Assembly (NCBI GenBank): GCA_001630475.1
Contig: KV419407.1
Coordinates: forward strand, 496,001 to 560,000
DNA: 64,000 nt
Direction of reading: 5' to 3'
Origin: Sistotremastrum niveocremeum HHB9708
Lineage: Eukaryota; Basidiomycota; Agaricomycetes; Sistotremastrales; Sistotremastraceae
The notes below the pieces were generated by a model that worked only from the letters and a program-made list of their open reading frames with translations, did no database searches and had not been told where the DNA came from. Of this stretch, positions 1-64,000 are shown in pieces. The position numbers and the translations under genes are program-made. How positions within the stretch are numbered: the stretch's first letter is position 1; every line of letters starts with the position of its first letter.

Positions 1-1636
1 CTGGAATCGATATCAGCAATACGTCTGTTCCTTTCTTGCTACCTGGCGCTCCGGGAAATCTTGTGACGGCTTATCCTGAAGGGTGAGTCTTAGATGGTTT
101 TGAGTCCAATTCTATAACTTATATCGACACGCTCCAGATATAACTCTAGCATCAGCGGCCCGAGTGGAAACATTACGATCAACGGCACTTTGACTTTCGG
201 TCAGGGCAGTGCGAATCAGACGACACGCAGGAGGCGAAAGCGTGGCTTGGGGGCCGCCGGTCTGGACTTGGGCGACGCCATCAATGTCCCTTCATATGCT
301 ATCCACAACGGCTTCGGTCGTCTTTCTACTCATGCTTTGGCTACGAACGCTACACACGCCGGCGGCTTCGCCGAGCTCGACACTCACAATCTGTGGGGCT
401 TAATGGAAGAGAAAGCCACACATCTTGCTCTTAATGACATTCTTCCCCGACAACGCCCTTTCCTGATCAGTCGAAGCACTTTCCCTAGTTCTGGCAAATG
501 GACCGGTCATTGGGTGAGTCTGTCATATCTTTTGTCGACCTCACTAATCTCATCCATTTTACAGCTTGGAGACAATAACAGCCTATGGCAATGGATGTAT
601 CTGAGCATCCAAGGCATCCTTCAATTCCAGATATTCCAAATTCCAATGGTAGGCGCTGACACATGCGGCTTCAGTACGTAACCATACACATTCATGCCTC
701 TCTTTCCGATTTTGATCTCTGGCATAGATGGAAACACGGATGAAGAGCTTTGTAATCGCTGGATGCAGATGTCCGCCTTCCATCCCTTCTTCCGAAACCA
801 CAACACCAAAGGCGGCCTCTCACAAGAGCCCTACAGATGGGACAGTGTTGCTAATGCCAGCCGCATTGCTATCGCAGCGCGATACTCGTTGTTGCCTTAC
901 TGGTACTCCTTGTTTGCAAATGCTTCCCTTCACGGAACACCACCTGTCCGTGCTCTCTTCATGGAGTTCCCGGACGAGCCAGAGTTGTTTGCCGTCGATA
1001 GGCAATTCTTGGTCGGAAGAGATATTTTGGTTACGCCAGTCCTCACTCCCAATGTGACATCCGTAGACGGTTCGTGCTTCCTTGAACTTCGACTTCAGGA
1101 CCTAAACTATCCTCGATTTAGGTATCTTTCCTGGCCAAGGTCGCGTTATCTGGAGAGACTGGTGGACGCATGACGTGGTCAACGCCAGTATAGGTGTCAA
1201 CACGACTTTGCAAGCCCCCCTGAGTCATATCAACGTCCACATCCGTGATGGAGCGGCACTTCTCCTGCACAAAGAGCCTGCATATACGGTCGAGGAGACA
1301 CGGAATGGCCCGTTCGCGCTACTTGTTTCTCTAAGCAAGAACGGATCTGCTTTTGGTTCTGCGTATCTTGACGACGGCGTGTCTTTTCCTCCGGGACCGA
1401 GCAAGACTTTGAGCTTCAACGTCGCGTCGGGAGGCTTGGAGATCTCCTCTAGCGGGTCATTCCAAGTATCACAAAAGCTCGATCAGATCACCATTCTTGG
1501 TGTCTCGAAGCCTGATTCTATCCAGTTATCAGGCACGAGCATCGGAAACTGGACCTACACCCCAGCACAGGAAAAACTAGTTATTCCAAATTTAGGTGTT
1601 GATCTCAATAAGGATATTACCCTCGATTGGGCATAA
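1..1636 (+). CDS. GH31 alpha-glucosidase, 3' part (5' end outside window)
   Basis: C-terminal part of a secreted-type glycoside hydrolase family 31 enzyme that releases glucose from the non-reducing ends of alpha-glucans or maltose. Predicted exons are 1-82, 138-513, 565-673, 728-1069 and 1122-1636, all with GT/AG borders and consistent phase. Family landmarks read in order: DISNTSVPFLLPG with YPEGY just after the nucleophile region (the nucleophile itself lies upstream of the window), RPFLISRSTFPSSGKWTGHW, GADTCGF, the segment with QMSAFHPFFRNH, and RDILVTPVLTPN. A beta-sandwich C-terminal domain follows. Several N-x-S/T sites fit a secreted glycoprotein. It converges on COG1. An arginine-rich insert near residue 40 of the visible part is typical of variable loops. 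Substrate preference cannot be read from sequence. Confidence 0.9.
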
Positions 1637-1790
1637 TGCAATGCGTCCGCAGGACCAAAGCGAGCCAGAATGTAGGAATTATGGTTATCGACGAACAAGC
1701 TGTAGTGGTCTAATCCTCCGGCCATGGGCCTGTGCGCTCTTCAGTTGTAACAATTATAATAATTAGTGAAAGATTAGTCCATTAAAAGTA

Positions 1791-4700
1791 TCATCTTCTG
1801 GATATCGAACGTGTGTTTCCAACCAATAATAAGCCGAATCTTGTACTGGGTTTGACGAGATCAATCGCAGTCGTGGTCTCTAACTCGGTGGAAGGAATTG
1901 ATAGAGGAGATACTCCTTTGTGGGATTTTGTGTGCGAACGTTTTGTGGGAGATATGGGGGGAGATTGTGAGACGAGGCGTGAAGATGGGATTAGGAAAGA
2001 CAAAGTAAGCTGTGAAGCAGCAAGACTTCGCTCGGCGACTTGGTCAATGGTTTCCTCGAGCTGTTTGATGGTTTCTGGCGTCTGTAGGCTACGCAGCTAC
2101 AAAACCTTAGTTAGGGGGAGTTCCAAAGGGAAGTATGGGTACGTACCTTGTCCAGAATATCTGTTGTCGTTGAACGCAGATTTATACCTGCGGACGTGCC
2201 GTATTCAGCCTCGTCAGCCCATAAGTCACATAGAGACTGAAGAAAGCGCATGTCGACCAGCGTCTGCATAGCATGCAAATTCCATGCGACTTCGGATCCT
2301 TGGATTTGTGGACGAATCAACTCCGCAAATTGTATTAGTGCATCTCGAATGAATGCATTCACGGTGGACGAGCTATCAGAAACATTCAACTGTTGGCACG
2401 ATCGATTAAGTTCGTATAACGAGGTTGAAAGAGCGCTAGAAAGTCGCGAGGGCATTTTCAAGTCATCTATCTCTGAGCATTAGTGACGATCGCTCGAAAG
2501 ATGAAAACGGTTCTGATTCTCACCGTGAGTAGTGGGAGCAAAGAAATGAGTTTTATATAATCGCTTCCACGATGAAGCAGCTAGGCTTGACACCCGCAAC
2601 TTCCACTTGTGGAGCGATGATTGGTGGAGCTTCTCGAGACGCTCCCTGACATCTTGAAGAAAATTAGCAATATGTCGGCACAGCTGAGAGTACCATACCG
2701 TTGATAAATTTCTCCTTCGCCACAAGCACTTGGAGAAATGGGGATGAGGTGGCAAGTTTATGAGCGAGCTGGCCAACAAAGATAACAGAATTGAATATCG
2801 CATCCGAGGATCCTGGGCCGAAATAAGACACCGCCTATAGACTTATGAAGAACTTTACCTGAAGGCTCTTCCAATGGAGTAGATATGATTTCTGTCAGGC
2901 TTTCAATGATGGAATCCAATGTAGATTGAACGTCCTGTTGATAATCCAATGTGACGTTCGGTTTTGTTTCGCTGGAATCTAATTTAAGGCAACGAGGCGT
3001 CAAAACCTGACGAAAAAACGAACACTGGAATGAAAGCCATGTCCCGCGAAATTTGAGATCCCCGTTCTTCTAGGGTCTTCAGAAGCTTTGCCACTTGCGG
3101 TGTTCGCATTGAGAGTCGTTCTCGTACGGATCCTTTGATATCTACAAGAGTTTGGGGCCCCAGAGATGCCTGAGTGATGGGCAACTCCACAGGTGATAAT
3201 AGAAAAGTTGTGGTTTCGGCCTCTATCTGGGTGTGTTAAACATGAACTGAATGAGGTATGGCGACGACAAACCCAGAAGGGGATTTTCCGGCGAGCTTCG
3301 CACTTCTTTAAGGATGCCTTCAATGGCCGCTCTGAAATTGGTAAGCAGCTGTTGAAGACTTTCTTTCCAAATGGCAGCTGTCCGAAGCTTCGCGTGCGCG
3401 TCCACGAGGCTTTCCCAAGACCACACCTCATCATCAAGGATGTTCTGTTGGGGGAGACTGAGGCGTACACGATCACGCACGGTCCATACCTCCTTGATGC
3501 TTTCAAGATCACCGAAAAGAGTCTTGACGACAGGCTCTAGTGTGCGAAGTGAATTTGACACCCAAGTCTTGAGCTGCGAATCGACGGTCTGAGGGGAAAC
3601 GACGGAAGGAGGAGAATCCGCGTCAATGTATGGTTTGTATGCACGAATGGTGTCGGGGAGCATCAGTAGGTTGGTCGACGAGGGCAAGAGAGCAAGGATG
3701 CTGTCTGTATCCGGGATGCGGTGGCCCGTCGCACGACTACCGAGTTGGATATCTTTCAGTGCCGCAGGGACGAGGCCCGGGCACGAACACGCGTCAGATC
3801 CAAATGCAGCACGTCCAACAGCTGCTGTGCTGAAGAGAATACTTCGGACTTGATTTATTCGTGCATATACCCCTTTCACAGCGCCTTTCCTGCTGGAGTT
3901 CGGCTTCCCCTTCGCTGAACCGTTCGGTTGCAGCGGCACAGATTCAGCTTGAGGTTGTAGGAAGACTTGTAAACTTTTCGTCCTCTGGGAAGTGAAAATG
4001 CCTAGAATTTCTGTCACAGTCTGCTTATCGAGTAAATGCAGAGTGACAACGGCAGCGCATATTGCTCCAGGATCAGTGACGTTCTCGCGGAACGATTGGA
4101 TAGTTCTATGGGTGATTTGCGGACCAAAATGGGAGACGTCATCCCATTGTCTTTGAATTAGAGGAAATTGTTCCTAAGACTATATTCAGCACATGATGTT
4201 CTAGCGAAGGCAGAAAGCGTACCATGACATCGATGTCTCGACCAAAAGAATTGTCATCATCATCTGAATTATCTCGTGCCAACGTATGGAAAGCCACTCT
4301 GGAAATCAAGAATAGCCAAGCAGCTTCGAGGAACGCTTTCCGTTCGAGAAGACGCCAGAGAGACTCCGGGGAATCTAGGAGCAGTTTCACGTGTGCCGCA
4401 AGTATTTGCATCGTTTTAAGCTGAGAATCTGATTGAAGTCAGTACAATCTGCGGACCAGGCGGTTGCATAGGGCTGACCTTGACGATTCACAACAGGCGT
4501 TCTGGTTTTGAAATCTTCTTGGGCCGTCGCAATGCATCCTTCTTTTATAGCATCCAATGCTTGAACAACTCTCTGAGAGGATTTGGCAATGTCGATTATG
4601 GAAGTCGAGGCTTGCAACAAATCACGGTAACGTTCCCTGCACTTCCCGGGACACCGATGTTGAGAACAGACTAATAGGATCAGCAGATGCGACGTACCCA

Positions 4701-5035
4701 ACCATAAGCCGCAACTCTTCCTGTTTAGCATCTGCTTCAGTCCTACACTGCACTGTCAGCGGCGTTGGAGGCACCGGATTCCTCTGCTCTTACCTCAATC
4801 TAGTTTGAATGCCCCGTATCTCAGATACAGTGAATTTAACGAATATTTCATTGGGATCCATTGTGCTGAGACTAGGATCGAGGACACTCCGAACTTGCTT
4901 TGCGGGGAAGTTGGATGCCGTGCTCGACTTGGGATAGGACGCTGAAGGAGGTCCAAGGCTTCCGTTCCGCGCAGGAAGCGATGAGGTATCCAGGCGTTGA
5001 GGTGGCACTCGCTTTGCTTTCACCGGGCTCAGCAT
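1791..5035 (-). CDS. COG1: Conserved oligomeric Golgi complex subunit 1 (COG1)
   Basis: Multi-exon minus-strand gene for the COG1 subunit, a lobe-linking part of the COG tether needed for retrograde vesicle traffic within the Golgi. The N-terminal exon (4790-5035) contains DPNEIFVKFTVSEIRGIQTRL, the start of the Vps51-like helical region. The next exon carries CRERYRDLLQASTSIIDIAK, and 4139-4411 has KLLLDSPESLWRLLERKAFL followed by AAWLFLISR, both COG1 hallmarks. A long exon (3223-about 4100) holds the middle helical region. Smaller exons run to a C-terminal RFGLLLVGNTRSISRR just before the stop at 1791. The start could be the first Met (5035) or the Met at the DPNE motif; the residues between are low complexity. 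Internal exon borders between 2000 and 3220 are less certain. Confidence 0.85.
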
Positions 5036-5341
5036 TGTCGAAGCACGGTCGCCCAGCGAGTGAAGCCAACGTCGTGGACTGGTTCGGCTCTGTGAATTTT
5101 AAGTCCGCTGCGCATGTCATGACTTCGTGAATTAGAATAGCGATAGGATTACAAAAGTCAAAAAGAACTATGAGAATACGACATGCTAAAAAATAAAACG
5201 CGATTTCCTCCCGAGGATGTGGATTGGAGACATGTAGGATATACAATGAGTGCCAATGCAATGCTCTACTGCAGTTTTCCGGCTAGGAGTCTCGGGACCT
5301 TATGTGCCCAGAGGATCCAAGAGAAAACCAAATGAATAGGG
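5036..5341. promoter_or_regulatory. Spacer upstream of COG1
   Basis: 306 bases between the COG1 start and the end of the next minus-strand gene. It must contain the COG1 promoter. No open frame with splice signals and no recognisable element was seen. Confidence 0.4.
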
Positions 5342-6682
5342 TTAATCATCTTCCTCCTTTTCGGGATGCGTCTGATGCAGTTCGGGGTCTGAAGAAGAAG
5401 GCATGGGCTGTGCCGTGCTCCCTGCAGCCGGCGATGGCCTGAGAGGTTTCGAGGTCGTTGCTGTGGTTGAACTGGCAGGGGTGGTGGTTGCTAAACGATG
5501 GTCAAGAGCTTTTAAGGCCAGAGCACTATCGGATCATTGAGATTTCACACAAACAAATTGAGTCTCTCCATAATGCTTACCGTCTGCGCTCTGCTTCAGC
5601 CCGTGCACCCCCTGGAAGGGGTGCATACCCGCTCTCAATATCAGGCGCAGTCCCTGAGAATGGACGGACAAGTCTGAGCTGTACGCAGAGCTTGTACACG
5701 ACATTTGACAAAATCCCGACCGGGTAGCTTGTAATCTTTCAGCAAATAACTCAGCTGATCGGAAAGAAAGGGCACGCACTGCACGAAAGGAGGGAACCAA
5801 TGAACAAACGCAAATGTCTCACTCCGGTCACCATATGTTTCAACACCCCCAGGCGTATCAACAGGTGTCCGTTTGTAGAAACGCAAATATGTCCAGGAAC
5901 TCAGCCATCCAAATTGAATGAGAATGAATGGCGCTTGAAATCCGAGAACACACATAACGTTGGAAAATCCAACATAAAGCATGGGTAGACGCTGTTGTGT
6001 AATATCAGATTCCAAAAGTTCCGAAGGATATTGGAGATGAGATACCTTGACTCTGATTTTGAACACGCCGAATAACTGGATCTGGTGTTCGGGTATGATT
6101 TGGGTGAACGCGACCAAGACTGCGGTTTGTAGGGCCATTTGGCCTCGATACTCCATGCCGTAGCTTTAAAGTGACGGTAAGCTACCCATACGACAGAAGA
6201 ATGGCTGAGGAGAGCACAAACAGGAAGGTCTCAGCATAACCGAAGGCGACGAATTCAATCCAGCTGAGGACGAAAGAGATCACATTCCCTACGACGATGT
6301 TGATGACGATGAACTTGATAGTTTCTGTAGTTCCCCATAATCGCTCAAGGTATCGCAGAGAAGCCGGCATAAAGATGAGTGAGAATATGAGCTATACGCC
6401 GCGAAAAAATCAGCATCTTTGTCAACAGGAAGCGCGAAAGATGAGACTCACCTCTATAATACTGATCTCTACGAAGCCAGCAGAAAGAAAAGTCCATGGA
6501 AACCAAAAGCTCAGGCCAGGAATGACTGTCAAATAAGGCAACGGTGTAGGCAAAGGGCCTGTTGACTGTCGCCAATGGAGAAAAAAGTACAAGGAAGACA
6601 GGAGAAGCAGCAAGGCTGTATACAGCTTTGTTGCGGTCGGCGTTGAAGAGATGAACTGCAATGGTGATGAAAGAACGGCCAT
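5342..6682 (-). CDS. TMEM115-like (DUF1751) Golgi membrane protein
   Basis: Polytopic membrane protein of the TMEM115/DUF1751 family, a rhomboid-like group without protease residues, known in animals as a Golgi protein linked to retrograde traffic. Exon 1 (start at 6682) encodes a hydrophobic segment after SSPLQFISSTPTATK, then LTVIPGLSFWFPWTFLSAGF. The next exon has SLRYLERLWGTTETIKFIVI plus two membrane segments. The third has EYRGQMALQTAVLVAFTQII, the family stretch FGWLSSWTYLRFYKR and the signature GDRSETFAFVHWFPP. The C-terminal tail is polar and acidic, ending in HPEKEEDD, as usual for the cytosolic tail. Position next to COG1 puts two Golgi-trafficking genes side by side in tandem. Catalytic Ser/His of true rhomboids was not seen. 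Confidence 0.85.
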
Positions 6683-7150
6683 TCTCGTCTCTTGTGGCCT
6701 CCAAAAGGGAATGAGGGAGGGGCGCTGGGGAATACAAGAGCGAGATGAAATTCAGGGCTACCACTTGCAAAGGCGCCGCGTACGACCACAACTCAATATT
6801 CACACGCGTGGCCTGACCTCCTTAGATTCAGACCAAGACGGTCATCCTATCCGTTCACCTGGCTGCTTGCGCATTCCTGAAAAAAAATACAAGGGAATTT
6901 CTTTGGGACTCTGGTTCACTATTAGCCCTTCCTCGCCCAGAAATGGCCAATCTCGGCACTTTTTACATCGAATCAACTCAGGATATTCTATTTTTTTTCT
7001 CGTAATGCCAAAACGAAACCAGCAAATAGCTAGTGTTGGTTGATCTTACAATCTCCAGCTTCAATGCGTCCCGCACACAGCGTGTTAGCGGGGCTGAACT
7101 GCGACGAACGAAGGCCGTGACGTGTGACATGCATCTCTTCCCCTCCCTGC
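6683..7150. promoter_or_regulatory. Divergent promoter region, TMEM115-like / FAM32A-like
   Basis: 468 bases between two divergently transcribed genes, so it probably serves both. It contains T-rich runs and no further gene. Open frames running through it lack splice signals that would join them to either neighbour. Confidence 0.5.
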
Positions 7151-7707
7151 ATGGCTGACTATGATTTCAATCCCGGCGGGCGATTGAAGCTCAAAGGTGG
7201 AGTGACTGATGGTGGAGTCAAGAAGTAAGCTCTCCCGACTGTTTGATATCGGTCGTGCTCAACCTCTGTAGGAAAAAGTCTTCGAAGAGCAAGTCCAAGT
7301 CTGACAAGGAAAGGGCCAAACAAAAGGACCGTGAACATACAAAGGAACTCCTCTTCGCGGCAACGGGTGAATCTGAAGCTTCCGGGTCATCTGTTCCCAG
7401 AGAATCCGATTCTCCCAAGCCGACAGACAGAAAGACAGCTGCAGAGCGGCGCTTCGAAGAAATCCAGAAGCAAAGAGTCAGTGTACTTCGTACAAAATCG
7501 GTGGCTTCTGGCTTATCGAAATTGATCCTGGGTAACAGCTTGCAGAACGTGTCGCAAAAATGGCTGTCAAGACTCATAAGGACCGTGTTCACGAGTTCAA
7601 CGCTCAGCTGGAGTCACTCAGCGAACACCACGACATCCCCAAGGTACGTGTTTCATTTCGCCCCTCTGATTTGCTTCTAACGCATTGCAAAGGTCGGTCC
7701 TGGATAA
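7151..7707 (+). CDS. FAM32A-like nuclear protein
   Basis: Short, lysine-rich protein of the FAM32A family (about 140 residues, the family's usual size range). In animals FAM32A is a nuclear protein and its C-terminal tail reaches into the active site of the catalytic spliceosome. Exons 7151-7224, 7272-7481, about 7548-7644 and 7693-7707. The N terminus MADYDFNPGGRLKLKGGVTD matches the family start almost exactly. A lysine/serine-rich stretch follows, then the C-terminal signature KTHKDRVHEFNAQLESLSEH leading to DIPKVGPG at the stop. The last exon is only 15 bases. The second donor is placed at 7482 by frame and homology; an alternative GT at 7477 would break the frame. Confidence 0.88.
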
Positions 7708-7943
7708 GACACGTGTGGCCTTGCATTCTCCTCTTGGTCATTCCAATTCCTGTCCTGCAATCTGTTGTACCCTCTGTTGCATACCGAACAAGCTGTCTTT
7801 TCTCGTTGACAATCATAGTAGTTTGATGTCCTGCATAAGATTTTTGTAAGGGGGCGGACCTTGGTCACATGGGTTCCATCAGCCATAAATGTACAATATA
7901 GCTTGGGCTCCGCCAACTGCACTCATCCTGTCCCCCGTCACGT

Positions 7944-10145
7944 TATGCCGCCCAAATTACTGCCATACAACTCATCTGTTGGCAAATCTGGCTCCTCAAG
8001 CCTGTATTCATCATTGCCAGAGAAAAAAGGACACATATGTCCGCCCTCGACTGCCACACATCCCCGGGACCGTTGGGAAACCGCATTTGTCTACGCCTTC
8101 ATAGGCAAGTTCAGCGACATTAAACCCAAGATCGAGGGGCTTTACTCTCCTATGGAGTCAGTCTTATCTTATATTCCTATTGCACATCCCTAGTTGGCTA
8201 ATATGGTCTACTGCGTGGTAAGTCTAGAAGACGCTCTGCTCACTCCGGTCGGCCAGCCAAACCGCACACTTGAACAAGTTCTCAACCGACTCATCCTCTT
8301 TCTTCGGCCTCGAGGAAAGGACCTTCCGTGAGCTCCATATTGCTCAACCCATCGATGGTCTGCTATGCTGACGTGGACGGTTCGTCCACTTAGACCTTCA
8401 CAACTGAACGCGGGCATCCAAACGATATTAGCGGATGCCATGCGACCCCCGGAGCGCAGCGTTTTCTGGGATGATCAGCTGAAAGCCAATGTCGATCCTA
8501 TCACAAACGTCGAAGGTGGCTTCTGGGGAGTTGATTGGAATATCAAGGTTGGTCCACCCTCCTCGGCTATCTGACATTGTAAAACATCGATTCACGCGTT
8601 TTTTGCAGTTACAGATACTTCGTCAACTCGTTGAGCACGTTCTCTGTAATTCTCAACAAGTCCGGGAAATATTAGACCGTGCTTGGGGTATCAAGCATAT
8701 GCAACACAAGAAAAAGGAAGGCGAAACTGCACCACCAGACGCTGATGATCCGATGAGTCAAGAACACCTCATCATGCAACCCATAGGTACAGACAAGACC
8801 AAAGTACGTTACTGGGTCGTCGATGGTCAGCCATTCTTGGTTCTGATTCCTTGTGCCGTCACTAACTTCTCTGTTGACAATTGTTTGTCCGACCATTTCC
8901 ACCATTTCTGATTTCCGTTTGTCCGTCCACGCGTTTTTCCGTGTCTTTTCCTTATGGACCGCCTCGTTTTCTGGCTGGCTTTGGGAATCAGAGTCCCCAA
9001 GACTATATATCTCTACGAACCCTTGGAAAATGAGCTCTAGTTTCACAGCTATCTCGAGCACCCAAGAAGAGTATATGAAAGCGATTGAAGAGCTCCGTGC
9101 CACAGCCCCCCCTGGCGATGTGACATCGGAGGAAAAGAGATCGAAGATGGAGATGGCTCACCTACGCCTCATCACAGTATTGGAGAGCAGGTTACCTGCT
9201 ATCGAAGCAGAGCTGAATGTGAGTGTTCTTCGATTCTGATTTGCACCTGTGCAAGCCATCTGAACAAATCATTCAGAGGATTCAAAGAATGCGCAAAAAA
9301 ATCGAACAGAAGAATCTACAGCTGGTGCAGTCACAAGTGCGAGGAGTTCGAACTCGAAGGCAAACTCGAAGGCCAGATTACGTTTACAACGACGGCGTCA
9401 GCGAGGTGAGAGCCATCATTTTGACCTTGTTCACCTTTCTGAACTATAGAAGGACGACGATCGTGACGAATACAGATTTGAAGAGGACGAAGAGATGGAT
9501 GTTGACAATGGCTTTGACTACGATGAAGACGGTTGGGATTCAGCAGCCGGAGCCAACGGAGGCCGCAGACTTCGGAATGGTCACGCCAGAGGAAACGATG
9601 AAGGCAGACGCCGGTCTCTGCGTCAAACTAACGGGAAAAGGAAATCTACGGACCCTGATGAACAAGCGGAATGGCGAGGAGAACGACGTTCGCGACGGCT
9701 TGGAAATACCACGGACGACCCTATGGACGAAGGACCGCCTCGCAAACGATCACGAACCGAGGAGAGCTCGGAAGGTGGCGGTGCATCATCAGTTCAAAAC
9801 TCAGGCGGAGAAGGCCAATCATCGCACTCCTTTGAGAAAACAAAGCTGCGAGCGACCGGAGCCGCCGCACTGAAGCCTACGGAAACGGCAGTAGAGGCCT
9901 TGAATGGCAAGAAGGGTGGAAAATACTGGTTCTACGCTGTTGAACCCGCTGTTGAATCAACGATACCACAGGTTCGCGACGAGGCGGCAGAGGGCTCAAC
10001 ACTTAAGCCTCCTAGTCATCGAACCAATGGCCATCCCAAACGTATCGAGAGTACGGAGCCAAGCGAAAGTCGCCATACGACTGTGGAACGTGGAGAAAGC
10101 TCTGCAGCCATGAGTATGGATTCTGGTCGAAGCGACAGAGAATAG
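7944..10145 (+). CDS. Nuclear chromatin-type protein (WHIM/RSF1-like features)
   Basis: Seven predicted exons: 7944-8156, 8223-8327, 8394-8547, 8609-8825, 8992-9218, 9277-9405, 9450-10145, all GT-AG and in phase. The first 130 residues resemble the helical region of chromatin-remodeller accessory subunits (RDRWETAFVYAFIGKFSDIK). A segment KVRYWVVDESPRLYISTNPW resembles the WHIM-type 'G-x-RYW' element of RSF1/ACF-type proteins. A coiled coil (RIQRMRKKIEQKNLQLVQSQ) follows, then a long disordered tail rich in acidic runs, Arg/Ser and nuclear-localisation-like PPRKRSR. I infer a DNA- or histone-associated role. No catalytic domain was seen. Assignment to a specific complex is not supported by sequence reading alone. 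Confidence 0.65.
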
Positions 10146-10498
10146 GTTGACGGAAGGACTGATATCATGTTTCCGGCCTGTGAAGTATTACTCTCAAGGT
10201 ATATATTTATCTGGTGCACAAAACCTTATTCCATTCAATCTCCATATAGAGTAGTTTAATCAATCTATTGTATTCACGTCATCCGAAGTCAGATAAAGTC
10301 CTAATGGACGCTAAGAAAGATACCTTTACTGTACAATTATACAGCTAGTTCGCGCAGGAAGTGTGCTGTTGAGGCTATAAAATGCATAGGCTCAAGAGTC
10401 CATCTGACTGCTTGGCCCGGATTGTGATCTGAACTCAGAGAGTGGGCGCTTGTTCGGAAGGCAGGAAAGTTTGGTTCCGAAAATCAAATATTCGGCAC
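10146..10498. promoter_or_regulatory. Spacer upstream of MIP
   Basis: About 350 bases after the chromatin-type gene and before MIP. It holds the 3' end of one gene and the promoter of the next. No further gene or repeat was seen. An in-frame upstream ATG at 10442 would lengthen MIP by 19 residues. Confidence 0.4.
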
Positions 10499-12931
10499 AT
10501 GCTCATATCCCTGAAGCAGCTCGGTCGCTGCACAAGAGCACAGAACGTTGCACGCTCGATAAAATGGAGCAGACGGCGATTATCTGGGACAACTAGTCGA
10601 CGTGCTGCTCTCCTAGATGACGACCTAATCACTTTGTTCGACTCTCCTTCACGCAAACCCAGCACTTCCATCCAAGCTCGCGGTCTCTTTCTAGATGATC
10701 GCATAACACACCCTGGGATGTTCCAAAGGCTTGTGGACGACACGCTTGTTCGTGCAGATCTCTTACTGCGAAGAATTCTCTCTGCCGAACACTCGCGGCC
10801 TGAATTATTCCAGGTTGTGAAAAACTTGGACAGGCTCAGCGATCTCTTGTGTGGCGTTATCGACTTGGCTGAATTCGTGCGGAATGCACATCCTGATGAA
10901 GAATGGGTTTATCACGCTAATTCAGCCTATGAAAGCCTATGTGAATTCATGAATACCTTGAATACGCACGAGGGCTTAGATAAGGTAAGATCTTCGATAT
11001 CGAATATCTTCGAGAAAGGAAGCTGAGTTCTCAATGGAGGTGCTTGACATAGTCCTGGGTGACACGACCGTTACTTCTCAGTTATCGACGGAGGCGTTGA
11101 AGACTGCACACATCTTTTCTGCCGACTTTGCACGCTCTGGACGAAACCTTCCTCCGCATCAGCGCGGCCGTTTCGTGACATTGTCATCGGAAATCCTGAC
11201 TCTGGGGAGAGCTTTCTTGAATGAAGCATCTGCTCCTCGCCCACCCATCTCAATTCCTGCTTCCCAGCTTCAAGGATTCAAATCGCATACTAATCGCTTC
11301 TCCGGGAAGTCGTTAACCATCTATCCTGGATCTGTCCAAGCGCATGATATCATGAAGTCATCTACCAATGAATCGCTGCGGAGAAGGCTATATGTTGCCG
11401 CCCGGTCGAGCTCGGTAGCTCAGGTTGAAATTCTGGAACGCCTTCTCAGAGCCCGCGCCGAAATGGCGAAGCTTGTTGGGTTCGATAGTTTTGCGTCGAT
11501 GACTCTGGATGACAAAATGGCCAAGTCTCCCGGTACGTCGGATTCATGTACCGCCTTGTTCGAAGATCTTCTCACGTCAAGCAACCTCAGACAATGTCAC
11601 CAATTTCCTCAGTGTTCTGGCAACCCACAATCGCCCGTATGCTCTCAACGACATTGAGAAGATTCGACAAAGAAAACATACCGTACTCGGGAACTCTCAA
11701 TCCCACGACATCCATCCTTGGGATCGGGATATTTACCTGCCTCCTCAAAGTCCTGAAAGTCCTATAATAATGCCCCCTCTCACCGTAGGCCGTGTCTTTA
11801 GGGCGCTCTCGAGGTTATTCACCAAAATATACGGGATCAGCTTTCGGCCTGTGAATGTATCGTTGGGCGAAGTATGGCACGATGATGTCCAAAAATTAGA
11901 AGTCGTCGACGAAGCAGAAGGTGTTATCGGATGGATATATACCGATCTGTTCTCCAGGTCTGGGAAGCCGAACGGTGCAGCACATTATACGGTCCGCTGC
12001 TCGCGGCGACTTGATGAGGATAACCTGTCAAACGATTTACCCATTACCACCGATTCTTCCCGAACTTTAAGGCCGCCTGATGTGGCACATCGAATACGAG
12101 GACATGACGGGCTATGGCAACTTCCCATTGTCGTACTGATGTGCGAGTTCTCGAGATCATCTCTGAACCACGGCCAAGCCATATTGGATTGGCAAGAAGT
12201 TTCAACTTTGTGTCATGAGATGGGTCACGCTATGCACTGTACGCATCGAACTCTCCTGTTTTTGACGAGGTGCTAATCTATTCTTGTATGTAGCTATGAT
12301 CGGGCGGACGGAATACCACAATGTCTCTGGCACTCGTTGTGCCACAGATTTTGTAGAGCTGCCTTCGATCCTCATGGAGCATTTCCTAACCTCACCAACC
12401 GTCCTCGCGCTGTTCCACGATTCTGAGCCAGATCTACCCTCGAGCTCCATCAATAGCGCACATCCCCAGCAGAATGTCTCTGCTCTTGACACGCACGATC
12501 AGATCATGCTTGCGAGCCTTGATCAGGAGTATCACTCTCGAGCAGCCCTGGAGCCCGGCTTTGACTCCACCGCAGTCCTAGCTGCTTTAACAGATCGACA
12601 AGGCGTCTGGCCATACGTTCAAGGAACTTCGTGGCAAACTCAGTTTGGGCACCTATTCAGCTACGGTGCTACTTATTACTCATACTTGTTCGATCGTGCA
12701 ATTGCATCGCAAGTTTGGTCCACTCTGTTCCAAAATAATCCCCTGGATCGAGAGAAGGGCGAGAAGTTCAAGCGCGAGGTGTTGAAATGGGGTGGGGGGA
12801 AAGACCCTTGGGAGATGGTCAGCGCAGTGCTTGATGATCCTCGCCTTGCGTCGGGTGATGCACAGGCAATGCGTCAGATTGGACAATGGCGTATAGCGTA
12901 TGACGTGTCCTCGGCTGGTACTCATTTATAA
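10499..12931 (+). CDS. MIP: Mitochondrial intermediate peptidase (MIP), mating-locus flank
   Basis: M3-family zinc metallopeptidase that removes an octapeptide from imported mitochondrial precursors. Exons 10499-10984, 11040-11532, 11591-12238 and 12294-12931. The N terminus [16 protein letters not shown] with following Arg-rich residues looks like a matrix presequence, so the second in-frame Met is preferred over 10442. The catalytic zinc motif HEMGH sits in [13 protein letters not shown] and spans the exon 3/4 junction. The downstream M3 landmarks [12 protein letters not shown] and [19 protein letters not shown] are present. Length of about 750 residues fits fungal MIPs. In agaricomycetes MIP is the standard border gene of the homeodomain mating locus, and here the F-box and HD genes follow at once. 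No sign of decay. Confidence 0.95.
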
Positions 12932-13072
12932 TTCCCTCATACTTAATGCTCTTATCATTCTCACCGCTTTTTGTTCGAGGCCCGTTGTAGTACGATTGTA
13001 CAATATGTGCTATTCTACACTAGATCTGTATAAGGATATTCCTTCACCCCAGGCCAATGTACGCATGTAGCA

Positions 13073-14740
13073 CTACAAAAATTCCACAACCCACAACCCT
13101 TTGGCGTCCAGAAAGCATAGCGTACCCTCCGCATCGTCCCAGTCCAAGAACCTAGCACTCAAAATATCCATGTATCCTTGAATCTGAATTTCTTTCGGTT
13201 CCCCCAAGTGCGTCGTCAAACCCATTAGTTTCCTACATTGGTCGTGTTCTTCAATCCAGATAGGCCGACTTCCATATCGACCAAGACAAAAAGTGAATAG
13301 GATTCCGTGTTCGGGGTCCCTAGGAAAACGGCTGCCATGTTTATGCCATAAATATTGAACGGGAAGACTAGTTTGGAGAGTCTCCGTATCGGGAAATGGA
13401 TCAAATGTCCGGACTATAACTTTGTGCTGGCCTGTGTTGTCTCCGATGTGCGACACACCGAGTATTGAAAGCTTTCGTGAGCCGGTGGGTGCATCGGGAT
13501 TGCGCCATAATTTGGAGAAACGAGTTTGATACATCCCCTCTTCTTCGTTGTCAGGTTGCAATTGCTCACCGCCAGTATGTATAACGGTGGGCTGGAATGA
13601 GACTTGGGGAGCGGCAACATTGTGAAAAATAGGATAGAGAACATCCGGAACGCGGAATACACAGACAGCGGGAAGATCGCGGCGTTCTTCATGAAGGATA
13701 ATTCTTTGGTCAAGGACTTGCATTGTCGGCCAGCTCCAGAACTGCTCGATGTCGATGGTGAGTGACAAAGCCAATAACCGCCAGAAATACTTACGCCAAT
13801 CACTTCGACAGGTATTTGAACCATGGCAGCTGTTTTGTTTTGCCAATTCATGATGCAAACGATGAATGTGGCGAGAGGCTGGGGTATGGGTTGCTGGTCA
13901 AGTTCGCAGGAGTACGCCGCCACAATATCGCCTTCGATGGACACGATATAAAACGGCATTTGCCAACATGTCTCCGCGACAGGGACAAACCGAGCTCCTT
14001 CTCCAGGGACGTCTGTGTCGTCTAGAATCTCGATTCGAACAGCATATAGTCGGTGTGTAGGGTATCTAGAATAGGATTAGGCTGGCTATCTATGCTAGTC
14101 TGTGCTAGATTACTCACATCTGATTCTCGATTTGGTAGTGATGTTCAATGCTAACCGCAAGCATGAAGTGAAGACCCTGATCTGCATGGCAAACATCGAC
14201 GTCAAGGCTTTCAAGCTTGACGCCGCCATGATGCCATTGGCTGAGCAAGATGCCGGTTCTCACATCCCAGCATGCGAGTCCGCCGTTGTTGGTGACGGTA
14301 AGCACCTGCTTTGCCCCTGGCAAGAGCCTCAACATGGAAACCTTTTCATTCTTGGTCTCGGGAAACTCGAGAAGACGTGGCTGCCTTGCTGGTTTTGTAA
14401 CTTTCGATCGCCAGGAACGGTCGAGGATGAGGCTTCTAAGGGCTACGTCTCTGAGTTCCAATGTCTGCAGTGACGAATGGGGACGTAGGGGTGGGTAGGG
14501 TAAGGGTAGTTCTTTGCCCAGAGTAGCGGTTACAGACAGCCATATCGCTCTGCTGGACCTGATGAGTGTCCTGAGATGTCTGGAGACCTGAACGAGATGA
14601 GCGTCAGCAAGCAAGCAAATGCGGATACGTCCAAGCGTCGACTGTACCTGTTCAACTGCAAATATGTCCTGCAGTTCCAAGTAGCCAAACAGCTCGAATA
14701 GAATGTCGCTCGGAAGATTGTTAAAACGGATGGTCGACAT
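13073..14740 (-). CDS. F-box protein inside the mating region
   Basis: Minus-strand gene between MIP and the homeodomain genes. The start at 14740 opens with an F-box (FNNLPSDILFELFGYLELQD then IFAVEQV), expected to bind Skp1 and recruit targets to an SCF ubiquitin ligase. A region with WD-like flavour (LRLLPGAKQVLTVTNNGGLA then CWDVRTG) follows and continues through exons at about 13800-14060 and 13073-13790. F-box proteins of this build are abundant in agaricomycetes. The MIP-facing 3' end lies 141 bases from the MIP stop, so the two converge. Its 5' end and upstream DNA exist in a second, degraded copy at 16690-17220. Reading frame appears intact. The target is unknown. Confidence 0.75.
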
Positions 14741-15083
14741 AGTTTCAAGTCAAGTGTCAGCCAGATCTCGGATTTCGCGCGTCCATGACCATCGAAATGC
14801 CAATGGGAACTTATTGCGTGCTGAGAAGCCAACCCAGCGTCCAAAATCAACGGAAAAACGGAACCCGCTCCAGCTCAGCATACACATCGATTATACCACT
14901 TTCCCATATATATGCATGCTTTAAAAAATACAGAAATAATCGCATAGGGGTTTCCCGAAAGAATGTTACAGATTGGTCTCCGTCATTACCCAATCGAGAT
15001 AATGATATTCAGGATTCGAATTTATCCCTTAGATAATGATATTGATAGTGCTATATCTCCTCCTGTGCAATCGGTGGTGACTC
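14741..15083. repeat. F-box promoter region, first copy of a duplicated segment
   Basis: Spacer between the F-box start and the solo HD2 stop. Together with the F-box first exon, it aligns by eye with 16700-17220. Shared landmarks in the same order and orientation are gtcgacat at the start codon, gctgagaagccaac, and further out gctatat followed by cctgtgcaat. The match is imperfect (substitutions and small gaps), so the duplication is not recent. Confidence 0.7.
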
Positions 15084-16554
15084 TCAATGATGTGCTATCA
15101 CTCGACGCCGCCTGGCTCCAGTTGAGCGGTGACGGCCACTGCGCTGAGTCGCTCCAAGTGCCAACCCCTTAAAGGAATGGAACAACGACTTGTAGTCCTG
15201 CTTTGTCGGAACGTAAGAAGAGGGGTTGTGCACGCCAGTTCGTTTCCAAAGCGTTTGAGGGAACGAGAACAGCTGTTTGTCATCCACGGTGGATCTCGTG
15301 GCGCTCGAGAATGGGCGATCCTCGACGTCAAATGGCATATAAACGCTCGGATAGGGACGATTTATTGGATTATCGTCATTGGGACCGAGAGGATTGAATA
15401 TATCCAAGAACGTCGAGGAATCCGTCGAAAAGGCAACAGGGGGTGTATCAGCAGGCACGTCGATAATCTTTTCGAAATAGGATCTATCCGTCCTGGTCTC
15501 CTGATTCAAGAGAATGGGAAGACGTTGATCGCCCGAGCCAGCCGCGGGCTCCATCGAGGTGTCTTTGACTTCCTTGGCGAATGGGTGAGATGTGGCCTCG
15601 GAGAGCGAGGTCCGGCCATCCTCGTCGTGAGTTTCTGGCGCCACCTTTGGCTCTTTCCCCGTACTCAGGCTGGGTGAAGTACCAAGCGACTGACGACCGT
15701 TGGGTGGATCGGTCTGACCATCAGGGAGCTTGACATATCTTTCATCACGACGTCTGGATGCAAGTAAGTGATTTCTTAGCCAAGGTGTTTTTCCCAAACG
15801 ATAACGACGATTCTGGAACTACAAGGATAAAGTCAGTATGACCCGAGATTCTCGCAGGCATATTGCGAGAATAGTACCCAAGAATGAACCTGGGCAAAGG
15901 TCAAGCCAGTCGTATTCGCGAGATTTCTCTTTTCAAGTTTGTTCGGATACGGGTTCTGTTGGAAAGATGCAGAAAGTACGGCACTCGTTTGCACACCCTG
16001 GTGGACTGCTCAATTTTTACATGGAGGTGCAAGGATTGCGCACTTACTAAACTCTTCCCCCTTCGCGGGGGACGATTCGTGACCGTTTCTTCATTGGTAG
16101 GAGGGATAGCTTCATGAACCAAGCGTTCTGGTTCCGAATTTGATTTTGGCTCTACCTTGATTGATTCGGCTTGGATGTCACCAGATGCCTCTGCCAAAGT
16201 GCATTGTTCTAACAAGGGCTCTTGGGAGTCAAGACGGCTTGTTGTAACAGCAGGTTCTTTATTCCTGGTTATCTGCATATCAACCGCCTGTAAAAACACC
16301 TTGTAAACTGAACGGAGCTCGTTCGCGTTGGACGATGACAAGCCAGTTTCCACAAGGCTCTGATACAAGCATTCGGTGGATGGGAGACCAAATCGGGAGG
16401 CAAGTGCTGGTGCGAGATAGTTTTCAGAAATAATCAAAGATGAACCTTGAGATGCTGCATCGGAGGAATGTTTAGGAAGGAGGTTGGGTATGGTTAGAGG
16501 CATACTAGAAGTAGACCAGTCCAAGAAATAAGCGCGAAGTAGATTGCTGAGCAC
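15084..16554 (-). CDS. Homeodomain HD2-type mating protein, solo copy
   Basis: HD2-class homeodomain transcription factor. Predicted exons: 16048-16554, 15878-15997 and 15084-15818, with a 50-base intron before the homeodomain core and a 59-base intron between Trp48 and FQN. Joined, the homeodomain reads FQQNPYPNKLEKRNLANTTG, then LTFAQVHSW and FQNRRYR. Trp48, Phe49, Asn51 and Arg53 are all present, so DNA binding looks possible. The N-terminal about 140 residues should be the specificity and dimerisation part (RFGLPSTECLYQSLVETGLS). The C-terminal 245 residues are Ser/Pro/Thr-rich with a basic RRRR near the end. Start may be 16554 or the next Met at 16503. It has no divergent HD1 partner on either side, unlike the next pair. 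Confidence 0.85.
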
Positions 16555-16689
16555 CGAACCCCAGTCTTGTTCTCTAGATATCCAACCTGCGACCGATCGG
16601 GCATTATACTAGCACAAGGTCTGTCCACTGTCGTACAGGTCTTCCCACGCAAAAAAAAGCAAGGTGAGAAGGGTATCGAGGGCCGTTCG

Positions 16690-17110
16690 TTTGAGAGCCG
16701 TAGGACCGCTGTGCCAAGCATAATAAGTGAGCTGAAGTGTCTGGGGACCTGAAGGAGGCACCGTCGGTCAGCATCAGCAAATTTATTAAGCGCAGGAGAT
16801 TATGCAGATTCGTCCAGGCGTCGACCGGTACCTGTGCAACTGCTATCTACTCAGGTTCCAAGTCTTGGATACTAGCTTGAAGAGATTGTCACTTGAGAAT
16901 TGTTCAAACGGACGGTCGACATATATAGTTACGAGTCAAGTGTTGATCAGGTCTCAGATTTCGCGCTTCCATGTTTCCATATAGGGGCCTAGTACCGTCT
17001 AATACACCACCACTACCGTGATCATCGAAATGCCACTGGGAACTGATTGCGTGCTGAGAAGCCAACCTAGCGTCCAAGACCAACGGAAGAACGGAACCCA
17101 CTGCGGATAT
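16690..17110 (-). pseudogene. Decayed partial copy of the F-box gene 5' end
   Basis: This stretch resembles the first two exons, first intron and upstream DNA of the F-box gene at 14740. The copied start codon lies at 16920-16922 and opens MSTVRLNN, against MSTIRFNN in the intact gene. The F-box region then contains a stop after about 14 codons and small length changes, so no F-box is made. The match continues through the copied intron (tctggggacctgaa at 16739, tctggagacctgaa at 14579) and the gtcgacg segment. No further 3' part of the F-box gene is present. It lies between the two HD2 genes, on the same strand as both, which points to duplication of a block rather than independent insertion. 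Confidence 0.75.
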
Positions 17111-17388
17111 CTTCCCTATAGTATCTTCAATTTTCGAAAATTACGACTCAAAGGAACAACTTGCAAAGGGATGTCAATATGCATGTTGCTATATTTATGC
17201 CTGTGCAATTAGGTGGCGGGTCCTTTTCAGAAGTCTTCTGATAAGGACAACTATATTAATAATTCTGATCCACCATTCCAATCACGTCTCTGCAACTCTG
17301 GGACGTATACTACAAACAATAATATGCTAATAATGATAATAGTGAACAAGATATCACGGTCTACGCGACGAACCTGAAAAGAGGCCGC
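17111..17388. repeat. Outer part of the duplicated spacer
   Basis: AT-rich non-coding DNA next to the HD2 stop at 17389. The element gctatat followed by cctgtgcaat at about 17190-17210 matches about 15050-15072, near the solo HD2 stop. This suggests that the duplicated block reaches to, or through, the HD2 gene. The stretch at 17310-17345 is simple AT-rich sequence with repeated taat. Confidence 0.55.
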
Positions 17389-19056
17389 CTAATGCGTTGA
17401 TCTACGCCGTTTAGACGGACGGTCATCAAACAACTTCACTGGGGTGAACGAATCAACCGAATGTGAATGTGAAATCAGAGTGGGGGAGGAAGGCTGAGAT
17501 TCTAGACTTTCTTCGGACGAAGAGGCCGACAATTGTCGAGCTCCCAGATATTGATTTGGCAATGGAGAAATCCGCCTGTGCAATGGCGTGCGCCACTCGC
17601 GACTCGATTGCGGATTAACCTCGTCTGGCGAGGAGGAAGAATCTGATAGCTGATCCACACTGCGTTTGCGCGATCGGCGTGAATCACGTGCGTACCTAGC
17701 CCGCGATCTCAAACGCAATGCAGACAAAGGCTTTAACAAGCTGTCGACGTCGTCTGCAAATGGCGATAACGAAGCGTGCCCTGATGGTCCGTTTCGTCTC
17801 CATATCGGCTCAGGGAAGACATAGTCATCGATGTCGCTCTCAATTTCTGCTGATGAACGGGGCCAATAAGCCAGTGGGAACGTTCTTTGCTCGCGAGGCG
17901 CGTGGTTATCAGCAAACTGTATATGTGATCCGAGAGGATCAAATATACTTAGAATATCCTGGCAATGCCCAAGACGAGTAAATGGGTGCGACATAGCATC
18001 CGAAGGAAATGGAAAACAGGATAGCGACGAGGGTGTTACCCGGGAGGGAGAGGATGGGGACTCGAAGGGCAAAAGAAGGGAAGATGATCCTATGGGGGGT
18101 TCCACGGGGTCTTCTGCAACGTCTGAGTATTCTTCCTCGTCCCACGAATACTCGTCCATTGAGTCATCTATCTCAAATAAGACAGGCCGGGCCTTGTCTT
18201 TAGGTGCGCCGTACCATGAGTCGATTGGCAAAAAATCTGCCAAGCGAGGATTATATGAATGCAGCGTTTTCAAAGTTCCATGGATAAGGGTGTGCATCTC
18301 CTCCTTCGTGGCCGACATATGCGAGCGTCGTATAGGTTTCCCTTCCTGAAAAGCACGTGTACGACGATAACGGGCATTTTGGAACTAGAAAATCAATCAA
18401 TCAATGCACTTGGCACGATCAGTCGAGACACGTACCCAAACATGGATCTGCTTGTAAGAAACGCCTATGAGACTGGCGAGACATTCCTTGTCTTCTCGGC
18501 AAGGTAAAGGAGATAAGGAAAATGCGTGGTCGAGCAGTGGCGCCGCTAACTTCTGAAGGAAGAATCAGTGCTCTGAAAGATCGAAGATTTGGGAGGAAAA
18601 CACAACCATCATATTTGAAGTTTGAGACGCTCTCCCATGAGGCAGGCGAAGATCAACACAGAATCTTGACTTTGCGTCTCCAACAAATTTTCTCCTAGCA
18701 GCTTTCAACGTCTGGGCGTACATATCGCATGCACGCTTGGTGAGAGCTCCAATTATGTCGAGACTCCGCGATGAACGAGATGTGGAAGTCAGATCACATG
18801 CGGCGTTTTTGACGTGATCAAACAAAGCTTCTCTCAGATCTGTGGCCTCTCGTATGAAAATGTTTGACAATTCGAGGGCTACGCTTTCAGGCGTTCCATA
18901 ACTCATGAGATGAGCAGTGATGTGCTTTGGCATGGGTAGGGGATTTGTTCGCATATCGTGAATTGAAGCAATTGAATCCTTGCGATGTGGTATAAGAGCA
19001 GAGGTTTTCTCGAAGAGTATGCTGGCCTCTTCGATAATCCTGTCACAAGCGTTCAT
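17389..19056 (-). CDS. Homeodomain HD2 mating-type protein of the divergent pair
   Basis: HD2-class transcription factor that should dimerise with HD1 from a compatible nucleus. Predicted exons 18658-19056, 18436-18552 and 17389-18384. The homeodomain reads KLAAPLLDHAFSLSPLPCRE, DKECLASLIGVSYKQIHVW, then FQNARYRRTR after an intron at the Trp48/Phe49 junction. Asn51 and Arg53 are kept; position 52 is Ala. Frame is continuous through a 105-base intron whose donor is the least certain call; without it a TGA interrupts. The N-terminal 133 residues are the variable recognition region. The 300-residue tail is acidic and Ser/Pro-rich with bipartite basic clusters (RRSRKRS, SKRRRS). It is transcribed away from HD1 across 163 bases. 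Confidence 0.88.
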
Positions 19057-19219
19057 GGGGGGCGAGAAGACGGGGTATTTGTCCTTGTTGATAACTTGGG
19101 GTCGACTACTGTTCTTTGTGACCGATGGCTATTGTGCCCCGAAAAGGCAAGAGAAGGCCTGGAAATTTAAGTTCCGACAAGACTTCATTCTTTCACCCAC
19201 TTGTCAACGCTCCTTCAAA
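19057..19219. promoter_or_regulatory. Shared divergent promoter of the HD2/HD1 pair
   Basis: 163 bases between the two start codons. Compact divergent promoters of this kind are usual for HD pairs, where the HD1/HD2 dimer may feed back. A pyrimidine-rich stretch (cattctttcacccac) precedes the HD1 start. No known operator was identified with confidence. Confidence 0.6.
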
Positions 19220-21056
19220 ATGGAGTCCTTGAACGAAAACATCCGCCATCGCCTACTCTCGATTGAACGACAATTCCTCACTGTCTCTCTTTTGGATGAA
19301 CCTATGCTTGAGCAATTTCACACAAAATGGACCTCTCTGTGGCTTGAGTTCAGCTCGGCGCTCGACAAGGGGTGTTTGGACATCGACGTTGTCAGATTGG
19401 CGCATAACGTTGCAACGTCCGTGAAGATAATATCCACCGAATATTTGAAGGTGTCAAAGAACTGTCGGGATATGCGGACACGGCACATGCAGTCGGTCCG
19501 CCGAATTCTCGAGGAGGAGGAGGCCATAAATCATTCTAATCGGCGGCCACCCAATTCAGCCTCAATGGCCGCTCTACCCAGGGCTGTTCAGATCGCCGCC
19601 GCCGACTTCCTACTGTCCCACATACATCACCCTTTTCCAACCCATTCAGAGCTGGAGGCTCTTGCACCAGATCACCCAATTGAGCAAATTTCTGCTTGGT
19701 TTACGTCGGCACGTCGACGATTGGGGTATTCTCGCCTCGCCAAAAAATACTGTCAAGGAGACCGCAGGGTTCTTCGTCGATACCTTAGTCATGTACTTGC
19801 CGGCGCACCCGCCGTCGAACTATCTCTGGAAGCAGAAAAGGCCATTCAAAGGTTGAAGCAGGACGCGGCGGGCTTGATGCGCGAAGTCAGGTGAGGCAAA
19901 ATTTCTAACGTCTTGGTACATTGGAGTCCGTTTCTCATGAATTCAATCTTAGGAACCTCGAGCCAGAGCCAGAGTGCTCAAGACACCTGTATTCACCCCA
20001 ACCGGCAACCTGCAAATCGGTGTCGGGAAGTCATCATTTTTCTTACCCAGGAGTGGGGTTGCGTGGATTGCGGTCTGCTTCGTCGCAGTCCTTCGACTCA
20101 GACGCGACAGTGGTGTCGAGTAGTCGTTCTGTTTCTTCATCCTCGAGCAGTGCTACGCTTACCGACCCAACAATCAGCGAAAGGTGAGGGTATTCCGCCC
20201 CATCTTTCTGTTTCCGGCCATACTTATCAGTTGTAGTAGTTCTTCCTCAAACATTGAAGACAATGTAATGGACCCAGAAAGGATTGCAAGTCCTAAAAGC
20301 CGTAAGCGTAAGCGCGAGGCGATTCCGGAGCCACAACCGTCGCCGAAAAGACACCGTACGCTCTCCCACCGAAGACATGGTAGAACTCGTCATCGCGGGG
20401 GTCATGAACACGACACACAAGAAACGTCATGGGTTCAGCCACTCAACCATGATAGTGCTGAACATTCCACATCGGAGCATCACTTATTTCCCGCCCCGAT
20501 CTCTTCTCCTACCCATGCGTCGTCTTTAGAATTTCTTGGACCGACGCCACCTCTAAGTGATGAGGCGTTCCAAGATATACTGCAACAATTTAGAGCTGAT
20601 TGGTCGACGGAGCCTGGTCTCGGCCTTACCCCCGAGTTGTCTCGACTCGAAGGCGAGATCACTCCGAATGTTTGGACGATACCAAAAAATGGGTTTGACG
20701 AGTTTGAATCACTTTTCGCTTGGTCAGGCGAGTTGGCCCCACCCATTGTTTCAACGCGAGACATGGATCACGATAGCGCCCCCCTTCCCTTCTTCTATTC
20801 AGGAGGCCAGAGCGTGGTTGAAGATTGGTTTTCGCGCATTCCGTCCGAAACTGATGTAATGGTGGACGACTCATCACCCAACGGTTCTTCATCCGTCCAG
20901 ACAACGCCGTCCACATCTCCGTGCACCATCCCAAGCTCTTTTGTCTCTCCACCACTTCCTATAGATCAGGCAAACAAACGAGCTCAACTTCTTGCTGAAC
21001 TTGAGAAAAAGCGCGAAGAAATGAAACATCTGGAGCTTGAATTGGCATATGCGTAG
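19220..21056 (+). CDS. Homeodomain HD1 mating-type protein
   Basis: HD1-class (TALE-like) homeodomain protein. Exons 19220-19890, 19953-20183 and 20231-21056. The N-terminal about 110 residues form the variable helical recognition region. The homeodomain spans about residues 118-180: RAVQIAAADFLLSHIHHPFP, a loop, then IEQISAWFTSARRRLGYSRL. Trp48, Phe49 and Arg53 are present but position 51 is Ser where Asn is nearly universal. A strong bipartite nuclear signal follows (KSRKRKREAIPEPQPSPKRH), consistent with HD1 being the partner that carries the dimer into the nucleus. The tail is Ser-rich, acidic and probably activating, ending in a short coiled coil (LLAELEKKREEMKHLELELA). Frame is fully open. 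Confidence 0.92.
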
Positions 21057-21493
21057 ACACGCGTAGGACAGTCACTTAGGACTGTTCCATATCATCTGAA
21101 ATTAATCTCCCAAATTATCAAAGCGCTCCATTTCATTATATAAACACTGTCTTCGTGTTCTATAATGAATACATTGTGTATCGTATCTGCGTTCGTGTTG
21201 TCTGAAGTCCTTCCTCCATTTGGCTGACTCTTTTGGTTCTGCGTAGCACCTCAGAAGTGCCTCCTCGATAACAGCGGGTATAGGTTCGATTACAATTGCA
21301 TGCCATACTGAAGCCAGGGATGCTCCTTGCATGTGTATACATATACAATATACCGAACACGTTTAAACAACATGGGTGTGCGGACGCATGTATTAAAGAA
21401 AGACAAAATCAGTAGACTGACAACTGTTTATGTGATCGAAGAGCTGAGAACTATAGCAGGGACAGAATTGAGAACACGGGATACAACGTCAAC
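21057..21493. other. Convergent 3' spacer HD1 / glycogenin
   Basis: 437 bases between two converging genes. AT-rich; it should hold both polyadenylation regions. Nothing else seen. Confidence 0.4.
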
Positions 21494-24400
21494 TCAGTTA
21501 GGAGGACTCGACGGCTGACTGTTGGAATCCCAAGAACCCATCCTAAGGAATCGAGCAAGAACCTCCTCGGAAGTACGTTTGAAAACGTCTACCCCACGAG
21601 CAGGATCCCATACTCGAGCAGCGGGGCGCTTCGGCGACAATGGTTGCAACACAATCCCAGGGCCGAGGGCTGGTAGGCCGGATCTGAGAAGTGATTGACC
21701 TTCGGGGGGTGAGATAGGTCCAATGGATGATTGTTGTGAGAGCACTGTATCGTCGGAAGAAAGGCGAGGAACAGGAGCAATTATTGAGCTCGTATTTGAG
21801 GCCGTGCTGGATGAAGCGGAGAGGTTCGGCGTTGTATCTAGTGCATCTCGAGAGGTTGCAGCAGATATAGTGCTAACCGACGGGTTCGTTCCTATAAGTG
21901 GCTCCGTCATCTCTATGCGCGATAGCACTGAAGTAGGAGCGCTGGCGAGTTGTGATGCTCTAGCCGCACTGCTCTTCAAGATATCAGGTGCCTCAACAGC
22001 ACTTGGTGTTCCGACCATCGCATCTCGTTCCTTCTGGAACGAAGTGGGACCAGCATTCATCGTGAGATGCATAGGAATGTTTCTATTTCGAACAGCCTTG
22101 ACGGACGATGAAGTACTGGAAGTAGACGTTTTCGCCGACCTTGCACTCGAAGGCGGCGTTATCTGTGCTGGCGGCGGGGGCGGCGGGGTGGCGTCGACAG
22201 GCTTGGAGACCTGGACTCCTCGATCTCGAGTAGGTGTCTTGACGGTCTGTACACCCTGAGTCCGATATATCTTACCAGTGGCTTTGTCCCTAGTCTGGGA
22301 ACTTCCACTCACCCGCCTTGCTCTCTTCAGAGATTCCGCGCTCCCCGCCAACGAAGTATCGCCACTTGACACACTCTTCGGAGTCTCTTCTTCGTCATCG
22401 ATGAATTCATCTCCTTCGTCCTCATCGTCGCCTTCTTGACTGTTTGTCTCAACCCTTTCCTCCCATGTTTTGTACCCGGGTGGTCGTCCTGCACTATATC
22501 TCCGACCACCTCGACGCGACTGCGGAGGAGTCTGCAGTTCTATTGGAACCGGAGCAGGAGTCGGGCGTTGTAGACGTGATGCATATCGTTGGATACTTGG
22601 CACACTATCCCAGGCATTTCTAAAGGAACCCGAACTGGGGAACCCAGCTGGAGGACTTTGTTGAGGACTTGCCGTCTGCACATGTAAAACAGGTTTAGGC
22701 GCAGGTGCCGGAGGTGGAGAAGGGGGCTTCGGAACGATGAAATTCGAAACTGCCTCAGGAGGGGGTGAGTCCGCTTTTGGGAAGACGCGAGCGGGTGCAT
22801 GTCGAGGTTTCGTCTCCCAAGGGAAGACCTGGCTTACACGAGAACGGTCTGGCTGCGGGTCGTTGTCATTTCGCGGAGGAGAATGATGTCCATGTGATGC
22901 ATGGTGGTGATGTCTGTGAGGCTGATGGGTGACATTGGAATAATGACCTTCCCGAAGCAGGTGCTCCGGGATTCGAGAAGGAGGCGGAGCAACGAAGAAC
23001 CCTGCAGAATCCGTGGCAGTTGTAGCACTTTCGGGCTTGCCTGGTTCCTGTTCGTGTTTACGGTGTGACTGATCCCAAACATTAGCGAAATGTTGAGTCC
23101 CTTGGAAGGCATCAGACGGAGGGGGATTCGACGGGGGAGGATCAACGGCAGCGTTCCAAATTAAGAGAGGCGGAGATATGGGTCGAGGAGGAGGTTCGTG
23201 ACGATGTTCTTGGCGATGTTCTGGCGCGGGTTCATGATGCTGCGACTGTCTCAAAGGAGTAGGGGCAAAGATGGAACTGGTGCGTGAAGGCGTCGGAGAA
23301 GGTGTAGCAGGAGGAAGTGAATGCGTTCGAAGCAGAGGCGCAGGGGGCACTTCTGCGGGTCCAGGAGTAGGCAGGGTATCCATCCGAACGGGCGTCGATG
23401 ATCCGCCCACTACACTTCGGACAGGGAGCCGCAGGGGGGTGCTAGGAACTGCTCTTGGAGTATCAGAATTATCATCGTCGGGTTCTCCATCTGGCCCTGT
23501 ATGCGTCTGAGTTTCAGGTTCTGGTGCAGGAGGAGGGGTGGGTATTCTAGGTCTCATCAAATCAAATCGACCTTCCAGTGGCAAACTATAATATTGTCCT
23601 TCTCCAGACTCCTGTGTTGTGTGCGAAGGCGGGGTATATGCAGGAGCATGATGGGTAGTTGGTGGATCTGGAGCGCTGTAACCATGAACGGGACTTCTGG
23701 GAAGGGGGATTGCTTCGGGCGGAGCCAAGGACTGATAGACTGGCATGGGTGAAGTAACGCTGGCAATCCCTGTCAAGGCAGCTTGACGAAGCTCATCTAA
23801 ACCCATAGGTTGATTGGAGCTGCTGCTAGATCCGGGACCTGAATCCCAAGCAGCCTGATACTTCTGCACTTGGAAAGTTTCTTGGGCGGGAGGTGGACCT
23901 TCCGAGCGATAGTGTCCGTCATAGACTCCATACCAACGGTCCACCAAATCATTATAAGCATAAGACGACTGCTGTTGCTGCTGCTCGGATTGAGGAGCAG
24001 TTGACGGCTCTGAAGTAGAAGTCGAGGATGATTCTCGATAGGGTAAGGAAGACCATGGCTTATTAGGACCTATAAAGTGTATTGCCTTGATCTGGGAGCC
24101 GAAACGGGTATATGCTGGAGCGTAACTGGCGCCCGGATCAGACGAAGGAGGTGGCACGGAACTTAAAATACTCACGTGTACGCCGCAGTGGGTGTTGTGT
24201 TATATGTGAAACTTAAACGGTGCCAATTCGACCCTCGCCATTCATTCAGCACACCTTGGTCACCGCCATCCCAACTGCCTTTGGAACGGACAAGGGACAT
24301 TATGTCCTGGAACTTGTCTTCTCCCGGTTCAAGAAGCATGACGCCAGAATTGAATATATCTGGCCAGCCAACGTCTGGGACGGCCGCGAATTCATGTCGC

Positions 24401-25009
24401 AGCGCAAAGAGATGTGATAACGGCTGAAGTGGAAGCACGTCGGCATCGAGGAATAGGAGTTTGGAATAGGAAGTGAGACGGAAGACGTGTAATTTGGTGA
24501 GGACGGCATGTAGGTCGGGTCTTCCTATAAGCAGAGTCAGTGACGATACGAAGATACGTTGCGTATGGGGGCACAGAGATTGCTCGTAATTTATGATCAC
24601 GAAGTCGCGCTCCAGACCCAGCTTATCACGGTGAAACGCGGATTGAGAACAATTGAGCGTGGCTACACGCAAACCAAGGAGTTGTGGCTCGTTGGACGCG
24701 TGGCTGGAGGAGATGGGTGGATAGCATAATGCAAAATGGAAGCTCACCAAGTAGCTTAAGACCTTCCGTTTGCAGCTGGTCGATGATTTCGACGCCAATG
24801 ACGACGTCAAAGGCTTTCCTGAGTAGTTTAATGCTCCCTACGCCAACAGACTCTGGTGTTACTAGACATATTATTTGAAAGCGATCTGTTTCCGGAGGTG
24901 TTGGCGGAGATGGATGGAGGTCGCGCAGAGCAGCGGCGAGAGTGAGGGCACCGGGGAGATATGCATCTGAAGTCAGGAGCGTCACAAATGCATATGGCGG
25001 CGAGGACAT
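21494..25009 (-). CDS. Glycogenin-type GT8 glucosyltransferase with long tail
   Basis: Self-glucosylating primer protein for glycogen synthesis (GT family 8). The catalytic part is in the exons at 25009-about 24747, 24528-24180 and the start of the long last exon. Visible motifs: YAFVTLLTSDAYLPGALTLA at the N terminus, RPDLHAVLTKLHVFRL, FLDADVLPLQ with the metal-binding DxD, PDIFNSGVMLLEP, GGDQGVLNEW, and HFIGPNKPW in the last exon. One intron appears unusually long (about 220 bases). The tail of about 850 residues is Pro/Ser/Gln-rich with His runs (HRHHHHASHGHHSPP) and is probably disordered; the short Trp-containing element KYQAAWDSG and similar FRNAWDSVPS recur, resembling glycogen-synthase-binding repeats. 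Linked to the mating locus in many agaricomycetes. Confidence 0.9.
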
Positions 25010-25706
25010 GGGCGTCCCTTTTGAAGAAAGGGTATATGGATGTGGGAGGGGACGAGAGAGCGTAGCGCAAAATTTCCGGGAATGTTGGAATTAACCCCCA
25101 GCGACCGCAAAGGGAAATCAAAGTTGCGCCCAGCGCTAAGCACCCGAACCGCCGACCCAGGAACGAAGCCAGACTCGCGCGGGCCGGACTTTGCGTTTCA
25201 GACGATCAGGGAAAACTGTCGCACTCGTCCAATGACGTCACCTCGGATTCACACTCCGACAGTTCGTTGCCTCCGACGAGCAGAGCGTTGCGCTCGAGTA
25301 TATTGGACACGTAAATGCGCCGTATTCTAGACGATGACTCGGCGCTTGCGCAATTGATATCGATCGCATTAGATGACTTCACGTGCTTTTTATTCCATAG
25401 GAATCAGCTTTTATCCCACACTTGCAATCCAATACAATCAAACAAACCCCATCCACGCCCATCCACCCCAGAATCCGATAAGATCTGGGGATACGGGTAC
25501 TTCCATTGGCTTGTCCTCAGAACACTTCTCTATTCATCTTCGTCCGTTCTCGTTGCCTGGCGAAAATGGCCCGGAAATTTCGCCACATGGTTCGGCTGCG
25601 CGGCTCTGATCTAATCAATCGATCGCGCGGCCAAGCGCCCGGCTCCTCTGCACTGCATCTCATCGATTCCACTCTTCATCTCAACCCTTGAACACGATCT
25701 CTCATC
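25010..25706. promoter_or_regulatory. Divergent promoter, glycogenin / beta-flanking gene
   Basis: About 700 bases between divergent starts, serving both genes. A GC-rich part near glycogenin passes into a pyrimidine-rich leader before the beta-flanking ATG. No open frame with splice support. Confidence 0.45.
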
Positions 25707-26932
25707 ATGGTTGGATTTTTCGTCAATTTCTAGTGGCTCATGCTCATCGAATTTATTGTAGGATAACTTTATCAATCTCGCAAAGCAAGGCTACCAAGCC
25801 TACGAGGCCAGCCAAGGTCAAGGCCAAAGTCACAATCAGGGCCAGGGCCAAGGCCAAGGTGATGGTGCGATAATCGTGGTCTTTCGTCCTTCGTCGTTCT
25901 GAAAGCTTTGACTTCCAGGACAATATAATGTCCAAGGTGGTCCTCAGTGGAACAGTCCTCACCACTCCCAGCAGGGGAGCGGACCTGGATACCAGCCTGA
26001 TGGCTACGATAATCAGCAGGGCGGATACCAACAGGGCGGTGGCAACAATTATCAGCAAGGCGGGTATGGCCAAGGCGGCAATGTTGGTGGCGGATACGGA
26101 CAAGACGACTATCAACAAGGCGGCGGTCAGGGAGGCGGTTACAACCAAGGTGGAGGATATAATCAGGGCGGTAGGCCACAACATATTGGCCCTGGTAGTG
26201 AGTATTCAGAATCAATCGGCTTTGATGATAGAGAGCTAAAATGTGGTAGTCAACCCCGACGAGGCCATCCAAGGTGCTCAACAGCATGCTGGATCCTCAG
26301 GCGAAAGCGGTCTGTTCCAGCAGGCCTTAGGTTTCATTCATCAGAACCCCGTAAGTTTCTACATTGTTCCGTACAGCGTAATTTATTGAATAACTTAACA
26401 GTCGCAACACAATGAACCGGTTGATGAACAAGGCGTGCAGAACGCCCATGAGCAGGCTTATAATCAGGGCAATTCAGGAAGCCTCGATGCTGGAGGCATC
26501 GGAGGAGCTGCTGCTGCACAAGTAAGCATGTCTTGCGAATGATTGACGTCCACATTGTAACATCATCTTCAGATCTTGAAAAAGTTCACCGGTGGTGGCG
26601 GTGGCGGCGGCGCAAGCCAGTCACAACTGGTTAGCCTGGCAATGGGAGAAGCTGCCAAGCTCTTCGACTCTCAAGGAGCCGCGTCTGGAAACAAGCAGGA
26701 TGCTGTCAACAGCGCAGCTATGACTGTCGTCAAGCTTCTTGTTCAAGTGCGTCATCTTCGAAACATCGCAATGCATCTGTCTAACTTGAGCATAACAGTC
26801 AAAATTCAGCGGAGCAATCGGAGGAGGAAATAGCGGAGGCATCGGTGGTTTGATGAGCTTGGTGAGTCGAGATCACTGATATCATCGTGCACCGCTAACG
26901 CAGTCATGACGCAGGCTTCCAAGTTCGCGTGA
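25707..26932 (+). CDS. Beta-flanking protein of the HD mating locus
   Basis: Fungal protein of unknown function first named for lying beside the beta part of the homeodomain locus. Eight predicted exons: 25707-25709, 25762-25858, 25919-26197, 26250-26350, 26402-26521, 26573-26746, 26799-26861 and 26915-26932. Exon 1 is the ATG alone. The N terminus MDNFINLAKQGYQAYEASQG leads into a Gly/Gln/Tyr-rich low-complexity region with repeated QGQGQ and YQQGG units. The conserved part has INPDEAIQGAQQHAG, GLFQQALGFI, then KKFTGGGGGGGASQSQLVSL and AMGEAAKLFDSQGAASGNKQ. The C terminus SKFSGAIGGGNSGGIGGLMS with ASKFA is the family's usual end. The low-complexity part is prion-like in composition. Position next to glycogenin and HD genes agrees with known synteny. 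Confidence 0.85.
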
Positions 26933-27161
26933 GATGAGATTGCCGAATAATGATTCGAATTGTATCCATACATAAATTGTACACGTATCATGTCGCCACA
27001 CAAAGCAAACAAAGAGGATCCCGTTTTCGTGCTCATGCTAATGACGTCACTCACTCCAACCAACAACGTCAGGTGTGGCTGTGCCATCGCGCTCCTATAA
27101 GAGTCGCGCAGAAATTCACAATGCTCATCATTCTTACACGCATACACCCATCTCAATTACA

Positions 27162-28202
27162 ATGTCTCAACCATTAGCTCCCAACTTCGAAAAATTCGCC
27201 GCTGAAGGCGCTGGCAAAGCCGCATACGGTTCCGAGTGAGTGACGCCCTCCGTTTTCTACACAGGGCGGGACGCTGAATGGATTTTGCAGACGCGCACAG
27301 CAGGAAGCCAAGGCTGATACCGCCAAAGTCGAAGGATACCTGAACCAGGGCAACTCTGTTGCCAACCAAGCCGCGAGTACCTTCCAGGACGCCGCCATCA
27401 CTGCCCAGGTATGCTCAGCCGTCTTTTCGTCCTTGCTTCACGTGCTGACAGAGACGTAGGAAAAGGGATATGATGCTGCCGCGACCACTTCAGACGCCGC
27501 CAACCAGTTTGGTAACCAAGCAGCTGCCGTTACTGGTCAAGCTGTCCACGAGGGTCAAGAAAACGTGGAGGCAGCCAAGGCCACCGGCGCTGGTTATCTC
27601 GAACAGGCGAAGAACCTCGCAGGCACTGCTCTTGCTACCGCCCAGGGATACGTCCAAGCCGGTCAGGAAGCCATTGCACCTAAAGAAGGCGAATCCACCC
27701 AATCCTCGATTGTGAACACCCTCCAGTCGACCGCATCCACTGCTCTGGGATACACCAAGAGCGCCCTTTCCACTGCTCAATCCACCATCTCCAACACCGC
27801 TCAGTCAGCCTACGGTGCCGCTCAACCTCATATCGATGCTGCGACGGAAGCTGCGGCTCCTCATGTCCAAGCTGCGAAAGACGCCATCCAGCCTCATCTT
27901 GAAAACGCCCAGGCGACCGTTCAGCCTCACGTTGAGCAGGCACGAGCAGCTGCTCAACCGCATATCGACTACGCTGCACAGAAGGTCCAGGAACAACTTG
28001 GTTCCGCCAAGTCGGCATACGGTTCAGAATCCAGTGCGTAAACGTCTTCAGTTTCTTCGATATGTTCTGATCATCCCTTTTTGCAGCCCCTTCTGGTGTA
28101 GCACCCACGACTGCAGACCTTGAGAGTGGACCTCATACCATCTCTCAACCGTACGGCGGTTCAGCAGAGGATAGTCGGAAGATTGGGGAGAACGCAGTAT
28201 GA
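27162..28202 (+). CDS. Amphipathic-repeat (LEA-like) protein
   Basis: Four exons: 27162-27235, 27291-27408, 27460-28033 and 28087-28202, about 290 residues. Nearly the whole protein is Ala/Gln/Glu/Lys-rich helix-forming sequence. The C-terminal half has degenerate 11-residue repeats with a PHI/PHV/PHL core (AQPHIDAATEA, APHVQAAKDAI, QPHLENAQATV, QPHVEQARAAA, QPHIDYAAQKV). Such 11-mer amphipathic repeats resemble group 3 LEA proteins and lipid-droplet-coating helices, so a role in stress protection or membrane/lipid-surface binding is possible but inferred. No signal peptide or transmembrane segment. Many fungal genomes have related proteins without known function. Confidence 0.7.
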
Positions 28203-28433
28203 GTTGTCGGTTTAGGCTTTTTGTTCGAACTTCCTTTATCAGTAATACTTGAGAAAGCAAAGGCTGTATAATATACCATCACCTGTAATACCAATTATCT
28301 GCATCAGATAAGACACACGTTCGTGATAGAAGCACCGAGTTGGATCATGGGAGTCGAGGCACAGAGTCACTGGAACTTGTATAAGCGGCCGCGTCCATCG
28401 CGCTTCGCCACTTGCACTTGCATCACAATCACA

Positions 28434-29409
28434 ATGTCGACAGGATTTCCTACAGGCTATTTTCTAATCAAGTCGGTGGCGACGAATCGACTCTTGGATG
28501 TCGATAATAATTCCACTCACGATGGCGCCGAGATCATTGCTTGGCCAGCAACGGAGACTTCTTTGGTAGAGGGTAAATACACTGCCTTCAGTCGTTTCTA
28601 CAACTTGTCTACGCTCATTCAACAGATTTCCGCGCCCATGAAGCTGACAATCAGGTCTGTAACAGGACTCTCCAATACATACAGAATTACTGAATTAATC
28701 GCGCTGTTCTGACGTGTTAGGTATTCTTCATTGACGAAACAGGGGCGCTGTGTTCCAAAGCTTCAGGGCATGCGATTGATGTTGAGAGTGAGTGGTATCA
28801 AGCAGCCATTCTGGAGTAATTGACGAACGGCTTGCAGGTGGACATCTTGTTCTCCGCCACAGACGTCCCGTGACATATCCTTTCCCAAATGCGAAATCAC
28901 ATCGCCTTCCCCATTTCCACTTCAACTCTGAAGTGCAGCAGATTCGCGTCGAATTTAGCTCAGATCCCTCGTATCCTGCTCGATCCGATTCGCAAACAGG
29001 ACAGAGCGCTGCGAGTGGTTGGGAGTCCAAGATCTTTGTCTTGACGACTATCCCTGAGCGAAAGCTCAAGACCGCCATTGACGAAGCAGCAGAATTCTTC
29101 CAGAGCACAGCCGCATTCTTCTCCCCCAAGACCATCTTCTCCAACCCAATGTTCACGGTGGTGAACCCGGCGAACGCAGATGAAGTCGCCGAGAGCAATA
29201 TCGATCTCAAGGAGGATGAAGTACTGGAGCAGGATCGCGCAGAGCACGAAGAACTCGATGACTCGTTGGAGAAGCTGAGACGAGTCAGTATTGTTAAGCT
29301 CAACGGAGCAGAGTCAGCGCCGGCTCCTGTGACTCCAGCGAAGTTAAGGAGGCAATGGCAGGTTATTCCACTGCTTAAGCAGAAAGTCGGACGGAAACAT
29401 AAGATTTGA
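28434..29409 (+). CDS. Beta-trefoil (ricin-B-like) lectin family protein
   Basis: Exons 28434-28574, 28626-28654, 28721-28787 and 28838-29409. The N-terminal 70 residues read like one beta-trefoil unit: GYFLIKSVATNRLLDVDNNS, DGAEIIAWP, ADNQVFFIDETGALCSKASG and HAIDVESGHLVLRHRRP. This order (ligand Asp, the Q-x-W-like turn replaced by NQVFF) is common in cytosolic fungal lectins. A second region (FHFNSEVQQIRVEFSSDPSY) and a charged C-terminal helix rich in Glu/Asp/Leu follow. No signal peptide. Sugar specificity cannot be read. The 29-base exon 2 is required to keep phase. Confidence 0.65.
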
Positions 29410-29910
29410 TTTCTCTGCTCATTTTAGGCCACAGGATATGTTGTATCAGTAGCTTGTATAGTATTATGACTCCCTTTCGATATATTTGCTGTTGCGAATT
29501 GCCTGACTCGATCAAATACCCTGCCGAAATGGTCCATGGTCTGCACTCCAAAGGGATTATATCCATCAAATCAAGAGCATCAGAGCAGCGACGTCTCCGT
29601 GTACAGCGAGGGTTGTGGCGCGAATATTGGCTCGTTCAAGAAGAGCTGTCAGGTAGAAGAAAAACCAGAGAGAAGCACCATAAAATTGTGGAAGGAGTCG
29701 AAGTCAGAGACGAAGTCCGAAGAGCCGGCCCTGAAGCGCTTGATCCGCCCCTTGGGAACCCGTGAACAAATTTCTCTGCTTGATCATCGAACAGTCAGTC
29801 GCCGGCACCGTCTGTGACGACTGCCTTATCTCTATAAAACCTCTGCGCTGATCCTCTCGGATAGCGTTTCAAACAAATCTTTTACTTCCCCCCTTCAAAA
29901 GTAGATCATC
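29410..29910. promoter_or_regulatory. Spacer and EF-2 promoter
   Basis: About 500 bases. The last 120 contain tctctataaaacctctgc (a TATA-like element at about 29830) followed by a pyrimidine-rich leader (cttttacttccccccttc) just before the ATG, as expected for a highly expressed fungal gene. Confidence 0.6.
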
Positions 29911-32875
29911 ATGGTGTAAGTGATCTTTCCGATCTTTAGATATCTTCGATGACTGACATGGCACCCCTACTAGTAACTTCACAGTAGGTTAGTGGCCAAG
30001 AAACACTCCTAGAAGGCGATTAGACTGATATGTTCCCCAAATCCTTAAGATCAGATGCGAGCCCTCATGGATCGCCCGACAAACATTAGAAACATGAGTG
30101 TCATTGCCCACGGTTAGTGATTGTCTTCGATCTAGTTCGCAAATCTCTTATCTGATCCAAAATCAAGTCGATCATGGCAAGTCGACCCTCACCGATTCTC
30201 TCGTTTCCAAGGCCGGTATCATTGCGTCCTCGAAAGCTGGAGATATGCGTTTCACGGACACGAGAGACGACGAGAAGGAGCGTGGTATTACCATCAAGTC
30301 TACCGCTATCTCCATGTACTTTGAGGTCGACAAGGAGGAGTTATCTGCCATCAAGCAGAAAACTGATGGTACGCACCTTATTGCTTGCACGTGTTCGTCG
30401 TATTCAATTCTTTTCGCAAGGTACCGAATTCTTGATTAACTTGATCGATTCACCCGGTCACGTTGACTTCTCGTCGGAGGTCACCGCCGCTCTCCGTGTC
30501 ACTGATGGTGCCCTTGTTGTCGTCGACTGTGTTGAAGGTGTCTGTGTCCAGACCGAGACTGTGCTCCGTCAGGCCCTCACCGAACGTATTAAACCCGTCG
30601 TCATCATCAACAAAGTCGATCGTGCGTTGTTGGAACTCCAAGTTTCCAAGGAAGACTTGTTCCAGTCATTCTCCCGAACTATCGAATCCGTGAACGTCAT
30701 CGTTTCCACCTACCACGACGCCGCTCTCGGTGACGTCCAGGTCTACCCTGAACAGGGAACTGTCGCTTTCGGCTCTGGTCTTCATGGATGGGGCTTCACC
30801 CTCCGTCAATTCGCTGCTCGTTACAGCAAGCGATTCGGTGTCGACAAGGAAAAGATGATGGGTAAATTGTGGGGTGACAACTTCTTCAACCCGGCCACAA
30901 GGAAATGGACCACCAAAAACACCGATGCTGATGGCAAGCCTCTTGAGCGTGCTTTCAACATGTTCGTTCTCGACCCCATCTTCAAGATCTTCGATGCCGT
31001 CATGAATTTCAAGAAGGACTCGATCGCCCCCATGCTCGAGAAGCTCGATATCAAGCTTGCACAGGAGGAACGCGACCTCGAAGGCAAAGCTCTCCTCAAA
31101 GTCATCATGAGGAAGTTCTTGCCCGCTGGCGACTCTCTTTTGGAGATGATAGTCATCAACTTGCCTTCTCCCGCCACTGCTCAGCGTTATCGTGTTGAGA
31201 CCCTCTACGAAGGTCCCATGGACGATGAGTCTGCTATCGGTATCCGTGACTGCGACCCCAAGGGTCCTTTGGTCCTCTACATCTCGAAGATGGTCCCCAC
31301 CTCCGATAAAGGTCGTTTCTACGCCTTTGGTCGTGTCTTCTCTGGAACTGTTCGCTCTGGACCCAAGATCCGTATCCAGGGTCCTAACTATCTCCCTGGC
31401 AAGAAGGAAGACTTGTTCATCAAGTCTGTTCAGCGCACTGTCCTGATGATGGGTCGTTATGTCGAGCCTATCGAGGATTGTCCCGCCGGTAACATCATTG
31501 GTCTCGTCGGTATCGATCAGTTCTTGCTCAAGAGCGGAACCCTCACCACCTCTGAAACTGCCCACAACATGAGAGTCATGAAGTTCTCCGTTTCTCCTGT
31601 CGTGCAAGTCGCCGTTGAAGTCAAGAACGCGGCTGATTTGCCCAAATTGGTCGAAGGCTTGAAGCGTCTCTCCAAGTCTGACCCCTGTGTCCAGGTCATC
31701 ACTAACGAGAGCGGTGAACACATCGTTGCTGGTGCTGGTGAACTCCATTTGGAAATCTGTATCAAGGTGTGTAGTCTTTCGTCTTTTGGTGATCGCATCT
31801 CATCGCTGGTTGTTCATAGGATCTTGAAGAGGACCACGCTGGCGTGCCCTTGAAGAAGTCTGACCCTGTCGTCGGCTACCGTGAGACTGTCCGAGCTGAA
31901 TCCTCGATTGTCGCTCTGTCGAAATCCCAGAATAAGCACAATCGTCTCTACGCGAAAGCCATGCCTTTGGAAGAAGAACTCTCCAAGGACATTGAGAGCG
32001 GCAAAGTCGGTCCCCGTGACGATTTCAAAGCCCGTGCCAGGATTCTCGCAGATGAGTATGGTTGGGACGTGACTGATGCTCGCAAGATCTGGTGTTTCGG
32101 ACCCGACACCACCGGCGCGAATTTGCTCGTCGATGTTACCAAGGGTGTTCAATACCTGAACGAAATCAAGGATTCATGTATCGCTGCCTTCCAGTGGGCC
32201 ACTAAGGAGGGTGTATGTGCGGAAGAGAACATGCGTGGTGTCCGTTTCAACATTCTCGATGTGACAGTACGTATCATCTTGTCATACCTTGAATCATTTT
32301 CAACACCCCTCTGTAGCTACATGCCGATGCCATCCATCGTGGAGGAGGTCAACTTATTCCCACATGTCGTCGTGTCTGCTACGCCGCGGCTCTGCTCGCA
32401 CAGCCCACATTACAGGAGCCCATCTATCTCGTCGAGATCCAATGTCCCGAGAACGCCATCGGTGGTATCTACTCATGCCTGAACAGACGACGTGGACAGG
32501 TCTTCAGCGAAGAGCAGAGACCAGGAACTCCCATGTTCACCGTGAAGGCTTACCTCCCTGTCATGGAGTCCTTCGGTTTCACTGCCGACCTTCGTCAGCA
32601 CACTCAAGGCCAGGCCTTCCCTCAATCCGTGTTTGATCACTGGGAATTGATGCAAGGCTGTAAGTTGTTGCATGTATCGATTACCTCACGACATCTCACT
32701 GTTCATTAGCACCGCTCGACAAGGGTTCCAAGATCGAAGAAGTTGTGAGGAATATCCGTATTCGCAAGGGTCTTAAGGTTCGTTCTTCCACCAATGAATA
32801 CCGACATAGTCGTTGACTCAACCGCCTCCTTAGCCCGATATTCCCCCTCTTGACACTTACTACGACAAGCTGTAA
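29911..32875 (+). CDS. EFT1: Translation elongation factor 2 (eEF2)
   Basis: GTPase that drives ribosomal translocation. Nine exons: 29911-29915, 29974-29987, 30050-30112, 30168-30368, 30421-31766, 31820-32266, 32317-32659, 32710-32777, 32834-32875. The first two coding exons are 5 and 14 bases. Landmarks: [20 protein letters not shown], the P-loop HVDHGKST, switch I with [20 protein letters not shown] (G3), INKVDR (G4), and the C-terminal region with [20 protein letters not shown], whose His is the diphthamide site. The C terminus PLDTYYDKL is the family's usual end. About 842 residues, normal length. Codon use is strongly biased to C-ending codons, unlike its neighbours, as expected for high expression. 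Confidence 0.97.
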
Positions 32876-33187
32876 TTTTCTGGTTTCTCTGCGCGAATGT
32901 ATCGAAGAAGTCCACAGTGTGTTCATGTACCTCTTAGTTGTTACCTACACTAGTTGAACACACCAGTGAAATAAATACATCAATGTACTTCTCTTGTCTT
33001 ATCATCCCACCGACTGACTGATTTAATTTCCAATCTGCTAAGATTCTGCCTTTAGTGCTTGAGATTGCAAGTTGATCGACGTTGCCGGCTGGCCATGCCG
33101 TTCCGCGTCGCCGACCGATAAGCAGATAGGCAGCGAGGTATCATAAAGCCTGGAAATTGGAACTTATGAGGAAGCCTATCCCACAGG
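32876..33187. other. Spacer between EF-2 and agmatinase-like gene
   Basis: 312 bases; 3' end of EF-2 and promoter of the next gene. Nothing further seen. Confidence 0.35.
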
Positions 33188-34942
33188 ATGATACCTCGCA
33201 TCCTGTACGTCCTAGCGGGGCTCCTACTAGTGAGGAGTGCCAATGGGCATCAAACGCACTTCAACTCTGGTGACGAAGACTGGAACACGAAATACGGCCC
33301 TCAGATAGACTTGCCGTTCTCTGGACCTTTGAGCTTCTCGCATCTGCCACAAACGCGATGTCTAGAGAACTCGTCAACCCCATTCGATATTGGCATCCTT
33401 GGAATGCCATTTGACACCACGACTTCTTATCGACCAGGTGCGAGATTTGGCCCCTTCGCCATACGATCTGGGTCCAGGAGACAAAGGCCGGCGCGAGGAT
33501 ATACGATGGCATGGGGAACAAATCCTTACTTGGGTGGCCAGGAGATTTTAGACTGTGGTGATGTAAGTAATCTCTCATTTTACCCAAAATATCGTCCAGC
33601 GATTCTGATATTTGAATTCGAAAGGTTCCTGTCAATCCGTACGACAATGCAATGTCCATTGACCAAATGGAGGTGGCCTATTCAACGTTGATATCAAGAC
33701 CACTTGCAACTGAGGGCAAAAATCCTCATTTGGCCACCCTCGCTAAGGATGGCAAAGAACATCCCAGACTGATAACTTTAGGAGGAGACCACACCATCGT
33801 ACTCATTATTGCTTCTTCCATACCTTATCATGCTAATTGGTTTGAAAGGTGTTACCCATTTTGAGAGCTCTTAACAAAGTATACGGCGCTGTTTCGTAAG
33901 CAGTCTAAACCTGCCATCCCTCCTGCTGTTAGACTGAATCTCTTTCAGCGTGATTCATTATGATGGTTTGTGGAATTGTTCTTTAAAGACAACACGTCTC
34001 ATTGTACCACATCAGCACACCTCGACACTTGGAGCGGAGCCGCAGCCTCTACCCCCCAATCTCAAATTAATCACGGATCGTTTTTCTGGGTTGCTAATAA
34101 CGAGGGCCTTTTAACTAATACCAGCGTGCACGCCGGCATCCGTTGTCCAATGATTGTACGGGTCATACTTCTCTACTGGTATCTCGTCAGTCTGAATACA
34201 TCTGCAGGGTGTTGCCGATTTGGAGCATGACGCGAGCGTCGGTTTCAAGCTCATCTCAACGGTTAGCCTCATTAACTTGAAATAAGGACCTCATTAAACT
34301 TCACATCTAAACTTCACATCAGGCCGATATAGATGAAATAGGAACGGAAGGAATAATTCGGAGCATTCGCGAACGTGTTGGGGACGGACCTGTGTACCTT
34401 AGGTGAACATCAACCTGTTGTCACGTCTCTCAATCGTCTGTTGATGCTTCAATCCTGACAGCCTGGATATTGATGTAATTGGTGAGAATTAAGTCTCTGA
34501 GACTTTAACTAAGATTCTTACCGTCGTTAGACCCCGGTCTCGCACCTGCCAGTATGTGGCGATTGTTTATCGTTTTCTGCAGTGTCAAATGTTAAGTGGA
34601 CCATAGCCGGAACGCCTGAGGCTGGTGGCTGGACCACAAGAGAAGTCAAAAGAACTCTTCGGGGTCTCGCAGGGCTGAACATAGTGTATGCTGTTTTCTC
34701 TTCCATTCCTCATCATCCTAAACAACCCGAAAACAGTGGCGCAGATATTGTTGAAGTGGCTCCCGCCTATGATCATGGTAATTACTTGCTTGTTAAGCGC
34801 CAAGTTCCAAGAGGCATGACCTGATACTTTCATTACAGCTGAAGTCACAGGAATCGCGGCCGCCGACATTGTTCACGATTTCTTGTCCTTGATGACGCTG
34901 ACCGATACAACTGAAGCGCCTAAACTGAAGGCCAAAACGTGA
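33188..34942 (+). CDS. Agmatinase/arginase-family protein with signal peptide
   Basis: Ureohydrolase-family Mn enzyme (agmatinase-like: agmatine to putrescine and urea). Many short exons. The N terminus [18 protein letters not shown] looks like a cleavable signal peptide, so the protein probably enters the secretory path. Motifs after splicing: [39 protein letters not shown] (the DAHxD metal ligands, formed over two introns), INHGSFF, HAGIRCP, VYLSLDIDVIDPGLAP (DxD ligands), [15 protein letters not shown] and [12 protein letters not shown]. All ligands appear present. Introns near 33843-33945 and 34153-34300 are called mainly from family alignment. Secreted agmatinase-like proteins are widespread in basidiomycetes; the true substrate is uncertain. 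Confidence 0.85.
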
Positions 34943-35089
34943 ACGTCACACGCACAGATAGATATATTGTAAACAAGTGAACAAGGTGACTAGAGGATGG
35001 TACGATGTACAATACATAAATAAAAACCGGGTCCATTTCTATTAACATGCGGCCCAATGTCCTGACACTGCTGAGAGAGAGAGAACATA

Positions 35090-37069
35090 CTAACGTTTCT
35101 CTGCCCAACCGGCAGGCCTAGCATAACCGCCGGTGCTGTAATCTGGCGGTCTTTCTGAGCCGCTGGGTGCATCGCCAGGGCTTGGAATGCTGCGGGGCCC
35201 ACGAGGACCAGCACTCAGAGGTTGGGCAGTAGGCGGTGTGACGTACGAAGTGTCAATGCGGCTTGGATACGCGGAGTGAGCTGTGTCGTTGGGAGCAGGC
35301 ATCGAGGTATATGCATCTTGAGCATAAGCAATAGACGTGGTATTATTCGCGTCGTGGTCGTATCCCGAATGGGGGTTGGGAATTGAGTATATCGACGGCG
35401 AGCTAGAATTGCTGCGATCAAGCGGAGGAGCTAAGTTCGCACTGGTACTGGCATAAGGGTCTGCATAGGAGTAGCCCTGAGGCGCAACAGCCGATGGTGG
35501 TTGGACGTAGTTATTTTGTACAGGAGGGGGATATGAATTCTGATGCTGCGGATATGCTGTAGCGCCATACGCGGTGCCATAAGATTCTGAGCCGTGGGCT
35601 TGTGGGTAACCTGCCGAGGGCTGAGTTTGTTGATATGCGGAGAAGTCCTGTGGTTGGGAGCGCGCAGGGTAGTCTGGGAAGAAGATATTAGAGGTGCATT
35701 GCAGCAGAGATAACAAGACTTACATGTAGAACTACTTTGAGGAACCGGCGCCTGGTTGGCATAGACTGCTGTACTATTTGGCGTTTGCCATTGATCACGT
35801 CCATATGGGCCGGGCGACGAAGAGTATTGCGACTGTGGATTTTGAGCATTTGGCCATCCCGGGGCGCCAGCACCCATGCCAGCATAATTTGCAGGGGACG
35901 CAGATTGCTGACGATCCTGTGGACCTGGAGTTCGACGGGGAGGCGATTGCGGAGGATATGTTGGCTGATTGGCCGAGGCTTGTTGAGGTCTGTCATAGTA
36001 CCCATCGACTGTTCGCTGTCCTCTTGGCCCCGGAGTATACCCTGTGGCATATGCACTGGAGCTATATGTCGGGCTGCCAGGCGGTCCTGGAGTACGATTG
36101 TTTCCTTGTCGTTGTCCACTTGGCGTACGAGCAGGCTGAGACGCGTTCTCGTCCCTGTATGGCAAATCCTCGTGCTCGTGCTCCTCCTCCGCATAGGTAG
36201 CTTCGTAACTGGACAGGGGTTTGATTTCATCCGGCCCCGGGAAGGCAGGCAAGCCCCTCTCTCCTGCTGCGGCGCGTGCCTTTCGATCAGCTTCTGCCTT
36301 GACTGCATCCAAGCGCATGGAATCGGCGAAATTGTCTTTGGGAGGTGCATAGTTAGATTCTGCTGGTGCCATCCAACGATCGTTATTGGCAGATGGTCCT
36401 CTCGGACGCCTCGAGAGGCAACATCTTCCCAATGAATAAACGCATCCGCTGAAAAAGAGAAGAATCCAGGCCGCCAGCGTTAACCAAACGCCGATGCCGA
36501 TAGTGGCAGATCCTGCATGAACATCGTTGATGCGCGCCTTGGCGACGAAGAAAAGGACAAGGTCGAATATGAAGGCGACCAGGGTAACAAATGCGGCGAA
36601 GCCAGAAATGCATGAACTGAAACAGGTCATGGACATTTCACGGACGTGTGCCAGCAATCCAAAGAATGACGCGATTGCGGCCAGAATTAATGCCACAATG
36701 TGTAGAACGAATGTCCAAGTGATCCATTTCGTAACGATAATTGGGATCTGTAGGAGTTTGCTATTATCGCCCAGCAGAGCGTTGGGATCTGGCCGCCATT
36801 CATTAGCGCATTGACAAACGTCTCGATAGATACTCACCGAATTCATAGCCTAACTGCGCTTTGGTACAGTTGGCAGCTGCATTATTGATGCTCGTGCAGT
36901 ACCCCAGGACTCCAAAAGTAATGTATCCCGATTGTTTGTCGATTGAGATGTTGGCCTTCAAGAAATATATCGACTTGAACCACGGAACTGAGAAGGAGAC
37001 GACCAGTAGGATAATGGTGGCAATCAGAGTGATAAGAAAGCCTGGCGTTGCAGGGCGCAGAATGCTCAT
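35090..37069 (-). CDS. PalI/Rim9-like (SUR7 superfamily) membrane protein
   Basis: Four-span plasma-membrane protein like PalI/Rim9, which helps the Rim21/PalH ambient-pH sensor. Exon 1 (start 37069) gives MSILRPATPGFLITLIATII with a membrane helix and an extracellular loop containing the family G-x-LGYC motif (FGVLGYCTSI) and a second Cys. Exon 2 carries three more helices: WITWTFVLHIVALILAAIAS, SGFAAFVTLVAFIFDLVLFF, and IGVWLTLAAWILLFFSGCVY. The cytosolic tail is long, Pro/Ser/Tyr/Gln-rich and disordered (about 450 residues), with a small intron near 35670-35720. Tail repeats are compositional, not exact. It could act in pH signalling or as a eisosome-type scaffold. Confidence 0.8.
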
Positions 37070-37310
37070 GGTGTCTGAACCAGTCAGTCAAGATGGAAGG
37101 GAAGATGAAGACAGCGAATTTGACAGCGATGATTTCGCTTGGTCGTGGAGACGGACACAGCCATCCGGAGCACAATCCTAGGATCATGCAGTATTCACGT
37201 AGGAATCATTCACTGCTTTACGTAATCACCCCATGTGATTGCCAGACCCTCCGGGAAGCTTGAATGGAGAAACAGAGCGTTGAGCTTGCGTGCCCAACAT
37301 ATTCTCTCTC
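37070..37310. promoter_or_regulatory. Divergent promoter, PalI-like / PEX11
   Basis: 241 bases between divergent starts; likely shared. No clear element identified. Confidence 0.45.
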
Positions 37311-38361
37311 ATGGCCACCATCGCATCTCAAGTGATCTTGCACCCTACCCTCACCCAGAGTTTGAAGCTCGTCGGGACCACTCTTGGTCGAGAAAAGGCA
37401 CTTCTCATCTTGTACCCTGACGACCATGCTCGCTAACGCCCTCATAGCTTTACCGTGCTGTCCAGTACTTGGCCCGATTCATTGCATGGTTCCTTGTCCG
37501 TCGCGGAGCGACAGTAGAGGCTGCTCGATGGGAAGCCTTGAAGACTGCATTGGGCAGCGGCCGAAAGCGTGAGTGCCACTGCAGCAGTTGTATAGCATTG
37601 ACTCAATATAGTGCTCGATAGTTATCCGTCTTGGAAAGCCTTTGGAGCATTTACAGGCGGCTATGAAAGCGACACAACTTCGCAGCAATCCGGGAGAGCG
37701 CATCACCGCCATCGGCAGACAACTCAGCTACGCTGGTTTCCTGACTTACGACGCCATCGTTTGGGTGAGCTATATCATTCCATTTCCAAAGCTCCCCCTC
37801 ATTCGACTTCACAGGCTAACTCTATCAAATTCTACAAACTCGACGCCGCTAAAGCTCAAAAATACGCCCGTCTTTCTTTCCAATTCTGGCTTTCTGGGAT
37901 CCTATTCAGTATCGGCAATGGATTTTTGAAGGTTCCTTACCTTTTCGTGTCCCTTGATCAATAGGCTGATGTGTTCTTCAGTCCCGCCGCCTGACAAGTG
38001 ATGCGCAAGCTCTGAAGAGAGCTTACAGAAGCGAAAAGGATGTCGGCCGTCAGGCCGAACGCGACTCATTGAGCCGTGCTCTCCAAGCGTACGTCGGGAC
38101 AGTACACATCCTGGCCTAGCACTGACTGTGTGCTGCAGGGAACAAGCCGCGGTCAAGTCTCAATTCAAGCTTGATATCATTGATTTGTGGATCCCTGCCT
38201 CTGGACTTCAATTGGTTAACTTGAACGATGGCATTGTTGGATTGCTTGGGTATGTCGTCAATTTTGTTTTCCTCGTATCGGCTGCTGATGTTCCTCGAAG
38301 GCTCACTACCTCCTACTTGGCTCTGAAGGCCCAATGGTTAAGCTTGAATGCTAAGAATTGA
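37311..38361 (+). CDS. PEX11: Peroxisomal membrane protein PEX11
   Basis: Membrane-remodelling protein that elongates peroxisomes before division. Exons 37311-37397, 37448-37568, 37622-37764, 37815-37931, 37982-38088, 38139-38249 and 38301-38361. Motifs: GTTLGREKLYRAVQYLARFI near the N terminus, RLGKPLEHLQAA, GFLTYDAIVW, FWLSGILFSIGN, and the C-terminal IIDLWIPASGLQLVNLNDGI which precedes the last membrane segment. About 250 residues, normal for the family. The first intron seems to start with GC rather than GT (after REK), because the conserved G-R-E-K-x-Y-R stretch must be joined and no GT is available. Confidence 0.92.
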
Positions 38362-38578
38362 ACAATTAGGGCAATCCTTGTATTATTTGAGTGGGTATAA
38401 CTAGTTATGCAAGCTTTCATAATCTGACACCAAATAGCACGCGAACCTTGAAGCATTGTCCGAGAGAATATCGTACATGCTGATGGTACACTACTATCAG
38501 CAATATCGTACATCCGACAATAGTACAGCTGAACAGTCGGTCTAACGCAATCATCGACTCAAACCAAGGGCTGTATAT

Positions 38579-39885
38579 CTACATAATATGACATTCTCCA
38601 TCTGAACGTTTTAATGATACCTGGAGTACGACATCGAGGCTTCCATCAGGATTGATGTACGAACATCCACTGCCATCATGCCGTTAGAAACGAGCGAAGA
38701 GAGTAAAAATTGACTCACTCATATTGCAAACTGGCTCCTCTCGAGGAGTCCTCGAGAGCGACCGAAAGACCGTCCCACACTGAAGGGGTTAAAGGCGAAT
38801 GAGATGTGCGCAAAGGAATAGAGATAGGCTGTCTCTTCTGTCCACCGCTATCTTTGGGGCCTGCGACGAGAATTCTGGAATTTACATGCGTTGGAGCGCT
38901 GTGTTCTTTCAGTTTCAGGCTGAGATGCCAGGAGCCGAGATTCCTAGTCGTGTTGACCCAAAAGGACAATGACCACATTCTCCCTGAGAAAATCAAGAAA
39001 ACAAGATATATGAGGGAGGATTGAATCAGAAAAATTGTGAATAATTACCTCGAGCGATAAACTCTTCGTTGATAAGATGTGATATTCGCATACGCTTCTG
39101 GAAATGGGGAATATGAAAATTGACCGCGAATGAGCCGTTGTCGTCGTCCAATTTGTCGTTTTGAACGATGATACGATCGTCGGGCAGTTCGCCGAGCAGC
39201 ATGTCGTCCGAACCCGACAACTTCGCCCAACCAGGCGAACGGCGAAGTCTTTGGAAGAGCTCTTCGTCCGATTGTAAGAGACAGGCTTGACAAGCCTCCG
39301 AGCGTGTCGCTTCGGTAAGTGGGAAGGATAGAAGCATATCAATGACTCCCACTTCCGAGTTCTCGCTTGTGAGGGACACCGAGGTGTCTCGTTTAATGAT
39401 TGCCCAGTATAGAGGCGTGTGTCCCTCCATGGATTTTTCTTGCATGATGGATTGAAAGGGTAATCCTCGCACACGACATGCTTCGGCACAACTCTGTAGA
39501 ATCGATACCCCAGCAGGGCTCGAGGGCTGTTTGACAACATCTCTAACCTGTGGGACGATTGAGCAAGTCTGACACGACATCGTAAACTAAGAAGAATCAC
39601 CAGGCCCAGAACTGTTGTCTTCACTTCTCTATCGGTTCGTGATTGAGCTCCGAAACTGAACCAAGCAGCTGCATTGCGAAATGAGCCTCCAGAAGACGAA
39701 GCGGACTGTGGTCTAGGCGTGGAAGGTCCTGCGATGGATGTAGTAGAGCTTTGATAGATATTCGCTTGCTTTTCCGGAGAAATCTGGTATTGGACAGGAG
39801 GGCTGTCGTAGGATGGTGGAGCTTCGTCAGGGATTCCGTCCAAGCTCTCGACGATAGGATCTTTCTTGTCAGCGCCGATAATCAT
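38579..39885 (-). CDS. Unrecognised protein, ankyrin-like segment
   Basis: At least four exons. Start 39885 gives MIIGADKKDPIVESLDGIPD followed by a Pro-rich PPSYDSPP (possible WW or ESCRT-binding PPxY-like motif) and a Ser-rich linker. A middle region has an ankyrin-like turn (MEGHTPLYWAIIKRD) and further helices (IDMLLSFPLTEATRSEACQA). The C-terminal half is beta-rich (FAVNFHIPHFQKRMRISHLI, SLSFWVNTTRNLGSWHLSLK) and ends YINPDGSLDVVLQVSLKRSD after a final intron at 38706-38658. Both halves look under selection in a consistent frame. I do not recognise the family. Convergent with PEX11. Confidence 0.65.
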
Positions 39886-40234
39886 TCCAGTGCAGCTTGT
39901 AGCTCAGAAGGGCAGACTAAGTTCTTAAGCTCAGACCAAAACTGCGGCAACTCCATCGGTCTGAAATCCATTGTGATGCTGTGACTGCGGCGCGGTGTGC
40001 AGGCTGCCGGTTGCAACCGGGCGTTTAGTGGACAACCAAGAAAGCATTATATACATTTACGATTTAGAGATATGTTACATGTCCTGAACATTGTTATGAG
40101 TCTTGGAGTGTTAATAGGCGGGTGATGAAGAAGGAACGAGAAGTCGGGCAATGGAAAAACGAAGAATGAACTGAGTAATCGCGACGAGTCAAGAATATGG
40201 TCTGGAAGGGTATCAAGAAGGGGATCAGGGATGC
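39886..40234. other. Spacer
   Basis: 349 bases upstream of the previous gene and downstream of the next minus-strand gene. Nothing recognised. Confidence 0.35.
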
Positions 40235-40755
40235 CTAGTCCTGGTCCCCATTTTTCCGGCGAACTAGTTTCTCGAAGAAACGCAAGACGATCTACAGGAG
40301 GATCAAACAGTTAGCGGACGAGAGGACAGACCGAATATTTAACGTTCTCACAGTGAAGTTGACATTCCTCCGGATATTGATATTAGCCATCTCATGGTCA
40401 GGATTGTGCTCAGTGGTGTCAGTACGGTTCTGAGCGTCTAGATCCAGTGATGGGATTTCTTCAGGGGACGGATTGATTGGGGAAAGGACGGGGGTAGGAG
40501 GCATATGATCAGGAGGACGGAAAAAGTGCTGTAATTAATTGAGCTTCGTCTGAAAAATGAAATGAATTTCTAAAAACATACCCGTTCAGTCCATACATCA
40601 AAATCGACGACGGGCCTGTAGGGGGAGACTGGGGAGTAGCAAGGCGCCGGGAAGAAAACGGGATGTCGACGGCGAGCGCGTTGAACTCTTGGAGAGTCGT
40701 AACGAGTGGCGATGACCAATTCAATGGTGGGGTATGAAAGAGAGTTGTGTATCAT
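40235..40755 (-). CDS. Short unrecognised protein
   Basis: Three small exons, about 135 residues. Exon 1 (start 40755) gives IELVIATRYDSPRVQRARRR and YRPVVDFDVWTER. Exon 2 begins HFFRPPDHMPPTPVLSPINP and is acidic. A 3' exon encodes IVLRFFEKLVRRKNGDQD and the stop at 40235. All junctions have GT/AG and keep frame. Composition (Pro-rich centre, basic ends) suggests a small regulatory or adaptor protein, but no family was recognised. Confidence 0.5.
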
Positions 40756-42070
40756 TTAGGCAACGGTGCGATGGTGATGGGAGGAGACTGGATAAGAGAG
40801 CAGGAGGTAACGCAGATAGCCAGCTTTTATTCTCGCTTGTACCTCGTCATTTGGCGCCGTCACTAACTCGCGTAGGCAACCCCAGTCTCAGACGGTTTTC
40901 ACTTGGGACAGACATTGCGATATCCAGGCCAATAGCATTCTTAGACTGTCAATTTCGAGAGTTTGGTAACTCTGCCTGAATCTGGCCGGGTCTCAGACGA
41001 ATTTGTCGCGCTAGTCGACGCCAATGAAAATGGTCCCCCGAACGAATCGCGGAAGCCCAGGTCTGGCTTGAATAGAGAACATCCCAGAATTACTCCAAGA
41101 CCCCTCGCCTTCGAAAGCCATACTGCTAGTTATTTCCGAAGGCTGTGATCCAGTACCGCATGAGGATGATCTGGTGGCCCACCACTTACGAACTCAGGTT
41201 ATGGCCTATCCATAGCCTGGCAAGTTATATAATCCTCTGGCAGCCCCTTCAACTTTGATACCACGGCTCCGCCAGGTTCTGACTCGATAAGACCCATGTG
41301 GCAAGTGCCGAAGTCGCGCAGGCCTTTTTGTGGTACGCATCCTGCCAATACGATGATCATGGCTGGCTCCATGTGAATGTTGAACAAGTCTCTGACCGAC
41401 AAAGCAAGACATTGCTCAGAAGTCGATTCAAGAACATCAAAGTGGTCGCAAGAAAAGAACCAGCGGATTCACCCAAGACCCACGGGCCAAGATCATAGTG
41501 ACAAGGAATCAGTGACAAGAAGCTATATGCCTGAGGCTCTCGCAACATCAGGAAGTCCAGAATTGAAGAGTATGAGCAAGCCTATCTAAGCCTAAGCCCC
41601 TTGGAGGACTTCTGTAGGAGCTCAGTCGCTGTGGAAAGCATGAAGGCGTAAGATCTCGTTGTCAAGAAGCTTTTTTCTGGCCCAGGGAGGAACATGACAA
41701 GACACGGCTTTGCATTTCAAGAAATTGGAAGATATGGAACATCGAATGATGCTCGGCGGCCTCGGCCCAACGACAGAGACATCCCGCAGGCTTCAGTTAT
41801 GTGACTTTGCGAGAACAAGAATGCAAACACTCAACTGTACTTGAAGTCAACGAAACTGCCGCTACATCCATCCACAAGCCATCCACGAATCTAGTGGGTG
41901 AATGTGGATTATGGTCGCCATGACCGTGCAGGAGAAGTTTGACCACTGGCACGGCCGAGACCCGAGTTTTGCTCCCGTCGTGAAAAACAAATGATAATAC
42001 CGAGTAGGTCTGGCATTTGCAGCCCTCATGTCTCTACCATCTACATCGACCAGCCCTTCCATCACTATCC
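40756..42070. other. Gene-poor stretch
   Basis: About 1.3 kb with only short open frames, none with convincing splice signals or recognisable sequence. No repeat or mobile element was identified. Confidence 0.4.
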
Positions 42071-42401
42071 ATGCACAGTGCACTCTCTTCCTCGTTGAAA
42101 ATGCCGCCGCCGCCTCTCCCAAACCCCATCCCGAGCTTCGTTGATATGTGGTCCCGAGCCAATAACACGCCGACATCCCCGAATATGAGTGAGGTAAGAG
42201 TCGAGAAAGCTAGCACGAAGATAAAGGATGCAAAAACGACTCGAGGACGCGGATTACTGGAAGTCGCTGTCGGAGCTCTCGCTCACGGACTCATCCCGCT
42301 GTCTGGATGTTTGCATGACCCAGCTCTTGGCCACCAGTCGACGTGGTCTGCCTGGTCCTAATTTCCCTCGGTTTCCCGAAAAAAGGTGGCGAACAAGCTG
42401 A
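42071..42401 (+). CDS. Possible short gene, 92 residues
   Basis: Two exons, 42071-42193 and 42246-42401, joined by a 52-base intron with gtaaga donor and gag acceptor in phase 0. The product contains PPPPLPNPIPSFVDMWSRAN, then DADYWKSLSELSLTDSSRCL, TQLLATSRRGLPG and PRFPEKRW. The acidic-aromatic helix followed by a basic end looks like real protein sequence rather than chance, but no family was recognised. Start could also be the internal Met at MPPPP. Confidence 0.4.
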
Positions 42402-43961
42402 TTTTCTGGAAATATCTCTCACCAACTAATCATGATTTAAGTCATTCCATCCTGCCACAGCTCCTCGAGTCTGCCTACGCCTTGAGAATACATCCTATCT
42501 AGCTCACAGTAGGCCACAAAACGAAAATCAGGCCTGCAAGCTTCCTATACCTTCAAAACTTTTTGCTTAGCTTCTACCACAGCGTTTGCATGTCTTTCGG
42601 GCCCTTGATCAATGTCCATAGACTGCTGTCCCGCGACAAACGATCCGGATGTGCATTAACATCGTTGTTTCGGGCCCGTGACGCTTTCTCTCCTCTTACG
42701 AGTGGCACAAGGCTAGTAGCGATCTTCTGTGGCGCCGGTGGCTCAAGCTATATACCTCTTTCTCTCGTTCAGTCCACTCCGAGTCCGAGTCCTCCTGTCT
42801 AAGGAACATCGTCTATTTATTGTCGGACTCCAGGACGCTTCCTTACGCTGGATCGTAATCTGTCCACCGAGACCTCCTGCCATTCCATTTTATTCTTAGT
42901 GCGAAGCGAACGTCAGTTTTCCTGCCACTCAAAGTGTCAATCGTGCCCTCATCTGGCTCTGCCACTAAGATAACTATGGAATGACTTAGAAGAAACCAAT
43001 CTAATCAAAGCAAGTATATCATTTCCAATCAATTTCATTATCCAATTTGCCATGCTGAGTGTCTCACTACTCGTGGAAGAGGACCTCATAGACTGCAGCA
43101 CAAGCAGTAAAGTTGCACCTCATATCGGAAGGGGATTTGTGTTCTTCGAGAGGCATAATCATTCTCTAGTAAGGGGCCAACACCTAAGCCCCCACTTTTC
43201 TTTCTCTCTTGCCCTCTTTCACACTAGGAGGATCGACACCGGTTCGCTGTCATCGAGGCCTAAAAGAATCCGTGTTACGCGGTCTGACAACTTCTTTTTT
43301 CTGGCGACTGCCTGCACTGCGTTCAGTCTCTACGATCTTCCGTTTTTGGCCATACTTTTGTCATCGATGGCTATTTGAACTTGTCTCAACATGATACTTA
43401 GCGAGAGCTGAGCAGGAAATGTGGCCCGACGGCTCATACCATCATTTACCCTGCCTTCCGTGTTCTAATTATGTCGATGATGTGATGATACCTTTGAAAG
43501 CTCACCGCTCACGAAAACCAATCAACCCTTTGCTATTTCCTTTTTATGAACGGGTCACGCTGTATAGACTGGTTGCGGGAATGTTCAAGTCTGTATACTG
43601 ATCAAACACGCGGATTCGGTTCCAGTTTTGTAGCCTATAACACATCGGATTCTGAAAGACGCCGTCTTTCCATGACTCTATATAGAGAGAGATAACATAG
43701 CCCCAATTATTGATTTTCGTCTGCAAATCAACAAATATAAGCGCCGATACTTCCGACTGGCACGCCGGCTCGGCTACCGGGAGGGATTCGGTTTTTCGAC
43801 TTATTTGTTCGAATAAACATCACGTTACCCGCGTTCACTTCAACCGTCGCGCCAACTCGCGGGCCAGTGGCCATTTCCCTCATGACGGCCGTCCTTCAAG
43901 CGGGTGATGCGTTTGGACACGATCAGCGCACCCTGGGCGACGCCCAACGCTCGTATGCAAA
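42402..43961. other. Gene-poor stretch upstream of NudE
   Basis: About 1.56 kb, rather AT-rich, with pyrimidine-rich tracts (for example 42745-42800) and no gene supported. The last 300 bases should include the promoter and 5' leader of the NudE-like gene; a leader intron is possible. Confidence 0.4.
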
Positions 43962-46169
43962 ATGATCTTCCCCATTTCCGCCCATCGTCTGACGATCATC
44001 CCACTTAGATATGCTCAATCCGGACCACCGACTGACTGGGAAGCTCGGTATAATGAAATTCACGAGATACTGAGCGAGACGAGGAGGGAGCTTGAAGATT
44101 TTCAACAATCGAGCAGAGAATTAGAGGACGAATTGGAGAGAGAATTGGAGCGAACCGAGACTGAAAAGGAAAACCTGCGGAAGAAAGTCCTCAAGGCGGA
44201 AACTGAGTGCAATGAATGGAAGGTACGTTAGTCTTCGCCGTGTCTCTCGATAATCATTGAAACATGACCTGCTATAGTCAAAGTTTATGAATCTGCAAAC
44301 TACCTCGAACACAACGACGACCTCTTTACAGCGAGAACTCGATACATTAAGACAGGATTTCCAGAAAATCAAGATACACAGTCGCGAGCTTGAAATGGGA
44401 AACGACGATCTCGAACGCAACGAACGTGCCGTTGCATCTAGCTTAGCTGATGCGGAGAACAGGTATTCAAAAGTATTGGAGGAGAAGATACTTTTAGAAC
44501 ACGAGCTGCTCGACAAAGCCGGTCTTGAAGAGCAGTCTCAAAGACTCAGGGATGAGCTCCGTGGTATGTTGACTGATTCCAGACACCACCTGTGGGCTCA
44601 ATCCTTTTAGACGCCAATGCTGAGATTTCCATACTCAAAGAACAGATTAAGATTGCTCGCGAAGCAATCCCACCAACACCCCCTCCGAAGATGTCGACGT
44701 CAGCTTCGGCTCCTGTGCAGAACCTTCTCGTGCCTCCACGCGCAGACATGTCCCTCGCAGACCTCGCTATACCTATCACCGATCCCGAAAAATTCATTGA
44801 GTCTGCTGCCAGTGATACACCTTCCAAACCTACTCGCCCGATCAATGGACAAACTGCCCTCTTACAAAGGGCGGGCTTCCCATCCGCTGGTTCGCCGAGC
44901 CAACTCACACCTCCGGGCACCATTTCAGGACTTGCGCGATCAAGCACCCTTCCCTCATTGACATCGGCCGCCACAAGGACATCTTCTCTTCCACAACGCA
45001 ACCCTATACCCAACCTTGTCCCTCCAACTCGAACTCTTTTCCCTGGGAAAGGAAGCAACAGCAGTAGCATCGGGATCTCTACTAGCAAATCTAGTAGTAG
45101 AGGTGTACAGATGGTCTCAGAAATGAGAGCCCGCGTCAAGAATCTCGAGATGAAAATTCATACTCGAGTCCCGCGTCTGCGAATGGGAAGTATGTCAAAG
45201 TCCGTGGCTCCCAGCGCATCAAGGACCAGAACTGCCTCACCCGGAGAGCCTCCAGTCCGCCGTAGTGTCAGTCCTACCAAGAGTCGCTTGAGTGTTGATG
45301 ATGCCCGCCGCGACAGCAACTCTCAGAGCAATAGGACAAGCATTGACAGCCGGAAAGGAGCCGAGAGTCCGGGTTGGGTCCTAATCATGGAAGAAAGTCA
45401 GGAAACCCCAATCAAGGTATCGGCAAACGGTCGGGCAGACGCCACCAAGAAGCAGCGAAGGACATCCAGTCCTATGAACGCACCCTCTGCCTACAGATCT
45501 CTAAATCTACACACCGGTTATGACGAAGAGATCCCTACCACCGAGGAACCAGAAACAGCCAGCCGTCCTGCGTCGCGCCTTTCTGCGTCTAAGATTAGAC
45601 CTCCTTCTGGACGTCCGTCTTTCGGAAGTACCAGTCGGCCGGAAACTCCAACGTTCCTTCCTGTGCCTTCCAGCGGCCGCAGGAGCTCACTCGGTTTATC
45701 AACGAATTCCCCAGCGCCTAAACCTGCCAGCCAAGGGGATGATCTGAGCAAGTCGCGCCGCCAAAGTGGTGATCATCTCGCTGCAGGGGTGCGACGTCGC
45801 AGTGGTGAAGTCCTACCTTCCAATGCGAGACGCAGGTCTGGACCGTCTGGTGGTGAGGCACAGATCGCTGCCGGTCCACGAAAGAGTGGTGCATCCGACC
45901 TCCCAACCATTCCTTCCAGCAGAAGTCTTGAGCCTTCGTCTTCGACTGAAGACATTCAACCAGTCTCTCATCCTTCCGTGGGAAAAAGCTTGACACCCAT
46001 TCCTCCCATCTCCAACGGTCTCGACAAGAGCCGCATCGGTCGCTCCGCCAACCGCACGTCTGCTGGAAATTCAAATGGCTATCTTGCAGTTAGCACTGCC
46101 AAACCTAGAGATAGGTCACGAAACCGATCTAACAGTGCGACCGCAAATCCAGGCAGCCGTGGTCTCTAA
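43962..46169 (+). CDS. NudE/NDE1-like dynein regulator
   Basis: Coiled-coil protein that links LIS1/NudF to dynein for nuclear migration, which matters in dikaryotic hyphae. Exon 1 holds DWEARYNEIHEILSETRREL and the acidic coiled coil; exon 2 (from about 44279) continues SKFMNLQTTSNTTTTSLQRE and HSRELEMGNDDLERNERAVA; exon 3 (from about 44611) holds ANAEISILKEQIKIAREAIP and a long Ser/Pro/Arg-rich tail with repeated RRSGE/RRQSGD motifs. The heptad pattern and N-x-x-LERNER signature are typical. The exact start is uncertain: the residues before DWEARY are atypical, and a short upstream exon is possible. Confidence 0.85.
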
Positions 46170-46354
46170 CGATATTTACGATCCCTATGACTTTGAATTA
46201 TTTCTGATGTTCCAGTATCTGTACCTACACTATCACAACCCTTAGTCAAGATGTTTTCCATAGTCCTTGATGTTTTCTGTAATATCATATAGACCGATGT
46301 TTACCAGTGTGGCAGTGTTGCCCGGTCAACTCCGTGACTCTGAATTTCACCGTG

Positions 46355-47796
46355 ATGATGCAGCCCGCTCGTGCAACCTTGAGACCCTCTCGTCTGCAAC
46401 CCTTTGTCAGATATCTAGCAACACCTTCTCCGGCAGGCCCTTCCAGACAGAGTTTTGCAGACACTTTGGAGGATGGGCCTACACTGGACGATTTTATTTC
46501 TGGCGAGGCTCCTGATCGGATTCTCCTAGGCAAAGCAAAGGCGTATGTGAACACCCTCTTGTCAACCAATCCTACGCTCATTTGAACGCTAGTCCACGAC
46601 TTCCAGCGCACTTGAAGACAAAGATCCCTACGGGCTCATCGTACACCAAAATTAAGAATGACCTGCGCGGTCTGAATCTGCATACGGTCTGCGAGGAGGC
46701 TCGATGCCCCAATATTGGCGACTGTTGGGGCGGCTCGGCCGGAATGACAGAAGAAGAAGGCAAGAAGAATGCTACGGCTACCATCATGGTATGACTCTTT
46801 GTTCTTGGAATTTCTGTGTCTAATAACCCCCGCAGCTCATGGGAGACACATGTACTCGAGGATGTCGCTTTTGCTCTGTCAAAACTTCCAGAGCTCCTCC
46901 TCCACTAGATCCCCACGAACCAGAGCATACCGCTGAGGCGATCAGCCGATGGGGTTTGGGATACATAGTTCTGACCAGTGTGGACCGAGATGATTTGGCG
47001 GATGGAGGGGCTCATCATTTCGCAGAGACAATACGGAAAATCAAACATAAGTGAGTCACAGTGGCGTCGCTTGCATTTCTCTATGCTGACTTCACATCGA
47101 GAGCTCCTCAGATATTGGTGGAAGCCTTGACTCCGGATTTTAGAGGAGACATGGATGCCGTCGCGCTTCTTGCACAATCGGGGCTAGACGTGTATGCACA
47201 TAACATCGAAACAACGGAAGCGATGACGCCTTTTGTTCGCGATCGTCGGGCAAATTTCCGTCAAAGTTTGGAGGTTCTCAGACACGCAAAGCAGGCTGGA
47301 AGGAACACCAATGCCGGGAGAGGAGTGTTGACTAAAACCAGTATCATGTTAGGTGTTGGCGAACAGCCCGATGAAGTGAGACATGCACTCGAAGGCAAGT
47401 ACTCAAACAAATGTTCGACACGCTACTCACATAGACTATGTGCCCACAGAACTTCGGAAAGTTGACGTGGACGTTGTTACCTTTGGCCAATATATGCGCC
47501 CGACTAAGCGACATATGAAAGTCGACCGATATGTTGAACCGCCAGAATTTGACAAATGGAAGGAAGTAGCGGATAACATGGGCTTCTTGTATGTGGCTAG
47601 TGGACCCCTTGTCCGTAGCAGCTACAAAGTAAGCACAATACTGCGCTTGGTGAATGTCGTCGTCTGACGTTTCAATATTCAGGCCGGTGAATACTTCATC
47701 GAGAACGTTTTGAGAGGGAAAGCGGGCCAGCGAGCTGCAGCCAAATCGTCGTTGCAGACAGACGAAACACGAGAGAGGATTTCAACGTCTACTTGA
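46355..47796 (+). CDS. LIP5: Lipoyl synthase, mitochondrial
   Basis: Radical-SAM enzyme that inserts two sulfurs into octanoyl groups on lipoyl domains. Exons 46355-46542, 46593-46788, 46836-47050, 47102-47394, 47450-47628 and 47683-47796. The N terminus is a mitochondrial presequence ([20 protein letters not shown]). The auxiliary cluster motif [13 protein letters not shown] and the radical-SAM motif CTRGCRFC are intact. Other landmarks are [28 protein letters not shown] and [18 protein letters not shown]. The conserved C-terminal RSSYKAGEYF is present. The fourth intron begins GC (gaaG|gcaagt), a canonical GC-AG intron, required by phase. Confidence 0.96.
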
Positions 47797-48060
47797 CCTT
47801 TTGCATGCTAACATGTTGTTACTGGGGCTTCTCGCGTCCTTCTCTGTCTCTACGCTGCAGCTCCCTCTTTCACACTTTACCGACTTAGGCTTTCTCAATG
47901 TATGGAGTGGTACTTGAATTCTACTAAGTGATAGAATAATCATAATATGTGGTGCGTAGGGTAGAGTACAATGAAGGTCGGTGAAGAAGTGGATCGAACT
48001 ACAGATACATGAAGAAATGAAAATTTGGTATGCTTATGGGCAAAGTACCGTGTACGTGTT

Positions 48061-50133
48061 TCAAGAAGATAAGAACATCCCGCGCCTCTGTGCTTGCGCT
48101 GTGCTCCAGACGTGCCATGTCTTGCGCCACTTTTGCTTGCTTTCGTTCTCGCTACGAATAAACTGCGGCGAAGGAAATAGTGCGTAATTCAAAGCCTTGG
48201 AATCAATCGTCTCGCCATCCAAGTATACAGTAGGGTTGGCAGAGTCCAGCTGCCCCGCGAGAAGACGTGGTGGGTCATGAATCCTTGTCTTGAGGTATCG
48301 ATCGAGTTTGCCCGAAAAAGCTCTCGTCTGGCTGGCATCGGGGCCTAAAGGAGTTCGCAACCGAGGAGTACTGGCAGACACCCAAATTTTCAGGCGCTCA
48401 ATGGTACGTCCAAGATCACGACGGTTCGCGAGAGCTGTCAGGACGTTTTCGGCGTAAGGACCGGCGACTGAGACTTTCTCGATCAACTTCAGGCAAATGA
48501 AGATCTCTGTCCATTGATTGACTTTCGGTTGGGTCCCACGAAGCTTGAAGACTTTGGCGTTCTCGAAGTATACAGTCAGATCCTTAAGGGTATCTGGATG
48601 CCACCCCGCCTGAGACGAAACGCCTTTCGAGTGGTTATTCGGCTGAAGCCCGTGGAGAACATATCGAGTGCCGCGAGATGATGAGAATTGCACTGTGATT
48701 TGGGTAGGACTCATGTCGCAGTCAAGCTCTTCGGCAGAACGCATGGCAGGTGATAATGACGGTGGAAGCGTTAGAGAGATGCAGGATGAGTCGCTAGACA
48801 ACTGGGATGCCAGTGGGCCTGATGACGCTGTAGGTGCACTTGGTCCAACAGAATATATGCCACCTTCAAATTGAAGTAGTTTTTTAAATTCAAAGAGCGT
48901 GAAGATCCGGTTCATGTCTTTGCCATGCATTTCGCCAAGTAGGAGATATCGGAGATTTGGGACGGGAATAGGGATAATGGCATCGTAATAGTCGAAGGAT
49001 GTAATTTGCGCACGACAGGAGAACGCCCACTCGAGGCGGACTAATGAATGGAACATTGCGAGAGTGAGTGCGATGGTTTCGAAGGCCACGTTCTGTAGAT
49101 CACGACATCGGATGCAAAGGACGCGCAGCTCCGGCCACGCATTCAGAATCGGGGCCAAATCTTCAAACTCCAAGATTTGGTAATCGACGATTGTGATTTC
49201 GACTACACCCGGGAGGGCGCGAAGGGAAGGGATCTGCGCGTTCTTGTCGCCTGTGTTATTAACAACCGAGATTCGGACCGTGTCGAGGTGATCGAGAGCT
49301 TGAACAAGATCATGAAGTTGGGGGAGGTGAGTTTCGCCCAAGTTGACTGATAACACTTCGATCTTGGCGGATTGAGAGAGAACTCTAGCCTTGAAAGTCT
49401 CGAATTCGATATTGTGCAGAATATCGGCGCGCAATGACCTGACCGGGACACATGTACGCATATCTGTCAATGTGCTTATATGCGCCGGGCAGTGACCATC
49501 GTCTATGTCCGCCCACATGCCAGGATCATTGAGCGTCTCGTGACACCATCTCTGGCTCCTGTAACGTCGATTAGCACTTTGTACCCAGGCATTTACAAGT
49601 TGAGATACTCACACAAGCATGATGTTATGCCAGTCCCATGTAGACCGACCCTTCGAAGCCAATGGCACTTGTCGCTTGATCATCGTTACCAACTCTTGTG
49701 GTAGGGAGAGAAAGACCGCTGCATTACCCGTAACGACAGGTTCGTCGACAAGGGACTGAGGAAGAACGGGCCGTAGAGCTTCTCGCATTCTTAGCACGCG
49801 CCCAAGCTTGGGGACGTTGCGCGCAATCCATTTCGACTGTGGCTCAGCTTCAAGCGATGATTTAGCAATGATAGTTTGAGAGGAGCTGGATTACTCACCA
49901 AGGTCTCCAATATTTGGCAGATGGCTCGGGCTAGTAAGGGCTCCTAGCGATGTACCATCCTTCCCCACACGGCCCTCTTCGATCAAACGTTCGCTGTGAA
50001 ATATATAGAGTTGTTTGATGAGTTCTCGCTGTCTTAATTTAATGGCTTGGGTGGGCTCGAAACCCAGGTTGTAGTACGGTTGGACCTGCAGTGCGTTTGG
50101 TAGATTGTGCATGTTGGTTTGGATCAAGTTCAA
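48061..50133 (-). CDS. F-box-like protein with leucine-rich C-terminal part
   Basis: Start at 50133 opens MNLIQTNMHNLPNALQVQPY, a helical N-terminal region. A second exon begins at an acceptor giving AEPQSKWIARNVPKLGRVLR and contains FLSLPQELVTMIKRQVPLAS with WDWHNIMLV, the pattern of a fungal F-box (LPxEL...). After a short exon, the last long exon (up to 48061) carries leucine-rich-repeat-like segments (KIEVLSVNLGETHLPQLHDL, LPGVVEITIVDYQILEFEDL, LRVLCIRCRDLQNVAFETIA). This build is very common in agaricomycetes, where F-box families are expanded. Frame looks intact. No specific target can be suggested. Confidence 0.7.
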
Positions 50134-51894
50134 CTTGCTTACGTCATGGATTGCCTTCTATCATCAAGAGCTGAAACTCTCTGGAACTTGTAACTTCGAG
50201 ACAATAATTGCTTCGTTGAGGAGACCTTGCATTAATATTGGTTCATTCATTGTCTCCATTCGCAATCGTCACGCAGAAGAAAATCGACCGTAAGATGGGT
50301 ACTCTGAGCGCATCGACTATCATGAGTACTCACCCTACTTAAATAATGTCTTATGTATTGCATGGATAGCTATGTAGTACAGGATACAAAGCCCGGAAGC
50401 ATTTGCGACAATCAATCCATTACCGAGTGGCCGCCTATCAGGGTTGAGAACGTGGCGATAACGGAAATTGATAACACGTGGACGATCTAAGATCTCTTGA
50501 TACTTCCGCTGGCTCTTTCGTCGAATGACATCTACACAACGCTGTTCCATCACACGAGTCGAGACTCCAAAGACACGCCGTGAAAGTTCTTATATATAAC
50601 GACTCATAATTTGAATCCGACGAGCGCGCCAAAGCCCTGGTCCGGAGTATAATGATAAGTATTGCCAAGTAGTCCGGAATAGCAAATGCCAGCCTAGGAT
50701 CACAAAACCGAGGTACAAGTATGATCACCTTTGGGTCTGATACTTGTGATGCCCTGACGGAGAAAGGCGTAGGCCTCGAATACTCTGCCGGTCCGAAAAG
50801 CCTTGACGAATCCAGAACAAGAGAAGAGTGAACATAAGACCCGCATTGTCGCAAGAAGAACCAAGTAGATGGCCTGAAGATCCAGACATATATCCTGAAT
50901 TCCTGTGGCATAATGTGCCTTTTCCGGGCGAACCCCCGAAAGGAGGGATCAGATTGGTATCGGCAGAGCACCAACTCGGAGGCTTGAAACAGATGAGAGC
51001 GGACAATGGCTTGCCTACGTTGCATGGGCTGGCACGACAGGATCAGGGATTAAGTGCGGTGTCACTAATGTCTTCGGTTGACCGTTGAGTGAAGGGCTCA
51101 CTGCAAAATTCAGCCATGCGCAATCGTCGGAAATGCAGATATCAGGGATACAGAGAATGGTAACCTCTTTCCCAGTGTCATTTATTTGAAGGCTGAATGT
51201 ACATTCGCGAGGAGATCAACCGATGGAGCTGCTTGAATAAAAGTGGTTCATGGGCCGGTCGTTATATTTTCGTACGCCTATGCACCGCACTCGTAAAGCC
51301 TGGCCCTGTAGACGATGATCGATCATGAACGTGAAAGTCGATAAAAGTTTCAGCAGTTCGACAAAATATCGATCTTGTCAATCTATGTTGACTAAATGTG
51401 TGGCATCAGGTGTGGTAAGACAATGATGGATTCCTCAGCTACGGCTCGGAAACTCAGATTGTTTTGTTTCGTTGATGAGCCTTTGAAATGACGCTCATAC
51501 CGATTAGACATGGTCAACACGGAAGGAGGGATCATGCATGTGCGTAGCCTTTCTTATTTTCGCGGAGCAAGAGGTCGAGACTCGAGAGTATGCCTTTTTA
51601 ATCTTGAGTGGCATGCGAACGTGTTCTTGTTATTTCGGTCTTGCAACATGGAGCAGGAATCTGACGCAATGTATTAATGCCTGCCAAGAGACAAGGAGAC
51701 TGATTGCATAGTACTGACTTTGGATAGACAGCTGTTCCATGCAATCGCCAACATTCGTGGTTGATGCTCCCCCCCTTTGTGAGAATCGCTACCGGAGCAG
51801 GAAGAACGGGGTTGGGGCCGTCATTTTTAAGTGGACAGTTGCGTCGCTGCTCTACCTATATCATTTTAATAAAGGAATGAGCCTCGTATGAAGG
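50134..51894. other. Gene-poor stretch
   Basis: About 1.76 kb. Open frames on both strands (the longest, 195 codons, on the minus strand at 50438-51025) show no recognisable domain and no splice pattern. I see no gene, tRNA or repeat here. Confidence 0.4.
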
Positions 51895-53250
51895 AGGTTG
51901 AACAACTCAAATGGTGGCGCAAATGTTGAGGACTAGAAAATAATAAGCAGGTCGTTATTAATTGTGAATAGGCATCCCCACCCACCAAAGGGAGAAAGTT
52001 CACGTATGCCGCCTGGCAGTCCCCTTTAACACACGCAACATGGATGACCACCAAGAGACCTAAAATCGGATGAGGTGTTATCCAATAGTAGTACCATTAG
52101 TCGAGTGACAGCGCACTATCAGGGACCAAAATGGATTGGTGGGTGCAGTGAACGTCGAGCAAAAGCAGTTACTGCCAGTGGTCGGTGCCGAGATAACCGA
52201 AGTAGTCACGGTACTAGTTGCTCTTGACTCTGATAGCGACGAGCTCAGGCTTCACTGCTCCCCGGAAATCTCAATGGAAATGCTCCAATAATGGCACTGC
52301 TAATTGTTTCCACCTGGAAAATTTCCCCTTTGACGGTCATTCTCAAGACGGATTTCTCTTACCTGTAGGTAGTCCTGTGTCTTCAAGGGCAGCGTTCACT
52401 CTAGCTGTAATGTCACGGTGGAGCGAAGGCAATTCATTCTCAGCTCGTGTGTGCTATAAGTAACAGCCCAACTTTTTGTCTTTCGCTCTATCTCTTCTTC
52501 TCCCCTCTTTCTTGCTACGGTTGATTCCCGCCATCGACTTCTTGTTCTGCCGCTCCTCCACGTCCTGGTTTGATGTATACTCCGTACAACTGCGGCGACA
52601 GGGTTACTGTCGTGAACGAGCTGGGTTGCATTGGCTTGGTGGGCGGGGGGGATGTCGAGCGTGTTGTCGTCTATGAGGTACGTGGATGATGGAAAATGGA
52701 CCCGTCAAATCCAAACGCATACTAGGTACGTCGTCGCTTTTCTTTTTCAATAGGTCTTCTAACAGCAAGTATCTTCCTCTAGCTCCATGGAACTTTGAGG
52801 CCGCACTAGTATACGATAGTTGCGCAGTCTTGAAACCATGCGAGCAAGGCATGCAAGGATATCGCAAGATGACGCTTTCGCGCGGGCTACCAAGACATCG
52901 CCGAGTACATCGCCAGTGCAATGGGAAGCATAGCACATGATGCAGGATCTTCTCCCATGAAAGCGAAAGCAGACGCTTTCCCCATGGTGGTTACGGTGAG
53001 TTGCTCGCCGTTCTCATCCTTTCCAATTGGCGAAATGAATGGGCAGTTCGGAAATGGGGATGGACCACGGGACCAGTGATCCGTGTCCTTTGCTGGGTTG
53101 GGGAATGGAGGTAGCAATAGAAAGTGCAGACCGTCGTTGGGAGCAGCGCCTTGGTTGCCAGTGAGCGTTCGCAAGCAGCGTTAGACTGGGGTCCTCCCCA
53201 ATCAGAAGGTCTACGATGCTTCACAGGACGTGACCCAGTCTCTACCGTAT
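51895..53250 (+). repeat. Tandem duplication, copy A
   Basis: First of two direct copies spaced about 1,360 bases apart. Shared landmarks in order: ggttgaacaactcaa (51897), gtgaacgtcgagca (about 52149), aaggcaattcattctcagct (52427), a TATA-like gtgctataag (52452), a pyrimidine-rich leader, then a nearly identical block of about 125 bases around the ATG at 52573. The open frame from that ATG gives MYTPYNCGDRVTVVNELGCI and ends at a GT donor after 35 codons (52677). What follows is less conserved and I could not join it to convincing further exons, so it may be a small gene or a gene relic. Confidence 0.75.
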
Positions 53251-53276
53251 CATCTAAGACGAAGGAGCCCCAAAGC

Positions 53277-54600
53277 AGGTTAAGCAGCTCAAGAGGCAGG
53301 ACATACTGTAGACTATCAATAAGCAGGGAGAGTTAACGTGCCTCGCCTGGTATCGACTATAATGGTATACTGTGTAACACATGCACCATAATTGACCACC
53401 AAGATACCTAAACAGAATAGAGTGATATCCACTATCATTGGTCAGGTAAAAATGCAGAATCAAGAGGGACCAACATTATTGTGCATTGGGAGTGCAGTGA
53501 ACGTCGAGCAGAAGGTAGTTCAGTTGCCGGTCGGTGCCGAGATAATGGAAGTACCAGAAGCGTCGCTGCTTCAAGTGCTCTTGACCGGCTTGACCACCAC
53601 CACCAGCGACGACCCTGCACTACTCTCCAAAATTCTACATGGAAATGCTATGGGGCTCATCGTTTTCACTTAGCGAAAATTCCCCTTTGACTGTCATTCT
53701 TAGAATGGACGCTTGCTTGCAGGCAGTGCTCTGTAGCTTCAAGGGCAGCATTCGCTCTGGCTCTAGTAAACATGAGCGAAGGCAATTCATTCTCAGCTCG
53801 TGTGTGCTATAAGAAACAGGCCAATTTTTGTCTTCCGCCCTATCTTCTTCTCCCCTCTTTCGTGCTATAGTTGATTCTCGCCATCAACTTCTTGTTCTGC
53901 CGCTCCTCCACGTCCTGGTTTGATGTATACTCCGTACAACTGCGGCGACAGGGTTACTGTCGTGAACGAGCTGGGTTGCATTGGCTTGGTGGGCGGGGGG
54001 GACGTCGAGCCTGTTGTCGTCTATGAGGTACGTTGAAGGTGGACCAATGGACCCCTCAAATCCAAACGCATATCACGTACGTCGCCGCTTTTCTTTCTCA
54101 TTGGCTTTTCTGACAGCAAGCATTTTCCTCTAGCTCCATGACACTTCAAGGCCGCAGACGTATCCGACAATCGCGCGGTCTTGAAACTATGCGAGCAATG
54201 CATGCAAGAATACAGTGGGATCTCGCATGGGCTTGCAAGACGTCACCGGGTACTCCACTAGTGCAATCGGAAGCGTAGCGACGCGATAGTTCCCATGAAA
54301 GCGAAAGCAAATGTTTTCCCGTGGTAGTTGTCGAGAGTTGCTAATCGTTCGCATCGTTTCTAGTTGGCTAAATGAATGGGCAGTTCGGAAACTGGGACGG
54401 ACTGGTGATCTATCACCGGTGCTGCGTTGGGAAACGGGGGTGTTGAGCTCAGATCGTGGTGGTAGAAACTACCGTCATTGGGAGCAGCACCTTGGTTGAG
54501 CGTTGGCAAGCATCGTTAGAGTGGGGTCCTTCCCAATTAGAATGTCGACGATGCATCGCATAACGCGGCCTACTCTCCGCTGTATTAGCTAGGACCATCG
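53277..54600 (+). repeat. Tandem duplication, copy B
   Basis: Second copy, same orientation. The matching ATG is at 53933 and the same 35-codon frame (one Arg-to-Pro change, D-V-E-P) ends at a gtacgt donor after 54037. The TATA-like gtgctataag is at 53808. Both copies share agttcggaaa (53043, 54382) and an end near ccttggttg (53151, 54490). Overall similarity by eye is moderate to high but uneven: strongest around the ATG and leader, weaker toward the ends. Confidence 0.75.
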
Positions 54601-54807
54601 CAGTCTTGTCAGCAGTCGTACTGAGCTTGAGCCACTGCGGTGTGACTGTGCCAATTTGATGCTACCGCGACGTTGAGACATGTGAATACACCTAAGCCCT
54701 GGCTCGTGGGTGCTTGAACCTCCGTCTGGTCTCCCGAGTAGCAGTATATATTGGCCGTAGGGTCGACGGCAACGAGTCGGTCCCAGGTCTGCATTGCCTG
54801 AGCAGCC

Positions 54808-55841
54808 ATGCAAGAGAACGGCGTCAACGGAAAGCGACGTTCGCTATGGTTGTATCTACGACTAAGGCTCACAGCTGCTCTGCTCAGATTCCCTATTCAC
54901 ATCGTCAGAGCACTCGGACTACGGTCTCACCTTGGTCTTCTTCCAAAGTCCATCTCCATCAAACCTAGCTACACGACTTTCATCACCTCTTCCCAAGAGC
55001 CATCTCGTCGTATCAAGCTCAACATCTACTATCCCCCAGAGTCTGTTCTGAAGGACAATCACAAACTACCAGTTCATATCTCCTTTCATGGCAGCGGATT
55101 CGTCGTTCCATGTCTTGGCCAAGACGCGGAGCAATGCGCCTGGATAGCCAACACTGTCGGTTGCGTCGTTATCGATGCCGACTATGCAAAGGCTCCGGAG
55201 CGACCATTTCCTGCCGCATATGACGACGCCAAAGACGCCGCGTTATGGGCTATTTCTGAGGCTCGCACCACTGGCAAATGGAATCCAGAGAAAGTAACGA
55301 TAGGAGGATATTCGGCAGGTGCTAATCTGGCGTTGGCAGTCGCGGTGACGCTGCCCCAGAACTCGATCAAGTCGGTCATCGCCTGGTATCCTCCTACGGA
55401 CTGGGTTAGTCGGCGAGAGAAGAACGAAGAAGTAGTTCCTCTGCCCAAGCATCAACCAGGCGTTGAACTTGGCCCAAAATTGAGACGATTCTTCGACCAG
55501 TGCTACGCACTGCCTGAGCTCGATATAACCGACGTCAGGATTTCTCCTGAGAATGCGGACCCATCCCGTTTTCCACCTGTCCTCTGTCTTGTAAGCGATT
55601 CAACTGCACTTGTATTGGGCTAAGCTGACGTGCGGGCCAGGTTGGAGACCGAGATCCCTTATTTGCGGACAGTCTCTCACTAGTCGAGAAGTTGCGCAAG
55701 GCAGGCCGCGACGCAGAGACGTTCATCGTCGAGAATGCCGGGCATGGCTGGGACAAGTTTTCCAAGAGCCCTCCGTACTCTGAATTGCTTGTGGAAGCTA
55801 TGCACAAGATAGCAAAACGCTTGCAGGACGTTCACGCCTAG
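54808..55841 (+). CDS. Alpha/beta hydrolase (HSL-like carboxylesterase)
   Basis: Two exons, 54808-55590 and 55641-55841; about 327 residues. The N terminus has a hydrophobic segment (LRLTAALLRFPIHIVRAL) that may anchor it to a membrane. The oxyanion-hole motif is HISFHGSGFV, HGSG in place of the more usual HGGG. The nucleophile elbow is GGYSAGANLA (G-x-S-x-G). The acid is probably the Asp in VGDRDPLFADS and the His in NAGHGWDKF, so the triad is complete. This is the hormone-sensitive-lipase-like family of small-ester hydrolases. Natural substrate unknown. Confidence 0.9.
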
Positions 55842-56145
55842 TGTGCTCGACATTTGTAGAAAATGAATGCACGATTCATACTATCTTCCCAATGCATACC
55901 TTTGGCACTCTCCGATGCGCTGGAGGACGCGAGCCTCAAGTGTGGCTTGAATCCTTATAAGGTTGCTTTGATTTCGGGGAACCGGAACCCGGTTGCCCTC
56001 CTCTTTTTGTAGCGAGTGGCATGCGCATGGGTGGCAGTGGCACGTCGCTTCAGAGCATCATAAAAAGGGCGAAAATCACCAGAACTCCCATCACCTTACT
56101 CCTACCTTCTCCTTAGCCACCGAGTCACCTGAAGCTTCTGAATCC
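55842..56145. other. Spacer
   Basis: 304 bases between two plus-strand genes; promoter of the next gene expected. Nothing distinctive. Confidence 0.35.
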
Positions 56146-56817
56146 ATGTCCGAGACAGATCACCCAAGTACTGGAGCTAGCGCTAGTACTGGCATAGAAA
56201 GCAACGCTGCCGAGTCTAGCCTCAGATCCCTGGATTACGATGATCACGATGATTGGCTTTATGCTACAAGTGGGCCACTTATTTTCCAGTCATGCAAGCA
56301 ATCTCCGAAAATTCTGAACCGGATGCCTTTCATTTAGGGCGAAAAGATAAACGACTATGCGCCGTCCTTCACGATTATTCAAATCAGGGCCTCAGTTATG
56401 TTGAGATGCTACATAAACTACCTGAAGCCGCCTTTGTCAATTTCAAGTACGATCTTCGGTATGAGTTCTGGGTGTATGCAGGTGGCTGAAGAGTGACTCT
56501 CTAGTGAAAAGCAACTCAAGAAACTTTTGAAACACTACAACCTCCCTATACGTCGACCGGCTAGACTCTCCGACGAGGAGTCCGTGCAATGCGTACTCAG
56601 TTTGGCCGATCAGGACGAGAAACTAGGGGTGAATCGGATTTGGAAGATGCTGGGAAAGGACGGCATCTATATATCACGGTGAGCATGTCCCGATGCACAC
56701 TCCTTTTACGAAGAACTCAGTGACATTGACAGCTACCGGATTCGTCAAATTCTACTTGAATATCGTCCAGAGGAGAATGAAGCTCGACTGCCCCGATTCA
56801 GATATGCAGAAGATTGA
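56146..56817 (+). CDS. Short helix-turn-helix-type protein
   Basis: Four exons, 56146-56269, 56338-56458, 56505-56678 and 56733-56817, total 504 coding bases. The N-terminal 40 residues are Ser/Asp-rich. Two helical units follow: KDKRLCAVLHDYSNQGLSYV, then EKQLKKLLKHYNLPIRRPAR, and DEESVQCVLSLADQDEKLGV with GVNRIWKMLGKDGIYISRYR and IRQILLEYRPEENEARLPRF. This resembles tandem helix-turn-helix regions that, in other agaricomycete proteins, sit in front of an integrase-like core. No such core follows here. It may be an independent DNA-binding protein, or all that remains of a larger gene. It converges on the PFA4-like gene, whose stop is 141 bases away. Confidence 0.5.
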
Positions 56818-56958
56818 TGTTCGAGCTCGCGATTTGCCTGCATTCCCTGATTTTGACACGTATACTCAGTGTATTCACCATACATGATACGACAAAAATG
56901 ATCACCAGACATATTCACTACGGCAGCCAACCACGAAGCAATGTCTATGCAACGACGG

Positions 56959-58698
56959 CTATTCCGATTCCGGATTATAATAGTTATAACGTGTGGCATC
57001 CTCACCGCGAGTGGCCATATACCTGCGCAGTACCTCCTCACGATCGATTGTCTTTACTTCAACACCTTCTGATCCTCTTCGTTTCCTGACCAACGGCTCG
57101 TCATCTGAGGACTCTGTCCCTTCCGATGACGGAGTCATCTGCTCTATGTTGTCCGTTGCTTCATATGGCGCTCGCGCTAGATGACTTGTTCGCAGTCGCG
57201 CATTTGATGGTTCCAAAGTCGGATTTACACCATCACCATACGTCCAGGGCGACGCGGGTAGCGGTCTCGACGGCCCATTATTTGAGTAAGGATCCTTCGG
57301 TGGCCATGCCATTTGGACCTCCACATCTAGAGGACCGAGACCGGTGAGACCGGGTGACTAACCAGCCGCCTTGAGCACCCTTCGCTCGACGAGGCATATA
57401 GTCACCAGCGTCATCAGTCTTCCAACTCGCTGGGGTGCTCTCGACGTCGAAATTCAACCCACTTACCCTCGCCTGAGCCCACCTGATACTTGAGCCCATT
57501 TCCCGTCGGGTTCGTAGGCCAGCACCAGAGCAGAGGATTTCGACCAAGTACCGATTTCAGGTTCTCCGCTACGCCGAGGTCCTGTTAAGGGGACTTAATC
57601 GTCAATTCTTATGACCTGGATATAATTGCCTACATATGGGAATTTGACCTTATGGGATGTCAGACGGGTTTTGATTTCTATCACAAGAGACATCTCACCT
57701 CACGTATTTTCCCCCTGCGTATCAATGTGGCGACTTTGTCCTTCTCCCAGCCTTCAATTGTCGTGGTGTTGGTTAACACACAGTAGAAGTGATATAGACT
57801 GTCACACGAGTCAGATCGCTCTCCCTGTCAGAATATCGACTCACCTGAAAATCCCAACTGCTAAGATGACAGGGACACATGTTGTATAATTCAGGACAAT
57901 GAAGACAATCTCTGTGTTAGAAGGTTCGATCTGGCGAGGGTTTGACTCCTGAACAAAAGCTTGATTTGGATGTCAGTACGTACCCAGTATCCATTCCCAA
58001 ACGAGTCTCGAACCCTCGCCGTCACCATAGCCAGGTGATAGGTGCAGGCCACATCCACAAAGAAGAGGAAGCGGAGGAAATGGGCGTAGTTGAAGTGTCC
58101 TATGCAATTGTTCACCCAAGGACAGTGATGGTCTGGCGATCTGAATGAGAGCGATTGTGATACAATATGGATATGTCATACCCATTCGAAGGATACATCT
58201 ATGCAGAGTTAGTTTTCAAACATACAACCGAATTAGTGGACACTCACCTACGACACTGTTTGCAATGATGAGCTCGAGGAGGTTTGTACTTCTCACATGT
58301 CCGACAATAGCGCGGCCCCCCAGTAAGCTTTTTCACTTCGACGTCGTCTCCAGAATTGAAATCAGGAATCTAATGCAGACAATCATCGTCCGCGCCTCTC
58401 TCCGTTCTATAACACGCTTACCCAATTTCTAGGCACGCGTCCTGGATCCACTGTCACACATAGAAAGTAGTTGTAATAGAGAAGAGACACGAGAATACTG
58501 ATTGAGATGGTAAAACGATGATGTCTAGGGGCAAAGACTCGCTGCTGACTTGAATGGGCCCAAGAGATATATCAGGTCTAGCGATAATTCATGACCGTAC
58601 CACGGCCAAATTATGAAGATTTGAGACGAATAAGAAATAAAAGCAATTAGAAGAGACGTGCAAGTAACCCAGATGCGTCCTGTGAGGCGGGATCCCAT
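56959..58698 (-). CDS. PFA4: PFA4-like DHHC palmitoyltransferase
   Basis: Endoplasmic-reticulum S-acyltransferase; yeast Pfa4 palmitoylates chitin synthase 3. The start at 58698 gives [20 protein letters not shown] (first helix), then [18 protein letters not shown]. The Cys-rich domain is [40 protein letters not shown], with catalytic DHHC made by joining across an intron (ATG-G / AC-CAT). [20 protein letters not shown] is the third membrane segment. The C-terminal part (exon ending at 56959) has [16 protein letters not shown] and an acidic Ser-rich tail. At least six exons. All Cys/His ligands are present. Confidence 0.93.
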
Positions 58699-58788
58699 GT
58701 ATTAGAGTGGTGGTTTAGAGAATGATGTTTACAGGCATTACTCGGCGTGTTGCGCGGCGAACCTGCCGAGCACTTCATAGCCATGGAC

Positions 58789-59820
58789 TCATGATGGCTC
58801 AATATGCTCTCCAACTTGCCATCGAACAAAATCAACTATCTCCACGCCTGGCTCCTCTCCTCCTTCCAGGCCGTGCTCGCGGCCCCATATTCGAAGCACA
58901 TCTTCGACGGACGCGCCCTCTGGTGACTGGGGGTACATCATGAACGGCTGCGCGTACAACGCGTCCGAAGTCGACTCATTGGACGAGTCTGATCGTATCG
59001 TCTGCGCCCCCATGCCAACTATCTGTCGTGCTACTGAACGCTCCAGCACGCCCAAGTCTGTCCGGAAATCTTTGGACTGCAGAAGTGCACCAAGATTGGT
59101 AGACTTAAGGCCGACAGCGACCAGACTGCTCATGCGACCTTGAGAAAGGTCTGCCGACACGGCGCCATGAACATAATTGGCCACTCGTAAACCGTATGGA
59201 CTCGAGGGAGGGAACGGGTCTTTGATGAACGTGATGGCTCGCCGTAAGCTAATGTTCTCTCCCACCTTGGCAATAGTGTCGCGGATGGCAGTGGAGATGC
59301 TGCTCTGGTATGGGTCGTGTCGTGATGCGTCGGAAGGGAGGAGTGGGGAATCGTTCAAAATATCCAAAGGGCATGGTGCAAACAATTTCTCCGAGTCCAC
59401 TGGCTCCGATATATATGCAGCAGTGTGTGCAATATCAGATACAAGTTTTCCAAACAACTCATTCCGCCCGACAAAGTCAGTTTCACAGTTAAGTTCGACC
59501 ATTGCAGCGCGTATGCCCCCCAGGCCGGAAGAGTGTCCAGTGCCTCCAGACAGAATGCAGACGCCGATCAACCCTTCTTTGGCAACGCGCCCCTGGACCT
59601 TGGCCGCCTTTTTGGCTCCCGACTCTGCGAGGTCATTTTGCAACCAAGACAATGCAGCAGAGACGTCGTTGTTCGTAGCTGAAAGTGCTTCCCGCGCTTT
59701 GGAAATCGAAGTCTCCGTGAGTTTTCTGAGCTCGGCAACGAGCTGAAGGGTTGGTTTGGGAGCAGTAGAGTAGCTTCTATGCAAAGATATGCATTGTCGA
59801 TTGACCAGTCGCTTGAGCAT
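58789..59820 (-). CDS. TSF1: Mitochondrial elongation factor Ts
   Basis: Guanine-nucleotide exchange factor for mitochondrial EF-Tu, on one uninterrupted exon of 343 residues, unlike nearly all its neighbours. Presequence MLKRLVNRQCISLHRSYSTA. The N-terminal UBA-like domain has LVAELRKLTETSISKAREAL followed by NNDVSAALSWLQNDL, and the core has VELNCETDFVGRNELF, a diagnostic EF-Ts motif. The second core repeat holds VANYVHGAVSADL and VARQIVGM; the C terminus has FMMYPQSPEGASVEDVL. Divergent with NAF1 across only 96 bases. Confidence 0.95.
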   Translation of the reverse strand: MLKRLVNRQCISLHRSYSTAPKPTLQLVAELRKLTETSISKAREALSATNNDVSAALSWLQNDLAESGAKKAAKVQGRVAKEGLIGVCILSGGTGHSSGLGGIRAAMVELNCETDFVGRNELFGKLVSDIAHTAAYISEPVDSEKLFAPCPLDILNDSPLLPSDASRHDPYQSSISTAIRDTIAKVGENISLRRAITFIKDPFPPSSPYGLRVANYVHGAVSADLSQGRMSSLVAVGLKSTNLGALLQSKDFRTDLGVLERSVARQIVGMGAQTIRSDSSNESTSDALYAQPFMMYPQSPEGASVEDVLRIWGREHGLEGGEEPGVEIVDFVRWQVGEHIEPS

Positions 59821-59916
59821 CTGACGGAGCCAGGTTTGACCGGTAAAGCAAAATTTGGCGAAGAACAGCTCGTTTTTGCCGAAGCGCTTGCCGATCCCTC
59901 TTCAAGTCCGCGAACC
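59821..59916. promoter_or_regulatory. Compact divergent promoter, EF-Ts / NAF1
   Basis: 96 bases between the two start codons. It is fully open in the NAF1 frame back to an in-frame ATG at 59779 inside the EF-Ts gene, so the start assignment at 59917 rests on the conserved NLASLFKVPDY start. Confidence 0.55.
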
Positions 59917-61680
59917 ATGAATTTGGCAAGTCTCTTCAAAGTACCAGACTACAAAACAGAAGACATCACTCTCTCACCTAATTTCGAAGATCAGCCTCGT
60001 GCGTCCACTTCGAATGCAGTGATCCCAGAGCTCGAAGAGCTCAAAGACCCAGCGGAACAACTCGCGGGTGACGACCTAGACGAAGAGCTCGAACTCGAGG
60101 AAGTTGAGGCCACCTTGGGAGATAATAAAGGCAGCAAAGCCTCTCAACATAGGTAGGTCGTATCTGCACCTCGGAACTTGGTCTTAATTCATCCCGCTCT
60201 TGCAGTGACGACTCGGAATCAGACAGCTCAGACAGCTCAGACGATGACCGGCCACTCGACGCTGTACATGTGGACGACGGCGACGACGATTCTGACCATG
60301 AGGGTGCCAAAAAGCAAGACCCAACGACACAGATCGCGACAAAGAACGAAATTCTGAATCCTGAAGTCAAACTTCCACCCATATCTGAAGTCGACCCCGC
60401 AGAAATTCTGGAATTGGCCGGAGAGATCTCAAGTGTCATAGACTCAGTCGTCATAGTTCGTGGAATCGAGCGGCAGGAAAAGCAGCCCGAGTCCACAGAC
60501 ACAGTCCTTGACACGGACAGTCTTTTGGTCTTCGAAGATCGCAAAGTCTTAGGCCTTGTAAGTAGTCTATCCTATCTCAGCCAGTGCATTGTGACTTACA
60601 GTACACAGGTCTTTGAAACTTTTGGGCCCACTACGAATCCTATGTACTCAGTGCGTTTCCCGTCCGCGGAAGCTGTTGACCTTGAAAAAGTCTCCATATC
60701 CCGGCGAGTATATCATGTACCACAGCGAAGCTTTTTTGTTTTCCCTCGAACTCTAGCTTTGCTGAAAGGCAGCGATGCTAGCAATAAGAACGATGAGGAG
60801 CCTGCCCCAGAGGAGATGGAGTATTCTGATGATGAGCAGGAAAGAGAAGCCAAGCGACGGTCAGAACAGTCCGCGCTTTTTTTTGCATCTTTGAACTAAT
60901 TCTTTTCTCAGACGTCGTGGAAATTACGACGATGAGTCTGGATCTCAGAAAAGGATGAGAGTTGAGATTCATGACAGTAACGACAATGAGGCTACTCAAT
61001 CGCTGTCTTACGAAGATGCCGATCCATATGCGCCGGTCAGCGTTTCGGCGTCACCCATAGACCAGGTGGTGCCTACGGAAGACCCATATCGTGTTGAAGG
61101 GATATCTGATACCCGCCAGGCCGACCAACAATCTTCAAACATGATTCGGACAAGTCCCAGCTCGACGTGGAGACCTGCTCGGGGTCGCCCTCACATGCAC
61201 CAGAATGGACCGCGAGGTCGTGGCCGAGGACGAGGACGAGGGTCTGCGTTTCGCAACCAGCCTAATGTCCATCCCAATCACAACAACTATAATTCCCAAT
61301 CACGACCCGTCCAGGAGGCGAATTCTACATATAATACACATAATCCGTACGCGCTTCAAGCCCATCAACCTGCATATAGCAGTCAGTGGCAAAACCCCAC
61401 CCCATATGCGCCACCAAATAATGGGTACTATGATCCTGCGCACTACAATCCGGCCTTGATGTCCCCTACTGGTTATAATGACATGACTCAAGGCTACGTC
61501 GCACCTCATATTAATCCAAGATTTGCTAATAATTTTGCGACGAACATGAATTTCGCCGGCATACAGGGCTTTCTTGGAAATAATGCCGCCTATGGATACG
61601 ACCCGGCCACTCAGCCTTATGTCCCACAATCAGGCGAGGGCCATGCCCCCCCTTATCCACCGAATAATCAGCCTCAGTGA
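59917..61680 (+). CDS. NAF1: NAF1, H/ACA snoRNP assembly factor
   Basis: Nuclear shuttle protein needed to assemble box H/ACA RNPs; later replaced by Gar1. Exon 1 (59917-about 60152) is acidic; exon 2 begins with a Ser/Asp run (SDDSESDSSDSSDDDRP). The Gar1-like core spans IVRGIERQEKQPESTDTVLD, LLVFEDRKVLGLVFETFGPT, NPMYSVRFPSAEAVD and RRVYHVPQRSFFVF. After exon 3 the tail is Arg/Gly-rich (RGRGRGRGRG) and then Asn/Tyr/Pro/Gln-rich. The intron near 60559-60609 separates LGL from VFETF. Domain order and tail agree with fungal NAF1. Length about 540 residues. Confidence 0.93.
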
Positions 61681-61983
61681 CTGTCATATTTATGAGGGAT
61701 TTTGAAACGCTTGGGTGTGTAGTAGGAGCAATCGACCGCTCCAGTTCGCCGGCACAATTATTTAATCGGCCTGTATGATCATTGGTTACACTACACTTCA
61801 TCTGAAGCTTGTCCTTATGATGACTAAATATGAAGTCCATTTGAAATGTATTCTGCATGATCCGCATCTCAGAATAATTCGACCTATGTGTCTTTTTTGT
61901 GTGATGTCCTGGTTATGGTAGGTAATAGAGACGTCAATGGGGAAATGGTGTAAACGCCTTCGCCCTCTCGGATAAGCAACGTC
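61681..61983. other. Convergent 3' spacer NAF1 / ceramidase
   Basis: 303 bases between two converging genes. It should hold both polyadenylation regions. Nothing else seen. Confidence 0.4.
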
Positions 61984-63102
61984 CTATTGAAAAGTATTAG
62001 CCGGGCTGCAAATGATGGAAGGGAAAACTGACAAATCTGCGGACAATAAACCTTCTGTCAAAGTGTTATACGATACAAGAGGGAAACTTACAAGCTTGAG
62101 AACTGAGCATGAGGTAGGAACCATAGCCCTGAGAGAAGATATATGATCTGGCCATAAGCTGGACAGTGAATACGATCTTACAGTGAATATATGCCACCAA
62201 GCGTGACCTTTGAGATTGGTATCATTTAGTAACTTGGAGACGAATGAACAAGAAGAGGTACCTTCAAGTAAGAAAGCCGATGGCCATCCAATCCTCCGTT
62301 TTAGGCTGCTAATCTCTCCGCAGTATATGTTGTCCACATTCCAAATCACAAAACCTAGAGCGAATAGTCCAAAACCCAGTGCATATTGCTTGGCAAGTAT
62401 AGAGCGATTATTGGGAGAGATGCGGCCTTTGATGGATTGCCTAAGGTATCGTGTCCGGACGGTAGCAGCAAGCATCAGGAAAGCGAAGACCACCTGATGA
62501 AACACGGGATTCCTCCAGTACCAGCTAGCAGAAACCGTTCATTCTTGAACAAGCGCATCCGTGAACGAGCGGGCTCACTATGCGGTCGTGAACACGATGT
62601 TGAATACAATCAATCCATAAATTAGTTGTGTCTTCCTATATGATATTTTCGGATGTGCTGGAGAAATGTCGTATAAGGTGAATAGGTTCTGACTTGCGCT
62701 CCAGATCATAGGGATTTCATCTGCCATCTGGGCCTCGTACAAAAGGGTGGCGTGAAACGCGAAACTGCCCACACCAACTAGAGCAAAGATCTAAGGAATA
62801 ATCGCGTCATGTCTTCATTTGAAGATGGTCGTTCAGCTCACCAGAAATGTCAGATGATATCTGGTCCCTAATCCCAGGGAGGACACGTTTCTCCATCCAT
62901 ACAGGGCGAGCGATATGCTAAAGAGGTTCGAGAAGGTATTTGCGACCTCTGCCACATAATGGGAGAACTGATAGTTGGCCTTGATGAAAAAATGAGACCT
63001 TGCTGAGATACGTATAAGATAAATTCATACCTCGCACCAGTCGAGAGTGGCCGTGACAGGTCCCCAGTATCCTGTCGAGACTGTCGAGTGAGCTCCAGTC
63101 AT
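61984..63102 (-). CDS. Alkaline ceramidase (YPC1/ACER family)
   Basis: Seven-span ER/Golgi enzyme that hydrolyses (phyto)ceramide to sphingoid base and fatty acid. Start at 63102: GAHSTVSTGYWGPVTATLDW with CE at the exon end, the family's N-terminal signature. Next exons hold YQFSHYVAEVANTFSNLFSI, GVGSFAFHATLLYEAQMADE, IPMIWSASQNLFTLYD, and FGLFALGFVIWNVDN. GHAWWHIFT near the C terminus supplies the conserved HxxxH-type zinc ligands, matching SxFHATL upstream. The last small exons give GYGSYLMLSSQA and end SIICSPANTFQ. Exon structure in the last 250 bases is the least sure. Divergent with UBA3 across 57 bases. Confidence 0.9.
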
Positions 63103-63159
63103 CGCACTCGGTGTTTACGTTACGCGTCTTGCTCTATTGACTTTCACTGAGTCTAAGCC

Positions 63160-64000
63160 ATGAGCGTCGCCAGTCCGCTGTCTCCATTGCCTGGAAGACA
63201 CTATCATGTTGATCAGATCCTGGATCGCCCAGGGCCGCGCACAGATCCTGCATTTGTTCCAGGAGAAACTGTACATCTCTTTTGATTTGGGCATCACTCT
63301 TGCGACTGATCCCGTTTCTAGCCCAAAACGTTTCTGAGAGAACAGAGCAAAATACTAGTAATCGGTGCAGGTGGACTCGGTTGTGAGATTCTGGCCAATC
63401 TTGCGCTGTCTGGTTTCAACGATATCCACGTCATCGACATGGACACAATCGACATTAGTAACCTCAATCGCCAATTTCTGTTTCGGTCACTCAATTTCTG
63501 CCTCTTTTGCAACGTCTGGCTGATCTTATGTTAGACCGAAAGACGTAGGAAAGCCCAAGGCTATCGTCGCAGCTGAATTCATCATGAGGCGTGTACCAGG
63601 CGTCAAAGTAACACCGTTCGTCTTATTACCATAATGCATATTAGGCTCGCCAACTGACTCACTTCTGAATTAGATATTTCGGGAAAATCCAGGACAAAGA
63701 TGAGGACTACTATCTTCAATTCAACATCATCATTTGTGGTTTAGACTCTGTTGAGGCCCGACGCTGGATAAATGCGACTCTTGTCAATATGGTTGACCCC
63801 GAGAATGGGGAAAGCATGAAGCCCCTGATCGACGGAGGTACAGAAGGCAAGTTTTCGTGCCGCTTGTACATCATTTCCATTTTTATGACGCTCGCAGGAT
63901 TCAAGGGTCAAGCTCGTCTGATTCTGCCGACTATCACATCTTGCTACGAGTGTTCACTCGACATGCTGAATAAGCCTACTGCTTTCCCAATTTGCACGAT
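63160..64000 (+). CDS. UBA3: UBA3, NEDD8-activating enzyme subunit, 5' part
   Basis: Catalytic subunit of the E1 for NEDD8/Rub1, which controls cullin-RING ligases. The 3' part is outside the window. Exon 1 63160-63270, exon 2 from 63322, then further short introns near 63481-63535, 63612-63673 and 63846-63898. The adenylation site has [20 protein letters not shown], then [17 protein letters not shown] with the magnesium/ATP residues. [39 protein letters not shown] and the zinc-ligand CYECSL match UBA3 strongly. The active-site Cys lies beyond the end. Link to SCF F-box proteins in the window is functional, not positional. Confidence 0.93.

Follow-up and report, generated by a model that had tools for sequence, protein, structure and literature searches.

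The stretch of Sistotremastrum niveocremeum DNA analyzed here (64 kb, called the window below; all positions refer to it) is, judged from its genes, the site of an agaricomycete HD (A) mating locus, in which one HD2/HD1 pair (HD2_2 and HD1) is accompanied by an extra, unpaired HD2 gene (HD2_1). A second copy of the 5' end of a flanking F-box gene lies between the two HD2 genes, in the same order and orientation as the first, and has decayed to a pseudogene. HD2_1 itself has an open reading frame, and the divergence of the two HD2 genes appears to be older than that of the two F-box ends. The reading that we favor, with a probability of roughly 0.55, is an unequal exchange between two mating haplotypes, which would have brought a foreign HD2 gene next to a resident HD2/HD1 pair, the F-box end being the scar of that event.

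Gene content of the locus

From left to right, the locus consists of a MIP-type peptidase gene, the F-box gene, HD2_1, the F-box remnant, HD2_2 and HD1 (Table 1). The initial annotation had given the order F-box, HD2, F-box remnant, HD2, HD1, and the gene models agree with it. A MIP flank, as used to recognize the HD (A) locus of basidiomycetes, was found on one side, where a gene ending at 12931 matches Pfam Peptidase_M3 in both of its reading frames (E 1.3e-49 for 12284-12928 and 4.3e-41 for 11509-12273); the name MIP is the one suggested by its family and position. On the other side, where a beta-flanking gene would be expected, the open reading frame past HD1 (21497-24175) had no Pfam match. 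The F-box gene was modelled without internal stops, and an alternative acceptor for its last exon would give a protein of 502 instead of 500 aa. Its first 188 aa match Pfam F-box-like (6.5e-9).

HD2_2 and HD1 form a divergent HD1-HD2 pair, on the minus and plus strand respectively, separated by 163 bp of intergenic DNA, and the Pfam matches of both genes exceed the curated cut-offs. The recognition helix of a classical homeodomain is present in both HD2 proteins, as WFQNRRYR in HD2_1 and WFQNARYR in HD2_2. In both genes an intron follows the W codon of WFQN, and the first intron is in phase 0 as modelled, with the donor of the first HD2_2 intron picked by hand among several candidates. As had been proposed, a minus-strand HD2 gene follows each F-box copy on the same side, with its 3' end facing the copy, according to the gene models and Pfam matches.

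Table 1. Features of the HD locus, with positions in the window
Feature	Position	Strand	Description
MIP-like peptidase gene, 3' part	11509-12931	+	two ORFs, gene in part only; usual flank of HD loci
F-box gene, intact	13073-14740	-	4 exons: 14740-14648, 14587-14118, 14065-13795, 13741-13073; 500 aa
F-box tract, copy 1	14545-14872	-	start of exon 2, intron 1, exon 1, upstream block
Colinear 33-bp island	15039-15071	-	just past the HD2_1 stop codon; 25/33 identical to 17177-17209
HD2_1, unpaired HD2	15084-16503	-	exons 16503-16048, 15997-15878, 15818-15084; 436 aa; Pfam Homeodomain 2.9e-12
HD2_1 5' flank	16504-16700		ends at the F-box remnant junction (about 16690-16705)
F-box tract, copy 2 (5' remnant)	16700-17105	-	exon 1, intron 1 (16831-16749), about 45 bp of exon 2, upstream block
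Best conserved upstream block, 87 bp	17016-17102		90% identical, gap-free, to 14783-14869
Island partner	17177-17209	-	pairs with 15039-15071
HD2_2, paired HD2	17389-19056	-	exons 19056-18604, 18552-18436, 18384-17389; 521 aa; Pfam Homeodomain 1.7e-7
HD1	19220-21056	+	573 aa; Pfam Homeobox_KN 4.6e-6, Mating_N 1.1e-4

The duplicated F-box end

A diagonal between the two F-box segments was sought by self-comparison and was found. Self-BLASTN of the entire window returned two repeat pairs at E<1e-3, one of which is the F-box pair (14619-14869 against 16802-17102, 67.5% identity over 305 columns, E 5.9e-29). The two copies scored 363 in a local alignment, where none of 300 dinucleotide shuffles exceeded 80, and in a comparison with 338 tiles elsewhere in the window the pair scored 340.5 against a best of 76. 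The F-box exons, intron and upstream DNA are thus repeated in order and orientation, which the initial annotation had claimed for 14540-15080 and 16690-17220. Over that span, the homology is solid for 14545-14872 against about 16700-17105; an island of similarity further out supports a reach to about 15080 and 17220, with patchy similarity beyond the solid part.

Identity outside gaps amounts to 79% in the exon 2 part, 82% in intron 1, 84% in exon 1 and 85% in the upstream 145 bp; a value of 74% for the stretch onward to 15072 is less reliable. Overall, the copies differ at 62 of 359 aligned sites (17%), a count made up of 62 mismatches and 297 matches from four segments, namely the exon 2 part (which here runs to 14490), intron 1, exon 1 and the upstream positions 14741-14885. 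A fifth, distal segment (38 mismatches, 109 matches) was excluded as its homology is not reliable, and its inclusion would give 100/506 (20%), which is likewise well under the value for the HD2 genes.

The clear homology of the remnant stops at about 16700, within exon 2. Past 14545 the exon 2 side is marginal, with the alignment of 14300-14545 to 16504-16705 equalled by 20 of 500 shuffles. Towards the HD2 genes, homology drops sharply at 14872/17105, from 9 to 3 matches per 12 bp, and the stretch 14886-15083 against 17121-17388 is not significant when taken alone (64 of 500 shuffles scored as high). The 33-bp island nevertheless falls within this stretch and on the diagonal of the F-box tract. 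By chance, the rectangle around the diagonal should hold 0.005-0.007 such segments; its limits were set once the island was already known. When ungapped segments equalling the island were counted outside the F-box tract (13.0-19.1 kb, spacings 300-6000, two scoring schemes), 2 were found under one scheme and 3 under the other, and apart from the island these were matches between the HD2 genes. It is thus probable that the colinear block extends, if patchily, as far as the HD2 3' ends. A sharp end of homology at 14872/17105 together with such patchiness would also be expected from a copied F-box fragment alone, and this speaks against an exchange. The 3' coding ends of HD2_1 and HD2_2 (15084-15400 and 17389-17800) are unlike as DNA, with 319 of 500 shuffles scoring as high, which likewise speaks against it.

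The second F-box end is, by its sequence, a pseudogene. Exon 1 of the remnant is frameshifted, so that the ATG at 16922 opens a frame of 16 codons followed by a stop, and the transcribed part (196 bp) contains 6-14 gap events, depending on the alignment. The splice sites of intron 1 are retained. The 87-bp upstream block has changed less than this dead transcribed part, at 7-8 of 87 sites versus 36-51 of 187-192 (Fisher P 0.0008-0.024 in five alignments, for a block chosen post hoc), whereas the number of gap events did not differ significantly between the two (P 0.11-0.68). A coding explanation of the block was considered and rejected, as its nine differences, counted from the two sequences, show no codon periodicity. 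The duplicated upstream block may now act as the promoter of HD2_1. Several upstream start codons are present in the leader that such a captured promoter would produce, which disfavors its efficient use.

Divergence of the two HD2 genes

At the protein level, HD2_1 and HD2_2 share 26% identity (105 identical residues over 401-403 aligned codons), a level that fits alleles and paralogues alike and in this respect weighs against an exchange. As DNA, the two genes are marginally more similar than expected by chance, with 4 of 200 shuffles scoring as high. Their age was assessed from fourfold sites at conserved residues, i.e. identical residues with fourfold degenerate codons, for which about 75% differences are expected at saturation. 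Such sites differed in 33/52 cases in the global alignment, 19/34 in the local alignment and 28/50 with MAFFT, corresponding to 56-63%. This is far above the differences in the F-box tract (Fisher P 2e-6 for the local and 2e-11 for the global alignment). As selection on amino acids should not drive fourfold sites, the HD2 genes appear to predate the separation of the F-box ends, if gene conversion has not rejuvenated these ends. An older HD2 divergence is also indicated by the fact that identity is 79-85% at the F-box end but barely above shuffles beside HD2, though intron 1 of the pseudogene should be under no more constraint than intergenic DNA.

These results bear on the tandem duplication of a block of F-box 5' end and HD2 that had been put forward at first. 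The tract does occur twice in tandem, reaching the HD2 3' end patchily; the single HD2 template from which both genes would then derive is disfavored by the fourfold sites (33/52, 19/34 or 28/50 against 62/359 in the F-box tract).

HD2_1 has an open frame of 1308 nt with a codon-usage score that is positive in frame 0 only, and the frame of HD2_2 is open as well. Given the open frame and the in-frame codon bias, selection has probably maintained HD2_1 during the decay of the remnant. Single-sequence AlphaFold models of the first exons, both of low confidence, are helical to residue 131 in HD2_2 (pLDDT 61) and contain three short helices followed by coil in HD2_1 (pLDDT 46). Residues 121-150 of HD2_1 are proline-rich and polar. 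On these predictions, the N-terminal pairing region of HD2_1 may be weakened.

A common 5' flank of HD2_1 and HD2_2 was rejected: when the HD2_1 flank was aligned with the HD2_2/HD1 intergenic region (16504-16705 against 19000-19300), 295 and 383 of 500 shuffles scored as high on the two strands, so that neither strand gave an alignment above chance. When the window was searched for an HD1 remnant by tblastn with HD1, no match outside the HD1 gene was better than E 4. Both negative results weigh against an exchange, as they give no right-hand break for the rearrangement.

Origin of the extra HD2 gene and comparison with other mushrooms

In the exchange that we favor, two haplotypes, each with the order F-box - HD2 - HD1 and with very unlike HD2 alleles, would have recombined out of register. 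The break would join the 5' flank of HD2_1 from one haplotype to F-box exon 2 of the other, which would yield F-box - HD2_1 - [F-box 5' end] - HD2_2 - HD1, and the reciprocal product would have lost one HD2. The HD2 genes were probably already different when they were brought together, and HD2_1 would originate from another haplotype. Exchange between haplotypes is favored over plain duplication because a flanking gene that is alike next to HD genes that are unlike is the pattern seen between haplotypes. An HD2 that pairs productively with the HD1 of its own strain causes self-activation. HD2_1 presumably has no productive pairing with the resident HD1, as the strain would otherwise be self-activated, and the helix-poor N-terminal region predicted for HD2_1 would fit this. 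A weakened pairing region would also account for the tolerance of a foreign HD2 beside HD1. Since the F-box 5' end is now present as a direct repeat on both sides of HD2_1, recombination between the two copies should allow HD2_1 to be lost or transferred to other haplotypes. That HD2_1 is an exchangeable mating-gene cassette, which can be looped out or moved to any haplotype with the same F-box gene and is retained for an added mating specificity or as a partner-less HD2 whose weakened dimerization region avoids self-activation, is a further step that we regard as doubtful.

A less likely alternative is that the locus descends from ancient paralogous HD subloci: of a second, old HD1-HD2 pair that lay near MIP, HD2_1 alone would have survived, and some 400 bp from the F-box 5' end would have been copied in later and separately. 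It would account for the deep divergence of the HD2 genes, for the abrupt stop of the conserved tract at 14872/17105 and for HD2 3' ends that lack DNA similarity. Agaricus bisporus subloci with missing partners are described (PMC8305134), as is an unpaired HD2 only 201 bp from MIP in Flammulina velutipes (PMC3140503). The presumed paralogues of A. bisporus are about as unlike as the two HD2 genes here (PMC8305134), and HD2 proteins from two haplotypes of V. volvacea, at 49% similarity, are less diverged (PMC3602538). The fragment would, however, have to land by chance in the same orientation as the original and, like it, just past an HD2 stop codon, and the island at 15039-15071/17177-17209 carries homology on the same diagonal past the fragment. 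Duplication in tandem could also be old and confined to one haplotype, with gene conversion holding the F-box ends alike while the HD2 genes drifted. Order, orientation and uneven identity would all follow from this, including the 87-bp stretch that is 90% identical and gap-free, yet conversion must have spanned the whole remnant up to its junction and still left it non-functional, with 6-14 gap events over 196 transcribed bp, and we consider such a history improbable.

The difference between the F-box tracts is about what would be expected of diverged alleles beside a mating locus, and an assembler that joined the two haplotypes of a dikaryon head to tail could have presented the other allele as a second F-box end. 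Such a chimera is unlikely because the second end is broken: it is frameshifted, rich in gaps and no working allele, while the first F-box gene is intact. Least credible is a single tandem duplication of one template with HD2 copies that later diverged under diversifying selection. It would explain the order and orientation of both elements, but it is disfavored by the fourfold sites of the HD2 genes, which differ by 56-63% compared with 17% of sites in the F-box tract.

The exchange between haplotypes, as the reading that we prefer, has relatives in other species. The block had initially been presented as a direct mechanism for the multiplication of HD genes; this is not wholly new, as the mip1 footprint of A. 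bisporus and the xHD2 gene of Trichaptum have been interpreted similarly (PMC8305134, PMC8970355). In A. bisporus H97, two HD2 genes in tandem accompany a single divergent HD1 (PMC8305134), and the present locus resembles it in this respect, although mip1 is on the HD1 side in H97 and the peptidase gene is here on the HD2 side, past the F-box gene. Strain JB137-S8 carries a 207-bp mip1 footprint, 77% identical, which its authors discuss as possibly derived from a duplicated complete HD1-HD2 pair (PMC8305134). The F-box remnant (about 16700-17105) is a footprint of the same type: part of a flanking gene is present a second time within an HD locus, decayed but in the original orientation. In A. 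bisporus it is the 3' end of mip1, whereas here the 5' end of the F-box gene and its upstream DNA lie between both HD2 genes. The b2-1 and b2-2 proteins of A. bisporus share 26% identity with almost no DNA similarity and are suggested by the authors to be alleles, and DNA identity drops sharply from mip1 into the locus (PMC8305134).

The Trichaptum xHD2 is described as an additional HD2 beside an HD pair, of a different allelic class from the neighboring aHD2, and is read by its authors as a recent duplication with transfer to other mating regions (PMC8970355). Its coding sequence is truncated, unlike that of HD2_1, which is open throughout; the passages on xHD2 mention no flanking-gene footprint (PMC8970355). 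For F. velutipes, matA3 is reported with one HD1 and two HD2 genes, the unpaired HD2 being near MIP, but in two parts 73 kb apart that are put down to inversions, unlike the arrangement here (PMC3140503). Among the matches listed from the open-access literature, no F-box gene next to an A locus came up. The word F-box is absent from the main text of the Pleurotus ostreatus matA paper (PMC13108863), and the mentions of it in PMC3602538 and PMC3192844 are unrelated to the mating locus. Judged by title, the other papers that contain it deal with smuts, rust-like fungi, ascomycetes or plants, or are reviews.

The origin of extra or unpaired HD genes in agaricomycete A loci has mostly been argued from gene order and trees. 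The present locus joins a few mushroom precedents (A. bisporus, Trichaptum, Flammulina), and its scar is particularly legible: a non-functional piece of a flanking gene can be read at the place where the extra HD2 was joined, which separates the age of the rearrangement from that of the HD2 genes. It follows from an exchange that there should be haplotypes without HD2_1 and a reciprocal product missing an HD2, and that HD2_1 should not pair with the resident HD1. Haplotype-specific changes in HD gene content are on record elsewhere. In P. ostreatus matA, either HD1 or HD1 together with HD2 is reported as duplicated in a haplotype-specific manner, so that the extra HD2 is accompanied by an extra HD1, in contrast to the unpaired HD2_1 (PMC13108863). 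The number of HD genes is also described as varying among haplotypes of Hypsizygus marmoreus (PMC8686365).

Homeodomains of the two HD2 genes and upstream frame of the unpaired one

The recognition motif reads WFQNRRYR in the unpaired HD2 gene (HD2_1), whereas the paired gene (HD2_2) carries WFQNARYR (18360-18440) and was scored more weakly by the Pfam homeodomain model (1.7e-7, against 2.9e-12 for HD2_1). The HD2_1 reading frame can be followed without a stop for 35 codons ahead of the gene's first ATG (16504-16608), an extension that contains no start codon; HD2_1 may have lost an earlier N-terminus.

Second direct repeat and further ORFs

Self-BLASTN of the whole window revealed a second direct repeat (52027-53260 and 53375-54595), larger than the F-box pair, with 75.5% identity over 1286 columns. 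The longest stop-free run seen within either copy was 128 codons. The alpha/beta-hydrolase ORF listed below follows closely on this repeat.

Additional ORFs in the window
Feature	Positions	Strand	Pfam search
Long ORF (893 aa), far side of HD1	21497-24175	minus	no match at E 0.01
Alpha/beta-hydrolase ORF	54808-55623		Abhydrolase_3, 6e-33
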